Positions 1 through 49,873 of a stretch of DNA of 49,873 bases are shown here, piece after piece (position 1 is the stretch's first letter; each line of letters opens with the position of its first letter). Below the pieces are notes generated by a model. It was not told where the DNA came from and ran no database searches. It saw only the letters and a program-made list of their open reading frames with translations. The stretch lies in IMG/VR virus record IMGVR_UViG_3300046660_000372, positions 1 through 49,873 of that record. One strand, written 5' to 3'. This DNA comes from a virus. Both the position numbers and the translations under genes were made by a program.

Positions 1-351
1 TGGGACAGTTACGAGTGTCGGGGGCACGTCCAACCGGGTAACATCAACTGGCGGCACCACGCCTGTGATTGATATAGCGTCGACGTACGTGGGTCAAGGG
101 AGTATAACGACTGTGGGCACACTGACCGGCGGTGCGACCGGCAGCGGCTTTACAATCGCCCTGAGCACTTCCACTGTAACGGGTACGCTGTCCGATGCCA
201 GGCTAAGCGCGAATATTCCTTTTCTGAATGGGAATAACACTTTCACTGGGACGGCCACGGCTTTCAGCGGGACCTTCAATCTGGCGGCGCTGGCTGGCAC
301 GGGTACCAGGATGGTTACCGTCAGCAGCACCGGGGATTTGGGGGCGCAAGC
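1..351. repeat. Long direct repeat, copy B (identical to 48865-49215)
   Basis: Bases 1-351 match 48865-49215 exactly. Similarity continues with only two mismatches to about base 370. Both copies lie in the same reading frame of the fibre-like gene and encode the same roughly 117 residues, starting GTVTSVGGTSNRV and ending near STGDLGAQAI. The base just before each copy differs (T before 48865, C before 49747), so the window begins exactly at the repeat edge. Perfect DNA identity, including silent positions, points to recent duplication or continuing gene conversion. Confidence 0.95.
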
Positions 352-1999
352 AATCCCATCCGGCGGCGGAAGTGGCACAGTAACATCTGTGGCAATTACC
401 GTTCCTGCCGGGCTTTCGGTATCGGGCTCGCCCGTTACCACTTCGGGTACGTTTGCTATTACAACAACCTTAAGCGGGATTATACATGGTACCGGTTCTG
501 GTTTTACTTCGGGCAATGTTGATTTGACCAGCGAAGTAACAGGCGATTTGCCCTTTGCCAGCTTAGCACAAGGCGCAGCCTTGTCAGTGTTGGGCGTTAC
601 TGGAAATGCCACTGCTGATGTTGCATCCATCGCAGCGGGTACAGATAACCAGGTATTGCGCAGGAGTGGTACAACGCTTGCTTTCGGGGCTTTAAACCTT
701 GCATCTTCTAACGCAGTTACCGGTAATTTGCCTGTTTCAAATCTCAATTCAGGGACATCGGCAGGCGCCGGTACGGTGTGGACCGGGAACGGCACATGGT
801 CTACAGTAAATTCATCATTTTCCGGGCTGACTTCCGGCAGGATTGTTTTCCCCACTAGCAGTACAGCCGTCGGCGGCAGCGCTGACCTTATATGGGATAA
901 CACAAATTCTATCCTGCAAACTACCCGGGTTCAAGGTTTATATTCCCAAAATGTATATGGCGGAGGCTACCAGTCCACACTAAAAGTATTACCCGGCTCG
1001 GCTGATGGGTCAGGCTTACAATCTGCACTTACGCTATATTTTTCAGATGGGCCGAACCTTTCGGACGTGGCAATAGATTTCCAAACTGCAAACCCGGTAT
1101 ACAGCCTGCCAGGCCTCACAATGCCTAGCGGCGGATTTATCGACTTTTTCAACTTCAGAAGTTTCCAGGCACCGGCACCTGGTTCTGGCGGGGGCAATGA
1201 TTATACACTTACGAGCAAGTCCAGCGGCTTCACTGCTCTTACGCGAATTAAGATAACAGGCAATGCGGACGTTTCCCCTGTGCAATTTTACAATGCAAAT
1301 ATTTCTATTACAAAAAACACCAGCGCACTATCGGCCAGCGCTTTGCTTACCTTGGACGCTGGCACGTCAACGGCCGGCACTGCGCCTTTGAAATTCACTT
1401 CCGGGACATTGCTGACAACGGCGGAAGTCGGTTCGATAGAATTTCTTTCTGATAAATTCTACGCTACTATTACGACCAGCGCAGCCCGTAAAGAAATTAC
1501 CCTGAATGATGCGGCATTGACAAGTGGGCTTGTTCCGGTAATAACTACAAATGGCAGGCTAACAAATAGCGCCACTACAACAACGGAATTAGGTTACGTG
1601 CACGGGGTAACCAGTGCTATACAAACGCAATTGGATGCACGCGCAACCAGTACAACAGGTTCCAATACACCGACTATTACAAACGGCTCAAACACGGCAT
1701 CTTCATCGGTAACGTCTCCAACAATTTGGACAAGGGTAAACAATTTTGTAATCGTAAGCGGCTCTTTTAGCATCACAGCTACAACTGCTAACACGCTCAC
1801 CGGTTTCAAATTTGATATACCGCAAGGGATTGTGGCTTCCAACCCAGCGATAGGAATAATGTATAACACCTCAAACCCTAATGAAGTGGGGTCATTTGTT
1901 GTAGATCAGGTAAATCACCTTTTTTCAGCCACCATTAAGCCATCTACAACTAGCGCCCAAACGTGGGCTTACATGATTCAATACTACAGTGATTATTAA
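1..1999 (+). CDS. Fibre-like repeat protein, C-terminal part (partial; continues from 47663 across the circular join)
   Basis: The frame is open from base 2 to a TAA at 1997-1999. A GTG at 65 is only an internal in-frame codon, not a start, because the same frame continues upstream through the join (see the entry at 47663). The protein is rich in Ser, Thr and Gly. It has short beta-rich units such as GTVTSV, LSGIIHGTGSGFTSGNVDLTSEVTGDLPFASL (split here: LSGIIHGTGSGF then TSGNVDLTSEVTGDLP) and TSGRIVFPTSS followed by ADLIWDNTN, a pattern typical of long tail-fibre shafts in Bacteroidota phages. The last 100 or so residues look like a compact tip domain ending AYMIQYYSDY. Joined to the 47663 part it makes 1360 residues. 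It lies just after the tail genes, which fits a receptor-binding or accessory fibre. The complication is that the whole protein begins with a Sec-type signal peptide. Confidence 0.8.
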   Translation, partial: GTVTSVGGTSNRVTSTGGTTPVIDIASTYVGQGSITTVGTLTGGATGSGFTIALSTSTVTGTLSDARLSANIPFLNGNNTFTGTATAFSGTFNLAALAGTGTRMVTVSSTGDLGAQAIPSGGGSGTVTSVAITVPAGLSVSGSPVTTSGTFAITTTLSGIIHGTGSGFTSGNVDLTSEVTGDLPFASLAQGAALSVLGVTGNATADVASIAAGTDNQVLRRSGTTLAFGALNLASSNAVTGNLPVSNLNSGTSAGAGTVWTGNGTWSTVNSSFSGLTSGRIVFPTSSTAVGGSADLIWDNTNSILQTTRVQGLYSQNVYGGGYQSTLKVLPGSADGSGLQSALTLYFSDGPNLSDVAIDFQTANPVYSLPGLTMPSGGFIDFFNFRSFQAPAPGSGGGNDYTLTSKSSGFTALTRIKITGNADVSPVQFYNANISITKNTSALSASALLTLDAGTSTAGTAPLKFTSGTLLTTAEVGSIEFLSDKFYATITTSAARKEITLNDAALTSGLVPVITTNGRLTNSATTTTELGYVHGVTSAIQTQLDARATSTTGSNTPTITNGSNTASSSVTSPTIWTRVNNFVIVSGSFSITATTANTLTGFKFDIPQGIVASNPAIGIMYNTSNPNEVGSFVVDQVNHLFSATIKPSTTSAQTWAYMIQYYSDY

Positions 2000-2008
2000 A
2001 ACAGGAAT

Positions 2009-5000
2009 ATGAAAAAAATATTACTGGGGGTATCGCTGTTAGTGTTATCCCTATGCGCAAAATCTCAGACCTATTTCACATTCGATTCGGCAAACTTTGG
2101 TGGCCGACCGGCCATTGTTAAAATGCCAACAGGTGCCGGCCCTTTCCCGGTTATGTTTGAATGGTCTACTACCGCAGAAAATTCGGATGCATCATCCTGC
2201 GGTATGTGCAACCTTTTTAACTCGGGCACTCCAAAAATTGTAAAGGCTGGTACCAATCCCTATTTATTAAAGGGAAATTTTGACAGCTTAAAATACATCA
2301 TCGTAAAAATTATGCGCGGTGGTTACAGCGATGGCGTGTTTCCCGACGACATGGCATATATAATGCCGTTCGCATTCTCTTACCTGGGCAGCAAGATTGA
2401 CACAACGAAGGGTACTGACGGGATGTATAAGTATGTGGGCATGAGTGGGGAGGAAAGGGCGGGGGAGCTTATGGTTAACAGTCTGGTACAAAACACCGCC
2501 GCCAATAACTGCTTTTATCATGCCAATCCCGGATGGCATTTCAACCATATCAAAAAGCTATACATTTCAAGGGTAAGCGACATTTGCCAGTACGGAAGTT
2601 ACGACCCTACCGCTGCATACAACCATGCCACCACCAAAAAGATTTGGTGGTATCGAATTAATGGCGGTTCCACCTTTGAGCCGGATTTGCAAACCAATTT
2701 TGCCACCTACAGCCCAGGCATCGTACAAAGTATGCGGCAGGTTACAGGGGTTACTAATACCCAGTTAAGCGATTCAATGTTTAGCATTCAGGGGCAATAT
2801 TATTTCAATAATATCTATAGGGATTTAGCTGATGATACAACAACTAAGCCGCCCCCCAATTTTGTTCTTCCAATAATGGATATATTTCCTTTGAGTATTG
2901 CCGCTCAACATGACCCAAATCCGCCTTCTAACTTTTTCGACGGGGACGGTGTTTGTGACCCTAAGAACGGTATAACTACGGATACAACGAGTTCTTCAAA
3001 TTCGCACCACAAATGGGATACAACCGGAGGGGCTCCCTTAAAGCCTAACTATAACCTTTCCGGTAATGTATACGGGACAATATGGCCGGGTAAAAGGAAT
3101 AGCGTTGCTTATGTCCTTGATTTATATTCCGTTCCCGATTTGTCAGACACCACCAAAAAGAAGCATATAACAGACATATACCTTCTCAGTGGAGAGGAAA
3201 ACGGGCACCGGACGTATTTCTACAATTTTGATAAGCTATATCGCCCAACTGATATGGCGGATAGAATCAAAATGTTAGCCCGAAGGGACAGTTTATTGAC
3301 CCCATTTGCAACAGCCACAACAAACGGATACACGGGCGGTTGGCAAAACATACCCGTTGATGAATCGTGTAGGTTTGTTTTAATTGTCCTTACAGATTCG
3401 GCCGCTCATTCTTCCCAGTGGAAGGAAATAAAGTTCTATGGTAATGATATAGGTGATACAACCGGTCAAGCTGCATCGCTTACCCCTCCAACTTATACAG
3501 GCCCATTGCCTAGTAAAAAGGATTCTTCGCATACGTTCGGTAAGTTGATGGGTACAAATTTGTTTGCCGGTGTTGGGCCAATCAGTACTTCACATGATGG
3601 CGATTTCAGATTGTATACTTATAAATGGTATTTCGATATTGATTCCACTGTTAATCATGTCCCTTCCTATTATCATTTTTGGGAAAGCGATGATGTGAAT
3701 GTTGCATGGATAAGAGACTTGAAGGCAAGAGGGAAAACAGTACACTTCACAAACTCCGGTTCTAATAAATTTGCGGCAGGACAAGGTACACAAGTTGATA
3801 TAGATAGTTCGGGCCTTGACCCCGAATATCCATGGAGCTACTTACGTGCGGGCGACTTTGCATATAACTGGGCTGCAAAATTTGGTAAAAATGCAATTTC
3901 TTCCAGCCTCACGAAATGGATAAATGATGCAGGGTATCCGAATGGTTTGAATTTGTTTGACACATATGAAGCAGGCAATGAAGTAGAGGCCCACGGAGGG
4001 TCATACATGCAAATGTTTATGAAGATGAGCATGGAATACGATGGCCATTGCGGCCTGTATGGTGTGCCCGGTAGGACAGGAATTAAAAACGCCGACAGCA
4101 CCATGCTAATGAGCACCCCGGGTATGGTTGACGCTGATACTAGTTTCATTAAAACCTGTCATTTACTTACTGCTTTAACGCGACCTAATAAAAAAGACCC
4201 GTGGGATATTGCAGCTTTCCACAGATATTTTACCAACAAAGACACCACGAAGGGGATTTACTATTCACTTGAAGAGTTGGTGGGTATCCGTGGTGAAGCC
4301 CCGGAATGGTTCGGCGGCTCAAAGGTGGGCTTTTTAAAATATGCCGAACGTGTTGCAAGGAATATTTATAAGTACGTACCCCTTTCTAAACGAATTGACT
4401 GGACAGAACAAGGATACAATAATACAGGCAAAGCCATTGCAAATACTGGTGAAGCAGCGGCTACTTACGATCCATATCCTATGTTGGCTTTTGGCGGCTA
4501 CACTGCCATAGAATCAAAAGCAGTAATGTTGGCCCGTGTACGATTTCAAGCAATGGCGTCAGCATGGACTAAGTACAATAATTATGCGCTTTCAAATCAA
4601 TATGGGACGACTGACAATACAATACAGCTGATTTTCTATACTCATGGCGAAACAGCTGCACAACAGACTTCAGCACCGTTTGAAATGACGGTTTATTACG
4701 CCCCGTGGTATTATCAGGCAGGTTTTTACCATCAACTTCACGATTATTACCTTGATACGGTTTTGATTAATGGCGGCCGTACCGGCATGTGGCTTTATAA
4801 AATGCGCAATGCATTTAAACGGGATTCAGTTGCGTTTGTGCCATACGTGGCCAGTTATGACGGCAGCAGTTTAAGCAGTCAATCACTCAATTTCGGGTCA
4901 TTAACCAGCCAATCTATTACAAAATGGTCGCCATCATTCACTGATACAACTGGTAGTAATTCATCTTTAACAGCTTCCGGTGGGGTTCTGGCTTCACAGT

Positions 5001-5353
5001 CAATCACTGAAAGCCCAGTGGTATATTTCGCGCAAGAATCGGCATCAAACGCCCCGCCCACATGTTCGGCAGGCAACACACAAATTATTTATCTGCCGAC
5101 CTCCACGGTCACTTTGCCGGGTACTGCAACGGACACCGATGGCACGATTGCCAGCTATTCCTGGTCAAAGACCAGCGGCCCGGCCGGCACGACCATCGTT
5201 GCCCCAACCTCGGCCACAACGGCGGTCACGGGGCTTAGGGACGGCGCGTATACGTTCCAGCTGACAGTTACCGACAACGGCGGCCTTACTGCAACCGTCT
5301 CCGTAGCGGTTTATGTATCACTCTCACGCACTCTAATAATCAAACTAAAATAA
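2009..5353 (+). CDS. Secreted two-part hydrolase: esterase-like N-terminus, clan GH-A-like glycosidase core, PKD-like C-terminus
   Basis: 1114 residues. The start MKKILLGVSLLVLSLCAKSQ is a clear Sec signal peptide (basic, hydrophobic, then AKS-Q). Residues about 30-330 resemble a secreted alpha/beta-hydrolase or esterase, with a possible nucleophile Ser146 in GMSGEE. Residues about 540-950 look like a TIM-barrel glycosidase: YEAGNE gives a possible acid/base Glu658 and WTEQGY a possible nucleophile Glu800, with the usual wide spacing of clan GH-A. DIAAFHRY between them also fits. Residues about 1015-1107 form a PKD/REJ-type beta domain (TLPGTATDTDGTIASYSW, then YTFQLTVTDNGGLTA), common in Bacteroidota exported enzymes. 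The ATG lies 9 bases after the fibre stop, so both are probably co-transcribed. A depolymerase acting on capsule or exopolysaccharide is a reasonable guess. The substrate and the esterase call are inference, and no virion-attachment domain is visible. Confidence 0.6.
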   Translation: MKKILLGVSLLVLSLCAKSQTYFTFDSANFGGRPAIVKMPTGAGPFPVMFEWSTTAENSDASSCGMCNLFNSGTPKIVKAGTNPYLLKGNFDSLKYIIVKIMRGGYSDGVFPDDMAYIMPFAFSYLGSKIDTTKGTDGMYKYVGMSGEERAGELMVNSLVQNTAANNCFYHANPGWHFNHIKKLYISRVSDICQYGSYDPTAAYNHATTKKIWWYRINGGSTFEPDLQTNFATYSPGIVQSMRQVTGVTNTQLSDSMFSIQGQYYFNNIYRDLADDTTTKPPPNFVLPIMDIFPLSIAAQHDPNPPSNFFDGDGVCDPKNGITTDTTSSSNSHHKWDTTGGAPLKPNYNLSGNVYGTIWPGKRNSVAYVLDLYSVPDLSDTTKKKHITDIYLLSGEENGHRTYFYNFDKLYRPTDMADRIKMLARRDSLLTPFATATTNGYTGGWQNIPVDESCRFVLIVLTDSAAHSSQWKEIKFYGNDIGDTTGQAASLTPPTYTGPLPSKKDSSHTFGKLMGTNLFAGVGPISTSHDGDFRLYTYKWYFDIDSTVNHVPSYYHFWESDDVNVAWIRDLKARGKTVHFTNSGSNKFAAGQGTQVDIDSSGLDPEYPWSYLRAGDFAYNWAAKFGKNAISSSLTKWINDAGYPNGLNLFDTYEAGNEVEAHGGSYMQMFMKMSMEYDGHCGLYGVPGRTGIKNADSTMLMSTPGMVDADTSFIKTCHLLTALTRPNKKDPWDIAAFHRYFTNKDTTKGIYYSLEELVGIRGEAPEWFGGSKVGFLKYAERVARNIYKYVPLSKRIDWTEQGYNNTGKAIANTGEAAATYDPYPMLAFGGYTAIESKAVMLARVRFQAMASAWTKYNNYALSNQYGTTDNTIQLIFYTHGETAAQQTSAPFEMTVYYAPWYYQAGFYHQLHDYYLDTVLINGGRTGMWLYKMRNAFKRDSVAFVPYVASYDGSSLSSQSLNFGSLTSQSITKWSPSFTDTTGSNSSLTASGGVLASQSITESPVVYFAQESASNAPPTCSAGNTQIIYLPTSTVTLPGTATDTDGTIASYSWSKTSGPAGTTIVAPTSATTAVTGLRDGAYTFQLTVTDNGGLTATVSVAVYVSLSRTLIIKLK

Positions 5354-5362
5354 ACAACCAAA

Positions 5363-5758
5363 ATGAAAAAACTATCAATCTGTCTCGCAATCGTTGGGTT
5401 TCTTTTTTCTTGCAATCAAAAGTCTTCAGTCGAATCGGGTAAAAGAGATTCGGCCTATACGTCGATCGTTTACGCTTTCAATGCAGATCAAAACGACTAC
5501 CGTACTACCACTGCATTAAGGGTGTGCTATGATACCGTAATTGTGGCCAGGGACAGCACAGCAACGCACATTGATTTTGTACATAAGGCTGTACGGGATA
5601 CCCAATACAGGGTACCGATTCTTTTCAGTAAGCCTGACAGTTTGAACGGGAAGCCTTTACTTGATTCTGTGGGTAAGCCAAAAGTAAAAACAATGCTTTT
5701 ATGGCCTCTACTTACAAAGGGCAGCCTTTTAATCGATTATAATAAACGCTGGCATTAA
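5363..5758 (+). CDS. Small lipoprotein of unknown function
   Basis: 131 residues. It begins MKKLSICLAIVGFLFSCNQK, a type II signal peptide with lipobox LFSC and Cys17 as the lipidation site. The mature part is polar, with no membrane segment, and contains short beta-like strands (TALRVCYDTVIVARDST, YRVPILF). It starts 9 bases after the hydrolase stop and belongs to the same rightward operon. I do not recognise the family. Its place between an exported hydrolase and the lysis genes suggests an envelope role during late infection, or a lysogenic-conversion role. That is inference only. Confidence 0.7.
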   Translation: MKKLSICLAIVGFLFSCNQKSSVESGKRDSAYTSIVYAFNADQNDYRTTTALRVCYDTVIVARDSTATHIDFVHKAVRDTQYRVPILFSKPDSLNGKPLLDSVGKPKVKTMLLWPLLTKGSLLIDYNKRWH

Positions 5759-5785
5759 TAATCCAAATCAAAAATCAAATAACAC

Positions 5786-6079
5786 ATGTCACCACAAGGA
5801 GAAAAGAAGACCGGGGGCGCAGCTGATAAGAAAGTAATTGTACCGCCTTGGTTGCTTGCAATTTGGACGGCGGCGGTCCTGGGTTGTTTTGGATTTGCAT
5901 GGAGTACAAATGCAAACATTGTTTTACTGCTGGATCATGATAAGACAAGGGGGAACGACATTTCCGATCTGCGTGTGGACATGAATAAAGTAAAACTGGA
6001 CATGTCTGAGGTCAAGGGTAGGTTAAACACTGTTGAACAAAGACAAAATTTATTTCAAATAAACCAATCAGGTAAATAA
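5786..6079 (+). CDS. Single-pass membrane protein with coiled coil (possible holin partner)
   Basis: 97 residues. There is a polar N-terminus, one strong membrane segment at about residues 20-46 (VPPWLLAIWTAAVLGCFGF and following), then a heptad-like charged tail (residues 55-90, DLRVDMNKVKLDMSEVKGRL) that should form a coiled coil. Layouts of this kind occur in phage holin-associated and hemolysin XhlA-like proteins, though XhlA has the reverse order (coiled coil first). The next gene is a multi-pass holin candidate 12 bases away. The family is not recognised with certainty. Confidence 0.6.
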   Translation: MSPQGEKKTGGAADKKVIVPPWLLAIWTAAVLGCFGFAWSTNANIVLLLDHDKTRGNDISDLRVDMNKVKLDMSEVKGRLNTVEQRQNLFQINQSGK

Positions 6080-6091
6080 AAACCAAAGTAT

Positions 6092-6487
6092 ATGAATGAA
6101 TTCAAGCAAATCGTTTTAGGTGGCGCAACCGCTGGCGCATGGCTGGCAACATTGCTTTACGCGTACCTCACGGCATTCGGGATGATCCTTTATTCGACTA
6201 CGAAGCGGGACCCCAAAAGCGAAAACACGCCTGTCTGTTTTCATTGGAGTTTTCTTTTAACCGATAAGGCGCTGCGGATATACAGCAACTTGCTGTTTAT
6301 CATTATCCTAGTCCGGGTAACACAATTTTTTGTGCCTGTGCAATATATCGTTTACAGCGGTTTCCTGATAGGATTGCTCAGCGATGGCCTGGGGCAGCTG
6401 TTGGAGTTTCTGCGGGATATGGTAGACAACAATGTACGCGGAAGGATCCGAAACAAATTTATGAACGACAACCCCGAAAAAAAATGA
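6092..6487 (+). CDS. Holin candidate (multi-pass small membrane protein)
   Basis: 131 residues with about three hydrophobic segments: residues 8-35 (ATAGAWLATLLYAYLTAFGM), 62-80 (SNLLFIIILVRVTQFFV) and 84-100 (YIVYSGFLIGLLSDGLG). A charged C-terminal tail ends NDNPEKK. Size, topology and position upstream of a signal-less endolysin (8077) fit a holin, which would open the inner membrane and release the endolysin. The last four bases overlap the next start (ATGA at 6484), indicating translational coupling. The sequence does not clearly match a named holin family, so the call rests on topology and context. Confidence 0.55.
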   Translation: MNEFKQIVLGGATAGAWLATLLYAYLTAFGMILYSTTKRDPKSENTPVCFHWSFLLTDKALRIYSNLLFIIILVRVTQFFVPVQYIVYSGFLIGLLSDGLGQLLEFLRDMVDNNVRGRIRNKFMNDNPEKK

Positions 6488-7167
6488 CCCCTATTAAATT
6501 AACCAAAATTGTGGCTTTAATACTATTCGTCGCAACCCTGGCGGTCAGCTGTACGAGTGTCCACAAGATGCAGGATAAAATAACGGCGGCCCTAAGTAAA
6601 AAGGCTTCCTATTCCCTGGACAGCGCCGGCAGGAATTCTACCGATAGTTCTTCCCTGAAAAAACAGAAATCGGGTACAAGCTCGACAGAAGACAGCAATT
6701 ACACACGTGTTACCGTTGTTGAAGACTTCGACTGGGGAGGGCATGGCACAAAGGACACCCCAACTCTGAAGACCCGCAGATACTCCGGCCCAGCCTGGCA
6801 GCAAGGAAAAGTATCTGGCAATGCTGTTCCCGTGGCCGGGATAGAAGACCATTCGCATATACCATATCTGTACAAGCGAACGACGGTATACGAGAAGGGC
6901 AATAAAACGGCTACAGCTGTCAACTGGGGCGCAAGTTCGGACAGTACAACCCTTTCAAAAAAAGGGGCGGCGAAGGTAAAGGTATCCGGCGATTCGTCTA
7001 TAAATGTACAAACCGCCCATACGACAAAAGAGAGCTGGCATTTTGGTGTGTCTACTACCCTGCTTTTATCGCTTTTATTTCTGCTGATCCTTTTTATCGC
7101 CTACTCAATCTGGAAACGCTCACCCTGGGTTGCCGGCATTTCAAAGTTTTTTAACCAAACAAAATAA
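6484..7167 (+). CDS. Candidate unimolecular spanin (lipoprotein with C-terminal membrane anchor)
   Basis: 227 residues. The N-terminal lipobox is LAVSC with Cys23 as the lipid site. A long Ser/Thr/Lys-rich periplasmic part covers residues 24-185, and one strong membrane segment lies near the C-terminus (about residues 190-210, TTLLLSLLFLLILFIAYSIW), followed by a short basic tail. A lipid-anchored N-terminus plus a C-terminal inner-membrane segment is the architecture of u-spanins such as phage T1 gp11, which join the inner and outer membranes and fuse them in the last step of lysis. It overlaps the holin candidate by four bases and sits in the same operon as the endolysin. The call comes from topology, not sequence similarity, and the protein is longer than T1 gp11. 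Confidence 0.5.
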   Translation: MTPIKLTKIVALILFVATLAVSCTSVHKMQDKITAALSKKASYSLDSAGRNSTDSSSLKKQKSGTSSTEDSNYTRVTVVEDFDWGGHGTKDTPTLKTRRYSGPAWQQGKVSGNAVPVAGIEDHSHIPYLYKRTTVYEKGNKTATAVNWGASSDSTTLSKKGAAKVKVSGDSSINVQTAHTTKESWHFGVSTTLLLSLLFLLILFIAYSIWKRSPWVAGISKFFNQTK

Positions 7168-7172
7168 ACAGA

Positions 7173-7679
7173 ATGAAAGTATTTATTTTATTCGCTGCCA
7201 TCGGCAGCATGTTCTTAGCCAGCTGCGCCGACCGCACACCTGACGACAGTACAGCGACGGCCTACGTGGATTCCACTGCGACTAAATGGGTCCCTTATAT
7301 GACAAACGATGGGACGATCGGCACCAAGCAGGTGTACGAAACCAAAGTAACGATCTCCCCGACGTGGGGACAGGCGTTTTATTACGCCTACAAATCAGGG
7401 TACACATTACAGCTTGTCGCTGGTATCGTTTTCATCCTTTTAGGTTTCGCCGCTTTGATCTTCATTCCCAACCTGGGGATTAAAATTGGATTTGGTGTGG
7501 TTTTAATAATGGCCGGTGCGGCTATAATCTATGTTAAGCCCGGGCGTATAAAGTCGGAGAATGACAAGGCTGTACTGCAAAGCACTTATGAAGACGCAAT
7601 TTTAAAAACGGGCAGCAGTATTGGTATTTGGGATAGCCTTTATAATTCAAACCGGCTGATTGCGGCCCCGTCCAAATGA
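7173..7679 (+). CDS. Lipoprotein with two membrane segments
   Basis: 168 residues. The signal peptide MKVFILFAAIGSMFLASC has lipobox LASC and Cys18. The middle is polar, followed by two adjacent hydrophobic segments (about residues 83-101 LVAGIVFILLGFAALIFIP and 104-124 GIKIGFGVVLIMAGAAIIYV), then a polar tail. It starts 5 bases after the spanin candidate and its stop overlaps the next gene by four bases. Having both a lipobox and integral segments is unusual. It could be a second spanin-like or holin-like lysis protein. The family is not recognised. Confidence 0.6.
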   Translation: MKVFILFAAIGSMFLASCADRTPDDSTATAYVDSTATKWVPYMTNDGTIGTKQVYETKVTISPTWGQAFYYAYKSGYTLQLVAGIVFILLGFAALIFIPNLGIKIGFGVVLIMAGAAIIYVKPGRIKSENDKAVLQSTYEDAILKTGSSIGIWDSLYNSNRLIAAPSK

Positions 7680-8074
7680 CAGGGCTGCCCTTCATACTAT
7701 GGGTGGTTTACATCCTTGGCAATGTTGCTTTGGGTAGATGGCATGGGTATTTACGAACCCGTGCCGTCGCCAAAGGCCAAACTATAGCCATCCGACATGG
7801 CTGGTGGGGGTTACTTTACGCGGGGCTTTGTGCGATCCCTGTGGTTTGGTCGCATTCATGGTATGAATACGGAAGTTTAATACTGCTGCACCTTTCAATT
7901 TTCCCCGTGACTTACAATCTGGCGTCTGGTATATCGATGTTCAATTTAAGCAAAACATCTACAGCAATTACCGATCGCCTGATGGTATGGACAGGGTTAA
8001 AGGATACCGAAGTAGTAAACATTTCGGCAATGGTGGCCAGCGGTATTTTATTAATCATTCATTACACTATCTGA
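7676..8074 (+). CDS. Multi-pass membrane protein of the lysis region
   Basis: 132 residues with three or four hydrophobic segments: residues 3-20 (GLPFILWVVYILGNVALG), 43-60 (WWGLLYAGLCAIPVVW), 64-85 (EYGSLILLHLSIFPVTY) and 115-131 (ISAMVASGILLIIHY). It overlaps the preceding lipoprotein by four bases and ends two bases before the endolysin start, so translation is tightly coupled. It could be the true holin or an antiholin. I cannot choose between it and the 6092 gene from sequence alone. Confidence 0.6.
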   Translation: MTGLPFILWVVYILGNVALGRWHGYLRTRAVAKGQTIAIRHGWWGLLYAGLCAIPVVWSHSWYEYGSLILLHLSIFPVTYNLASGISMFNLSKTSTAITDRLMVWTGLKDTEVVNISAMVASGILLIIHYTI

Positions 8075-8076
8075 AA

Positions 8077-8640
8077 ATGACAGAAGTTATACAGCTGCGT
8101 TGGATTAAAACCAACCTGGGCCCAATCATTAACAGTTCACTGGCGGCCTGGAAGCAAAAAACGGCGATACAGGTACCATATACTGAAGACTGGCTGGCCG
8201 GGATCGCAATGCGGGAAGTCGGCCAGCTGGTGGGCAGGGCTATCGAAAAGAATTTGTCTTTCGGCACCGCCTGCGAAACAATGCGGGGGGATTATTCACA
8301 GCGCCCAGGCGATGCGATGAAAGTATACCACGGGTTTGGGTTTTGGCAGGTCGATGTAGGTAGCTACTCCGATTTTGTGCGTACCGGCCAATGGAAGGAT
8401 CCTTCACTTTCCTGCAGGCAAGCCATTACCATCCTTTACGGGAAGCAAACTTATCTAAGCCATCATTGCCCGGCGGTTACGGGGGAGGCCCTTCACAGGG
8501 CTCTAACAGCCGCCTATAATAACGGAGAGGGCAACCAGGTGAAGGTTATAATTGCCGGAAAGGATGTGGACGCTAAAACCACCGATCACAATTACAGCGC
8601 GGAAGTCTGGCGCTTTCGGGACATGTACAGAAATCTATAA
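8077..8640 (+). CDS. Endolysin, lysozyme/lytic-transglycosylase-like
   Basis: 187 residues from the ATG at 8077, chosen because it follows the upstream stop by two bases; an in-frame upstream start would overlap most of that gene's end. The sequence has the lysozyme-superfamily landmarks: a likely catalytic Glu in IAMREVGQL (near residue 49), the HGFGFWQVDVGSY motif (near residue 87) resembling the GFGLMQVD block of goose-type lysozymes, and AAYNNGEGN (near residue 150) resembling AYNAG. It should cut peptidoglycan glycan strands. There is no signal peptide, so it needs one of the upstream membrane proteins for release. It is the last gene before a strong terminator. Confidence 0.75.
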   Translation: MTEVIQLRWIKTNLGPIINSSLAAWKQKTAIQVPYTEDWLAGIAMREVGQLVGRAIEKNLSFGTACETMRGDYSQRPGDAMKVYHGFGFWQVDVGSYSDFVRTGQWKDPSLSCRQAITILYGKQTYLSHHCPAVTGEALHRALTAAYNNGEGNQVKVIIAGKDVDAKTTDHNYSAEVWRFRDMYRNL

Positions 8641-8670
8641 ATCATTTTTCATAGCGGATAGTTTTGGTTA

Positions 8671-8701
8671 ACCTGGGGCGTTTCTACGTCCTGGGTTTTT
8701 T
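8671..8701 (+). terminator. Rho-independent terminator after the lysis operon
   Basis: The left arm 8671-8680 (ACCTGGGGCG) pairs along its whole length with 8687-8696 (CGTCCTGGGT), counting three G-U pairs. The loop has six bases, and a T run covers 8696-8701. It lies 30 bases after the endolysin stop and probably ends the late transcript. Confidence 0.8.
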
Positions 8702-8739
8702 ACAAAAGGTTCATCGTTGAAACAATAAAGCGGGTTAAA

Positions 8740-9258
8740 ATGGACGAACAAATAAAAGCCAAGGTGATAATCGAACTCAAACGCGCCGGCTTCCCACATG
8801 TTGAAGTAAAGACCAGCCTACAGTACATGTATTATACTTGCGTGTTGAATGGGATCTGGACTGCTAAAACCCAAGGGTATGATACCTTCCTGGCATCTAC
8901 GCAGATGGGTTCTAAGCTTTTGGCCATAGTGAAAAAACTATACGAAAGCGCAATCCTGCCAAAAGTTTCGGATATAAAAAACGGGGACTTCTTTTATCTG
9001 GCTGGTGGCCATTGTAATTACCCCTGCCTGGTAGTAACCGTAGGAGAAAAAGCGATAAGGGTGGACGTTTCCCAGGATAGCTTAGGGGGTAATATTTCAC
9101 CCATCGTATACACTCATACCACCTGGTTACCGAAATCTGGACTACAATACGATGCCCGCGGCGAATTGGCTATGAAGCCCTGGTTTAAACGTCGCTTTGA
9201 TGCAACATCGCCAATAAGAAAATATTACGAGAGAGAAGGTAAGAAAGTATTTATTTAA
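8740..9258 (+). CDS. Hypothetical protein, separate transcription unit
   Basis: 172 residues, soluble, with no signal peptide or membrane segment. The N-terminal half is helical and lysine-rich (MDEQIKAKVIIELKRAGF). The C-terminal half is beta-rich and contains YLAGGHCNYPCLVV with two cysteines and a histidine. It lies 39 bases after a strong terminator, so it likely has its own promoter and may be expressed outside the lytic programme. I recognise no family. Confidence 0.65.
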   Translation: MDEQIKAKVIIELKRAGFPHVEVKTSLQYMYYTCVLNGIWTAKTQGYDTFLASTQMGSKLLAIVKKLYESAILPKVSDIKNGDFFYLAGGHCNYPCLVVTVGEKAIRVDVSQDSLGGNISPIVYTHTTWLPKSGLQYDARGELAMKPWFKRRFDATSPIRKYYEREGKKVFI

Positions 9259-9285
9259 TAGGGCATAGCCCACAAAGCAAAGCAG

Positions 9286-9444
9286 ATGAAAACAATGGTT
9301 TTAATTGCCGCCCTGGCCGCGGCGTCCTGCGGTAAAACCGTCCACCGGCCGCATCTTAAACCTGTTGATCCCTCAATCGTAAGATGGGGTGGCGATAGCT
9401 TCCCTTATATTGGAAATCCTGCGCACGGGGTCTTAAACCAGTGA
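9286..9444 (+). CDS. 52-residue lipoprotein (small gene)
   Basis: ATG at 9286, TGA at 9442-9444. The protein begins MKTMVLIAALAAASCGK, a short lipoprotein signal with Cys15 after Ala-Ala-Ser. The mature part is only 37 residues and rich in Pro, His and Gly. It follows the 8740 gene by 27 bases and is probably transcribed with it. A mature peptide this short on a lipid anchor recalls outer-membrane lysis lipoproteins (Rz1-type) or small superinfection-exclusion lipoproteins, but nothing in the sequence decides between them. Confidence 0.6.
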   Translation: MKTMVLIAALAAASCGKTVHRPHLKPVDPSIVRWGGDSFPYIGNPAHGVLNQ

Positions 9445-9447
9445 CGC

Positions 9448-9485
9448 AAAAAAAATGCCTCCCCCTGTCACAACAGGGAGAGGCA
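9448..9485 (-). terminator. Terminator for leftward transcription
   Basis: Arms 9456-9467 (TGCCTCCCCCTG) and 9474-9485 (CAGGGAGAGGCA) pair with one mismatch around a six-base loop. The eight A residues at 9448-9455 become a U run only on the minus strand, so this should stop leftward transcripts. The nearest leftward gene is the regulator at 10432-10710. Such a transcript would run antisense through 9735-10413. Confidence 0.65.
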
Positions 9486-9634
9486 CGCGGCAGACAATCC
9501 CCTTGCCCATTAAAGGGAGAATTGAACGGCCTATGATTGCTAAAAAAAACCAAAACAACTGCCCCATTCAGAACCTTAACCTAGTTATCGTATGGTTAGA
9601 ATGTGAATATATAGTTAAATAATGATAAAATAAA

Positions 9635-9708
9635 TGTCAGCAGCTGACGTATAATAACGCAGTGTTTGACGGTTTATCCGTAAATAGCTGACAGCTTTGC
9701 CGTCTGAC
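9635..9708. promoter_or_regulatory. Operator-like CTGAC repeats upstream of the first twin regulator
   Basis: GTCAGCAGCTGAC at 9636-9648 is a palindrome apart from its central base. Further CTGAC half-sites follow at 9688-9692 (within AGCTGACAGCT, 9686-9696) and 9704-9708. They sit 30-100 bases before the start of the regulator at 9735. This fits autoregulation or control by a neighbouring HTH protein; the binder is unknown. The rest of the 290-base gap from 9445 to 9734 holds the leftward terminator and AT-rich DNA, and I see no gene in it. Confidence 0.45.
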
Positions 9709-9722
9709 TAAGACTTTGCCCC

Positions 9723-9730
9723 TTTCTTTG
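9723..9730 (+). promoter_or_regulatory. Probable promoter element (TTTCTTTG) placed for a near-leaderless transcript
   Basis: TTTCTTTG ends four bases before the ATG at 9735. The Bacteroidota -7 element is TAnnTTTG, so transcription would start at or close to the start codon. The other twin regulator has the same TTTCTTTG at the same distance from its ATG (10722-10715 on the minus strand). The match to the consensus is partial because the leading TA is missing. Confidence 0.35.
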
Positions 9731-9734
9731 CGAA

Positions 9735-10022
9735 ATGGCGAAGGATAAACGATATAATACTGTAAAAAATTTAATTTCAGGGGGCTATATAAAAACCTTT
9801 AGGGAAATACTGGACACGGTCCCAAAGACAACCATTGCAAAAGATTTAGGGATGCACCATCAAACCTTTAAAAAGCTTCTAACCCACCCCGAACGGTTCA
9901 CGTTTAAAGACGCCTTCCGCATCGCTGCCATTATTGACGTAGAGGAAACCAAAATACTAGATTTGATCTACCAGCAATGCGCTACAGACAGGAAGTCAAA
10001 ACGCAAAAAATCAGTAAAATAG
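9735..10022 (+). CDS. HTH regulator, twin of the 10432-10710 gene
   Basis: 95 residues. The central part (FREILDTVPKTTIAKDLGMH, then HQTFKKLLTHPERF) looks like a lambda-repressor-type helix-turn-helix. The C-terminus is strongly basic (RKSKRKKSVK). It aligns over its whole length with the minus-strand protein at 10432-10710: both share a G-Y-x(3)-K start, a FR-[EQ]-I block, [KR]-T-x-[IV]-A-[KE]-DLG-[MI]-H, and an L-x-L-[IV]-Y-x-Q end. The two are clearly paralogues. It probably acts as a DNA-binding control protein. Which switch it controls is unknown. Confidence 0.7.
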   Translation: MAKDKRYNTVKNLISGGYIKTFREILDTVPKTTIAKDLGMHHQTFKKLLTHPERFTFKDAFRIAAIIDVEETKILDLIYQQCATDRKSKRKKSVK

Positions 10023-10131
10023 GCCGATATTACCCCCTGGGGAACCCGCTAATTGTATGACTGGCCATACCTTCAGAAAGAGACACTTTTCCTGGGGTTG
10101 TTGGAGAAAACGGGAATCCTAATCTTTGGGC

Positions 10132-10413
10132 ATGAAAAAACGTAGAAAAGGCCAGAATTTTAAGGCAAAAAAACAAACCGCCGCTCAAACTGCAAAGCTT
10201 TTGGAGGCGACCGGCAAGCTTATCAAAGCAAAAAGGGACCGGCTCACATCCATAGATAAATTTTCGTATGAAATAAACTTGTCCCGCTCAAACCTTAACA
10301 AGATAGAGGCCGGCGGGGATATGCTACTGAGCACATTCCTAAAAGTGAATTATGGCTTAGATACCACGCCAGAAGCGTTTTTTAAAGCCCTCAAAAAAAA
10401 TATGAATCATTAG
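10132..10413 (+). CDS. XRE-family HTH protein
   Basis: 93 residues from the ATG at 10132 (a TTG two codons upstream is less likely). The N-terminal 25 residues are very basic (MKKRRKGQNFKAKKQ). Residues 45-90 carry a helix-turn-helix of the XRE/Cro type: ISIDKFSYEINLSRSNL is close to the pattern, the recognition helix is near SRSNLNKIE, and it continues EAGGDMLLSTFLKVNYGLD. It lies between the twin regulators in a cluster of three small DNA-binding genes. Its target is unknown. Confidence 0.65.
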   Translation: MKKRRKGQNFKAKKQTAAQTAKLLEATGKLIKAKRDRLTSIDKFSYEINLSRSNLNKIEAGGDMLLSTFLKVNYGLDTTPEAFFKALKKNMNH

Positions 10414-10431
10414 AAAGTACAAGCCAGCAAC

Positions 10432-10710
10432 CTACTTCTTTCGTTTAGCCTTTTTATCTGCTTCATGCTGGGCGTAGACCAGCTGCAGCACTGTCTGATC
10501 ATCCACGCCAATCAGGTCGGCCAGGGTAAAGAGGTGTTTTAGGGCAAATTCATCCACTTTTTCTACCATAGTTTTAAACAGGCGGTAATGTATCCCCAGG
10601 TCCTCAGCTACTTTTGTCCTGTTGACATGGCGAAAGATTTGCCGGAATTCAGTGATATTGCCGGCATCTATTAGAATTTTTAATGCTTCGTAGCCGCTGC
10701 CCTTTGCCAT
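10432..10710 (-). CDS. HTH regulator, twin of the 9735-10022 gene
   Basis: 92 residues on the minus strand, convergent with the XRE gene at 10132. Its sequence parallels the 9735 protein: FRQIFRHVNRTKVAEDLGIH gives the HTH, and the basic C-terminus reads ADKKAKRKK. An opposing pair of related regulators resembles a bistable switch, though the two genes face each other instead of diverging. The upstream region has the same TTTCTTTG-to-ATG spacing as the twin, and a 22-base inverted repeat at 10769-10790. Confidence 0.7.
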   Translation of the reverse strand: MAKGSGYEALKILIDAGNITEFRQIFRHVNRTKVAEDLGIHYRLFKTMVEKVDEFALKHLFTLADLIGVDDQTVLQLVYAQHEADKKAKRKK

Positions 10711-10714
10711 AACT

Positions 10715-10722
10715 CAAAGAAA
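10715..10722 (-). promoter_or_regulatory. Probable promoter element of the minus-strand twin regulator
   Basis: On the minus strand this reads TTTCTTTG and ends four bases before the ATG at 10710, exactly as at 9723-9730. The repeated arrangement supports near-leaderless transcripts for both twins. A TAC precedes the element, slightly improving the fit to the Bacteroidota -7 box. Confidence 0.35.
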
Positions 10723-10768
10723 AGTACAAAAGCAAAGACATTCACTATAAAATACTGGCATTCAATGA

Positions 10769-10790
10769 AAATTGTAAAATATTACAATTT
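10769..10790. promoter_or_regulatory. Perfect inverted repeat, likely operator
   Basis: Nine-base arms AAATTGTAA (10769-10777) and TTACAATTT (10782-10790) surround four bases. The right arm overlaps the possible -33 box of the rightward promoter at 10793-10823, and the site is about 60 bases upstream of the minus-strand regulator. A regulator bound here could act on both directions. The 255-base gap 10711-10965 otherwise holds the promoter and leader described below. Confidence 0.5.
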
Positions 10791-10792
10791 GG

Positions 10793-10823
10793 ATTGCATA
10801 AACGTATAATTTCTTTACTTTTG
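10793..10823 (+). promoter_or_regulatory. Bacteroidota-type promoter (-33 ATTG, -7 TACTTTTG)
   Basis: TACTTTTG at 10816-10823 matches TAnnTTTG fully. ATTG at 10793-10796 lies 19 bases upstream, the usual spacing. Transcription would start near 10829-10831 and give a leader of about 135 bases before the small ORF at 10966. Confidence 0.55.
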
Positions 10824-10930
10824 TTGTCCGTCAAGTATTACAGCGATCCAAGGCGCGATCGCCGTATAGTCCGATCAATCGGTAATTTTCACTTTTCGGT
10901 TAAGACTTTGATTAAGTTAGCACAGGAGTG

Positions 10931-10959
10931 AATCCCGGCCCCCTAAAGGGTCCGGGATT
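10931..10959 (+). ncRNA. Strong hairpin in the 5' leader of a tiny gene (possible regulatory RNA)
   Basis: AATCCCGG (10931-10938) pairs with CCGGGATT (10952-10959), and an inner CCC/GGG closes a TAAA loop. Only a short T run follows, so termination would be weak. The hairpin ends seven bases before the ATG at 10966, placing it across the ribosome entry region. The upstream leader (about 10830-10930) has further short complementary stretches such as GGCGCGATCGCC and CCGATCAATCGG. Either an attenuated leader or a free small RNA is possible. Confidence 0.4.
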
Positions 10960-10965
10960 TCGTAT

Positions 10966-11070
10966 ATGGAAATAATTACGTTTTTCTTACTTCCAATTGC
11001 AGGCCTGGGGCTGGTAATTTACCAGCTGGTGCAGTATGATAAGGAAAGGGTGAGGGATAAAAAAAGTTAG
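10966..11070 (+). CDS. 34-residue single-pass membrane peptide
   Basis: ATG at 10966, TAG at 11068-11070. The peptide starts MEIITFFLLPIAGLGLVIYQ and ends in a charged tail (YDKERVRDKKS). It has one membrane segment with a positive cytoplasmic side. A good promoter and a hairpin leader precede it. Candidate roles are a toxin-like peptide, a lysis-timing peptide or an exclusion peptide. Its position near attP means it could be expressed from the prophage. Nothing more specific is visible. Confidence 0.45.
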   Translation: MEIITFFLLPIAGLGLVIYQLVQYDKERVRDKKS

Positions 11071-11133
11071 ATAATTGTAAGCTTGTTTTAATAATAGCCC
11101 GTAACTTACTCTAAGTCAAGATGATATAATATA

Positions 11134-11156
11134 GGTTCAAATCCGCTCGGGACCTC
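11134..11156 (+). other. attP: Candidate attP core: 3' end of a tRNA gene (tRNA-Cys-like)
   Basis: The segment begins GGTTCAAATCC, a standard tRNA T-arm and T-loop, and runs on through CGCTCGGGACCTC, which would supply an acceptor 3' strand and a T discriminator. U73 is typical of tRNA-Cys. The bases before it do not complete a T stem, so this is only the last part of a tRNA, as expected for an attachment site that restores the host tRNA after integration. The integrase starts 113 bases downstream. The core's exact edges and the tRNA identity are inference. Confidence 0.6.
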
Positions 11157-11180
11157 GGAAACAAACAGGGATTCCCCCAA

Positions 11181-11204
11181 ACCCGCCCCAGTGGCGGGTT
11201 TTTT
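11181..11204 (+). terminator. Rho-independent terminator next to the candidate attP
   Basis: ACCCGCC (11181-11187) and GGCGGGT (11193-11199) form the stem, followed by TTTTTT to 11204. After integration it would sit just downstream of the restored tRNA and end its transcript. In the phage it shields the integrase from upstream transcription. Confidence 0.8.
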
Positions 11205-11264
11205 GTGCGCAAGTGTGCGTAACAATGCTTAATTAAGCCTATTTTGTGTTAGAAATGTGTTAGA
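11204..11264 (+). repeat. Two pairs of short direct repeats before the integrase
   Basis: TGTGCG occurs at 11204-11209 and 11214-11219 (period 10). TGTGTTAGA occurs at 11245-11253 and 11256-11264 (period 11). Near-helical-period direct repeats between an attP core and an integrase gene are what integrase arm-type sites or a small activator/repressor site look like. With the terminator these fill the 199-base gap 11071-11269, and no gene is visible in it. Confidence 0.4.
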
Positions 11265-11269
11265 CGACT

Positions 11270-12409
11270 ATGGCTAATAAAATTAAGTTGATTCATTGGA
11301 CCTATGACCCGGATCCGTTTGGCAACATGCCTATCTATCTGAAAATGCGGGTAAATGGCAAAACGAAGTATAAAAGCACTGGGTACTATATCCCCGAAAA
11401 GGCCTGGGATGCCAAAAATCAACGTGTAAAGGATTCCTACCCCCTGGCGGAAGATATTAATACGTCTATCCTGGACACCAAGGCCAGCGCCTTGAAAAAA
11501 ATAGTAGGCGACCAGGTGCGCGGGGTTGAATCCACGGCGACACAAGTAAAGCAAACCTTTGATAAGCCCCGGAACGATATTTTTGTTTTTACCGATGGCT
11601 GGATCGAAACAGTGAGAAATAAAAGGGCTGAAGGGACCGTGGACAATTACGTGAAACACTTAAATAAGTTGGAGCTATTCAATGGCAGCCGGCAGCTGAA
11701 TTTTGAAGATATAACAAAGGAATTCCTATCCAGGTATGAGAACTGGATGGCGGAAACCATAGAGGGAAATTACATTCATGCAATCTGGAAGACTTTAAGG
11801 ACTTTTTTTAATGCTGCAATATTAGACGGGGTAACAACTCACTACCCTTTTGCCACTTACGAAAATCCTGTATACGAGGCCCCGGATAAGGATTATTTAA
11901 CTCTACAGGAACTGGATATTTTCGAAAAATACCTTGACACCTGGGTTCTGGCGCCAATATTCAAAGAGGCTGGCATTTACCTTTTGCTGGGCTGCTATAC
12001 CGGTTTACGGGTAAGCGACTGGCGAAAATTCGATCTTAAAAAGAATATTTCCAACGGCCGTATTTTTTTAAGAGCGCAAAAAAACGGGGAGCGGGTCACG
12101 ATGCAGGTAAACGCCCCGTTTGCCCGCAATATGAAGCGCATGGAATATTTTTCGTATGAAATAGCCGAACAAACTTTAAATGAAAAAGCCCGGATGCTGA
12201 TTGCCGCAGCGGGCATAGATAAGTATGTATCGAGCCATACCGGCCGGCACACCTTCGCTATTACCTTGTGCGCGGAGCTTGGTATATCATGTGAAACCTG
12301 CGCCGAACTGATGGGCATAACTGTAAAGACCTGCGCGGAAAACTATTATGTGGTTACCAACAGGAAGATAGACCGGGAAACATCGGCCGCCTGGGTGGAA
12401 TTAGTGTGA
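11270..12409 (+). CDS. int: Tyrosine-recombinase integrase
   Basis: 379 residues, full length for the Bacteroidota phage/ICE integrases. The N-terminal 95 or so residues form an arm-binding domain (IYLKMRVNGKTKYKSTGYYI). Residues about 110-200 are a core-binding SAM-like domain (WIETVRNKRAEGTVDNYVKH). The catalytic domain has Arg247 in CYTGLRVSDW, His323 and Arg326 in SSHTGRHTF, and the likely nucleophile Tyr360 in ENYYVVTNRK. It should recombine attP with a host tRNA gene and, with an excisionase, reverse the reaction. The terminator and repeats upstream suggest its own promoter. Confidence 0.93.
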   Translation: MANKIKLIHWTYDPDPFGNMPIYLKMRVNGKTKYKSTGYYIPEKAWDAKNQRVKDSYPLAEDINTSILDTKASALKKIVGDQVRGVESTATQVKQTFDKPRNDIFVFTDGWIETVRNKRAEGTVDNYVKHLNKLELFNGSRQLNFEDITKEFLSRYENWMAETIEGNYIHAIWKTLRTFFNAAILDGVTTHYPFATYENPVYEAPDKDYLTLQELDIFEKYLDTWVLAPIFKEAGIYLLLGCYTGLRVSDWRKFDLKKNISNGRIFLRAQKNGERVTMQVNAPFARNMKRMEYFSYEIAEQTLNEKARMLIAAAGIDKYVSSHTGRHTFAITLCAELGISCETCAELMGITVKTCAENYYVVTNRKIDRETSAAWVELV

Positions 12410-12721
12410 TATTGAAACTTCGTTTACCCCATCCCCTTTGTACCATACGTCCGCCCAGGACAAGTGTGCCCGCACGTCCGCTTCATCGAAGTAGTAGGCT
12501 TTAAACTCCGCACAAGCGGGCCGCTGATGGCGAATACTATCGCTGATGTATATGAGCCCTGCAGAATCTATTCGGGCTGGGGTATATATTCTTACTTCGC
12601 AGACTGCATCTTCTTTTATCTCATACATGTATGCCTTACCCCCGCAGCTGTTTAGCGAAATAATCACAAATGCAATGAAGGGCGCCGCAATTGCCAGAAC
12701 TACATACAAAACTTTTTTCAT
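12401..12721 (-). CDS. Lipoprotein convergent with the integrase (possible lysogenic-conversion gene)
   Basis: 106 residues on the minus strand; its end overlaps the integrase end by nine bases. A strongly hydrophobic N-terminus (VLYVVLAIAAPFIAFVIISL) leads to SLNSC with Cys26, a plausible lipobox. The mature part is polar with conserved-looking aromatic residues (AYYFDEADVRAHLSWADVWY). Opposite orientation to the late genes and a place beside attP are typical of genes expressed by the prophage, for example superinfection exclusion. No family is recognised. Confidence 0.6.
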   Translation of the reverse strand: MKKVLYVVLAIAAPFIAFVIISLNSCGGKAYMYEIKEDAVCEVRIYTPARIDSAGLIYISDSIRHQRPACAEFKAYYFDEADVRAHLSWADVWYKGDGVNEVSISH

Positions 12722-12931
12722 AAAACGACTTTAACAAATCGGGGAATTGATTCGGGTCACACCAAGTAAGTAAAACCACTTAGAGTGAATATATAAAGTA
12801 TTGCCTATTAAAGCTACAATGTACATTTACCGGCACGGTTGATCGCTGACCTTTTATACTTGATACTTTGACGGAAATCAATGTTTGTAAACCCCAAAAA
12901 ACCGTATCGCACATGCATCCTAACCCCTGCC

Positions 12932-13411
12932 CTAATTGCTTCCGGCAATGTCCGTTTTTGAAAGAGAAGCATAGTTTTCGGCTAAGCGCTTGTTTATTCC
13001 TTCCAAAATCTTTTCCTCCGCAGCCCCGTTCCCCTTCGCCTGCATCTTTGCCAATTCTTGCAAAGTCGTCTTGCCTTGGGCTTGAATTAGCCGGGTTGTT
13101 ATTATCAGTTGCTCTAAACTAAAGCCTATACCCTTTTCCAGGGTTTTGTTATGGCTTTCCAATAGGTCAACGTACTTTTTGAAGCTATCTTCATCCAGCT
13201 TACCACCTTCACCCCTGCCGGCACCGGCGGGGGTTTGTTTTTTTATATATGCTTCCAATGATTTTTGATCGTCTGCTTTTGGCTTCGTATTGTCCCGGTA
13301 CCAGGCACGAATACGATCGGCTGGGATGCCTGTCCCTGCTGCAACTGCGGGGATTTTAACCCGCTTAGAATCTAGCAATTCTTTAAGTTGTTCTTTGACT
13401 TCCTTTTTCAT
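12932..13411 (-). CDS. CI-like repressor: N-terminal HTH with C-terminal coiled coil
   Basis: 159 residues, divergent from the early genes at 13517. Residues 1-50 hold a helix-turn-helix (VKIPAVAAGTGIPADRIRAW, then YRDNTKPKADDQKSLEAY), followed by a Gly/Pro linker (TPAGAGRGEGGK). Residues 75-150 are helical with heptads and probably form the oligomer. There is no LexA/S24 autoprotease domain, so induction would not follow the classical RecA-stimulated self-cleavage route. The paired palindromes at 13439-13473 and the one at 13416-13428 are the natural binding sites. The 210-base gap to the left (12722-12931) contains no convincing gene. Confidence 0.7.
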   Translation of the reverse strand: MKKEVKEQLKELLDSKRVKIPAVAAGTGIPADRIRAWYRDNTKPKADDQKSLEAYIKKQTPAGAGRGEGGKLDEDSFKKYVDLLESHNKTLEKGIGFSLEQLIITTRLIQAQGKTTLQELAKMQAKGNGAAEEKILEGINKRLAENYASLSKTDIAGSN

Positions 13412-13415
13412 AATT

Positions 13416-13428
13416 GCAACATTGTTGC
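13416..13428. promoter_or_regulatory. Perfect palindrome just before the repressor start
   Basis: GCAACATTGTTGC is a perfect palindrome around its central base and ends five bases upstream of the repressor ATG (minus strand, 13411). It differs in sequence from the TGAAG-type sites next to it, so a second factor (perhaps the 13517 protein) may bind here, or it may form a hairpin over the start of the repressor mRNA. Confidence 0.5.
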
Positions 13429-13438
13429 GTTAATAAAT

Positions 13439-13473
13439 TGAAGATTACTTCATTTTTATTGAAGAAATCTTCA
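13439..13473. promoter_or_regulatory. Paired operators TGAAG-N4-CTTCA in the immunity region
   Basis: TGAAGATTACTTCA (13439-13452) and TGAAGAAATCTTCA (13460-13473) share five-base arms and a four-base spacer. Their centres are 21 bases apart, two helical turns, so dimers would bind on the same DNA face. A further half-site ACTTCA follows at 13476-13481. They lie between the divergent repressor and cro-like genes, the classical operator place. The same motif recurs at 27243-27256. Confidence 0.7.
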
Positions 13474-13516
13474 TTACTTCACATTCACACCGCAAGCGAT
13501 ACACAAATGTAATACA

Positions 13517-13738
13517 ATGGCGACACAAACGCAATACCGGAAGCTGGTAGAATTGAAGAAAGGTGAATCTAAAACCCTGGCAGAAGCCTTCCGCCTGCGG
13601 GGGACTAAAGCTGAGTTTGAGCGGGTTACAGCCATCCCGGCCAATACCCTAAACCGGGTATTAAGAAACGGTTATGGTGAAGAAAGGGTGATTTCACGGG
13701 TCCGTCAATTTGTAAATACTGCCGCATGCCCAGTATAG
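13517..13738 (+). CDS. Small Cro-like or early regulatory protein
   Basis: 73 residues. Residues 35-65 (FERVTAIPANTLNRVLRNGY, then GEERVISRVRQF) resemble an HTH of phage Cro/antirepressor type. It is the first gene rightward of the operators and diverges from the repressor, the usual cro position. The start ATGGCGACACAA lies 36 bases after the last operator half-site. Its family is not named with certainty. Confidence 0.6.
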   Translation: MATQTQYRKLVELKKGESKTLAEAFRLRGTKAEFERVTAIPANTLNRVLRNGYGEERVISRVRQFVNTAACPV

Positions 13739-13980
13739 ACCTGGCCACCCTAGACCGAAAGATAGACCGGCTTACCCGTCTGATCGAGGCCCAGCGCCCG
13801 AAGGCGAAAACATGGGTGAAGGTTTCTGTTATTCAGGAATTGACAGGCTGGGAAGGGTCTTCTAAAATGCGTTGGGCGCGGGAAAACGGACTTGTACAAG
13901 CTGAAAAAACAGCCGATGGCTTCATGTACCAACTGGAAAGCTTAAACCCTCTTTTTATAATCAAAAAATCCCAGGCATGA
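13726..13980 (+). CDS. Excisionase-like winged HTH protein
   Basis: 84 residues, overlapping the previous gene by 13 bases. The N-terminus is a short coiled coil (DLATLDRKIDRLTRLIEAQ). Residues 30-70 (WVKVSVIQELTGWEGSSKMR, then WARENGLV) match the pattern of the short HTH proteins in Bacteroidota mobile elements that act as excisionases or transcription factors. In this place it could direct excision or activate early genes. Confidence 0.6.
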   Translation: MPSIDLATLDRKIDRLTRLIEAQRPKAKTWVKVSVIQELTGWEGSSKMRWARENGLVQAEKTADGFMYQLESLNPLFIIKKSQA

Positions 13981-14114
13981 CCCTACTGCTATTATTTATC
14001 GGCTTTGGCTCTACTTCGGTTATTGCTACCGTGTGGTTTTACTTCGACACAAAAGCCGGCTTGAAAAAGTACCCAAATTTTTATAGCGATTACCATAATA
14101 CAACAAAGAAATGA
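13977..14114 (+). CDS. 45-residue membrane protein
   Basis: The ATG at 13977 overlaps the previous stop (ATGA). The sequence starts MTLLLLFIGFGSTSVIATVW, one membrane segment, then a polar tail ending YHNTTKK. The overlap on both sides (the next ATG at 14111 overlaps its stop) is good evidence of coupled translation. Function unknown. Confidence 0.55.
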   Translation: MTLLLLFIGFGSTSVIATVWFYFDTKAGLKKYPNFYSDYHNTTKK

Positions 14115-14236
14115 AATCATTAGATCGCATAGCACTCGCGCGCATTAACGCTCTTAGGCAATTCGCGGCCCCGTTGCCGCGTAAGCGTAAAACGCAGAAG
14201 CGGGCTAAACGATCAAACGGCCGCCCGCAGGTATAG
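14111..14236 (+). CDS. 41-residue basic protein
   Basis: ATG at 14111 overlaps the previous TGA. The product (MKSLDRIALARINALRQFAA, then a tail with about ten Arg/Lys in twenty residues) is highly basic and may bind nucleic acid. Its last codons lie inside the left arm of the terminator at 14216-14262. Confidence 0.5.
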   Translation: MKSLDRIALARINALRQFAAPLPRKRKTQKRAKRSNGRPQV

Positions 14237-14262
14237 GACAGTGTGTAACGGCGGCCGTTTTT
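14216..14262 (+). terminator. Terminator overlapping the end of the first early operon
   Basis: AACGGCCGCC (14216-14225) pairs perfectly with GGCGGCCGTT (14250-14259), then TTTTT to 14262. The loop is long (24 bases). It separates the regulatory early genes from the RecT operon and would be an obvious target for antitermination. Confidence 0.65.
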
Positions 14263-14416
14263 AAAGTTCTTATAAAGAATCTTCATAGGGTTGGGAGTAT
14301 AAATGGAAAAACACCGGCCGCGCCATTCCTGGCGGGGCCTTCTTTAGAGTTAAAACAAAATCAATATATGAAAAAGTAAACAAGCTGGCTACAAGCCACG
14401 CACCCCCGACAATCAA

Positions 14417-14490
14417 CAGCGTCCCGGTATAAAATTCAAAAACAAAAAACAAGAACGGGTTAGGAATTTTTGCTGGTGGCCGGGACGCTG
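14417..14490 (+). promoter_or_regulatory. Long-range inverted repeat in the recT leader
   Basis: CAGCGTCCCGG (14417-14427) and CCGGGACGCTG (14480-14490) are perfect 11-base complements 52 bases apart. The right arm is followed by ATTTT and ends 28 bases before the RecT start. This could be a folded leader or a conditional terminator. The 282-base gap 14237-14518 otherwise holds the terminator above and AT-rich DNA. A minus-strand ORF here is discussed under rejected items. Confidence 0.45.
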
Positions 14491-14518
14491 ATTTTAACCT
14501 TACCAATACCTTTTTAAA

Positions 14519-15385
14519 ATGGAATTAATTAAGAAGCAGATAGAAGACAGTGGGACGCTGAAGCGGTTTACCAATATCATTTCGGTAATTGACAACGTGG
14601 ACGCGGACACCGCTGCCGCCACGTTTGAGGCGGAGAAATATTATTTCCTAAAGGCTGTTTCCAATGGTAAGGATCTCGCAGATTGTACGCCGCTTTCGGC
14701 TATGGGTGTTTTTTTGGATGTGATAAGTGGTGGGCTATCATTTAACCCTGAGTATGATCATGTATATCTGAAATACAGAAATACTAAAATTGCCAGTGGT
14801 GGGAAGGAAAAACGCCTGGTTTATTCTAAGCAGCCATCGGGCAAAGTATATCAATGCCAGCGGGCGGGCTCAATCGCTTATGTGACAAAGGCTGTTATCG
14901 TATACGAAGATGAACAATTCGGCATAGCCACAAACGACGCGGGATTTCACATTATCCGTCATACACTCGTATTCCCCCGCAAAAACACAAATATCATTGC
15001 CGGCTACATATACGTAGTCCTGCCAAACGGCGCGCGTGAACCCTTTTGGATGGACACCACCGACATTGATCGCCTTCGGGGATACAGCGAACGCGACGGC
15101 GGTAATAGTTCGGCTAACGTCTTATATTCCTCCGGCCCCAACAAGCAAATCGACACTGGCTTTTTCCGCGCAAAGCTGATCATTAATGCGGTCAAACCTT
15201 ACAGCAAAACACTAAAGAGGCTACTTAACGAAGTTGACGACAGCCCCGAAGACATTGCAGCACAAGGCCCGCAGGCGCCAACGGTCATGCCGCCGCATGT
15301 GCGTACTGACGGCGCAATGCCCCTGGCCATACCCTCGCCCGCCGGCATCCCCGGCCCCGCCGACGAACACGACGGCCCTTTTTAA
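14519..15385 (+). CDS. recT: RecT-family single-strand annealing protein
   Basis: 288 residues. The core (about residues 50-190) shows the RecT pattern: LSAMGVFLDVISGGLSFNPE near residue 60, where RecT proteins have GLxxNP, then a lysine-rich strand region, AGSIAYVTKAVIVYEDEQF, IIRHTLVF, and FWMDTTDIDRLRGYSERDGG (EI-x-R-x-YS type). It should anneal complementary single strands exposed by the RecE-like nuclease at 16942. The Pro-rich C-terminus ends DEHDGPF, similar in character to the acidic Pro-Phe tail of SSB. It is the first gene of a long rightward operon. Confidence 0.75.
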   Translation: MELIKKQIEDSGTLKRFTNIISVIDNVDADTAAATFEAEKYYFLKAVSNGKDLADCTPLSAMGVFLDVISGGLSFNPEYDHVYLKYRNTKIASGGKEKRLVYSKQPSGKVYQCQRAGSIAYVTKAVIVYEDEQFGIATNDAGFHIIRHTLVFPRKNTNIIAGYIYVVLPNGAREPFWMDTTDIDRLRGYSERDGGNSSANVLYSSGPNKQIDTGFFRAKLIINAVKPYSKTLKRLLNEVDDSPEDIAAQGPQAPTVMPPHVRTDGAMPLAIPSPAGIPGPADEHDGPF

Positions 15386-15409
15386 TAATTCTCAATAAAC
15401 AATAAATCT

Positions 15410-16693
15410 ATGTCCACAACAACACTTCCCGCGCCTGCGCCCCTGCCGCCGGTCATATCGCCGGAACGCTTCGGGGAGTTTATCAAAATACTGGATGTTG
15501 TCAATCAAAACCGTTCCAGCACACTGAACGCGAAAGTTGCTTATCAAAATAAAATGCTGGCGATTTGTGAGGCTGATCCGGCAAAGCCTGGGAAATTCAA
15601 GTTCATTGATATTAAAACTGTCGATGCTGTAAAGTATGAGGCCCTGATTGCCCCGCTGGCGAGGCTTCGCGCAAACCTCATAATGACGGAAGCGGCACAA
15701 AAGGATCGTCGAAAACCTTTTACGGACGACTTCGCTACTATCGTTTCGGCTTTTACCACGGAGGAAAAAGAAACCTTGGGGATGGCAGAAAAGATCAAGG
15801 GCATAGAAGACGCCTGGGAGAAGGAAAAGCTACGCCGCACTACCGCCGCTAAAACGACACAGACAAACGCCATCACAAAGGCGCAGGAAGCGATCGACGC
15901 GGCTACTGCTTTCAAACAGATCATTAACACACAATTTGCTTCCGAAGTCCTGCTAATTATTACGAAGCTGCGCGAAGCCTATTATAAACAAACTCTGGCC
16001 GCCTTTGACGGCTATCTGGTTACCCTTACCGCCTATAACCCCGTTTTGGATCCCGCTACATGGATGCGCATATACTCCCACTGTATTTTTACCTGGACCC
16101 TTCATAAGCCAGATGAAGCCGCCGTCATTTTCGACAAGGCTATTGCCGATGCGAAACCAGTAGTAGAAACAGCATGGGCGACAAAGCTGACCGCGGAGCG
16201 CGACCGGTTGATCGCCCTGGCGCCGGCCCGCAAAACAGAACTGGAAGCCCTGGCGGCGGGGACAACTACACCCTGCGCCGTAACGGAACGTATCGCAGAG
16301 GAAACAAAAACAACCTACACGGCTGTTACACAGCAGGCCATACAGGCCAATCTACAGGCTGAAAGCACCGCGAACGTGGATAAGGTTACCGCTTCATTTG
16401 AAGTAGCCAGCGCCGCCCCTGCCGTCCCTACGCCCCCAATGAAAAAAGGCACAGCGGTAAAGAAAAAGTACAAATGCACAACGCATGCCGCTTTTGAGGC
16501 CATCATTAAAAGCTGGGTAAAAAATGAAATGCCCACCATGTCAATCGACGACATTAACATAAAGCTTTCATTCATGCGCACTGCGGGTAACGCCCGCCTG
16601 AATGCCGGCGAAGTTATAGAAGCTGACGGCCTGATAGTGGAAGACGACGTAAGCACCAGGGCTACGAAAATTACCAACACGCCAAAATCTTAA
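15410..16693 (+). CDS. Hypothetical coiled-coil protein between RecT and the nuclease
   Basis: 427 residues. Residues 100-330 are mostly Ala/Lys/Glu-rich helix, likely coiled coil (KIKGIEDAWEKEKLRRTTAA). A Pro/Lys linker (PTPPMKKGTAVKKKYKCTTH) follows, then a small domain of about 70 residues. The place between annealase and exonuclease is where many phages keep DUF1351-like or other recombination accessory proteins. I do not see a decisive motif, so the function stays open. Confidence 0.65.
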   Translation: MSTTTLPAPAPLPPVISPERFGEFIKILDVVNQNRSSTLNAKVAYQNKMLAICEADPAKPGKFKFIDIKTVDAVKYEALIAPLARLRANLIMTEAAQKDRRKPFTDDFATIVSAFTTEEKETLGMAEKIKGIEDAWEKEKLRRTTAAKTTQTNAITKAQEAIDAATAFKQIINTQFASEVLLIITKLREAYYKQTLAAFDGYLVTLTAYNPVLDPATWMRIYSHCIFTWTLHKPDEAAVIFDKAIADAKPVVETAWATKLTAERDRLIALAPARKTELEALAAGTTTPCAVTERIAEETKTTYTAVTQQAIQANLQAESTANVDKVTASFEVASAAPAVPTPPMKKGTAVKKKYKCTTHAAFEAIIKSWVKNEMPTMSIDDINIKLSFMRTAGNARLNAGEVIEADGLIVEDDVSTRATKITNTPKS

Positions 16694-16696
16694 CAC

Positions 16697-16942
16697 ATGG
16701 ATACTTTAACGCTTGAAAAGGCAAATCAATTATCTGCCAGTATAAAAGCAGCAGAAAAGCATATAGAGAATGTTCAGAAGTCCAGGGCTGGCAGTAATAC
16801 GTCCGTGCAGTATGGCAGCCAAGGGTTTCCGGCTATCGAGCTTTACAGCGACTTCTTTTGCGAAGCCGATTTCATAGACCTGTACTTAATGAGGGCAAAC
16901 GCTTACCTGAATAGCTTAAAAAGACAATTGCAGGATCTGTAA
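16697..16942 (+). CDS. Small hypothetical helical protein
   Basis: 81 residues, starting 3 bases after the previous stop; its last base is shared with the next ATG. Both ends are helical (LEKANQLSASIKAAEKHIEN and YLMRANAYLNSLKRQLQDL). Likely an accessory of the recombination module; no family recognised. Confidence 0.6.
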   Translation: MDTLTLEKANQLSASIKAAEKHIENVQKSRAGSNTSVQYGSQGFPAIELYSDFFCEADFIDLYLMRANAYLNSLKRQLQDL

Positions 16943-17580
16943 TGAATTATTACGACCACCCATACACGTCTAATAGTGACCTGTCTAAGCTGTTTCTGCA
17001 GCTGAAAAACAGGGACTACCAGCAGGAATTCAACAACGCCTATCGTATCGGGACGCTGGTAGATGCCCTGATAACAACCCCCGCCCAGGTGGACTTTGAA
17101 AACCGCACCGTCATTGGTACAAAGTACGGCTATACCCTGGATGAACTGGGCCACGGGCAGAAATGTCGTGATGCCTTTCATAAGGATCGGGATTGCGCCG
17201 ACCTGCTGAAGATATGCACCGGCCAGATGGAAATATACAAATCTGACCACCCGATCGAATACAATGGGATCCGCTTCACCCGCCACATGAAGTGTAAGCC
17301 TGACCTGTATAGCCTGGCCGCCGGCATGGGTCCTGACATTAAAACAACAACGGCCACAAGCCAGGCACAATTTGAGGCGGCCGCTAAGTACTTCCGTTAC
17401 CCCCGCCAGCGGGCTGTATACATGGACCTGACTGGTTTTAAAAAAGATATTCTGATCGGTATCAGCAAAAAGAACTTTCAAATTTTCAAAATACACATCC
17501 GCTGGGGCGACGCCTTTCACATGGAAGGCTGGCACGACTACAGGGAACTGGCGTACAAACACTGGGGGTTAGGATTATGA
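16942..17580 (+). CDS. RecE-like PD-(D/E)XK exonuclease
   Basis: 212 residues. The nuclease signature lies in the middle: RHMKCKPDLYSL supplies the Asp, DIKTTTATS near residues 131-139 supplies the D-x-K, and FEAAAKYFRYPRQRAVYMDL resembles the Q-x(5)-Y helix of the RecE/lambda-Exo group. The N-terminal YRIGTLVDALI block is also typical (G-x-x-x-H/D region). It should resect double-stranded ends 5' to 3' and load the RecT-like protein. It is smaller than RecE and corresponds only to its C-terminal nuclease domain. Confidence 0.75.
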   Translation: MNYYDHPYTSNSDLSKLFLQLKNRDYQQEFNNAYRIGTLVDALITTPAQVDFENRTVIGTKYGYTLDELGHGQKCRDAFHKDRDCADLLKICTGQMEIYKSDHPIEYNGIRFTRHMKCKPDLYSLAAGMGPDIKTTTATSQAQFEAAAKYFRYPRQRAVYMDLTGFKKDILIGISKKNFQIFKIHIRWGDAFHMEGWHDYRELAYKHWGLGL

Positions 17581-17822
17581 TAAACACTTTAGAGCAACAA
17601 CGGGCGTACCTGGTCGAAGATATGAAGCAGAACTGGACATACAACAGCTACAGCGGCATATACACCGATCAGTACGACTTCCGAATAATCGTTACCGCTG
17701 GGGGCTATAACGTATACCGTAAGGACGCTTTTTGCGGGTACTACCTGATGCTGGAAACCGCGAAAATGATCTGCAACATCATTTTAAACGATCGAATCCT
17801 TGGCAAAGCAAAGAACGTGTAA
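17577..17822 (+). CDS. Small hypothetical protein
   Basis: 81 residues, overlapping the nuclease by four bases (ATGA). It is rich in Tyr and Asn with alternating beta strands (DFRIIVTAGGYNVYRKD) and a C-terminal helix. No family recognised. Its end overlaps the next gene by 23 bases. Confidence 0.6.
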   Translation: MINTLEQQRAYLVEDMKQNWTYNSYSGIYTDQYDFRIIVTAGGYNVYRKDAFCGYYLMLETAKMICNIILNDRILGKAKNV

Positions 17823-18213
17823 AAACGCCTTTTGCCGCCGCAAGTGCGTGAAGGGCCGGTCTGAATGCAACACTTGCCGCGCCCGGAAGTACGCAATTGC
17901 AAACCCTATGCGCTATTCCTTTAAGAATCTGCGCAACAACGCCAAACGCCGGGGGATTGCATTTACGCTGACGTTCGCCCAGTTTCAACAATTCTGTTAC
18001 CTCACTGATTACATGGCCGGCAAAGGCAGGTCCAGCGAAAGTTACAGCATAGACAGGATCGATAATAAGCACGGGTACCACTGGTGGAATATTGACAGTA
18101 TGCCGAAGGGCGCCAACAGCAGCAAGGGCACCAAAGTCCTGGACTATAACTACCGCACCGGGTACGCACGCTACAGGACATTCGAAAACGGGAACACAGA
18201 TTTTCTATTCTAA
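17800..18213 (+). CDS. Zinc-finger, HNH-like protein
   Basis: 137 residues from a TTG at 17800, chosen because the four cysteines that follow (CKNAFCRRKC and CNTC) must be included to form a zinc site; the first internal Met would remove them. The C-terminal half has the HNH-type block SIDRIDNKHGYHWWNIDSM followed by GANSSKG, resembling the D-R-I-D-N ... GY ... N ... N ... K pattern of phage HNH endonucleases. A clear first catalytic His is not visible, so it may have lost activity or be a divergent nuclease. Confidence 0.6.
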   Translation: MAKQRTCKNAFCRRKCVKGRSECNTCRARKYAIANPMRYSFKNLRNNAKRRGIAFTLTFAQFQQFCYLTDYMAGKGRSSESYSIDRIDNKHGYHWWNIDSMPKGANSSKGTKVLDYNYRTGYARYRTFENGNTDFLF

Positions 18214-18224
18214 ATCAAATAGTA

Positions 18225-18530
18225 ATGAAAAAGACAGTACTAAAAATAATCAAATCTGCAACCTACAGGAATATTGCATTTTTTTTCTGGACTATGGCTG
18301 GGATTGTACGGTTTTTCGGTTATGGATGGATGTTTTATAAATATGGGTTCGGCAATGGCTTTGATAGCCCCGAAGACAAAGCGTCCGAATTTATTTCAAT
18401 CTCTTTTATCCTTCTGGCCATCTGGCATTATTTCTTTTTTGTCGATCGCCTGTTTTATAACCTCAGCCTTATGATTGCTGCGATTGTTAAAGACCCGACC
18501 GAAAAAGAAAGCAACAAAGTAAACCCCTAA
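18225..18530 (+). CDS. Two-pass membrane protein in the replication operon
   Basis: 101 residues. Membrane segments lie at about 18-40 (NIAFFFWTMAGIVRFFGYGW) and 56-72 (FISISFILLAIWHYFFF), and perhaps 75-88. The C-terminus is charged. A membrane protein among DNA-metabolism genes may serve in host takeover or exclusion. No family is recognised. Confidence 0.55.
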   Translation: MKKTVLKIIKSATYRNIAFFFWTMAGIVRFFGYGWMFYKYGFGNGFDSPEDKASEFISISFILLAIWHYFFFVDRLFYNLSLMIAAIVKDPTEKESNKVNP

Positions 18531-18534
18531 CCTG

Positions 18535-18738
18535 ATGAAATACCAATTTCGCCAGCTTTTGGATCTGGCAACACAAATGCGGAAGCTGCAGCACCGACTT
18601 GAAAAAGCGGATAAGGACCGCGACTTTATCAGCGCTGCAAATATCAAAGCCGAAATGCGGCCCGTAGGCGCAAAAATAGACACCCTACTGCCCCAGTGCG
18701 AAGCAGTAATAAAGGCCGAACAAACCAAAATGTTTTAA
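18535..18738 (+). CDS. Small helical protein
   Basis: 67 residues, almost entirely alpha-helical and charged (LDLATQMRKLQHRLEKADKD), likely a coiled coil. It lies four bases after the membrane protein and two bases before the sulfotransferase-like gene. Function unknown. Confidence 0.55.
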   Translation: MKYQFRQLLDLATQMRKLQHRLEKADKDRDFISAANIKAEMRPVGAKIDTLLPQCEAVIKAEQTKMF

Positions 18739-18740
18739 CG

Positions 18741-19418
18741 ATGGAATTTGTTATCAACTTTTCTGGCGGCAAAGACAGCTGCGCAATGCTGGCTTATTTG
18801 TGCGAGGAATACCCCGACGTAAAAAAGCATGTTGTATTTGCAGATACGGGCTGGGAACACTCCGATGCGGAAGTTTGGAGCCAAAAAATAGCTGCAGGGT
18901 TCGGGCTGGACTTGAACACCGTCCGAAGTTCAACAAAGACATTTCTAAGTATGTCCGAAGCGCGGGGCAAGTTTCCTGGCATGCAGACAAAACAATGCAC
19001 CAGCGATTTGAAACGTGGCCCAATTGCGACATGGATTCGTAGGAATATCCAGGAAACAATGATAGTTAATTGCATGGGCATGCGTGCAGAGGAAAGTGCG
19101 GGTAGGGCTAAAATGAAGGAATGGGCTTTAAACACCAGAGAAAGCAATGGCCAAAGAACTGTATATAACTGGTTGCCCATACACGACTGGAACGAAGCAA
19201 AAGTGATCGGATACCTGGCCGAAAGGCACATCCCATTGCATCCAGTTTATAAATACCTCCGCCGGTTTTCCTGTCGGGTTTGCATATTTATGACACTCCA
19301 TGATCTGCGCCAGGTTAAAATAAACGACCCGGAAGCCATCGAAATTATTTCCCGCATAGAAGACAAGACAAAATTTACAATGTTCCCAGCTGGGCCTATC
19401 AAAAGCCTAATTAACTAA
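18741..19418 (+). CDS. PAPS-reductase-family protein (adenine-nucleotide alpha hydrolase fold)
   Basis: 225 residues from the ATG at 18741. The PP-loop SGGKDS is at residues 8-13, followed by VFADTGWEH (near 34), the substrate-side segment CTSDLKRGP and a MRAEES block. A Cys pair SCRVC lies near residue 175. This is the family of phosphoadenosine phosphosulfate reductases and of DndC-like sulfur-transfer enzymes. Phage members are common, but their substrates are mostly unknown. The neighbour is a DNA methylase, so a role in nucleic-acid modification is possible. Sulfate assimilation proper is less likely in a phage. Confidence 0.7.
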   Translation: MEFVINFSGGKDSCAMLAYLCEEYPDVKKHVVFADTGWEHSDAEVWSQKIAAGFGLDLNTVRSSTKTFLSMSEARGKFPGMQTKQCTSDLKRGPIATWIRRNIQETMIVNCMGMRAEESAGRAKMKEWALNTRESNGQRTVYNWLPIHDWNEAKVIGYLAERHIPLHPVYKYLRRFSCRVCIFMTLHDLRQVKINDPEAIEIISRIEDKTKFTMFPAGPIKSLIN

Positions 19419-19423
19419 CTGAT

Positions 19424-19900
19424 ATGGACATATCATACCAAGGCAACACAAACACGGGAAAGGATGAATGGCTTACACCGCCCGAAATCATTAAGGCATG
19501 CGGGAAGTTCGATCTTGATCCTTGCGCCCCAATAGTCCGCCCTTGGGATACTGCAAAAAAACACTATACCATAGAAGACAATGGGCTGATACAAACCTGG
19601 AAAGGTCGGGTTTGGTGTAACCCGCCATATAATAACTGCCAACAGTGGTTTAACCTATGCGCGGATCATGGCAACGCTACAGGTATATGTTTCGTCCGCA
19701 CCGAAACCCAATGGTTTTTCGATACCATCTGGCGCCGCGCTTACGCCATCAAATTCCTGGAAGGGCGGGTCAATCATTACCACGTCGATGGTACCCGCGG
19801 GGGATCGCCCGGGTTGGGGTCTGTGCTGATAGCCTGGGACCTTAAAAATGCGCAGAAACTTCGGCTTTCAAAGCTTCCTGGAAAATACATTGTTCTATAA
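19424..19900 (+). CDS. Phage DNA N6-adenine methyltransferase (Dam type)
   Basis: 158 residues, normal for the phage Dam family (PF05869 type). Motifs are GKDEWLTPPEI (residues 12-22), FDLDPCAP (about 30), the catalytic NPPYNN near residue 66, and a C-terminal GTRGGSPGLGSVLIAW segment. It should methylate adenines in phage DNA and so protect it from host restriction or mark it. It starts five bases after the PAPS-reductase-like gene. Confidence 0.85.
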   Translation: MDISYQGNTNTGKDEWLTPPEIIKACGKFDLDPCAPIVRPWDTAKKHYTIEDNGLIQTWKGRVWCNPPYNNCQQWFNLCADHGNATGICFVRTETQWFFDTIWRRAYAIKFLEGRVNHYHVDGTRGGSPGLGSVLIAWDLKNAQKLRLSKLPGKYIVL

Positions 19901-19918
19901 CCATTAAAACACTTTGCC

Positions 19919-20245
19919 ATGAACGGGATCGAACTTATTTCCCTGGAAAGGATCCAGCAAAAAACAAAGCACGGTTTCACGCCAGAAAAAGACGCCAGGT
20001 ACACAAACAACCAGCTTTTTTTTGCTGCGGTCTGTTTCCACTATGAAGACGCCGCCATGTACCCCGAAGACTGGGACACAGACGTTTTCGACAAGATTGT
20101 ACGTAAGACCCGAGCCCAGCAGCTGGCGATCGCCGGCGCGCTGTATATGGCTGAAGACGATCGTACAGGTGGTGGCCTATGTCAACCTTACATCCATGAG
20201 TGTGCAAAAATGATCGATAACATTTTAAGCTGGGGCCATGAATAA
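19919..20245 (+). CDS. Phage-associated hypothetical protein (ER-x-x-Q type)
   Basis: 108 residues. It shows the pattern ISLERIQQKTKHGFTPEKDA followed by NNQLFFAAVCFHYE, which recalls a widespread phage and mobile-element family whose members read ER-x-R-Q ... GWT-x-EHD ... L-x-x-AA. No function is established for that family to my knowledge. Confidence 0.55.
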   Translation: MNGIELISLERIQQKTKHGFTPEKDARYTNNQLFFAAVCFHYEDAAMYPEDWDTDVFDKIVRKTRAQQLAIAGALYMAEDDRTGGGLCQPYIHECAKMIDNILSWGHE

Positions 20246-20299
20246 AGTAACAGGCCCGAAGGCGCCCACCCCTGTAACCTTTAAAATGGCTATGTTATA

Positions 20300-21838
20300 A
20301 TGCAGATGCCCCTATCATTATCGGCACCGGTAACCCTTTACCCGCACCAGGGAAGCTTTGTCCTGGACCTGGGGAAAACCGTGGCCGCCTACGATGAAGT
20401 GATAGCGTGCGCAGCAACCGGATCCGGGAAAACTAAGATGTTTATTGCCATCGCCCGCCGGGCAATCGCCAAAGGGAAGACCGTACTTGTTATAACCGAA
20501 TCAAAGAAGATCTACGGGCAAATAAGCCAGGAACTTGAATCCATCGATATTAATGCCGGGGTAGAAAATTTCTATATCCGTAAAAATATTGTCTACCTGG
20601 CCATGTCACAAACGCTGGCAAAGCGGACAAAGATGATCGATAACTTCCGATTCTTTGGTAAAGAACTGCTGGTTATCATTGATGAAGCCCACATAGGGAC
20701 AATGACCAACGTTTTGTTACAGCTGCAGGGGACATTAAAGCTTGGGTTTACCGCTTCACCCGACTGGCGATCGGCCAAACACCTGCCGCTGATATACAAG
20801 GCCCTGGTAGTTGGCCCGCAGCCTGAAGAACTGGTGCAGATGGGTTACCTGGCACCATACCGACACTTCGGCCGTGTGGCCGCCAACATGGATGCCCTAA
20901 AGATTGTTAACGGGGACTTTAGCGAGGAAAGCCAGGAATTTGTATTTGAATCTGCAGCCGTTTACGATAGCCTGGTAGAAGACCTGCAAACCATGAAGTT
21001 TAAAAAGTGCATGGTGTTTACTGCGTCTATAAAGCACTGCAACGATGTATATGAAATGCTGCGCGATCGCGGCTTCCCGGTAACACTGGTGCACAGCCAA
21101 AAGAAAGGATACAGCCTGACTGAGAAGCAAAGCGATTACAACCTTTCCCAGTTTATGTACGGGGACAAGCATATATGTGTTTCCGTGGGGTCGCTTACGA
21201 AGGGTTACGACTTCCCTGCTATTGATTTGGTTGTATTGTTTCGTAAAACAACATCGCTGCCCCTCTATCTTCAAATGATAGGCCGGGCATCCCGTAAGGC
21301 GGACGGTAAAACTCATTTCACTGTATTGGACTATGGCCGCAACCTGGAAACACATTGGGGCTGGGACTACGCCCATGACTGGCAAAAAATGTGGCAGCCA
21401 TCCAAAAAGAAAAAGAAGTCGGCCGAGGCTGTTGCCCCGATAAAGCTTTGCCCTTCGTGCCAGTTTATGTGTGGCGCATCCGTAATGACCTGCCCGAACT
21501 GCGGTTACGCCTTTGTAAAGCCTCCGCCTACACCGCAGGAAACCCAGCTGATAGAGTATACCGAAAAGTATACCATAATGGTAGGCAAAAAAATATCTGA
21601 ATTAACACCCGCTGAGCTTGCTAATTACGCTAAGCTTAAAAATAAAAAGTCATACGCCATGCGGGTAGCCCGGGCACAGGATCAAACCGACCCGAAGGCG
21701 GGATGGCTGGAAGCCTTCGGGCAGGAAATGGGATATAAGCCCGGCTGGCCGCTCGTACAACGCCAGAATTACGAAGCCGACCGCGACGCTGCCGGCAACG
21801 AAATCAAAATAGAGTATTACGATTTTGTATTACGATAA
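20300..21838 (+). CDS. SF2 (DEAH-type) helicase with C-terminal zinc ribbon
   Basis: 512 residues. Walker A is GSGKT (residues 41-45), motif II is IIDEAHI near residue 129, motif III is LGFTASP, and motif VI is QMIGRASRK near residue 336. After the helicase core, a zinc ribbon CPSCQFMCG ... CPNCG (about residues 384-404) probably binds DNA. The type resembles the UvrB/RecG-like DEAD/DEAH proteins found in many phage replication modules. It probably unwinds or remodels DNA at the origin or forks. Confidence 0.85.
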   Translation: MQMPLSLSAPVTLYPHQGSFVLDLGKTVAAYDEVIACAATGSGKTKMFIAIARRAIAKGKTVLVITESKKIYGQISQELESIDINAGVENFYIRKNIVYLAMSQTLAKRTKMIDNFRFFGKELLVIIDEAHIGTMTNVLLQLQGTLKLGFTASPDWRSAKHLPLIYKALVVGPQPEELVQMGYLAPYRHFGRVAANMDALKIVNGDFSEESQEFVFESAAVYDSLVEDLQTMKFKKCMVFTASIKHCNDVYEMLRDRGFPVTLVHSQKKGYSLTEKQSDYNLSQFMYGDKHICVSVGSLTKGYDFPAIDLVVLFRKTTSLPLYLQMIGRASRKADGKTHFTVLDYGRNLETHWGWDYAHDWQKMWQPSKKKKKSAEAVAPIKLCPSCQFMCGASVMTCPNCGYAFVKPPPTPQETQLIEYTEKYTIMVGKKISELTPAELANYAKLKNKKSYAMRVARAQDQTDPKAGWLEAFGQEMGYKPGWPLVQRQNYEADRDAAGNEIKIEYYDFVLR

Positions 21839-21850
21839 ACCAAACCGCAC

Positions 21851-22732
21851 ATGAAACAAAAATTCAGGGAAATACACCTTTCCAAAAAGAACAAAATCCG
21901 TTTGGAAACTATCAACAGCATTATAGAGGAATACCAGGCCCAAGGGTACCGGTTGACATTGCGCCAGCTGTATTACCAGCTGGTTTCAAGGGACATTATT
22001 CCCAATCAGCAGAAAGAGTATTCAAAGCTTTCTATACTGTTAAAAGAAGGCCGCATGGCGGGTATAGTTGACTGGGATGCAATAGAAGACCGCCTACGGG
22101 TCCCGTCTTCGCCGTCATCATTCGATGGGCCGGAAGCTATTCTGGATGCATGTATTTCTCAATACATGTTGCCGCGCATGAAGGATCAGGCCGTGTACGT
22201 CGAAGTTTGGGTGGAAAAAGACGCATTGTCAGGGGTCCTTAAAAGAGTAACGGAAAAGTATCATATCCCAATCCTGGTTAATCGCGGGTACAGCAGTGCG
22301 TCAGCCATGTACGACGCATATGAACGATTTACCGAAGCCAGTGAAAACGGGCAATCAATTCGAATTCTTTACCTGGGGGACTATGACCCGTCCGGCATCG
22401 ATATGATCCGGGACATTAAAACACGTACGCTTGAATTCATCGGCGCCGATGATGTGGACTTCGATATTATCCCTATCGCCTTAACAAAGAAGCAAATCCA
22501 ACAGTACAACCCACCACCTAACCCAGCAAAAATGAGCGACCCCCGTGCAGGCGACTACGTAAAAGAAAATGGCAAAACCAGCTGGGAAGTGGACGCCTTG
22601 AAACCTGAAATATTAAACGCGGTCCTTACAAGGAATATAGAAGCCCTAATAGATACCGACCTGTACGAAGATATAGTAAGCCAGGAAGCGGAAGGCACGG
22701 CAAAACTAAGATCACTTAAGCAATACCTGTAA
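21851..22732 (+). CDS. Toprim-domain protein related to Topo VI-A/Spo11
   Basis: 293 residues. The N-terminal winged-helix segment is LTLRQLYYQLVSRDIIPNQQ (residues 32-51), where Topo VI-A carries its active Tyr region. The Toprim domain has VEVWVEKDAL with its catalytic Glu near residue 121, and LGDYDPSGIDM with the D-x-D pair near residue 177. SWEVDAL near 247 is another family mark. It is shorter than Topo VI-A and has no B-subunit partner here. Such solo proteins occur in phages and mobile elements with unproven function. Confidence 0.7.
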   Translation: MKQKFREIHLSKKNKIRLETINSIIEEYQAQGYRLTLRQLYYQLVSRDIIPNQQKEYSKLSILLKEGRMAGIVDWDAIEDRLRVPSSPSSFDGPEAILDACISQYMLPRMKDQAVYVEVWVEKDALSGVLKRVTEKYHIPILVNRGYSSASAMYDAYERFTEASENGQSIRILYLGDYDPSGIDMIRDIKTRTLEFIGADDVDFDIIPIALTKKQIQQYNPPPNPAKMSDPRAGDYVKENGKTSWEVDALKPEILNAVLTRNIEALIDTDLYEDIVSQEAEGTAKLRSLKQYL

Positions 22733-22747
22733 TGATAACAATATTCC

Positions 22748-22775
22748 GCAGGGCCGGTATACTTGCCGGTCCTGC
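22748..22775 (+). promoter_or_regulatory. Hairpin between the Toprim gene and the next start
   Basis: GCAGGGCCGG (22748-22757) pairs with CCGGTCCTGC (22766-22775) with one G-U pair around an eight-base loop. No T run follows. It lies in the 71 bases before the ATG at 22804 and is one reason to prefer that start, since the earlier ATG at 22732 would put this hairpin inside the gene. It may tune mRNA stability or translation. Confidence 0.45.
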
Positions 22776-22803
22776 AAAGCACCCAAAAAAACAATCGACC
22801 AAA

Positions 22804-23238
22804 ATGACAAAACGAAAGATTTATGTAGCAAGCAGCTGGCGCAATGAGCACCAGCCGGAAGTAGTAGGAATGCTTCGGGAGCTGGGGCACGAAGTGTACG
22901 ACTTTAAGAATCCACCGAACGGTACCGGCTTTGCGTGGTCAAGTATTAACCCAAATTGGATGAACTGGACAAGCCGGGAATATTTAGAAGCTTTGAAACA
23001 TCCGTTAGCAGTAGCCGGTTTTAAATCCGATTTCGATGGCATGCAATGGGCAGATACTTGTGTTATGGTCCTGCCGTGCGGCCGGTCGGCCAATACGGAA
23101 GCGGGCTGGATGAAGGGCGCCGGCAAAGAGGTTATTGTATTTATACCAATCCCGCAGGAACCTGAATTGATGTACAAAATATACGACAGGATCTATTATC
23201 GTTTCGGTGACCTGGGAGCGGCCTTTGTAATTATTTAA
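22804..23238 (+). CDS. Nucleoside 2-deoxyribosyltransferase-like protein
   Basis: 144 residues from ATG 22804 (MTKRKIYVASSWRNEHQPEV); an ATG at 22732 would add 24 residues unlike the family. The N-terminal beta strand and loop (IYVASSWRN), LRELGHEVYDF, and the late SANTEAGWMKGAGKEVIVF segment fit the nucleoside deoxyribosyltransferase fold, with Glu in NTEAGW as the likely nucleophile. In phages this family may make or recycle unusual deoxynucleosides. The substrate cannot be read from the sequence. Confidence 0.65.
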   Translation: MTKRKIYVASSWRNEHQPEVVGMLRELGHEVYDFKNPPNGTGFAWSSINPNWMNWTSREYLEALKHPLAVAGFKSDFDGMQWADTCVMVLPCGRSANTEAGWMKGAGKEVIVFIPIPQEPELMYKIYDRIYYRFGDLGAAFVII

Positions 23239-23261
23239 ACACCACGTCCAATATTTTACCA

Positions 23262-25763
23262 TTGTCTGAATCATTAGCAAAAGTTTGGCAGGAAGTCGAA
23301 GAATACCTACAGCAAGGGATAAGCGTTATACCGGTTCGTGACAAAGAAGAAAACGTCAACGGCAGGGTAAAGCCGCCGAAATCGCCGTACCATTTCTGGA
23401 AGCGTTTCCAGTCGGAGATAGTTACCAAGGATGAACTATGGCACATGATGGACGAACGCGGTACCACTGCCATCGCCATCCTGTGCGGCAAAATATCGGG
23501 CGTCATGGAAGCTATCGACGTGGATGTAAAGAACTGGCCAGGTATTGACGCCCGTCTGGCCGCCGCCATCCGGGATATATACCCCGAAGTATACAGCAGG
23601 CTGCGCACTCACAAAACCCCGTCAGGCGGTTGGCACCTTATATATCGGTACATCCTGCCCGAAGGCGCCCCTATCGATGGTAATAAGAAGCTGGCAACGT
23701 CATTGGATGGCGATAAAGCCGGCATCGAAACAAGGGGCGAAGGTGGCTATATCGTTGCGCCGCCATCCTTGGGCTATACCCTGATGCACCCCCGCCCTAT
23801 CCCGACAATCACCTATGAGGAACGCAACGGCCTGATAGCCCTATGCAAATCGTTTAACGAAAAAATAAAGGTCGAAAAACCATACAACATAAGTAAGTAT
23901 GAAAGCAACTACTACGATGAGAACCCTTTTAGTCATTATAATAATAGCCCTGCTGGCGAATCTGTACTTATTGATAACGGCTGGATCGTGGAAGGGCGCA
24001 ATAACACCCACATATATTACACACGGCCGGGTAAGGATTCCGGGATTTCCGCCAGCTTCGATCTGCGTACCAGAATCTTCTACCTGTTCACCACGTCCAC
24101 GACGTTTGAAGCGGATAAGGGGTACCATCCGTCAACGGCCCTGGCTATATTACAATTTGGGGGGGATAAGAAAAAGGCATACGCATACCTGGTACAAAAC
24201 GGATATGGTAAGGTAAAGCAACACATAGAACAACGGGCGGTACGCTCAGCTGCTGCCAAGGGGAAGCCATTGCCGGCGAATTTCAGCCAGGAAGCCGGCG
24301 CCGCTTATATTGATACGCGTGGCCAGCTGCAGGAAAAATACCCGTACGGAATATATTGGGTAGAAGACGCTGAAGATAGCACCGTTAAAATAAGCCGGGA
24401 AAAGCTTTATTTAGTAAGCGAAGGCCTGGGCTTCCGGTTGTCTTCCGCTGGGGCTGTTCAAATTGTTGGCTACACCCTTAATAAAATAAACAGCAGGTTT
24501 TACTTTGATACTATAAAAGCGTATATCAAAGAGGAAGACGGGGACTTATATGAAGCAATATTCAATGCCTGGGAAGCTTTTGTACAACGGTCTGGCGAGT
24601 TTACAATAAGCCGGCTGCCAATAATAGAGCCCGCCAGTATAGTTTCCTCTACTAAAACATCTTCGTATAAATTTTTTGACAACTGCTTTGTAAAGATAGA
24701 GGCTGACCGTATTACCGAACACTCGTACGATTCCCTTGGAGAAAAAAAGGTATGGGCCGATCAGATACAGCCCCGCCCGTGGGCGCCACTGGTCGATGAA
24801 GACACCCAGCACAGCCTATACTACCAATTTCTTGATCTCGCCGTCGGGATGGATAAGCAGGGAGACGTATTACTAAAAGCCATCGGCTACCTGGCGCATG
24901 ATTTCAAAGATGAAACGATGGGCTATATCATTACCCTTACTGAGCAATGCCCGGACCCGAAGCAAGGCGGCGGTAGTGGTAAAAATATATTTACGTCCCT
25001 ACTGGGACACACGACGACCCTAAAAAATATCCCGGGCAGCCAAGTACAGTATAACGAAAAGTTTCTGCAGGCATGGAATTTTGAACGCATCCTATCAATT
25101 AGCGATGTGCCTAAAAAGTTTGATTTCATGTTCTTAAAGGAACTGTCCACGGGTTCAGGCATCCTTAAGAAGCTTTTCAGGGACGAAATAACCGTGCTGC
25201 CCGGGCAGATGCCAAAGCTGGCAGTATCTACCAACTATTCCTATGACGTGGCCGACGGTGGCCTACGCAGACGAATAATACCCATAGAGTTTACCAATTT
25301 CTTTACCCGTGCTGGTGGGGTTGATGTGCACTTTGGAAGGATGTTTCCCGGGGACTGGAACGAAAACGAATGGCTTTGTTTCGACAACATTGTAGCGCGT
25401 GGCGTGCAAATGTGGCTGGCAGCTGGAAAGCTGTTGCCCCCTGAATTGACAGCCGGTGGATGGCAAAAGCAGTTTGACCAAAACCACGGCGGCAGCCTGA
25501 CGCGAATGTTTATTGAAGAAAGCTTGCCTACCTGGTGTCATGCTGCAAATGTTAAAAACGAAGATATACGAGCCCAGTACATGAAGTACTTAAATGAAAA
25601 TGGCGCCAATATCAAATACTCTCTTAGTAGCCCCGGGCTCAGCAAGGCTATTGAGGAATTCTGTCACCGCGGCGGTTACACGTACATAGCCGATCACCGC
25701 TTCCGTGAAATGGGTATGCAATTCCGCGGGAAACATTTTGAATTACCGGCGGCGCCCTTTTAG
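23262..25763 (+). CDS. Primase-polymerase fused to an SF3 helicase (replication protein)
   Basis: 833 residues from a TTG at 23262. The N-terminal 230 residues form an AEP-type primase/polymerase domain: AIDVDVKNWPG near 85 supplies acidic residues, HKTPSGGWHLIYRY near 120 the basic strand, and GIETRGEGGYIVAPPS near 150 is the family block. The C-terminal half is an SF3-type helicase with GGGSGKNIF (about residue 570) as Walker A, SISDVPKKFDF (about 613) as Walker B, and LAVSTNYSYDVADGGLRRR as motif C plus arginine finger. It should open the origin and prime replication. The iteron-like array starts 47 bases after its stop. Confidence 0.85.
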   Translation: MSESLAKVWQEVEEYLQQGISVIPVRDKEENVNGRVKPPKSPYHFWKRFQSEIVTKDELWHMMDERGTTAIAILCGKISGVMEAIDVDVKNWPGIDARLAAAIRDIYPEVYSRLRTHKTPSGGWHLIYRYILPEGAPIDGNKKLATSLDGDKAGIETRGEGGYIVAPPSLGYTLMHPRPIPTITYEERNGLIALCKSFNEKIKVEKPYNISKYESNYYDENPFSHYNNSPAGESVLIDNGWIVEGRNNTHIYYTRPGKDSGISASFDLRTRIFYLFTTSTTFEADKGYHPSTALAILQFGGDKKKAYAYLVQNGYGKVKQHIEQRAVRSAAAKGKPLPANFSQEAGAAYIDTRGQLQEKYPYGIYWVEDAEDSTVKISREKLYLVSEGLGFRLSSAGAVQIVGYTLNKINSRFYFDTIKAYIKEEDGDLYEAIFNAWEAFVQRSGEFTISRLPIIEPASIVSSTKTSSYKFFDNCFVKIEADRITEHSYDSLGEKKVWADQIQPRPWAPLVDEDTQHSLYYQFLDLAVGMDKQGDVLLKAIGYLAHDFKDETMGYIITLTEQCPDPKQGGGSGKNIFTSLLGHTTTLKNIPGSQVQYNEKFLQAWNFERILSISDVPKKFDFMFLKELSTGSGILKKLFRDEITVLPGQMPKLAVSTNYSYDVADGGLRRRIIPIEFTNFFTRAGGVDVHFGRMFPGDWNENEWLCFDNIVARGVQMWLAAGKLLPPELTAGGWQKQFDQNHGGSLTRMFIEESLPTWCHAANVKNEDIRAQYMKYLNENGANIKYSLSSPGLSKAIEEFCHRGGYTYIADHRFREMGMQFRGKHFELPAAPF

Positions 25764-25809
25764 GCCCGAAGGCGAAAAGTTCTTTGTTTATTGGTTTTTG
25801 ACGGCTATC

Positions 25810-26152
25810 TGTGACAAATTACTGTGTAATTGTCTCAATTTGTCACGGAAATTGTCACAGATAATATATTAAATACCAGTCAATTAGATTGGTCTGTGAC
25901 AATGTGACAACATTTTTCCCTTTTTAATGCTACGCGAGAAAAGAAAAGAAAATAATATAAAGAGGGAAATTAATAATAGTACTAACTATTGCATAGTACT
26001 AAAACAATGTTTTGATATTTTTTATTTCAGAAATAATATTCCTGATGGTTAGAAATAAATAGGGCTTTTTTCTGTCACAGCGTCACAAATGAATATAACT
26101 AACTATTATTCAATAAAGTATCCGTGACAATTTTTGTGACAAGCTGTGACAA
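25810..26152. other. Probable replication origin: iteron-like TGTGACAA array around an AT-rich core
   Basis: Ten sites contain GTGACA or its close variant in either orientation: 25810, 25840 (reverse), 25852 (reverse), 25895, 25903, 26072 (reverse), 26080 (reverse, variant), 26123, 26135 and 26145. The pair at 25895/25903 is directly adjacent. Five sites lie left and five right of a very AT-rich stretch (about 25915-26070), a possible unwinding element. The array occupies the only large gap in the replication operon (25764-26183), between the primase-helicase and the VRR-NUC gene. The gap has no coding sequence that I can support. Confidence 0.6.
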
Positions 26153-26183
26153 TTTTTTGCCTCACCTATAAAAAAATGACTTC

Positions 26184-26567
26184 ATGCAGAAAAAACAAAG
26201 CGAAATGCAGTTACAAGGTGCCTGTTTTAGATGGGCCTGGAATACCCACCCCGAAACAAGGCTTTTGTTATTCCATGTCCCGAATGGGGGATCAAGGAAT
26301 TCGCCAGTAGAAGGGGCTCAGTTAAAAGCGGTAGGGCTCATCCCGGGCATTCCTGACATGCTATTTGTCTGGAAGGGGAAATTATTCGCATTTGAATTTA
26401 AGGCTAAAGGCGGTAAGCTTAGCCCCTCACAATTGCTGATACAGTCTACCTGGCTGGATCAATACGTGGTAGTCTGGACAATAAGTAGTGAAGAAACCTT
26501 CAAAACAATTCTTTTAGACATACTATGCCCACAATCAATTTGTAAACCGGCGTTAGCCATAATTTAA
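26184..26567 (+). CDS. VRR-NUC family nuclease
   Basis: 127 residues, the usual length for phage VRR-NUC proteins. FHVPNGGSRN near residue 32 and PGIPDMLFVWKGKLFAFEFK near residues 53-72 give the PD-(D/E)XK site (Asp in IPD, then E-x-K). It probably cuts branched or flapped DNA during replication and recombination, possibly as a Holliday-junction or structure-specific nuclease. The ATG is 31 bases after the last iteron-like site. Confidence 0.8.
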   Translation: MQKKQSEMQLQGACFRWAWNTHPETRLLLFHVPNGGSRNSPVEGAQLKAVGLIPGIPDMLFVWKGKLFAFEFKAKGGKLSPSQLLIQSTWLDQYVVVWTISSEETFKTILLDILCPQSICKPALAII

Positions 26568-26574
26568 AAAAGAC

Positions 26575-26985
26575 ATGATCAAATTAACGGCCATTGGCCA
26601 TTTAGGAAAAGACTGCACCACTAATGAGGTGGGCGGCAAAAAGGTTATCAATTTCAACGTAGCCCATACTGAGAAGTGGACAGCAGCTGGCGGTGAAGTA
26701 AAGGAAAAGACTATCTGGATAGAATGCGCCTACTGGACCGAGAAAACCGGTATCGCAAATTACCTGAAGAAAGGCCAGCAGGTATACGTAGAAGGTCAAC
26801 CGGAAGTACGTACGTGGGAATCAAACGGCAAACAAGGCGTATCCCTGGCACTTCGGGTAGGAATGGTGCAATTACTGGGCAGCGCCAATGCAGGCCAACA
26901 AGCGGGCGCTAATGCGTCACAGGGGTCAAGTTCGCCGGCGCCTGCTGCTGCGGGCGTGATAGAGGAACAAGATTTACCATTTTAA
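26575..26985 (+). CDS. ssb: Single-stranded DNA-binding protein
   Basis: 136 residues. The OB fold spans residues 1-105: MIKLTAIGHLGKDC, then WIECAYWTEKTGIANYLKKG, QQVYVEGQPEVRTW. A Gly/Ala/Gln linker leads to the acidic tail EEQDLPF, the conserved SSB tip that recruits partner proteins. It coats ssDNA at phage forks and during RecT-type annealing. It is the last large gene of the replication operon. Confidence 0.93.
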   Translation: MIKLTAIGHLGKDCTTNEVGGKKVINFNVAHTEKWTAAGGEVKEKTIWIECAYWTEKTGIANYLKKGQQVYVEGQPEVRTWESNGKQGVSLALRVGMVQLLGSANAGQQAGANASQGSSSPAPAAAGVIEEQDLPF

Positions 26986-26992
26986 TCAATCC

Positions 26993-27020
26993 GCCTGTCC
27001 TACCGAAGCGTAGGGCAGGC
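26993..27020 (+). terminator. Hairpin after ssb
   Basis: GCCTGTCCTAC (26993-27003) pairs with GTAGGGCAGGC (27010-27020) with one G-U pair and a six-base loop CGAAGC. AT-rich DNA follows without a pure T run, so termination may be partial. It lies eight bases after the ssb stop. Confidence 0.5.
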
Positions 27021-27036
27021 ATTAAATTAATTTAAC

Positions 27037-27231
27037 ATGAATTTAGTAGAATCATTATACGGTCAGATAGATCGGGTAGAGGAAATTATAAACCAGCCAT
27101 ACAACCGAAATGTAAATACCCCTGCTATGGAAATGATGGGGAACGACCTGCAATCTGCAAAAATAGCAGTAGAAGACGGGGAGGCCGGAGAAATGCGCCG
27201 TGCATTGGCCAGGCTTATGGCATGGGATTAA
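27037..27231 (+). CDS. Small acidic hypothetical protein
   Basis: 64 residues, helical and acidic (LQSAKIAVEDGEAGEMRRAL). It follows the ssb hairpin and precedes the operator and promoter region of the late operon, so it closes the early transcript. Function unknown. Confidence 0.5.
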   Translation: MNLVESLYGQIDRVEEIINQPYNRNVNTPAMEMMGNDLQSAKIAVEDGEAGEMRRALARLMAWD

Positions 27232-27257
27232 TTTGTAACTTGTGAAGATTCCTTCAC
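27232..27257 (+). promoter_or_regulatory. Candidate late promoter with repressor operator (TGAAG-N4-CTTCA)
   Basis: TGAAGATTCCTTCA at 27243-27256 (extended to GTGAAGATTCCTTCAC, 27242-27257) has the same arms and spacing as the two immunity-region operators. TTTG at 27232-27235 could be a -33 box, which would put the operator in the promoter spacer; the -7 region (near TTATAAAC, 27258) is a poor match. The head/tail genes start 17 bases later at 27274. The operator motif is well supported; the promoter is less certain. Confidence 0.55.
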
Positions 27258-27273
27258 TTATAAACATAAAGAA

Positions 27274-27939
27274 ATGGTGCGAGTAGAGGTAAAAGGGGCT
27301 GTTGACGAGCTGGGGAAGGCATTTAAGCACTTGGATAAAGCAACGGTGGCCCTGGCGTCGTCCCGAGCTATTAATAAATCCATCCTGCTGGGGCGAACAA
27401 TGGCCAGGACGGCGGTTAAGGGTCAATACAATATACCACAACGGTATATGAAGGGTATAGGTAATATAAACGCCCGCCCTTCGTACCTAATAGGTTGTAT
27501 TACCGCGAGTGCAAAGCCTATCCCTATGGATGCATTCAGCCCTACTTTCAGCTTCTTGACTGGGACCACAACCAAAACCAGCCGCAGGGGCGTGCAGTCA
27601 ACTAAGCTGGGCACCAAAGGGAGAAAAGGCACCGGGGTTACAATAGAGGTTCGGAAAGGGGAAAAAGAAAATATCGCTTTCGCATTTATGCTACCCACAC
27701 TGACCGGGCGCATATTCGGCCGCGGTACGTATCGGGACGGCAACGCGTTTGGCTTCGTTCAACGGCATACCCACCAGGCCGGCCCTAATGGGAACGATGC
27801 AGTAAAGCCCCTGTTATCAGTCACAGTGCATGCAGCAGTGATTAACCCCAAGGTAGAAAAGGCCATCGGTGCAATGCTTATACCTGCGTTTAGCCGCATA
27901 TACACCCAGCAATTACAGCGCCTTATAGATGCCATGTAA
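27274..27939 (+). CDS. Minor tail protein Z-like (gpZ family)
   Basis: 221 residues. The start VEVKGAVDELGKAFKHLDKA and the following SRAINKSILLGRTMARTAVK resemble the lambda gpZ-type minor tail/tail-completion family, which has A-x-x-R-A-x-N near its N-terminus. The middle is basic and Gly-rich. It lies upstream of the terminase genes instead of among the tail genes where lambda has Z. Family assignment is moderate, from pattern only. Confidence 0.45.
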   Translation: MVRVEVKGAVDELGKAFKHLDKATVALASSRAINKSILLGRTMARTAVKGQYNIPQRYMKGIGNINARPSYLIGCITASAKPIPMDAFSPTFSFLTGTTTKTSRRGVQSTKLGTKGRKGTGVTIEVRKGEKENIAFAFMLPTLTGRIFGRGTYRDGNAFGFVQRHTHQAGPNGNDAVKPLLSVTVHAAVINPKVEKAIGAMLIPAFSRIYTQQLQRLIDAM

Positions 27940-28146
27940 TAGCATATGCGTATACGTTATATATATTCCATGTAAAGACCGTATTATACTATGCTTTTGA
28001 ATGCAAATAACACTCATATTATATTGATTATCATGCCTTTACGAAAAGACTTCCGGCCTACGACGGCCTTCGTGGGTCCTCCCCTAACCGGCCACCCCCG
28101 CGGCTACCCTGAGCCCCAAAAAACCGCTAGACACAAAAAAATATCA

Positions 28147-28191
28147 GGGTTGCAACCCGGGTTGCAAATTTTTTTTTCAGGGTTGCAACCC
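28147..28191. promoter_or_regulatory. GGGTTGCAA palindromes upstream of the terminase: terminator and/or packaging site
   Basis: GGGTTGCAACCC, a perfect 12-base palindrome, occurs at 28147-28158 and 28180-28191. A third GGGTTGCAA (28159-28167) abuts the first, making TTGCAACCCGGGTTGCAA (28150-28167), a perfect 18-base palindrome followed by a T run to 28177. It would work as a terminator. It also lies directly before the Nu1-like gene, where lambda-type phages keep cosB, the terminase-binding site. The remaining part of the 267-base gap 27940-28206 has a GC-rich stretch (28075-28120). An ORF there is not convincing. Confidence 0.5.
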
Positions 28192-28206
28192 TTATAAAAC
28201 GACGAA

Positions 28207-28827
28207 ATGGCAGACGAACAAAAAATTTCAGTCAGGGCTTACAGCAGGATGATCGGCGTCAGTGATACTTCAATCCGAAAAGCCATAAAAGCAAAAAAAA
28301 TTGTTAAAGGCTTCGACCCGGTATCAGGGGAAATCATCCCCAGCATAGCAGATAAGGAGTACGGGAATGCTATAAAGGCAGCGACTGTCAAACCCGGGGA
28401 GACAGTGATCAAAAGTATAGAGAAGATAAAAGCGAAGAAATCTTCTATAAAAACAGAAAAACCAACCGTTTACGACGAATATGGAGAAGATATAGATCAG
28501 CCCGTATTTGATCCAAATGCCCCCCTAACAACAGAAACCCCCGTAGAAAATATTCTCGTACTGGATACATACTACAAGGCAAAGCTTAATAAAATGAAAA
28601 TGGAGCAGATGGAAGGCACCCTGGTGCTGCGGGCCGAAGTTGATAAAGAAGCTTTCGCCTTGGGTGTTGAAATAAAAAAGGCCCTTCAGAATATTCCCGC
28701 GCGAATAGCTGCCCTGGTACGCGCAACGGATAGCGATGCTGCTGCAGAAATGATGATCAGGGACGAGGTTAACGGGGCCTTGCTGGTGTTATCTCAAATC
28801 AAAACCATCACAATCGATGCAGATTGA
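28207..28827 (+). CDS. Terminase small subunit (Nu1-like)
   Basis: 206 residues. The N-terminal winged helix (SVRAYSRMIGVSDTSIRKAI) would recognise the packaging site. An acidic linker follows, then a helical part: VLDTYYKAKLNKMKMEQMEG and the ending AEVDKEAFALGVEIKKALQN ... ALVRA, the pattern of Nu1-type C-terminal domains that bind the large subunit. It overlaps the large subunit gene by 11 bases, as is usual for coupled terminase genes. Confidence 0.8.
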   Translation: MADEQKISVRAYSRMIGVSDTSIRKAIKAKKIVKGFDPVSGEIIPSIADKEYGNAIKAATVKPGETVIKSIEKIKAKKSSIKTEKPTVYDEYGEDIDQPVFDPNAPLTTETPVENILVLDTYYKAKLNKMKMEQMEGTLVLRAEVDKEAFALGVEIKKALQNIPARIAALVRATDSDAAAEMMIRDEVNGALLVLSQIKTITIDAD

Positions 28828-30682
28828 AATAACCAGCTATAGCGCAATGCTTCGCGGTCTAACACCGGATCCGGAAATGACAGTAAGCGAATGGGCTGAT
28901 CAGCGCCGGAAGCTGGGCGCCACTTCGGCGGAGCCTGGGCAGTTTAAAACAAGCCGGACACCTTATATAAGGGAAATCGTAGATCACCTGTCAGCCAATA
29001 GCAAGACACAACGTGTAGTTTTTAAAAAATCTTCGCAGGTTGCGGCTACTGAGGCCGGAAACAATTGGCTGGGATATACCATCGATATGGCGCCGGCGGC
29101 AATGCTTTATGTCATGCCCACAGACACCATGATAAAAAGCACGTCTAAGAAAAGGATCCAGCCGATGATAGACGACACCCCAACTGTTCGTGAAAAGGTA
29201 AAACCCAGCAAGGCTAAGGAAAGCAGCAATACAATATTAGAAAAGTATTTCGAGGGCGGATCCGTGGCTATGGTGGGAGCAAACAGCCCGGTAGGCCTGG
29301 CATCCGCTGCAATAAAACTCGTTTACCTGGACGAAGTAGACCGGTATCCTATGGACGTAAGCGGCGAAGGGTCGGCAATTAGCCTGGCGGAAACCCGTAC
29401 CATTACTTTCGGGTCCCGAAAAAAAATATTTATTACATCTACCCCCACAAAGGAAGGCGCCAGCGCCATCGATGCGGAGTTTCAAAAAACTGGCCAACGC
29501 TACTACCATGTGCCGTGCCCATCCTGCGGGACTGGCCAGCGGTTGGAATTCACTCAGCTTCGTTACGATAAGCCAAAATACAAAGAAGTGTATTACGAAT
29601 GCGCACACTGTGGGGATTTAATACCCGAGCGCAAGAAACCAGAAATGTTATCCCGTGGCGAGTGGCTACCGGCTTTCCCTGAATTAGAAGACGGCGTCAC
29701 TTTCGGTTATTTTATAAATGCCCTTTATTCGCCCCTGGGTTGGTATAGCTGGGCACAAATGGCAAAGGAGTACGAAGACAGCGAGGGGGACACTCCGAAA
29801 CGTGTAACCTGGACAAATACGAAGCTTGGCGAAGTATACCGTGAGGAAGGCGAGGTCCCCAGCTGGGAAAGCGTATACAATCGCCGGGAGCAATTCAGAC
29901 AGGGCGTGGCACTTTCAGAAGTTGCCTTTATTACGATGGGCGTGGATGTACAGCGGGACCGGTTAGAACTTGAAATAGTCGGCTGGATGAAAGGGAAAGT
30001 AAGCCAAAGCATAGATTACAGGGTACTGCTGGGGGATACCGCGGATGTGCACGTATGGGACGAACTTGGAAAAGTTATTAATGAATTTATACCCAGGGAA
30101 GACGGCGCAAGGCTTCCGATATCATTAACAGCCATCGATAGCGGTTACAATAGCCAGCATGTATATAATTTCTGCCGTAAATGGAGCCCCAGCCGCGTTA
30201 TCCCGACAAAGGGACAAGATAGCCAAACGCTTATGGTTAGACCACCCCAGGCGGTAGATGTAAATAGAAATGGCGAAAAAGTGGAGACGGTAAAAGTATG
30301 GAACATTGGTGTTAGTATTATTAAATCTGAGCTATACGGCTGGCTTAAGCAACAAAAGGGGGAAGACGGGCAATATCCGCAGGGGTACTGCCGCTTCCCC
30401 GAATATGAAGCGTCTTATTTTAAAGGATTGACAGCCGAAACATTAGAAAGAGTAATAAACAAAAAAGGATACACAGTTTACCAGTGGAAAAAAACTTATA
30501 AAAGGAATGAACCATTAGACACTAGGGTTTATGCCAGGGCTGCGGCCGCTGTCTATGGCATAGACCGGGTTAACGACAAGTGGTATATCGATATGGTAAT
30601 TAGCCTGAAACCAACGCCCGAAAACGCCCCGCCCCCAATAAAGAAAAAAAGAGAATCTGAATTTTGGAAACCGAAAAATTAA
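28817..30682 (+). CDS. Terminase large subunit (lambda gpA family)
   Basis: 621 residues, normal for gpA. The ATPase part has KKSSQVAATEAG near residue 75 (Walker A variant of the family), KLVYLDEVDRYP near 172 (Walker B), and ITSTPTKEGAS (motif III/C). A zinc-binding insertion CPSCG ... CAHCG follows near 232-262. The C-terminal nuclease begins near MGVDVQRDRLELEIVGW (about residue 375), which supplies the first acidic residues. It drives DNA into the prohead and cuts at cos-type ends. Lambda relatives make cohesive ends, so this phage may too. Confidence 0.93.
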   Translation: MQIEITSYSAMLRGLTPDPEMTVSEWADQRRKLGATSAEPGQFKTSRTPYIREIVDHLSANSKTQRVVFKKSSQVAATEAGNNWLGYTIDMAPAAMLYVMPTDTMIKSTSKKRIQPMIDDTPTVREKVKPSKAKESSNTILEKYFEGGSVAMVGANSPVGLASAAIKLVYLDEVDRYPMDVSGEGSAISLAETRTITFGSRKKIFITSTPTKEGASAIDAEFQKTGQRYYHVPCPSCGTGQRLEFTQLRYDKPKYKEVYYECAHCGDLIPERKKPEMLSRGEWLPAFPELEDGVTFGYFINALYSPLGWYSWAQMAKEYEDSEGDTPKRVTWTNTKLGEVYREEGEVPSWESVYNRREQFRQGVALSEVAFITMGVDVQRDRLELEIVGWMKGKVSQSIDYRVLLGDTADVHVWDELGKVINEFIPREDGARLPISLTAIDSGYNSQHVYNFCRKWSPSRVIPTKGQDSQTLMVRPPQAVDVNRNGEKVETVKVWNIGVSIIKSELYGWLKQQKGEDGQYPQGYCRFPEYEASYFKGLTAETLERVINKKGYTVYQWKKTYKRNEPLDTRVYARAAAAVYGIDRVNDKWYIDMVISLKPTPENAPPPIKKKRESEFWKPKN

Positions 30683-30686
30683 ACTA

Positions 30687-30992
30687 ATGACTACCCCACA
30701 ACCGATGTCCGAAAAAATAATAACAGCCGCATGTATGTATTTCAAAATTACTGAGGATGTTTTAATAAGTAAAGAATTAAACAAGGATACTGTTTATAAA
30801 CGACAACTTTGCTACTACCTTTTAAAAGAAGACGGGGACATATCTTTCTGTGCCATTGGTCGACGTTTCCAACATTTTGGCCATAATGCAGCCTATAAGG
30901 GGCATGATAAAATTGCCGCGCATAAAAATATCTATACACAGGTAAGACACGATTTAGCCAATATCAGGTTAATCGCGGGTACCTTGCTATAA
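30687..30992 (+). CDS. DnaA domain IV-like DNA-binding protein
   Basis: 101 residues. The pattern KDTVYKRQLCYYLLKEDGDI-SFCAIGRRF followed by AAYKGHDKIAAHK (split here at the hyphen) resembles the C-terminal DNA-binding domain of DnaA (A-R-x-x-A-x-Y-L ... IG ... DH-T-x-x-HA). No ATPase domain is present. It sits between the terminase and gpW genes, not in the replication module. Four bases separate it from the terminase. It could be a regulator of late genes or help packaging. Confidence 0.55.
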   Translation: MTTPQPMSEKIITAACMYFKITEDVLISKELNKDTVYKRQLCYYLLKEDGDISFCAIGRRFQHFGHNAAYKGHDKIAAHKNIYTQVRHDLANIRLIAGTLL

Positions 30993-30993
30993 T

Positions 30994-31206
30994 ATGGCTA
31001 CAAATTTCACATTGCAGCAATTAAAAGCCCTGGACGATGCGATAGCATTAGGCGCCCGCGAAGTTATGTACGGGGACAAAAAGGCAATATATAAAAACCT
31101 TGACGAAATGCTGACGACGCGAAACCTTATGCGAAATGAACTTGGGCTGAATGGTAATGAACCCCGGGGCCGCCGGTTTGGCAGCTTCGATAAAGGCATA
31201 CGATAA
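30994..31206 (+). CDS. Head-tail joining protein (lambda gpW-like)
   Basis: 70 residues, the size of gpW. TLQQLKALDDAIALGAREVM followed by YGDKKAIYKNLDEML matches the W family pattern (LR-x-A-x-x-x-G-x-x-x-V-x-YGD). It joins the portal to the tail in the mature head. It lies between terminase and portal as in lambda. Confidence 0.75.
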   Translation: MATNFTLQQLKALDDAIALGAREVMYGDKKAIYKNLDEMLTTRNLMRNELGLNGNEPRGRRFGSFDKGIR

Positions 31207-31207
31207 G

Positions 31208-32755
31208 ATGAAAATGAACTTTTTAGATAGAGCAATTAATTTCCTTAATCCGAAAGCTGGTACTGAAAGGATGCGTCACAAAATGGCGCAGGAAGTATTT
31301 AAAAAGAATTCTGGAAAGCGAAGATATGAGGCCGCCGGCGGCGGACGGCGTACTGATGGCTGGCACGCTGTATCCACTTCGGGCAATGCAGAGATACACC
31401 AGGCCCTGATCTTTTTAAGAAATCGTAGCAGGGACCTGGTTAGGAATAACCCCTATGCTGAAAATGCTATAAAGGAAATTTCTAACAGCATGGTCGGGAC
31501 TGGCATTATCCCAACGCCAAAGGATTTAAGTCCGCTGCAAACAAAAAAGATCAAAAAGGCCTGGTCGGACTGGGCCGAATCTACGGACTGCGATTGGGAA
31601 GGGCATAGCACCTTTTACGGGATACAACATTTAATCGCCCGTTCGGTAGCAGAATCAGGTGAATGTATTGTACGAAAGCACATAATTGCTGACAAAAAGT
31701 TAGCAATCCCCCTAAAGCTGCAGGTACTTGAAGCGGACTACATCGATACTACAAAATATATGTGGTCACTGCCAGAAGGGGGATTTATTTATTACGGTGT
31801 TGAGTTCGATAAGGATCAGAAAATTGTAGCTTACTGGCTATGGGATCAGCACCCAGGTGAACAAATACACTTTAACGTAACGTTGGTAAGTCGGCGTGTC
31901 CCTGCTGATCAGATTTTGCACATTTTTGAAAAGAAAAGGCCAGGCCAATTTCGTGGTGTACCGTTTGGTACAGCTTCTATGTTGAGGCTTAAGGATATGG
32001 ATGATTACGAAGACGCCCAGCTAATACGTCAGAAAATTGCGGCCTGTTTCAGTGTGTTCGTAACAGATAGTACAAATGCAACCGTTGGAGATCAGGGGAA
32101 TGCCGAAGAATTACTGGATAAGGTTGAGCCCGGCATAATTCAAAAACTTTCCCCAGGTCAGACCGTTTCTATGGCTACGCCACCAGATGCCGGTCAGACC
32201 TTCGATCCATATACTAAAAACATCCTTCGTGGCGTTGCCGCTGGTTATGGCATGGACTATGTTACACTTACCGGCGATCTAACCGCTGTCAACTTCAGCA
32301 GCGGCCGTATGGGCTGGCTAAAGTTTCATAAAAACGTTTCTGTTTGGCAAACCCACATGTTAATACCTATGCTGTGCGACCCGGCCTGGGCTTGGTTTAT
32401 TCAGGTAGCCAGTATAATGGGATTTGCCAAGTCTGACAAAACAATAAAGGCCAGGTGGACGCCCCCGCGTAGAGAAATGATCGATCCTGCTAAAGAAAGC
32501 AAAGCTTTAGTGGAAATGATCAGGGCTGGGCTTATGTCTTTGCCCGAAGCCATTCGTCAAATGGGGGATGCGCCAGAAGATGTTATAGAGGAAATGATCG
32601 CCACTGCTAAACTATTTGATGCCGCTAAGCTTATGCCCACTACCGATCCGAGATTTGATGCGACGCGTAGTAACGGTGCTATTCCTCCACCTCCGGGGGC
32701 CGATGGCGCCCCAGCTGCGCCCAAGGCTCCGAAAAAATCAAAGAAAAACAAATAA
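31208..32755 (+). CDS. Portal protein (lambda gpB family)
   Basis: 515 residues from ATG 31208; an in-frame GTG at 31151 would overlap gpW and is unlikely. Family marks are NPYAENAIKEISNSMVGTGI (near residue 80), VAESGECIVRK, LEADYIDT, and ADQILHIFEKKRPGQFRGVP, and a late TGDLTAVNFSSGRMGWL. The portal forms the dodecameric ring through which DNA enters. The C-terminus is Pro/Ala/Lys-rich and probably disordered. Confidence 0.92.
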   Translation: MKMNFLDRAINFLNPKAGTERMRHKMAQEVFKKNSGKRRYEAAGGGRRTDGWHAVSTSGNAEIHQALIFLRNRSRDLVRNNPYAENAIKEISNSMVGTGIIPTPKDLSPLQTKKIKKAWSDWAESTDCDWEGHSTFYGIQHLIARSVAESGECIVRKHIIADKKLAIPLKLQVLEADYIDTTKYMWSLPEGGFIYYGVEFDKDQKIVAYWLWDQHPGEQIHFNVTLVSRRVPADQILHIFEKKRPGQFRGVPFGTASMLRLKDMDDYEDAQLIRQKIAACFSVFVTDSTNATVGDQGNAEELLDKVEPGIIQKLSPGQTVSMATPPDAGQTFDPYTKNILRGVAAGYGMDYVTLTGDLTAVNFSSGRMGWLKFHKNVSVWQTHMLIPMLCDPAWAWFIQVASIMGFAKSDKTIKARWTPPRREMIDPAKESKALVEMIRAGLMSLPEAIRQMGDAPEDVIEEMIATAKLFDAAKLMPTTDPRFDATRSNGAIPPPPGADGAPAAPKAPKKSKKNK

Positions 32756-32815
32756 CCGTGTCGCTGCCGTGTAAGGAGGCGGGTTGGGTCTGTATAGTTT
32801 TGGTTTTATTAAACT

Positions 32816-34870
32816 ATGCCAGACTTAAGATTATTAAAACCGGGTTCAATTCGTGCAGCTGTCGATATTACGACCTTTAACGATAAGGATCTTACCGTTG
32901 ATGTTATTGCTGCAACAGATACCCCTGTTTTACGTAATGGATGGGATGGACCGTTTTACGAAATATTGGATATGACCCGGGTAAGGTCTGAAAGGATCAA
33001 CGCCGGCGCCCCTGCTTTGGATAATCATAACCGTTACGGTTCTATTGAAGACAATGTAAAAGGCGTAGTCGTTCCAGGTAGCGTTACTTTCAAAGACGGT
33101 CAGATGCGCGCTACAATCCGCCTTTCCTCAAAACAAAGCCAAAAGGAATTTAACCAAGACGTTAAAGACGGCATTTACCGAAATATTTCAATTGGGTACA
33201 ACGTGTACGAGCTTACCGAAACCATTAAGGTCGGAGCTATAGACACATACCGGGCTACCGACTGGGAGCCTACAGAAATTTCCTTCGTCCCCATTCCTGG
33301 TGATTTTAATGCAGGGGTAAGGTCCGATGACAGTTCACCTTCACAGCAAGTATCAATTATTCAAAATACAAATTCAAATTCTACCACAATGACAGAAGCA
33401 GAAAAGGCTGCACTGGCCGCGGCTCGTAAACGTAGTTCGGCTATATTCAGAGCATGCACGGCGGCAGGGCTTACGCCTGAGTACGCCGAGGAACTGGACA
33501 GCAGCGAAAGAAGCCTGGAAGACGCCCTGGGGCAAATTGCCTTAAAGAAACCCGCAATCCCCGCCCCCGTTCCGGCGCCAGCCCCAGCGGCCGAAGGCAC
33601 AAGGGCACTGGAAATAATTTCAGCAGTCCGTACCGCTGGCCTGGATGTTGAGTTCGCAGAAACATTGATCAAAGATCCTAGCGTAGATATTGCTTCTGCA
33701 CGCCTTCGCGTGATTCAGGAAATGGCAAAAAGCCAGCCCCCTGCACAGCGTAGCGCAAATGCTGCAGCCGCCGTTACCGACGACGAAGCAGTACATATAC
33801 GCTCAGCCGTTGAATACGCCCTTGGCGCGCGCGGCAATGCGGAAGCTTACCCCTTGGCAAAGAAAGGCGACAAGGCTTCCGAAATGGCTGTGGCCTACCG
33901 GGGTATTTCCTTACTGGACACTGCGGTATTGCTGATGAAACAACGCGGCATTGATCCAGGCTACAGTAAAGTAGAGATAGTAGGTCGTAGCCTGGCTACC
34001 GGTGATTTCCCTAACCTGCTTTCCAATCTGGCGGGTAAATTCCTTCGCCGTGAATACGAACTGGCACCCCAAACATGGCGCGAATTCTGCCGGCAGCAAG
34101 ATTTGCCGGATTTCAAACCCGCAACCGGTGTGCAGTTCGGAGCCGCTTCCGAATTCGACAAAATTGAGGAAAACGGAGAATACAAGTACGGCAGCTTTTC
34201 AGAAACAGTAGACAACTGGAAACTTTCCTCTTACGGAAAAATGTTCAAACTGTCACGGGTAATGATCATTAACGATGATCTTGGCGGTTTCACCAGGACA
34301 GCCAGCCTGATTGCCGCCCGTGCAGCAAATAATGAAGCGAATATCGTTTGGGCATTGCTGACCGGCGGGACTGGTGGTAACGGCGCAACGATGGCCGATA
34401 CAGTCCAACTTTTTGATGCAGCACATAATAACCTGGCCGGTGCAGGTGCGGTGTTAAGCGTGACCACTTTGAGTGCAGCCCGAACAGCGATGAACAGGCA
34501 AAAAGGAATGAACGCAAAAGAGATCATTAAAGTAACGCCCCGTTACATTCTGGTACCACCCGAGCAACAAACGCTTGCTGAACAGCTGGTAACAAGTATT
34601 ACCCCCAACCAGGTCGGATCGGTTAACCCTTTCTATAATAAGCTTGGTGTTATCATGGACCCGCGTATGACCAATGCAACTGCATGGATGCTGGTAGCAG
34701 ACACCAGCATGATGGACGGCATCACATATGGATACCTGCAAGGGCAGCCAGGCCTGCGGACAGAAACCCGTTACGGGTTCAACGTGGACGGCGTAGAAAT
34801 TAAAGCCGCTACCGATTTCGCCGCTAAGGCATGGGATCACCGGCCTTTCTACAAGAATCCTGGCGCATAG
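32816..34870 (+). CDS. Fused prohead protease, scaffold and major capsid protein
   Basis: 684 residues. Residues 1-175 form a phage prohead protease: His71 in ALDNHNRYGS, Ser125 in RNISIGY, and EPTEISFVPIPGDFNAG complete the usual set. Residues about 190-330 are Ala/Glu/Pro-rich and helical, with a PAPVPAPAPAAEG stretch, as in scaffolds. Residues about 340-684 are capsid, with EFCRQQDLPDFKP, SSYGKMFKLSRVMIINDDLG and RYGFNVDGVEIKAATDFAAK near the end, resembling Mu/HK97-type coats. Self-cleavage would release the coat. Most relatives encode protease and capsid separately; fused forms are known in other phages. Confidence 0.85.
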   Translation: MPDLRLLKPGSIRAAVDITTFNDKDLTVDVIAATDTPVLRNGWDGPFYEILDMTRVRSERINAGAPALDNHNRYGSIEDNVKGVVVPGSVTFKDGQMRATIRLSSKQSQKEFNQDVKDGIYRNISIGYNVYELTETIKVGAIDTYRATDWEPTEISFVPIPGDFNAGVRSDDSSPSQQVSIIQNTNSNSTTMTEAEKAALAAARKRSSAIFRACTAAGLTPEYAEELDSSERSLEDALGQIALKKPAIPAPVPAPAPAAEGTRALEIISAVRTAGLDVEFAETLIKDPSVDIASARLRVIQEMAKSQPPAQRSANAAAAVTDDEAVHIRSAVEYALGARGNAEAYPLAKKGDKASEMAVAYRGISLLDTAVLLMKQRGIDPGYSKVEIVGRSLATGDFPNLLSNLAGKFLRREYELAPQTWREFCRQQDLPDFKPATGVQFGAASEFDKIEENGEYKYGSFSETVDNWKLSSYGKMFKLSRVMIINDDLGGFTRTASLIAARAANNEANIVWALLTGGTGGNGATMADTVQLFDAAHNNLAGAGAVLSVTTLSAARTAMNRQKGMNAKEIIKVTPRYILVPPEQQTLAEQLVTSITPNQVGSVNPFYNKLGVIMDPRMTNATAWMLVADTSMMDGITYGYLQGQPGLRTETRYGFNVDGVEIKAATDFAAKAWDHRPFYKNPGA

Positions 34871-34919
34871 TAGCCAACTGACGAACGATAACAACCTAAA
34901 ACGCGAATATCAAAAATTG

Positions 34920-34947
34920 GGGAAGCCGGGTAAAACTGGCTTCCCTT
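34920..34947 (+). terminator. Hairpin between capsid and decoration genes
   Basis: GGGAAGCC (34920-34927) pairs with GGCTTCCC (34938-34945); only TT follows. It may be a weak terminator or RNA-stabilising element that sets capsid expression above downstream tail genes. Confidence 0.45.
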
Positions 34948-34959
34948 AAATCTAAGAAA

Positions 34960-35295
34960 ATGGCAAAAAATTTTATCGCCCAAGGCAAAGTATTCGACTA
35001 TCTGGCAGCTGGCATTATCGCCAGCGGTTCACCGGTTATTATGACCGATGTGGTCGGCGTCGCAACTAACAGCGGCGTAGCGGGGGACATTATCCCTGTC
35101 GCATTTACCGGGGTCTTTGAGGTGGCAAAGGATGGCAACGCCATTACCATCGGTGAAAAGCTTTACTGGGACCCCGCTGCAAATGGCGGCCTTGGTTGGG
35201 CTACCGGCACCGCCGGCGCTCTTAAGTTGATGGGTTACGCATACCTGGCAGCGATCGCAGGCGCCGCAACCGTTCAGGTCCGCTTAATCGGTTAA
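34960..35295 (+). CDS. Capsid decoration protein (DUF2190 type)
   Basis: 111 residues. MAKNFIAQGKVFDYLAAGII, VIMTDVVGVA and ITIGEKLYWD match the DUF2190 family, Gly-rich beta proteins found right after the capsid gene. They probably stabilise the packed head in the way gpD does in lambda. The context agrees. Confidence 0.75.
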   Translation: MAKNFIAQGKVFDYLAAGIIASGSPVIMTDVVGVATNSGVAGDIIPVAFTGVFEVAKDGNAITIGEKLYWDPAANGGLGWATGTAGALKLMGYAYLAAIAGAATVQVRLIG

Positions 35296-35297
35296 TT

Positions 35298-35648
35298 ATG
35301 GGCAACCTGTTCGATGGTATGCAGGCGGCGCTGCAGGATATTATTGCTTATTCAATGGGCTATAATGCTATCTGGGCGCCACGGGCAGGCGGAGATCCGC
35401 AAGTCGGGCAGGTGTGCTATACAGGGCCTACGACTAAGGAAAAGCTTTTCGATCAAAATTATCAGCCCGACAAAATTGAAATGGAGTACAAGATCGGGTT
35501 ATTCCCTGGCCTGTACGAAGCGGTTCGGCTGAACCCGGCAATAATGGAAGAAGTAACGATCGACACTATTGGCCTGTTTGTTATGAAAAGCGGTTCTAAA
35601 AAGTGGGACGGTAAAACTATCGTAATTCAGTTAGAGGCAAAGGAATAA
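35298..35648 (+). CDS. Putative head-tail connector
   Basis: 116 residues, starting 2 bases after the decoration gene. It is a beta-rich protein (EYKIGLFPGLYEAVRLN, WDGKTIVIQLEAKE), of the size and place of lambda gpFII-type connectors. Similarity to any one family is weak and the call rests mainly on gene order. Confidence 0.45.
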   Translation: MGNLFDGMQAALQDIIAYSMGYNAIWAPRAGGDPQVGQVCYTGPTTKEKLFDQNYQPDKIEMEYKIGLFPGLYEAVRLNPAIMEEVTIDTIGLFVMKSGSKKWDGKTIVIQLEAKE

Positions 35649-35649
35649 C

Positions 35650-36144
35650 ATGGCTTACCAATACGACCAAACGGAAGACGAAATAGTAAGCCGACTTCGG
35701 CTGTTCTTTGAGGTAGATACCGTGGACGTTATTGTAGAGCCAGACAATGACGCAGACTATAAAAGGGGTATACAAAACCCGATTTTGACTGTCGCATATT
35801 CGGGAAGTAGCTGGCCCATTCAACTAAGTACGTCGGAAGGTTCGCAAAGGGAAGAAGTTTCCTTCTTAATCAATATACAAGCCAGGACAAGGCGTGGTGC
35901 TTTGGGAATTTTTTCCTTAAAGTCAACAATGACAAAAGCTTTACTGGGTTGGAAGCCTACGAATTTGGATCGTATTTACTTGAAAAAATTCGATCCATTA
36001 GGCCGGAATGCTGATAATGCTTTATGGTTTTGGAATCTGGAAATAGCGGCAACGAAGCTACATGTACAAGATCTTCCCGACGAAGACTTACCAGGTGCAA
36101 CATTCGTGCAGGGTACGCTTTTGAATAATGACGATTTATTTTAA
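35650..36144 (+). CDS. Tail completion protein (Gp37/DUF1834-like)
   Basis: 164 residues. YDQTEDEIVSRLRLFFEVDT, then SFLINIQARTRRGALGIFSL and WFWNLEIAATKLHVQDLPDE follow the Gp37 family pattern, Mu-type proteins that lie just before the tail sheath and finish the tail end. The next gene is the sheath, as expected. Confidence 0.65.
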   Translation: MAYQYDQTEDEIVSRLRLFFEVDTVDVIVEPDNDADYKRGIQNPILTVAYSGSSWPIQLSTSEGSQREEVSFLINIQARTRRGALGIFSLKSTMTKALLGWKPTNLDRIYLKKFDPLGRNADNALWFWNLEIAATKLHVQDLPDEDLPGATFVQGTLLNNDDLF

Positions 36145-36167
36145 AAAAGGACACATAAAACAAAAAT

Positions 36168-37589
36168 ATGCCAGCACAATACTTACATGGGGTGGAGGTA
36201 ATTACCCTTTCGCAAGGTAACCGTAATGTTGAGGTAGTAAAAAGCGCGGTTATAGGATTAATCGGTATAGCGCCCCAAGGCGCAAAAAATACCCCCATTC
36301 TTGTACAGTCCGATGTAGATGCCGCCCAGTTCGGTAGTCCGTTAACTGGCTTTGATATTCCCCAGGCATTAAATGCAATTTTCGAGCAAGGCGCCGGGAC
36401 AGTTATTGTTGTGAATGTATTTGATATTGCAACACATACCACCCAGGTAACCGACGAAGTGCAAGCCGTCGCAAACGGCACGTTTAAACTGGCTTTCCAA
36501 CCCGTGGGAGCGGTCATAGTAAAGAATAGCGATGGCAGTGCGGCCACGATCGTAGCTGGCGTAGACTACAGCATAGACGCATACGGGAACGGCGTCGCAT
36601 TGTCGGCCAACATGGCCGATGGTACATCTTTCAAATGGAGCTACAAAAAACTGAATGCCCCGAGTGTAACAAACTCGCATATTATCGGTTCGATAGACGG
36701 GGGAACTGGTGCTTATACGGGCACCCGTTGTTGGGAATTGGCTAAAAACCTATTTGGTTTCAATCCTAAAATACTTATTGCGCCAGGCCGTAGCAGTATT
36801 CCCGCCATTGCTGCCCAGCTGGCTGTAGAGGCTCCGAAATTCAGGGCTGTCTATTTGCTTGACGCGCCATACGGGACTACTCAGGCGCAGGCCATTGCCG
36901 GCAGGGGACCAGCTGGGACCATCAATTTTAATACTGGCGATAAGCGTGCGTACCTTCTCTATCCTTATTTGAAGGCGTTTGATGCGGCTACCGATGCAAA
37001 CCAGGATTTCCCCTACAGCGCATATATGGCCGGGGTAATAGCCGCTACAGATTTGGCGTTCGGCTACTGGTTTTCACCTTCCAATAAAGCTATTTTGGGT
37101 ATTGTTGGGACAGAGCGGACGATCTCCGCAGGTGTTAATGATGCAACCAGCGATGCAAACACGTTAAATGGCGCCGGTATCACTACTGTATTTAACACCT
37201 TCGGTACAGGTATCAGAACCTGGGGTAACAGAAATGCGTCTTTCCCTACCAATACTAATATAGACAGCTTCCTGCCCACCGTACGTACAGCTGACGTGAT
37301 ACACGAAAGCATGGAAGCGGCATTCCTTGAAAATATCGATCAGCCGATAACCAAGGCCCTGGTAGACTATATCCGCGAAAGTGGTAATAAGTTTATAAGG
37401 ACGTTAGTTGCTCGCGGCGCAATCGTTCCAGGAAGCAACGTTTCCTTCCCCAAAAACTTAAATCAAGATACCGACCTGGCTGCCGGCCACCTGACGTATT
37501 TGCTGGACATGTGTCCCCCGCCCCCTGCAGAAAGGATCACAATTCAATCTTATATCGATATCGGATTGCTCCAAACTATCGGCGCATAG
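36168..37589 (+). CDS. Contractile tail sheath protein
   Basis: 473 residues. MPAQYLHGVEVITLSQGNR, then SAVIGLIGIAPQGAKNTPIL and GAGTVIVVNVFD are the N-terminal marks of P2-like sheaths. The C-terminal third has FVRT-like FIRTLVARGAIVPGSNVSFP and ends AERITIQSYIDI. The sheath shortens to drive the tube through the cell envelope, so this phage is a myovirus. Confidence 0.93.
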   Translation: MPAQYLHGVEVITLSQGNRNVEVVKSAVIGLIGIAPQGAKNTPILVQSDVDAAQFGSPLTGFDIPQALNAIFEQGAGTVIVVNVFDIATHTTQVTDEVQAVANGTFKLAFQPVGAVIVKNSDGSAATIVAGVDYSIDAYGNGVALSANMADGTSFKWSYKKLNAPSVTNSHIIGSIDGGTGAYTGTRCWELAKNLFGFNPKILIAPGRSSIPAIAAQLAVEAPKFRAVYLLDAPYGTTQAQAIAGRGPAGTINFNTGDKRAYLLYPYLKAFDAATDANQDFPYSAYMAGVIAATDLAFGYWFSPSNKAILGIVGTERTISAGVNDATSDANTLNGAGITTVFNTFGTGIRTWGNRNASFPTNTNIDSFLPTVRTADVIHESMEAAFLENIDQPITKALVDYIRESGNKFIRTLVARGAIVPGSNVSFPKNLNQDTDLAAGHLTYLLDMCPPPPAERITIQSYIDIGLLQTIGA

Positions 37590-37634
37590 GGATAATCGTA
37601 CAAAATCAATTTTACATTTTAAATTATTCATACA

Positions 37635-38153
37635 ATGGGTATTAAAATTAACAGGCTTACTAACGCCAATATCTACATGGGCAATCAAAACCTGATAGGT
37701 CGAGCGGAAGAAATAGACCTGCCCGAACTAAAAGTAGTTATGACGGAACACAAGGCTTTAGGCCTTGTTGGTAAGCTGGAATACCCTAGCGGCATTGACA
37801 AGCTGGAAGCCAAAATCAAATGGAACAGCTTTTACCAGGATGTTTTCGGTTCGTTTGCGAACCCTTATCAGGCTGTAAAGCTTATGGTAAGGTCAAGTGT
37901 TGAGACTTACGAAGGCGGCGACCGTATAGCTCAGCTTCCAGCAGTCTGTTATATGACCTGCCAGCCCAAGGGTTTCCCTTTGGGAAAATTTAAGCAGCAT
38001 GACAACGTAGAACTGGAAAGTTCATTGGGATGCACTTACATTAAGCTGGAAATCGACGGCGTTTTGCAGGTAGAATTCGACGCCGAAGCCAATATCTTTA
38101 ATGTGCAAGGCGTCGACTTGCTGGCCACTTACCGCGCTAACCTGGGATTATAA
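37635..38153 (+). CDS. Tail tube protein (P2 FII-like)
   Basis: 172 residues, matching the P2 FII family. IKINRLTNANIYMGNQNLIG and EEIDLPELKVVMTEHKALGL, GKLEYPSGIDKLEAKIKWN are family blocks. It forms the inner tube of the contractile tail. It lies 45 bases after the sheath. Confidence 0.9.
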   Translation: MGIKINRLTNANIYMGNQNLIGRAEEIDLPELKVVMTEHKALGLVGKLEYPSGIDKLEAKIKWNSFYQDVFGSFANPYQAVKLMVRSSVETYEGGDRIAQLPAVCYMTCQPKGFPLGKFKQHDNVELESSLGCTYIKLEIDGVLQVEFDAEANIFNVQGVDLLATYRANLGL

Positions 38154-38187
38154 TTTCTATTCTTAAAATAACCAAAGCACTTTTTGT

Positions 38188-38541
38188 ATGAATGATCAGC
38201 AAAACGCAACAGATCCGCAATGGGTTGTAGCAAACGACAACGACGCTCTATTTGGCATCGAAACAATTGAATATCCTAACGGGGGGAAATGTAAGCGGGC
38301 TACCCTCAGCGATGGCCGGGTAGCTGTTGTCCGCAGGTTGAAGGGAAGTGATAAAAAATCGATAGACCGCATTACAAACGGCAATTCCGAAGATGTCCAG
38401 GACGCTATGGCTGTGGTGGCGACAAAGATAGGCGATCAGTCGATTGTGATTGAAGACCTGCGGGAAATGTGGTTTGATGATTCCACCCTTATCGACATTA
38501 TGAATGGTGGATTAAATTTTACACAGAAGACCACGAAATAA
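38188..38541 (+). CDS. Tail assembly chaperone, short form (P2 gpE-like)
   Basis: 117 residues, between tube and tape measure, the standard place for the chaperone. The body (SDKKSIDRITNGNSEDVQDA, then MAVVATKIGDQSIVIEDLRE and WFDDSTLIDIMNGGL) fits the TAC family. Near its end the frame crosses A-AAT-TTT (38514-38520), a slippery site that allows the long form described in the next entry. The short form folds around the tape measure protein during tail assembly. Confidence 0.75.
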   Translation: MNDQQNATDPQWVVANDNDALFGIETIEYPNGGKCKRATLSDGRVAVVRRLKGSDKKSIDRITNGNSEDVQDAMAVVATKIGDQSIVIEDLREMWFDDSTLIDIMNGGLNFTQKTTK

Positions 38542-38660
38542 CTTTTGTGGCCAATTTCTACGCGCAATCACCGCGGGAAGTTGAAGACTGGCCGACAAGC
38601 GAAATACGGCGCTGGTACATTGCGGCCGTAAATCAAAGGAACAAAGAAAACAAGGAATAG
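38188..38660 (+). CDS. Tail assembly chaperone, long form made by -1 frameshift
   Basis: The zero-frame ends at 38541, but the -1 frame is open from the slippery heptamer A-AAT-TTT (38514-38520) to a TAG at 38658-38660. Slipping gives 111 residues of the short form plus 46 more, starting YTEDHEITFVANFYAQSPRE and continuing VEDWPTSEIRRWY. The total is 157 residues. P2 E/E' and lambda G/GT use the same mechanism in the same place. The tape measure ATG follows the TAG by one base. The heptamer fits the X-XXY-YYZ rule; no downstream pseudoknot was checked. Confidence 0.75.
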
Positions 38661-38661
38661 C

Positions 38662-40686
38662 ATGGATAAGACGTTAAGAATAGCCGTCATACTTACGGCT
38701 TACGATAAAATGTCGCAGGCTATTGCCGAAGCTAGTACAAAAAGCCAGGCTAAATTAAAAGCCCTTCGCGCAGAATCAGCTAAATACATGGGGCAGGCAT
38801 TTGCCTATGGGGGCGCCAGTGCGATAGGGTTTAATTTCCTTCATAATACATCCGATGCTTTCGCAGAGCTTCAAGACGCGTCCCTGAAGATGAGATCTTC
38901 CATGATGAAAGATGGCGGATTATTGGATGAAGCTACTTTCCAAAAGCTGGACCAATTTACAAACACTATTAGCGCTCGGTTTACCGGGTCTGCAGCTGAT
39001 TATAAAAAAATGGTGACCGTCATGCAGGAAAACGGCCTGCAGGCGCAAGATATTTTAGGCGGCACCGGTGAAGCTGCGGCGAAGCTGGCGGTAGCATTTG
39101 AAGCGGCCCCGGATTCGATTGCTCAATTCGCAGCCCGTATGCGTCAGGATATGGGGATTGCCAATCAGGACATGGAAAAAATGACTGATTTAATTGCCAG
39201 GTTGCACAATGCAGGTGTAGGCAAGGACGGTGCAGAGGCAGTTAACGAAATGTCGGAAGCTTTCAGTAAAGCGGGGCTGGGCGCAGCAAACTTAGGAATG
39301 AAAGGAATAGAAGCAGCTAAAGGGCTGGGCGCAATGATGGGGATTTTTGTTAAGCGCGGCATATCCGGGGGAACAGTTGGTAATAACTTTCGCAGGATAT
39401 TTGACGGCTTACGAGACGCAGACAAAATAAAAAAGGCGAACCAATACGCTAAAGAATTCGGTATAACCCTTGACTTTTATAAAAACGGAAAATTTGGAAG
39501 TGTTGAAAATTTTGTGGCACAAATTGGGAAATTACAGGGATTAAGCACTACCGCAATATCAAAGGTTTTGAAACCCTTTTCCGGTAAGCAAGGCCTTTCT
39601 ACGGACTTCCTGGAATTCATGGCAAAAGAGGGTACAAGCGGGTTTAATGAGATGCAGCATAAACTGAGCAACCAGGCTACATTAGACCAAAAGGTACGCA
39701 ATATCCTGTCGGGGCAAAAAAAGCAAGCTGAAATAGCAAGAACATCCTGGACGAATGCAATGGCTGCTATCGGGCGATCTCTTTCGCCCGTTATTAATTG
39801 GTTCAATAGGATGAAAAACGCTGTTGCTAATTTCATTTCCGAGCACCCTCGGTTGGCAAAGTTTATTGCAATTTTCGTTTCCCTTACATCTGCCGCATTG
39901 GGCATGATGGCTATAGTTTCCGTGATCAAAGCGATAAGGGCCGTTATGCTCATGCTCAATATCGTAATGGCGGCAAACCCTTTTATTATAGTTGTAGCGG
40001 CTGTAATAGTTGTCGTATCGCTCATTTATACATATTGGGACAAGATAAGGGGGTTTTTCATTTGGCTATGGGCTAAAATAAAATCTATTTTCAGCGGGTT
40101 CTGGAACTGGGTAAAAGGGCTTATAATGAAGTATACGCCCGCGGGCTTAATATTTTCGCATTGGGATAAAATTAAAGCCTTCTTCCACAACCTTTGGGAG
40201 AAAGTGAAACACATATTCATGGCGCACGTGGCCTGGGTAATGGGCCTTGGCGCAAAGTTTTTCAACGCAGGTAAAAACATAGTCATGTCTATTTGGAACG
40301 GGATTAAAAATTTCGTTCACAAGCCAATACAGGCGATAAAAGACATGGTTACGAAGATTCGTAAATACTTGCCTTTCAGCCCCGCAAAGGAAGGCCCGCT
40401 AAGGGATATTCATAAAATTCGTCTTGTTGAAACCATCGCCGAAAGCATAAGGGTTAACCCAGTTATACAAGCTATGCAACGGGTCGGTAAAGCGATATTT
40501 GAAACTTCCCCGTCCCCTGGGCCGTTGGGGATTGCAGCTGGCGGGGGCAATGTTTATAACATCCATTTTTCCCCTGTGCTTAATGGCAATGGCGGCGATT
40601 TGATATCGCAGCTTAAGGCATGTATGCCTGACCTTATGAAGTTAATCCAAGATTCGACGGATAAACAAAGCCGGCGAAGATTTTAA
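38662..40686 (+). CDS. Tape measure protein
   Basis: 674 residues. The N-terminal half is helical (AYDKMSQAIAEASTKSQAKL). The TP901-type core lies at about 40-370, and hydrophobic segments at about 395-460 (LAKFIAIFVSLTSAALGMMA and NPFIIVVAAVIVVVSLIY). Then come W-rich repeats (YWDKIRGFFIWLWAKIKSIF, HWDKIKAFFHNLWEKVKHIF) and the LPFSPAKEGPLRDI segment, all typical of tape measures. Its length sets tail length, giving a tail of about 100 nm by the usual rule of roughly 1.5 angstrom per residue. Confidence 0.92.
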   Translation: MDKTLRIAVILTAYDKMSQAIAEASTKSQAKLKALRAESAKYMGQAFAYGGASAIGFNFLHNTSDAFAELQDASLKMRSSMMKDGGLLDEATFQKLDQFTNTISARFTGSAADYKKMVTVMQENGLQAQDILGGTGEAAAKLAVAFEAAPDSIAQFAARMRQDMGIANQDMEKMTDLIARLHNAGVGKDGAEAVNEMSEAFSKAGLGAANLGMKGIEAAKGLGAMMGIFVKRGISGGTVGNNFRRIFDGLRDADKIKKANQYAKEFGITLDFYKNGKFGSVENFVAQIGKLQGLSTTAISKVLKPFSGKQGLSTDFLEFMAKEGTSGFNEMQHKLSNQATLDQKVRNILSGQKKQAEIARTSWTNAMAAIGRSLSPVINWFNRMKNAVANFISEHPRLAKFIAIFVSLTSAALGMMAIVSVIKAIRAVMLMLNIVMAANPFIIVVAAVIVVVSLIYTYWDKIRGFFIWLWAKIKSIFSGFWNWVKGLIMKYTPAGLIFSHWDKIKAFFHNLWEKVKHIFMAHVAWVMGLGAKFFNAGKNIVMSIWNGIKNFVHKPIQAIKDMVTKIRKYLPFSPAKEGPLRDIHKIRLVETIAESIRVNPVIQAMQRVGKAIFETSPSPGPLGIAAGGGNVYNIHFSPVLNGNGGDLISQLKACMPDLMKLIQDSTDKQSRRRF

Positions 40687-40688
40687 AA

Positions 40689-41537
40689 ATGTTTGCACAA
40701 TTAGGTAATACAATATTTAAGGGGGTATTCGGTTGGGATGATTTTTCCACCCAGGATGCAACAACTTATGCCCAACATGATTTGATTGGGGCGAAGCCAC
40801 GTTTACAGGCAGTGGGCAATGACCTGGAAGAAATAAATTTCACAATGACGCTCCGCCAGGAGTATGTTAATGTAACTGGCGCCTTGCTCAGCCTAAAAGC
40901 TTCAAAGGATAACTATGAAGTACTACCCCTATTAATGGGCAGCGGGCAATACCTGGGGGACTATGTTATAACAAGTTTCACCAAAAAGATCACACAAACG
41001 CTTTCGGATGGGGGCATTATCGAAGCTGTCCTGGATGTTTCATTAAAGGAATTCGTAACGAGCGACCGAATCGTACAGTTGCAGCAACAAGCAAAGAAAC
41101 AGGCTTTTGCGGTTGGGGACAGATCCCCTGTAAACACGGTAAAGCCTCAACTTCCAACGATTGCAAAACTGGCCGCCATTGATGTGAGCAAAGCCCTTTC
41201 CAACTATTCGGTTTTAAACAATCGAATATCTGAATACCAGAACAACGTAAGCCAGCAGCATAGCCTTGCAAAATCTATGCAAAAAGACCTTGGGAATATA
41301 CAGGATAGCGTCAACGCTTTTGAACAAAAAGTTACCAGTATTCAAGCAAAAGTAGCAAACGCAACCGACATGATCGCTGCGGTCAAATCCGTTGTTCAGT
41401 CGGTTTCGGCTTTTAAATTCCCGATCACAAGTATTGAAGATTTGAAAGCGAATAATCTATTATTAGCCGGTTCGGTAAGCAACTTTAAAATAACTGGTAC
41501 AGGATTATTAAACTCAGTTATAACCCGTAGAATTTAA
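40689..41537 (+). CDS. Tail protein U-like (P2 gpU family)
   Basis: 282 residues, longer than P2 gpU (about 160). The first 130 residues match: MFAQLGNTIFKGVFGWDDFS, then DLEEINFTMTLRQEYVNV and GSGQYLGDYVITSF. The extra C-terminal part (about 150-260) is a long helix or coiled coil (NNVSQQHSLAKSMQKDLGNI). It overlaps gpX by one base. Confidence 0.8.
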   Translation: MFAQLGNTIFKGVFGWDDFSTQDATTYAQHDLIGAKPRLQAVGNDLEEINFTMTLRQEYVNVTGALLSLKASKDNYEVLPLLMGSGQYLGDYVITSFTKKITQTLSDGGIIEAVLDVSLKEFVTSDRIVQLQQQAKKQAFAVGDRSPVNTVKPQLPTIAKLAAIDVSKALSNYSVLNNRISEYQNNVSQQHSLAKSMQKDLGNIQDSVNAFEQKVTSIQAKVANATDMIAAVKSVVQSVSAFKFPITSIEDLKANNLLLAGSVSNFKITGTGLLNSVITRRI

Positions 41538-41758
41538 TGGCAGACACATTTCCTTATATAGTAAAAGACGGTATGCGATGGGACACGGTTTCTTACCTGG
41601 CGTATGGCCGGGCATCGCTTATTGATGACTTAATAACCGCCAATCCCGAGGTGCCTATAACTGAAAGGCTGCCCCCAGGCACAGTCTTGCAAATACCTGT
41701 AAAAGACACTGCGGCTGTACAAACAAATAGTGAACTATTACCCCCCTGGAAACAATGA
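41537..41758 (+). CDS. Tail protein X (P2 gpX-like, LysM-type)
   Basis: 73 residues: YIVKDGMRWDTVSYLAYGRA followed by ITANPEVPITERLPPGTVLQ and IPVKD, the P2 gpX pattern, a LysM-like fold that secures the tail hub. It shares bases with both neighbours, indicating coupled translation. Confidence 0.85.
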   Translation: MADTFPYIVKDGMRWDTVSYLAYGRASLIDDLITANPEVPITERLPPGTVLQIPVKDTAAVQTNSELLPPWKQ

Positions 41759-42849
41759 ACGCACCAGTTGCAACATACAAGGTAATATATAGCAGTAAGG
41801 ACATAACAAAGGACATTTCCGAACATCTGCTATCCCTGACTTATACTGACAAGGTAGAGGGTGAGCCCGACGAATTGACTATATCCCTGGAAGACGTAGA
41901 CGGGAACTGGCAAAATGCCTGGTATCCTAAAACTGGGGATATTATTTCCGCAGAAATAGAAATGCAAGGGGTAGTACTGCAGTGTGGGAGTTTCACCGTG
42001 GACGAAAAGGAACTTTCAATTAGTAGATCTGGCGATGTTTTTAGTATCAGTGCTGTATCCGCCTACGTCACGAAAAAAATGCGGACTAAAAGAGGATCCG
42101 CACATGAAAATAAAACCCTTGGCGAAATAGCCAGGACCGTCGCTGCAAGACATTCCCTGACCGTACAGGGAACGATCGCCAATTTCAGAATAGGAAGGGT
42201 CACGCAGCACAGGGAATCAGATTTAGCCTTCCTGCAGCGTATAGCGAATGAGTACGGTTATACATTTTCCGTTCGGGGGAATAAAATGATTTTTACTTCT
42301 TATGATTCCATCGAAGGTAGGGGCGTGGTAATGTCGATCGACAAATCGGACCTTATATCAGGGGCAATAAAAGACAAGGCAGCGACCACATATAAAAGCG
42401 CCAGGGTAAGATACCATGACCCGTCTGAAAATGAGACAATAGAAGGCGAAAGTACTGATGATACCACGGATACTTCCGCCGACACTTTAGAAATACAAAG
42501 CAAAGCTGAGAATACACAACAGGCCGAAACGAAGGCCGCCGCCGCCCTTCATAAAGCAAATACTATTCAACAGAAAGGGAGTATTACCATACCTGGCAGC
42601 CCACTAATTGTAAGTGGCGTGAATTATGAACAAACTGGAATCGGCCAGCTAAGCGGCATTTACCACGTTATAGAAAGCGTACATAGCCTAAGTCGAAGTA
42701 CTGGGTATGAAACGAAAGCGGAGGTCAAGCGCGTCGGACATGTACCCGCGGCAAAATTCATTGCAAAGCAAGCCAAAAAGATAACACCGATTCGGATTGT
42801 CACCATCAACAATGCCGATAACATCCCGTTCACTTTTGTAAATCCTTAG
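41755..42849 (+). CDS. Baseplate hub protein (P2 gpD-like)
   Basis: 364 residues. YTDKVEGEPDELTISLEDVD near residue 30 and GDIISAEIEMQG are typical of gpD (T4 gp27-like hub), with ESDLAFLQRIANEYGYTFSV near 150 as the strongest family block. The hub carries the spike at the tail tip. It overlaps gpX by four bases and is followed after one base by the spike gene. Confidence 0.88.
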   Translation: MNAPVATYKVIYSSKDITKDISEHLLSLTYTDKVEGEPDELTISLEDVDGNWQNAWYPKTGDIISAEIEMQGVVLQCGSFTVDEKELSISRSGDVFSISAVSAYVTKKMRTKRGSAHENKTLGEIARTVAARHSLTVQGTIANFRIGRVTQHRESDLAFLQRIANEYGYTFSVRGNKMIFTSYDSIEGRGVVMSIDKSDLISGAIKDKAATTYKSARVRYHDPSENETIEGESTDDTTDTSADTLEIQSKAENTQQAETKAAAALHKANTIQQKGSITIPGSPLIVSGVNYEQTGIGQLSGIYHVIESVHSLSRSTGYETKAEVKRVGHVPAAKFIAKQAKKITPIRIVTINNADNIPFTFVNP

Positions 42850-42850
42850 T

Positions 42851-43498
42851 ATGCTAAAGTTCGGAAAAATATCTGAAGTCGACGCCTCCGCCGGCCGGGC
42901 ACGCGTGGTTTTCCAGGAAGACGACAATACGGTAAGCCACTGGCTGCCAATGATGCAACAAAAAACATCGCCCGATAAATTTATTATCCCCTTCGATACA
43001 AACGAACACGTTGTTTGCCTTATGGATGAACATGCAGAAACCGGTGTTATCCTGGGGGCCATCTACGACAATAAGAATGCGCCAGACGAAGGCGCCGAAG
43101 GTAAGGCGCGGCTTTCGTTCGTGTCTGGCCTGTGTATAGAGTACGACCGGAATAGTAAAGCTTTGTCACTCACTGGAACGGGAGATATAACCATTAACAT
43201 TACCGGCAATGTAAACGTAAAATCTGTTAAAGCCACCGTCGAAGCGACTACCGAAGTAGAGGTAAAAGCCCCGGTCATTAAGCTTACTTCCCCCAATGTG
43301 CAGGTAAGCGGAAACATGACAGTAGTTGGGGATCTGGCAATTGCCAATTTAACAACGTCTGGCGGAGTAAGCGGCGGCGGTTCGGCTCATATCGGTAGCA
43401 TACATGCTACAAGCGTTACAGCCGGTACTGTTTCATTAGAATCTCATACGCATATTGGGGTAAAATCAGGTCCCGATGTTTCCGGTCCACCGCAATAA
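42851..43498 (+). CDS. Baseplate spike protein (gpV-like)
   Basis: 215 residues. The N-terminal OB fold covers residues 1-90 (KISEVDASAGRARVVFQEDD, then GVILGAIYDNKNAPD). Residues about 105-190 form repeated strands like a triple beta-helix (GDITINITGNVNVKSVKATV). The C-terminus ends HTHIGVKSGPDVSGPPQ, whose His-x-His matches the metal-binding tips of P2 gpV and related spikes. It pierces the outer membrane. Confidence 0.9.
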   Translation: MLKFGKISEVDASAGRARVVFQEDDNTVSHWLPMMQQKTSPDKFIIPFDTNEHVVCLMDEHAETGVILGAIYDNKNAPDEGAEGKARLSFVSGLCIEYDRNSKALSLTGTGDITINITGNVNVKSVKATVEATTEVEVKAPVIKLTSPNVQVSGNMTVVGDLAIANLTTSGGVSGGGSAHIGSIHATSVTAGTVSLESHTHIGVKSGPDVSGPPQ

Positions 43499-43501
43499 AA
43501 A

Positions 43502-44464
43502 ATGATCACCTTACTTCCAAATATTACATCAAAGAACTGGCAGTTAAGCACTGCAGGGCCTGGTATAATATCCGAAGGCTTACAAGATATACGGCAATGT
43601 CTGGATACCATATTACGTACGACACGCGGCAGCTTGCCACTTCTCCCTGAATTCGGGAGCGACATTTACAAGTTCATTGACACACCGCGTACAACCGCCA
43701 TCCCGAATATAATAAAAGCTATTATTGAAGGGGTTGTATGGGAGCCCCGGGTAAAGCTTGTCAGTATAAAGCATACCGAAGACGTAAGCAACGTAAAATT
43801 TTTTATCACTTACCAGCTTGTAGATCAGGAATTGATCGATACACTGACATTATTTTTAAATGGTGGATTTCTTACGTCTGATCAGGTAAACGCAGGATTT
43901 TTTATACTGGAAGGGTATTTTCCTCCAAATGCTTCGGGACGTAATTATACCATATCGTTGGTAGGCGACGGGGTATCGGTCTTACCTGCAATTCCGATAA
44001 AAGGTTTTTCGACAATTCCGGAAATGTATAGCTGGGTAGTTGCGAATTGGAGCCAGTTTGGAAAGTGGGTATTACTGCCTACCAAAATAGTGTTGTATAT
44101 GCCTGGCGACATGTTTTCTACAGCCAGCTTAATTATTGGCATTTCAGGTACATTTTCTTTTACTGCATTGTTCCCCGATTTGGACCCCGGCCAACATTAC
44201 GATATGCTGTTTATGCCCGATGGTGTGTCGCCTTCCGACTTATTCCCTGACAATATAAATTCTATTGAAAGCGCTCTTGTTTTCGTTCGCAATTACTGGG
44301 GTATGTATGGTACGTGGAACGTTGAAGTAGTAACAGTTTCAGCAAGCGGGGACCTTGGAATAGACTTCGGTTCTGACTTCAGCACTGGCGGCGGGTCGCA
44401 GTATTCTTTGACTTTAATAACCGATAGCGTCAATGCGGCGCTATTACAAATAAACGCAGTCTAA
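43502..44464 (+). CDS. Baseplate wedge protein with gp25-like N-terminus and large C-terminal extension
   Basis: 320 residues. The first 120 match P2 gpW/T4 gp25: GLQDIRQCLDTILRTTRGSL, then PLLPEFGSDIYKFIDTPRTT and TLTLFLNGG. Normal members are about 110-140 residues. The remaining 190 residues are beta-rich with repeated aromatic strands (PEMYSWVVANWSQFGKWVLL and ALVFVRNYWGMYGTWNVEVV share a W-x-x-x-GxW-type layout), suggesting two related subdomains. This extension is unusual and may face outward from the baseplate. Confidence 0.7.
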   Translation: MITLLPNITSKNWQLSTAGPGIISEGLQDIRQCLDTILRTTRGSLPLLPEFGSDIYKFIDTPRTTAIPNIIKAIIEGVVWEPRVKLVSIKHTEDVSNVKFFITYQLVDQELIDTLTLFLNGGFLTSDQVNAGFFILEGYFPPNASGRNYTISLVGDGVSVLPAIPIKGFSTIPEMYSWVVANWSQFGKWVLLPTKIVLYMPGDMFSTASLIIGISGTFSFTALFPDLDPGQHYDMLFMPDGVSPSDLFPDNINSIESALVFVRNYWGMYGTWNVEVVTVSASGDLGIDFGSDFSTGGGSQYSLTLITDSVNAALLQINAV

Positions 44465-45589
44465 TTGGCAAAAGTTGCATTCATAGAAAATGACCCGGAT
44501 CAGATTGTGGCTGATTGCATTGCTCAATATGAGCAACTAGCAAACAGAAAGCTGCAGCCTGGTCAAGCTGAGCGGCTTCTAATCCAGGTGTTTGCTTACC
44601 GGGAAACCCTGGTAAGGTCTGGCATAAATGTGACTGGCAACCAAAGTTTAGTAAATAACGCAACGGGTAGTGCACTAGAGGAACTGGGCGTTATAGTAGG
44701 CGTCGTTCGTCAGCCGGCGGCCCCTGCCCTTACTCTTTTTCGTTTTCAACTGGTGGCAGGGCATGCAGCACTGACAATCCCTGACGGGTTACGGGTTCAG
44801 TCAGTTGATGGCCAGGCTATTTTCATTACGACGGAAATAAAAAGCGTCAGCCCCACTGATACTTATGTTGACATAAAAGCCCAATGTACAAAGGATGGCG
44901 TTGTAGGCAACGGATACGCTGTTGGCGATGTAGCAATATTGTTAGATCCTCAGCCCTACGTTTCCAGTGTTTCAAATTTGGACATAACAAATAGCGGCAA
45001 TGATGATGAAACAGACGAACAACTAAGGACGAGAATTAAGATCGCCCCCTCAAAATTTTCCGTAGCTGGGCCTAAAGGGGCTTACCAGTATTTCGCACTG
45101 AGCGCCCACCCTTCTATAATTGATGTGGCCGTAACAATAGGCCATGACGTTGGCACTGGGGCCGTCATTCCTGGCCAGGTGGATATATTCCCGCTATTGG
45201 TTAATGCCACGCCTCCAACCCTTGAAATAATCGACGCTATTCTGGCCATTTGCAACGACGACAAGATCAGGCCGCTAAATGACACAGTGGTGGTGAAAGC
45301 CCCGGTAGAAACGACCTACGCCCTCACTGTTGACCTTGTTTTGCTTAATAACGCAGTTGAAGCGGAGGCCCTTGCAACAGTGCAGGCGAATCTGCAGGGG
45401 TATGTAGATGCAAGAAAAAAAGGGCTGGGCCTGGATGTTGTAAGATCCCAAATAATTGGCATTTCAATGATACCAGGGGTTTATAACGCAATTCCAACCA
45501 GCCCGGGCGCGGACATAGTGATCCCGCCAAACGGATACAGTACATGTACAGGAATTACTGTTAATGTAATTGGTACAACGGATGCTTAA
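44465..45589 (+). CDS. Baseplate J-like protein
   Basis: 374 residues from a TTG at 44465, directly after the previous stop. Family blocks are QAERLLIQVFAYRETLVRSG, ALEELGVIVGVVRQ, and NGDDDETDEQ-type SGNDDETDEQLRTRIKIAPS near residue 180, followed by PKGAYQYFALSAHPSI. This is the wedge protein that links hub and fibres. It overlaps the next gene by eight bases. Confidence 0.9.
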   Translation: MAKVAFIENDPDQIVADCIAQYEQLANRKLQPGQAERLLIQVFAYRETLVRSGINVTGNQSLVNNATGSALEELGVIVGVVRQPAAPALTLFRFQLVAGHAALTIPDGLRVQSVDGQAIFITTEIKSVSPTDTYVDIKAQCTKDGVVGNGYAVGDVAILLDPQPYVSSVSNLDITNSGNDDETDEQLRTRIKIAPSKFSVAGPKGAYQYFALSAHPSIIDVAVTIGHDVGTGAVIPGQVDIFPLLVNATPPTLEIIDAILAICNDDKIRPLNDTVVVKAPVETTYALTVDLVLLNNAVEAEALATVQANLQGYVDARKKGLGLDVVRSQIIGISMIPGVYNAIPTSPGADIVIPPNGYSTCTGITVNVIGTTDA

Positions 45590-46250
45590 CAAATCGGACA
45601 CGATACTACCCGATAGCCTTTTTATATATCCGCATTTATTGGCTTTTGACCTAATGGCAAAACAAAGGTACGACAGCCTGCAACTGGATAGGGCTCTGGT
45701 ATACCTGATAGACAATGTCACAGCTGACGCATTGCCTTATCTGGCGGAACAATTCGACGTGCTGGGCTACAAGGGTATGAAGTTAGCTGCAAATGTTGCA
45801 CAACAGCGGGAAGTAATAAAAAGGGCTATTGAATTACACCGATTTAAGGGTACGCTTTGGGCGGTTCGTGAAGCTCTTAAAAATATTGGCTACCCTAACG
45901 CAATCATTACCGAAAAGGTAAATATACTGTCGGATCCGGATCACGGATGGGCCACATTTAGGGTGCAGATTGACGGGGGTAGTAACGCCATAAGTGCGGC
46001 GCAGATCAGCGAGTTGGTCCAGATGATCGAAGAATACAAAAACGCACGCAGCCAATTACTTGACATTAGCTACACCCTTGTTTTTGATGATGGGGTAACC
46101 ATAGGCGATAGCAGCTTCGAAAATCCCAGCGTAGACGATGGAGATACGTTAAATGTTGGTAGCAATTTTATATACAACGGCGCTGTGCCTTATGACGGCA
46201 GTAGGAATTTCAGCCCTGACAACGATGTATTAACAGTAACAATTATCTAA
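45582..46250 (+). CDS. Tail protein I (P2 gpI-like)
   Basis: 222 residues from ATG 45582, chosen because P2 gpI begins near its MLNKSDTILPDSL and an ATG 12 bases upstream adds only four residues. LPYLAEQFDVLGYKGMKLAA and AIELHRFKGTLWAVREALKN are the family blocks. It forms the baseplate periphery and holds the fibres. Confidence 0.85.
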   Translation: MLNKSDTILPDSLFIYPHLLAFDLMAKQRYDSLQLDRALVYLIDNVTADALPYLAEQFDVLGYKGMKLAANVAQQREVIKRAIELHRFKGTLWAVREALKNIGYPNAIITEKVNILSDPDHGWATFRVQIDGGSNAISAAQISELVQMIEEYKNARSQLLDISYTLVFDDGVTIGDSSFENPSVDDGDTLNVGSNFIYNGAVPYDGSRNFSPDNDVLTVTII

Positions 46251-46252
46251 GC

Positions 46253-46699
46253 ATGAATTTTTTAAACGGCGATGGATTAAATGTACGGGGTGATTTCTCA
46301 ATGCAGGTTTTCGAAGGTGAAAATTTGATAGAGAAATACGAGCAAAAAAATCTTGTAGTATCCCTTGGCAAAACAAATGTGACTAAAGTACTGGCAGGGG
46401 ACGCGGCCGGTAAGAAGGTTAGTTTAATATCAGTCGGGACAAGCGGCATTTTGCCAGACGTAGCCGACGCCGTTATGACTACCCCGTTTACTAAGGCATT
46501 GGATGGTTATACATTCCCTGATGCTGCCAGTGTACTTTTTTCATGGAGCCTGGACACTACTGAGGCCAACGGGATGACTATACTGGAATTCGGGTTACTG
46601 AATGACGACGGTATTTTATTCGCAAGGAAAACGCGTAGCGCCATTATAAAAACAAACGCAATACGCATTGTAGGGACTTGGAAAATAACTGTTAGCTAA
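46253..46699 (+). CDS. Tail-associated hypothetical protein
   Basis: 148 residues, between gpI and the collar fibre. Strand-rich: KNLVVSLGKTNVTKVLAGDA, then KVSLISVGTSG and ILEFGLLNDDGILFARKTRS. Proteins of this look often lie between the baseplate and fibres in Bacteroidota phages and are probably fibre adaptors. Function inferred from position. Confidence 0.6.
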   Translation: MNFLNGDGLNVRGDFSMQVFEGENLIEKYEQKNLVVSLGKTNVTKVLAGDAAGKKVSLISVGTSGILPDVADAVMTTPFTKALDGYTFPDAASVLFSWSLDTTEANGMTILEFGLLNDDGILFARKTRSAIIKTNAIRIVGTWKITVS

Positions 46700-47661
46700 T
46701 GTATACATACAATGAAACTGATAGGTTCCCTATTGCAAGGAACGTAGATACAACTGACGTTGTTTTGGGCGGCTCCACCGGTGCCGCTAACCTGCCGCTG
46801 CAGGATCTTGCAGATCGGACTTTCTGGCTTAAAAAGCGGATGGGTAGTTTTTTCGGGGTAACCGCAGTGGCCGCAGATTTTACTGTAGATATTTCGTTTA
46901 TAAACACGCTTGTTTATATAACAGCAGCCGGCCCCATAAATGGCATCTTTTCTACTGATGCTACCCTTGGTAACTTTCCTGTAGGTGCTAGAATTTTCTT
47001 CCATGTAGTTCAAGCTTCACAGTATAGCCCTGTTACGATAAATCGCCCAGGGGGAGCGCCGATATATCTGTACGATGGCGAACAAATAGAACTTTCCCGC
47101 CATAGCTCGTTTTGGGTTATAACTCACCAAAAAGGGAATTTCGATTTTGTTGGCGAAGATGCACTGGTTAGAACTCAGCCAGCGAATTCCATTATTGCCC
47201 TGGGAGATATTTACAGTAGAGCCGACCTTATAAGACTATGGACAATAGTACAGCCGGTCGCAATTCTCGAAAGTACATGGTTATCTGACTTGGGTGGAAA
47301 GCCCAGGTACCGGGCGTTTTTCTCATCTGGGAATAACGGGGGAAACTTTCGCGTTCCTGACCTTCGCGGCCTTTCCGAAAAAGCGCTGGATTATGGCCGG
47401 GGGCTTTCCTTCGGGCGCCTTGATCTCGCTGTAGGCGGTTATGAGGAAGACGCTTTAAAAGATCACCATCATATTACAACATTAGATCCAACTGCAAATA
47501 GTGATACTGGATCCGGGAAAGTTGCTGTGGGTGGCGACGGCCCTGAAGGTATACCACCAAAATACAATACTGGCGGCCCGCTAGATAATGCAGGGAACCA
47601 AATTGGCGCAACAGAAACTAAAGTAAAAACCTGGGGTAAACTACCTGTAATCTACTATTAA
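46699..47661 (+). CDS. Tail fibre or receptor-binding protein with collar-like domain
   Basis: 320 residues, sharing one base with the previous gene. FSSGNNGGNFRVPDLRGLSE near residue 215 is the phage tail collar motif (GxFxVPDLRG). A His-rich KDHHHITTLDP and an ETKVKTWGKLPVIYY end follow, as in collar-type fibres. There is no signal peptide, unlike the next gene. It is the most likely virion receptor-binding protein. Confidence 0.8.
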   Translation: MYTYNETDRFPIARNVDTTDVVLGGSTGAANLPLQDLADRTFWLKKRMGSFFGVTAVAADFTVDISFINTLVYITAAGPINGIFSTDATLGNFPVGARIFFHVVQASQYSPVTINRPGGAPIYLYDGEQIELSRHSSFWVITHQKGNFDFVGEDALVRTQPANSIIALGDIYSRADLIRLWTIVQPVAILESTWLSDLGGKPRYRAFFSSGNNGGNFRVPDLRGLSEKALDYGRGLSFGRLDLAVGGYEEDALKDHHHITTLDPTANSDTGSGKVAVGGDGPEGIPPKYNTGGPLDNAGNQIGATETKVKTWGKLPVIYY

Positions 47662-47662
47662 A

Positions 47663-49873
47663 ATGAAAAGAGTACTTTTTTTAATCTCAATTACAATGCT
47701 GATTTGTGCCGGCGTGGCTGGTCAAACGCCTTCCTTGGCAAAGCAGCAGGTAACCGCGCGAATTAACGACAGTATCCGCACCAATGGTGTCCGTGCAATT
47801 ACCGCCGCAACGCTCAATCAAATAATACAGGCAGTCAATAATGTAAACGTTGACAGCAACCAGGTGGCGCAGATAATAAACGGACAAAAGGGAGCGGCCA
47901 ACGGTCTGGCCACCCTGCTAAATAATGGTCGTCTTCCAATTGTTCAGCTACCGACAATTATCGACAGTATATGGGCCATAAACGATACAACCATACGTGT
48001 ACACAATATTTACGGCTACAGCTACAATGTGCCCGTAAAGGGCCGTGCTGGGGCAGGCTTGACGGCTCCGAATTTAACATATAACTATATAAACGGGTTC
48101 GGTCAATACGCCTACCTGGATGCGGATAGCATTTTTGAGGGGTCGGCCCATAGATTCTATTATGACAGTTATGCAAGGGCCGCATTTACCCTGACAACAG
48201 TTGGTACCAGTGGGGCTGCAACTTATAATAGCAGTACAGGGGTCTGGAATATCCCAAACTATTCAGCCGGCGGCGGGATGGGCAATCCCATGACCAACAT
48301 GGGAGATCTGATTTATGGCGGCGCCGGTGGTAGTCCTTTGCGCCTACCAGTCGGGGGGGCTCACCAGGTGTTGCATGGCGGCTCGATTCCTGGGTACAGC
48401 GCTATTGACCTGACAAATGAAGTCGTAGGGCAGCTGGCTGATGCAAATATTGCGTCCGCGCCAACATGGAATGCTAAGGAAAATGCATTGACATTTGGTA
48501 ACGGCCTTACCCGATCTTCAAACGCTGTATCATTTGGCGGCACATTATCATCAAGCGTATCCGTTGACGGTGGAGAGGGGACATATAGTGTTGGATTTTC
48601 AAACGTGAACAACTTCAATATGACTGCTTTTGGGCAGTTGTATATGTTCGGCGGTCCTATAATATTGCAGTCTAATAGTTCGCAAATAACTATCCGGCCG
48701 AATAGTATTCGGGTTGAGGGTCAGGATTCAGTTGTAATAGGGACCTTAAACGGCCCGTTTAAATATTATTTGTTGAATGTGCCCAATCAAACAGGCACAA
48801 CGAACTTAACGACACTGGTATATGACACCACGACAAACAGAATATACCGTCAAAATATAAATGTTGGGACAGTTACGAGTGTCGGGGGCACGTCCAACCG
48901 GGTAACATCAACTGGCGGCACCACGCCTGTGATTGATATAGCGTCGACGTACGTGGGTCAAGGGAGTATAACGACTGTGGGCACACTGACCGGCGGTGCG
49001 ACCGGCAGCGGCTTTACAATCGCCCTGAGCACTTCCACTGTAACGGGTACGCTGTCCGATGCCAGGCTAAGCGCGAATATTCCTTTTCTGAATGGGAATA
49101 ACACTTTCACTGGGACGGCCACGGCTTTCAGCGGGACCTTCAATCTGGCGGCGCTGGCTGGCACGGGTACCAGGATGGTTACCGTCAGCAGCACCGGGGA
49201 TTTGGGGGCGCAAGCCATCCCGTCCGGCGGCGGGGCTACCAATTTGGGACAAGCTCAAAACGCAACAACATATAGTATCAGTTCAAGTACAGGGGCATCG
49301 GCAACCTTACAGACGGCCACAACATTACTGGCCGGGCTGTACGATACTGCCAGTAAGCGCAGGGTTGACAGCATAGGCGACGGGACTTACTGGACGGTAC
49401 ATACTTTTAAGATAAAGACCGGAAAGGGGATTTATGCTTATGGGCTAAATAGCGATAGCCTTGCCATTGCGGTAGATAGCCTTCCAATAGTGCAGGATTT
49501 GCGGCTAAGTGGTAGTAATATCCAGGCATATATTGGCGGGGCCTGGGCGAACAAAGTCGATTTGTCCGGTTACCTTACTGGCACAGTCGGCACTACATCT
49601 GGCGGTACGGGGTTGACTTCTTATACGACAGGGGATATTCCTTATGCAATCGCAACAAATACACTTGGGAAACTGGCCCCTGGTACCAATGGGTATATAC
49701 TTACAATGGTTTCGGGCTTACCGGCCTGGGCGGCCGCTGCTTCGGCTGGGACAGTTACGAGTGTCGGGGGCACGTCCAACCGGGTAACATCAACTGGCGG
49801 CACCACGCCTGTGATTGATATAGCGTCGACGTACGTGGGTCAAGGGAGTATAACGACTGTGGGCACACTGACC
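47663..49873 (+). CDS. Fibre-like protein with signal peptide, N-terminal part (partial; continues at 1-1999)
   Basis: ATG at 47663, two bases after the collar fibre; open to the window end. It begins MKRVLFLISITMLICAGVAGQ, a Sec signal peptide with likely cleavage after VAG or VAGQ. Then come about 700 residues of fibre-type repeats, for example SFGNGLTRSS-like LTFGNGLTRSSNAVSFGG, the 117-residue repeat unit (48865-49215), and GTSGGTGLTSYTTGDIPYAI followed by TNTLGKLAPGTNGYILTMVS, a motif well known in Bacteroidota phage fibres. The frame passes the circular join (49746 is a multiple of three) and ends at 1999, giving 1360 residues. Signal peptides on fibre proteins are unexpected. Confidence 0.8.
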   Translation, partial: MKRVLFLISITMLICAGVAGQTPSLAKQQVTARINDSIRTNGVRAITAATLNQIIQAVNNVNVDSNQVAQIINGQKGAANGLATLLNNGRLPIVQLPTIIDSIWAINDTTIRVHNIYGYSYNVPVKGRAGAGLTAPNLTYNYINGFGQYAYLDADSIFEGSAHRFYYDSYARAAFTLTTVGTSGAATYNSSTGVWNIPNYSAGGGMGNPMTNMGDLIYGGAGGSPLRLPVGGAHQVLHGGSIPGYSAIDLTNEVVGQLADANIASAPTWNAKENALTFGNGLTRSSNAVSFGGTLSSSVSVDGGEGTYSVGFSNVNNFNMTAFGQLYMFGGPIILQSNSSQITIRPNSIRVEGQDSVVIGTLNGPFKYYLLNVPNQTGTTNLTTLVYDTTTNRIYRQNINVGTVTSVGGTSNRVTSTGGTTPVIDIASTYVGQGSITTVGTLTGGATGSGFTIALSTSTVTGTLSDARLSANIPFLNGNNTFTGTATAFSGTFNLAALAGTGTRMVTVSSTGDLGAQAIPSGGGATNLGQAQNATTYSISSSTGASATLQTATTLLAGLYDTASKRRVDSIGDGTYWTVHTFKIKTGKGIYAYGLNSDSLAIAVDSLPIVQDLRLSGSNIQAYIGGAWANKVDLSGYLTGTVGTTSGGTGLTSYTTGDIPYAIATNTLGKLAPGTNGYILTMVSGLPAWAAAASAGTVTSVGGTSNRVTSTGGTTPVIDIASTYVGQGSITTVGTLT
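48865..49215. repeat. Long direct repeat, copy A (identical to 1-351)
   Basis: It is identical to 1-351 over 351 bases, then nearly identical to about 49235. It lies about 880 bases before the second copy on the circular map and in the same frame. Recombination between copies would delete or duplicate about 880 bases and keep the reading frame, since the spacing (882 bases) is a multiple of three. Confidence 0.95.
49747..49873. repeat. 127-base terminal overlap with the window start
   Basis: These 127 bases equal bases 1-127. An overlap of exactly 127 equals a common assembly k-mer size and starts at the edge of the 351-base repeat, so it is an assembly join and not a packaged terminal repeat. 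Removing it leaves a circle of 49,746 bp. Confidence 0.9.

Follow-up and report, generated by a model that had tools for sequence, protein, structure and literature searches.

A probable replication origin of a tailed phage: an iteron array in mirrored, helix-phased halves next to a PrimPol-SF3 initiator gene, with a site word that covaries with the initiator's C-terminal wing

In PICI/SaPI elements, the origin is located directly 3' of the gene for a (primase-)SF3/D5 initiator and comprises two iteron sets and an AT-rich region, which are recognized by the C-terminal domain of the initiator (PMC6092414; PMC7581432). SaPI Rep, apparently as two hexamers, uses its C-terminal domain to bind iterons downstream of the rep gene, and the C-terminal domain of Cch2 binds the putative origin of Cch2 (PMC7581432). 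P4 possesses octamers in both orientations, and its crr lies directly 3' of alpha, which has a TOPRIM primase (PMC4234260). In Sfi21, the annotated origin is non-coding and directly follows, on the 3' side, the gene of a putative primase that has an NTP-binding motif. For pRN1, a 100-nt stem-loop 3' of orf904 is described as required (PMC4234260). In the PLE satellites of Vibrio, the initiator RepA and the origin covary with repeated specificity swaps, and only cognate pairs replicate (PMC8263062).

The DNA analyzed here, referred to as the window, comprises 49,873 bases and corresponds to a virus record of IMG/VR that is classed as linear. Its positions 25810-26152 very probably represent a phage replication origin to which the winged helix at the C-terminus of the upstream 833-aa PrimPol-SF3 initiator would bind; the assignment as origin is made because the layout resembles tested or annotated origins. 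As in PICI/SaPI, the array is situated immediately 3' of the initiator gene (gene end at 25763), and iteron specificity appears to reside in the C-terminal domain of the initiator, as judged by covariation only. As in Sfi21 and P4 crr, it directly follows the gene of a replication protein, and it shares octamers in both orientations with P4. However, ori1 and crr of P4 are about 4.7 kb apart, whereas the window has one compact array with its two halves side by side, and its initiator carries a PrimPol domain instead of the TOPRIM primase of alpha. In Sfi21, PrimPol and NTPase are encoded by separate genes. The stem-loop of pRN1/BIP-1 is replaced by iterons in the window, and RepA of PLE, although a precedent for covarying initiator-origin modules, belongs to another protein family, namely RepA_N initiators without helicase that use semi-palindromic iterons of about 30 bp. 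Contrary to the PICI/SaPI satellites, the window is a full tailed phage with genes for integrase, terminase, portal, major head/protease, tail sheath and tape measure; since the full structural gene set is present, it does not match a helper-dependent island and is not a PICI.

Layout and mechanism belong to the known P4, PICI-SaPI and Sfi21 class, and the view taken in an earlier sequence-only reading, that the layout was not recognizable from a studied phage, is not supported. The new part is the phased geometry together with the wing-residue code. No paper on a helix-phased half-origin or on a wing code was found in our literature search, which covered a minority of subscription papers and is no proof of absence.

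Array and initiator of the window

The exact word TGTGACAA was found seven times in the window as compared to 1.25 expected by shuffling (100 shuffles, maximum 6), and six of the seven copies are inside 25810-26152. Allowing one mismatch, this 343-bp stretch holds ten non-overlapping sites and is the densest of the window. The window-wide total of 32 one-mismatch sites is at chance level, hence the signal of the array is its clustering. A weaker eleventh site with two mismatches (TGTGACGC, 26080-26087, minus strand) mirrors the site at 25895 exactly. The array consists of two mirror-image halves, in which five plus/minus site pairs coincide to the base about position 25991; among 2000 random placements at zero tolerance the maximum was three mirrored pairs. 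The core between the halves reaches 75.8% AT compared to 53.4% for the window, a value attained by 2 of 2486 windows of the same size. The ten sites in two orientations around an AT-rich segment that the sequence-only reading had described were therefore confirmed, as was their position right after the primase-SF3 helicase gene, with 47 bp between its stop and the first site (Table 1).

Table 1. Features of the array, the initiator gene and the genes downstream of it (positions refer to the window).
Feature	Position	Strand	Remark
Gene of the 833-aa initiator (PrimPol at the N-terminus, SF3/D5-like helicase, winged helix at the C-terminus)	23262..25763	+	Pfam, PHROGs, AF2/Foldseek
C-terminal winged-helix domain, residues 731-833	25452..25760	+	predicted model
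Wing beta-hairpin, residues 807-827, holding R815 and R822	25680..25742	+	model strands 807-816 and 819-827
Site TGTGACAA, outermost, without mirror partner	25810..25817	+	exact match
Site TGAGACAA	25830..25837	-	mirrors 26145-26152
Site CGTGACAA	25840..25847	-	mirrors 26135-26142
Site TGTGACAA	25852..25859	-	mirrors 26123-26130
Left AT-rich spacer	25860..25894	.	74% AT
Left inner tandem pair TGTGACAATGTGACAA	25895..25910	+	8 bp apart
AT-rich core, proposed melting region	25911..26071	.	dyad axis near 25991
Degenerate tandem pair of inner sites on the right, TGTGACGC and TGTGACAG	26072..26087	-	8 bp apart
Right AT-rich spacer	26088..26122	.	83% AT
Site CGTGACAA	26123..26130	+	mirrors 25852-25859
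Site TGTGACAA	26135..26142	+	mirrors 25840-25847
Site TGTGACAA	26145..26152	+	mirrors 25830-25837
Small endonuclease-like gene, 127 aa, after the array	26184..26567	+	phrog_824 7.9e-25; phrog_93 endonuclease 1.3e-8
SSB gene	26575..26985	+	Pfam SSB 1.8e-17

A second array of this kind was not detected in the window, the next best 7-mer cluster being a short tandem run of five GCAACCC copies in 45 bp (28147-28191), just ahead of the gene at 28207. For the array, Rfam gave no match and no terminator-like sites were seen, and the only DnaA-box-like site of the window, at 8292, is remote from it. IHF-like sites, scanned with a general consensus, were hinted at as a second conserved element by three relatives and were dropped because the window has one match only, located in the core. 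The tetranucleotide GATC is missing from 25764-26183 although it occurs 167 times in the window. A PAPS-reductase-like and a Dam-like methyltransferase gene are located at 18696-19900, upstream of the replication module.

The initiator matched Prim-Pol in Pfam (1.8e-16) and DNA polymerase/primase in PHROGs; Pfam returned no helicase match and a sequence search of the PDB no credible match. It contains GGGSGKN, which we take to be the Walker-A-like motif of an SF3/D5-like helicase. A Foldseek search with its AF2 model (pLDDT 85.6) recovered AsfvPrimPol, pox D5/E5, NrS-1 and the SaPI5 primase-helicase 7ola, and the E values of 2e-12 to 5e-9 for AsfvPrimPol, D5/E5 and 7ola point to a PrimPol joined to a D5-like helicase fold. 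The modeled fragment 724-833 (pLDDT 88.1, pTM 0.76) was aligned by VIA-align with the P4 origin-binding domain 1ka8 at Z 6.8, rmsd 2.6, 74 aligned residues and 18% identity, where a Z of that size may reflect only a common arrangement and 1ka8 is one among many winged helices matched, ORC/Cdc6 included. VIA-align alone lists 1ka8: it is absent from the best 50 Foldseek rows for the fragment, for which Foldseek gave no match at E 0.001 or better. On the level of predicted models, a likeness to P4 alpha in the winged-helix origin-binding domain is possible. Among the named phages closest by protein (33 records) none spanned 80% of the initiator, and blastn of 23200-26600 against phages found no match.

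Arrays and half-origin geometry among related initiators

Relatives were collected from IMG/VR and genome contigs in scans whose alignments were broadened step by step; the first scan of genome contigs yielded no relative and the second yielded L034 and L035. At 97% identity, 57 initiator clusters were obtained, not counting the distant proteins L002, L003 and L035. An array was located near the gene in 42 of the clusters and none was found in the DNA examined for the other 15, which bears out the expectation that such arrays stand beside homologous primases. De novo 7-mer counts in the accepted arrays ranged from 4 to 13 versus shuffle maxima of 3 to 6; L072, which is among the 42, is weak, as its four copies equal its own null maximum. 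The first relative, L001 (43% identity), has a two-sided array at the same place with the word TGTTACAA, and the array word of L005 is TGTAACGA. In L001, L005 and L035, a similar endonuclease-like gene seems to come after the array, as read by eye. Many arrays are located directly 3' of the gene, others 0.3-3 kb further on (e.g., L010, L016, L034, L053, L055 and L062), and those of L057 and L058 upstream of it. In L058, thirteen 9-bp tandem copies with a CGCTACAAC-like unit are found at about 7455-7575, downstream of the initiator and apart from the array; this tandem was discarded as array candidate in favor of the better one upstream of the gene, and a GTTTATA run in L056 was likewise discarded for a better array elsewhere in that locus.

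The Pseudopedobacter MAG contig L035 (1748-2075), encoding a distant SF3 protein of 28% identity, has 11 GTGACAA sites with the word and the full layout of the window; the opposite end of the stretch holds what is presumably a ychF-like gene, which suggests an integrated element. L082 and L083, related to the helicase of L035, showed no 7-mer cluster of at least 6. In the sister clade (27-29% identity, 61 new initiators), most members had no array within about 4 kb and a minority had other words, e.g., AATCGCGTAC, some of the automatic calls resembling unrelated repeats. Clusters with quite different words, such as AATCGCGTAC and TGTACTCG, and with gaps of roughly 83-103 bp were noted in this clade at L112, L118, L119, L135, L217 and L219, at L121, L136 and L161, at L215, at L222, and at L151 and L158.

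The arrays have in common that tandem pairs of inner sites, spaced by 8-9 bp, flank the core on either side and that the outer sites are phased at 10.4-10.5 bp. Phasing was analyzed in 33 loci, 9 of the 42 being dropped as near-duplicates or for an ambiguous inner site. Of the 37 offsets of at most 20 bp in these loci, 35 measured 8 or 9 bp. The 117 same-orientation outer offsets gave R=0.60 at 10.5 bp with a best period of 10.4 (null maximum 0.26) and phase zero relative to the inner site, while the signal of the 78 opposite-orientation offsets was weaker (R=0.37 at 10.5, null maximum 0.30). According to this helical phasing, the sites are located on the same face of the helix. Mirror symmetry within 1 bp exceeded chance (P<=0.013) in 9 of the 42 loci only. 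The gap between the inner sites is 168 bp in the window versus about 120-150 bp in most relatives, and in L054, L057 and L058 the sites of each half have a single orientation at similar spacing.

The annotated origins of P4 and Sfi21 have comparable half-origins. The P4 ori1 offsets 0, 10, 21, 43, 86 and 96 (one inverted site) resemble the left half of L018 with 0, 9, 20, 42, 85 and 94, and the left half of the window agrees with P4 in one of four outer sites if orientation is considered and in two of four if it is not. Sfi21, with the word AGTTACT, has inner pairs 8 bp apart that flank an AT-rich core and outer sites at 52, 75 and 83, but its inner gap is 76 bp instead of the 168 bp of the window. 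The sites of the EcCICFT073 pri-rep-ori region (L085, 24013-24234) are likewise arranged in mirrored halves; they include a pair spaced by 9 bp, and the outer sites are at 55, 77, 88 and 97, whereas the tandem pairs are on the outside of the array. The recurrence of outer offsets in the family as compared to a uniform null (2 bp) was 61 vs 23.5 for P4 ori1, 39 vs 14.7 for P4 crr and 44 vs 14.7 for Sfi21, values calculated with 9 of 42 loci dropped and which for P4 and Sfi21 could be lifted by shared phasing alone; for EcCICFT073 it was at chance (24 vs 23.2).

Site word and wing residues 815 and 822

The 42 array words align as nGTNACNAA with 33 variants, GT and AC both being kept in 30 of them. 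The word table was set by hand from the site consensus, with orientation taken from the inner pairs; as some wing sequences had been viewed before, columns 815 and 822 are post-selected in the training data. For 35 of the 38 training loci in which it called a word, an automatic caller reproduced the hand assignment at positions 0, 3 and 6. It mis-oriented L207 (stray site inside the gene), which was re-oriented post hoc by its inner pairs and is therefore not a clean test.

In partial Mantel tests on 44 rows, with the partial or split genes of L024, L028, L076, L077, L080 and L315 left out, the word was correlated with the wing given the rest of the protein (r=0.485, 0 of 500 permutations), as opposed to r=-0.106 for the word and the rest given the wing. 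The wing of L035 could not be aligned, and this locus is excluded from the partial Mantel tests as well as from the column ranking, residue counts and contrasts. For position 0, the base before GTNAC, residue 815 was the best of 812 columns (p=1.3e-7, next 1.6e-3; 41 training rows), and for position 6 residue 822 was the best of 815 columns (1.9e-9, next 1.6e-6; 41 training rows), the latter ranking being subject to shared ancestry. Counted over 50 rows from training and test together, R815 was accompanied by T in 22 of 22 rows and K815 by G in 13 and A in 3 (16/16), with 12 rows not scorable; R822 was accompanied by A in 20 of 20, and K822 by a base other than A in 26 of 28 and by A in 2, with 2 rows not scorable. 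When a tree of residues 1-725 was used, each of the 11 independent contrasts for residue 815 agreed (p=0.001), while those for residue 822 were weak, comprising four pairs only, of which three agreed and one showed no difference. No clear single residue emerged for position 3 (818, 813), its top mutual-information column being E703, before and outside the wing. As judged from this covariation, the word follows the C-terminal wing and not the rest of the protein; in related phages the layout is kept while the recognized letters change, with two residues near the C-terminus changing along.

Natural swaps are in line with this. Between L015 and L018, 820 positions can be aligned and 42 of them differ; the last 38 residues account for 13 of the differences and 731-795 for one, and the word changes from GTAACGAA to ATTACTAA; per 100 columns, their DNA identity is mostly 87-93% in the gene and falls to 45-62% in the array. 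L062 (R815) has the word TGTTACAG, as opposed to GGTTACAG in L316, L313/L320 and L314/L321 (K815).

The 815/822 rule was fixed in writing before eight Sphingobacteriales genomes were examined. An array was present in all eight, position 0 was correct in 7 of 7 with a rule, and position 6 in 8 of 8; five of the words were new, those of L309 and L315 repeating the word of L010 and that of L312 repeating the word of L055/L079. In two of the eight, about 5 kb separate the gene from the downstream array, whose flanking bases were those predicted. The L310 array was located by searching for the predicted word; among all 16 flank combinations the predicted one had most sites in L310, where its reading as reverse complement ties by construction. 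The initiator gene of L315 (G393:C1:4913310-4915779) is interrupted, so that it reads as two open frames, next to an intact array, due to either a decaying prophage or an assembly frameshift.

Reading of the array and its consequences

The identity of the array as the binding site of its own initiator is strongly supported by the finding that arrays accompany homologous initiators and that the word covaries with the wing, also in unseen genomes, and the proposal of the sequence-only reading that an origin is recognized here by its own replication protein gains weight from the same pattern. By analogy, the array would work like the origins of P4, PICI and Sfi21, without being part of a PICI, and replication would fire from it. 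We propose that in each half-origin an AT-rich spacer separates the outer sites, which lie on the same face of the helix, from a tandem pair turned towards the AT-rich core, and that initiator protomers bind and assemble on each half. Two SF3 rings would then form face to face, melt the core and move apart, leading to bidirectional firing, with the PrimPol domain priming after core melting. The GC skew, suggested earlier as a check, lent no support: it does not turn at the array, and its cumulative minimum is near 17-20 kb and not at 26 kb.

That the array is instead an operator for a transcription regulator, or that the initiator is an autorepressor only with the origin elsewhere, is improbable. 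Seven sigma-70-like matches in 25700-26250, some overlapping array sites, compared to 2.0 expected would fit an operator; however, AT-rich DNA favors such matches, and the promoters of Bacteroidota differ from this consensus. Moreover, the word covaries with the initiator's own wing, the distance of the array from the initiator varies, from directly after it to about 5 kb downstream or, in L057/L058, upstream, and the arrangement as two halves of phased sites with an AT-rich core between them matches the origin annotated for Sfi21 and is similar to that of P4. Even less probable is a role in partition, packaging or incompatibility, with the array titrating the initiator: although P4 crr is a second array annotated as cis-required for replication besides ori, the window has a single such array, and in relatives the array goes together with the initiator. 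A large stem-loop downstream of the PrimPol-SF3 gene as in pRN1/BIP-1, with the repeats as its arms only, is the least credible, since the folding of single-stranded 25764-26183, better than that of shuffles (z=-4.6) and with the pRN1 stem-loop 3' of orf904 as precedent, is given by inverted sites alone, the single-orientation halves of L054, L057 and L058 keep a similar spacing, and spacing tracks the helix repeat and the word tracks the wing, as predicted by duplex binding.

Proceeding from the origin reading, we tentatively suggest, as a possibility that falls a little short of an even chance, that a family-wide wing code creates incompatible replicons, with R815 reading T, K815 reading G/A, R822 reading A and K822 reading C/G/T. 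A few wing changes together with matching site changes would give a new, mutually incompatible replicon, the helix-phased half-origin remaining fixed. As the origin mostly adjoins the gene end that codes for the wing, one recombination event could swap both, and the separated ori1 and crr of P4 would have arisen by dispersal of the two halves of this ancestral bipartite origin.

On the origin reading, an unlabeled array becomes a testable initiator-origin pair with predictions down to single residues and single bases, the origins of the family may be predictable from protein sequence, and phage replicons could switch specificity with their architecture unchanged. Orthogonal initiator-origin pairs would be relevant for the construction of orthogonal replicons and bear on phage-satellite competition, in which origins can be targets (compare PLE/Odn; PMC8263062). 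The code is incomplete, as L039 and L041 both have K815 and R822 and yet differ in their words at positions 0 (A/G) and 3 (T/A). Their helicases are 99% alike, with V813L, M814I and L820V in the wing and a different C-terminal tail, and these nearly identical initiators with different words represent a good specificity pair.

Follow-up and report, generated by a model that had tools for sequence, protein, structure and literature searches.

The fibre-like protein encoded directly after the collar gene of this phage is probably an adhesin of the virion that reaches it by way of the periplasm: it would be exported, cleaved, likely modified in the periplasm, and attached to virions at lysis. Judged by its N-terminus, the fibre is in all likelihood exported and cleaved and, by analogy with isolated Cellulophaga phages, it quite probably belongs to the virion; the timing, the attachment, the glycosylation and the enzyme action are what we infer around these points. 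Folding and assembly of phage tail fibres are commonly placed in the cytoplasm.

The fibre gene and its signal peptide

The window, by which we mean the whole stretch of 49,873 nucleotides that was analyzed (positions 1 to 49,873 of IMG/VR record IMGVR_UViG_3300046660_000372), has ends that overlap by exactly 127 bp, the assembly k-mer. The features are as follows.

36168..46250, + strand: contractile P2-like tail module with sheath (36168), tape measure (38662), baseplate proteins (42851 and 43502; the baseplate set includes W, J and I), J (44465) and I (45570), followed by 46253 and collar 46699 (PHROGs, tblastn)
46699..47661, + strand: collar-type tail fibre protein, signal-less, directly upstream of the predicted exported fibre (PHROGs tail fiber matches)
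47663..49873, + strand: fibre gene, first part, running on over the circular junction into 1-1999 (ORFs, 127-bp end overlap)
47663..47722, + strand: predicted Sec/SPI signal peptide of the fibre, MKRVLFLISITMLICAGVAG, cut before Gln21 (SP caller, Q-rule pattern)
47741..47836, + strand: N-terminal module of the fibre, residues 27-58, common to signal-less fibres at related loci (HMM)
48865..49215, + strand: 351-bp repeat inside the fibre gene, copy of window 1-351
2..1999, + strand: C-terminal part of the fibre gene past the junction (ORF open at its 5´ end)
2009..5353, + strand: 1114-aa protein, predicted SPI-exported, possibly a carbohydrate-active enzyme (SP, Q-rule, PKD, homologues)
5363..5758, + strand: small lipoprotein, 131 aa (lipobox, motif count)
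5786-6079 and 6092-6487, + strand: two membrane proteins, probable holin or lysis-associated (one predicted TM segment each)
6484..7167, + strand: u-spanin-like lysis protein, a lipoprotein with a C-terminal TM (lipobox, TM near residue 184)
7173..7679, + strand: lipoprotein with two TM segments, lysis region
8077..8640, + strand: probable endolysin (position and sequence; similar by eye to protein 7163 of L098; no family match in Pfam or NCBIfam)

By its place after J, I and the collar gene in a contractile tail operon (PHROGs, synteny), the protein would be the fibre of a P2-like myophage, and its start codon lies 1 bp past the collar gene stop in the late operon. As assembled, the ORF comprises 47663-49746 plus 1-1999 and encodes 1360 amino acids. 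It contains an exact 351-bp repeat, 48865-49215 being identical to 1-351, and the contig starts exactly at this repeat; since the window ends inside it, both the repeat number and the 1360-aa length are provisional. The circular junction and the repeat number rest on the k-mer overlap, and the fibre N-terminus is unaffected.

The protein begins with MKRVLFLISITMLICAGVAG, the predicted cut falling before QTPSLAKQQ. The signal has an n-h-c layout with small residues at -3 and -1 and Gln at +1 (VAG/Q), and Gln after the cleavage site, the Q-rule, marks SPI substrates in Bacteroidetes (PMC5837995). Signals were called with a rule-based SP caller, which made 0 calls among the 205 I, 46253-like and collar proteins of the collected loci, found no SP in collar 46699 or its equivalents at related loci, and is likely to have erred twice in other parts of the window, at 30687 (called as lipoprotein) and 34960 (called as SP). 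An alternative early Met, M12, would remove the signal, and the next Met is residue 206; we take M1 as the start because M12 leaves no signal and the module at residues 27-58 begins ahead of Met206. The sole Cys, C15, lies within the signal, there is no lipobox Cys, and the caller assigns SPI, not lipoprotein, type. Disulfide formation as a reason for export was ruled out, the mature fibre having no Cys. Residues 68-113 match short fibre-like proteins of other phages.

A preliminary description of this DNA had proposed a signal peptide at the start of the fibre gene, a signal-less collar fibre upstream, and lipoproteins at 5363, 6484 and 7173. All three points were borne out, the signal being of the Sec/SPI type with Q-rule cleavage and the lipoproteins having the lipoboxes FLFSC, LAVSC and FLASC, respectively.

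Related loci and the anchor module

Direct searches gave no useful close DNA or protein relatives of the fibre, or of the protein encoded downstream at 2009, in viral contigs or isolated phages, and the conserved baseplate protein J was therefore used to collect loci from viral contigs, species genomes and whole-genome searches around Chitinophaga. The comparison set comprises 29 P2-like Bacteroidota phage and prophage loci, window included, with the gene order J, I, 46253-like, collar. At 15 of the 29 loci, an SPI signal is present on the gene that immediately follows the collar (the window plus L002, L003, L008, L009, L014 from Chitinophaga sp. sic0106, L048, L049, L053, L055, L098, L125, L127, L132 and L133); the L009 fibre, which begins with MKKILFLLILLKGICALS ahead of the Gln, was missed by the caller and counted by eye. 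The gene is signal-less at 13 loci, and L128 has no fibre gene at that place. Every one of the 15 signal-bearing fibres obeys the Q-rule, with [AGS]/Q at a cut after residue 18-20; the chance background of this pattern is 50 of 597 non-SP genes.

In the J phylogeny, the signal trait requires four changes, at least three of them forced by well-supported branches, and thus the signal has been gained or lost repeatedly in front of the fibre. The window falls in a supported clade of five, every member of which is signal-bearing. The preliminary description had suggested a search elsewhere for the order of signal-bearing fibre and hydrolase; what recurs in other Bacteroidota phages is a signal-bearing fibre followed by a signal-bearing second protein. 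Two variant designs were also seen: the signal-bearing fibre at L049 (7104-9242) has a SASA carbohydrate esterase domain, and a Pinibacter prophage (L013, 13171-15113) has a split arrangement, with a short signal-less module gene and then a signal-bearing protein.

The signal stands in front of what is predicted to be a fibre anchor. An HMM made only from 13 signal-less fibre N-termini of the same locus matches residues 27-58 of the window fibre (E 6.4e-4), just past the cleavage site, and seven signal-bearing relatives with E values between 9e-10 and 1e-5; among the controls, the best E was 0.41 for 633 proteins and 0.018 for 300 shuffled sequences. The other signal-bearing fibres gave a weak match or none. 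With the match located after the cleavage site, the mature fibre would begin like a signal-less fibre of the same locus.

Virion records and glycosylation motifs

No isolate of the window's kind and no close relative was found in the phage collection. Cellulophaga phages phi10:1 (NC_021802), phi19:1 (NC_021799) and phi39:1 (NC_021804) have signal-bearing fibre-like and pectate lyase genes, mostly with Q-rule cleavage, in a row after the tail genes; these are analogues by position and signal, with no sequence similarity to the window fibre found, and P2-like myophage class is claimed for the window side only. Their products are recorded in virions, according to GenBank notes that read 'annotation based on experimental MS/MS proteomics analysis'. 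The proteins so recorded are gp091, gp092, gp093 (pectate lyase) and gp094 (tail fiber) of phi10:1, gp25 and gp26 (pectate lyase) of phi39:1, and gp101, gp102 (pectate lyase) and gp103 (tail fiber) of phi19:1, all with Q-rule SPI signals, together with phi19:1 gp104, which has a signal without the Gln. Across six phages, the SP caller found signals on 10 of 73 MS-recorded virion proteins, all 10 within fibre/lyase gene runs, in records that are silent on N-terminal cleavage and on co-purification of cell debris.

In phi10:1, phi19:1, phi13:2 and Ingeline, which has four successive signal-bearing Q-rule genes, the signal and about 20 residues are kept while the C-terminal domains differ, and such mosaicism is what would be expected if the unit anchors a receptor-binding protein. 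Shuffled exported anchors of this kind lie at L154 46438, L161 4901, L164 35867 and L192 6001. No signal-bearing fibre was seen in the genes or stretch examined of phi18:1, phi46:1, phi14:2 (crAss-like), Flavobacterium 11b and B40-8, or in the tail region of Flavobacterium phage FCL-2, and the feature is thus not universal. Remote from its tail genes, FCL-2 encodes a 147-aa signal-bearing, Q-rule, fibre-like orphan (L191 45363-45806).

Bacteroidota O-glycosylate D(S/T)(A/I/L/V/M/T) sites on noncytoplasmic proteins only (PMC12871550; PMC8550257). Expected motif counts were derived from composition, with a mirror motif as control. The five exported proteins of the window have 37 sites versus 12.5 expected (mirror, 13 versus 12.9), and the other proteins analyzed have 33 versus 30.8; among individual proteins, the fibre has 10 versus 5.5, 2009 has 17 versus 4.7, and 5363 has 5 versus 0.7. 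Across the relatives, the signal-bearing fibres have 112 sites versus 35.8 expected, every one of 14 exceeding its expectation (46 for the mirror motif), other SP genes have 101 versus 33.7, and signal-less fibre-region genes have 28 versus 23.6. On a Chitinophagaceae chromosome the ratio is 1.11x for soluble proteins, and higher for those with an SP (1.52x) and for lipoproteins (2.14x).

Against this pattern, I, 46253-like and collar proteins are also high (124 versus 74.2 expected), in a sample of 84 proteins that are not independent, being homologues of three families with conserved sites in common; the excess is putatively attributed to sites conserved within homologous I proteins, such as DTVDAS. 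In Cellulophaga, signal-bearing proteins have far fewer motifs than expected (19 versus 44.9; mirror, 40; L154, L156, L161, L164 and L192), other virion proteins are close to expectation (100 versus 108.6), and glycosylation is thus not general. Enrichment here and depletion in Cellulophaga, though opposite in direction, would both fit contact with glycosylation machinery. On these counts we lean slightly towards the fibre being O-glycosylated in the lineage of the window.

Protein 2009, alternative readings and the assembly route

The 1114-aa protein encoded at 2009-5353 begins with MKKILLGVSLLVLSLCAKS ahead of QTY, in an SPI-type signal whose AKS/Q cut obeys the Q-rule. It had been described as a hydrolase with a signal peptide; the signal was confirmed, and for the hydrolase assignment Pfam and NCBIfam gave no support, searches there finding no catalytic domain and only a C-terminal PKD domain. 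A PDB profile search with the 2009 family likewise gave only C-terminal PKD or Ig-like matches, and an AlphaFold model (16 sequences) had low confidence, with a mean pLDDT of 46, and was kept out of the fold search. The family has conserved glutamate motifs, GNE (E658) and TEQG (E800), which we take to resemble the catalytic glutamates of clan GH-A, and a role as a glycan-acting enzyme, with hydrolase activity, is plausible. A full-length homologue is found in Pinibacter prophage L013 (E 2e-43), and tandem signal-bearing homologues are found in Chitinophagaceae chromosomes, apparently outside prophages (L185 10697-17889; L187 8309-15415). Given these secreted chromosomal homologues, 2009 was probably captured from a host.

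These homologues give some weight to a division of roles, in which the fibre would be part of the virion and 2009 would be a captured host gene secreted for the benefit of the lysogen or for the exit of progeny from a glycan matrix. The exported proteins near the fibre vary among the relatives, including a GDSL lipase (L127) and a beta-helix protein (L048), which also speaks for it, and this reading is compatible with the fibre half of the periplasmic route. Against it, the signal-bearing pectate lyases that adjoin the fibres of Cellulophaga phages are MS/MS-recorded virion proteins, and we regard a division of roles as possible but not favored.

It is unlikely that fibre and 2009 both act outside the virion, at the surface of infected cells or lysogens or as secreted products, in exclusion, adhesion, decoy or glycan trimming, as the preliminary description had offered for lysogens. 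In favor of this, the signals are genuine, host chromosomes encode secreted homologues of 2009, an integrase gene is present in the window, and in a study of Porphyromonas phages, Q-rule genes that lacked an assignment were interpreted as altering the outer membrane of the host (PMC10367356). However, neither the fibre nor 2009 has a lipobox or matches the T9SS C-terminal sorting domain (Por_Secre_tail) at E up to 0.1, and both would thus be expected to remain periplasmic until lysis. Moreover, the fibre gene sits in the late operon, 1 bp past the collar gene, its anchor module is common to signal-less fibres, and the Cellulophaga analogues have virion records. Surface display on the lysogen is weakened by these observations, and the other option then given, export of the fibre and its joining to virions after lysis, gains support from the 15 of 15 Q-rule sites, the common module and the Cellulophaga MS/MS records.

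The hydrophobic N-terminus could instead be a retained structural plug that fixes the fibre in the tail, as fibres usually have an N-terminal anchor and the Cellulophaga signal plus about 20 residues is shuffled as a unit among different C-terminal domains, but three observations make this very improbable: all 15 signal-bearing fibres have the signal-peptide layout and obey the Q-rule, the homologous anchor sits past the cleavage site and works without a signal in relatives, and, among fibres, only the signal-bearing ones are enriched in the motif.

The lipoproteins had been grouped with the fibre and 2009 as one set of exported proteins. With a lipobox and a C-terminal TM near the lysis genes, 6484 has u-spanin topology and would be ordinary lysis machinery, although family searches gave no spanin match; a lysis-region lipoprotein with a C-terminal TM is likewise present at L125, L127, L128, L133, L013, L098 and L050. 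A five-protein export system was therefore rejected for 6484, and is weakened for 5363 and 7173, which lie in or beside the lysis genes.

In the periplasmic route that we favor for the fibre, the protein would be translated from the late operon with its Sec signal and exported across the inner membrane, where signal peptidase I would cut before Gln21, probably leaving a pyroglutamate cap. The fibre would fold in the periplasm, and many of its Asp-Ser/Thr sites would probably be O-glycosylated by the general system of the host. Cleavage would leave as its N-terminus the anchor module, which in signal-less relatives is used straight from the cytoplasm. The downstream holin, endolysin and spanin would then lyse the cell, such that periplasmic fibres could meet particles assembled in the cytoplasm and bind to the collar or baseplate. 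Protein 2009 would probably be exported likewise, as a glycan-acting partner.

Parts of this scheme have counterparts in known systems. The P2 gpH and gpG fibre genes also directly follow V-W-J-I; in contrast, the P2 fibre lacks a signal, and a chaperone takes part in its cytoplasmic assembly. Filamentous phage pIII and pVIII are virion proteins with cleaved Sec signals, as would be the window fibre, but they are membrane-anchored and extruded, and do not belong to a tailed phage released by lysis. The Cellulophaga phages share position and signal, and differ in that the motif is depleted, not enriched. For flavophages Ingeline and Nekkels, a one-sentence mention in the part of the report available describes lyase proteins 'also carrying signaling peptides', and there the lyases are discussed as tail enzymes and the signal is not related to virion assembly (PMC8776804). 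Five Q-rule proteins with SPI signals in Nixviridae of Porphyromonas gingivalis, of unknown function, were taken as host-modifying and not read as fibres (PMC10367356). A survey of DGRs reported that phage DGR proteins have no detectable signal peptides (PMC6199706). The preliminary description knew of no system of this shape; that holds for exported tail fibres as a class and for an exported-fibre route, for which a literature search reaching few subscription papers found no description, but not for signal peptides on such phage proteins, which have been mentioned before.

Whether tailed phages of Bacteroidota have repeatedly evolved two-compartment assembly, in which a cytoplasmic particle and exported, trimmed, and in some lineages O-glycosylated, adhesins or glycan enzymes are joined only at lysis, is in our view evenly balanced. 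If so, final assembly would take place at or after lysis, since this class of fibre must first cross the inner membrane, and the fibres would meet the periplasmic signal peptidase, glutaminyl cyclase and O-glycosylation. Virion fibres would be coated in host sugar, and adsorption could depend on the sugars of the previous host. Signal-bearing late genes of Bacteroidota phages that are readable as host-modifying may be fibres, and such fibres may be unmodified or misfolded if expressed in the cytoplasm of E. coli.
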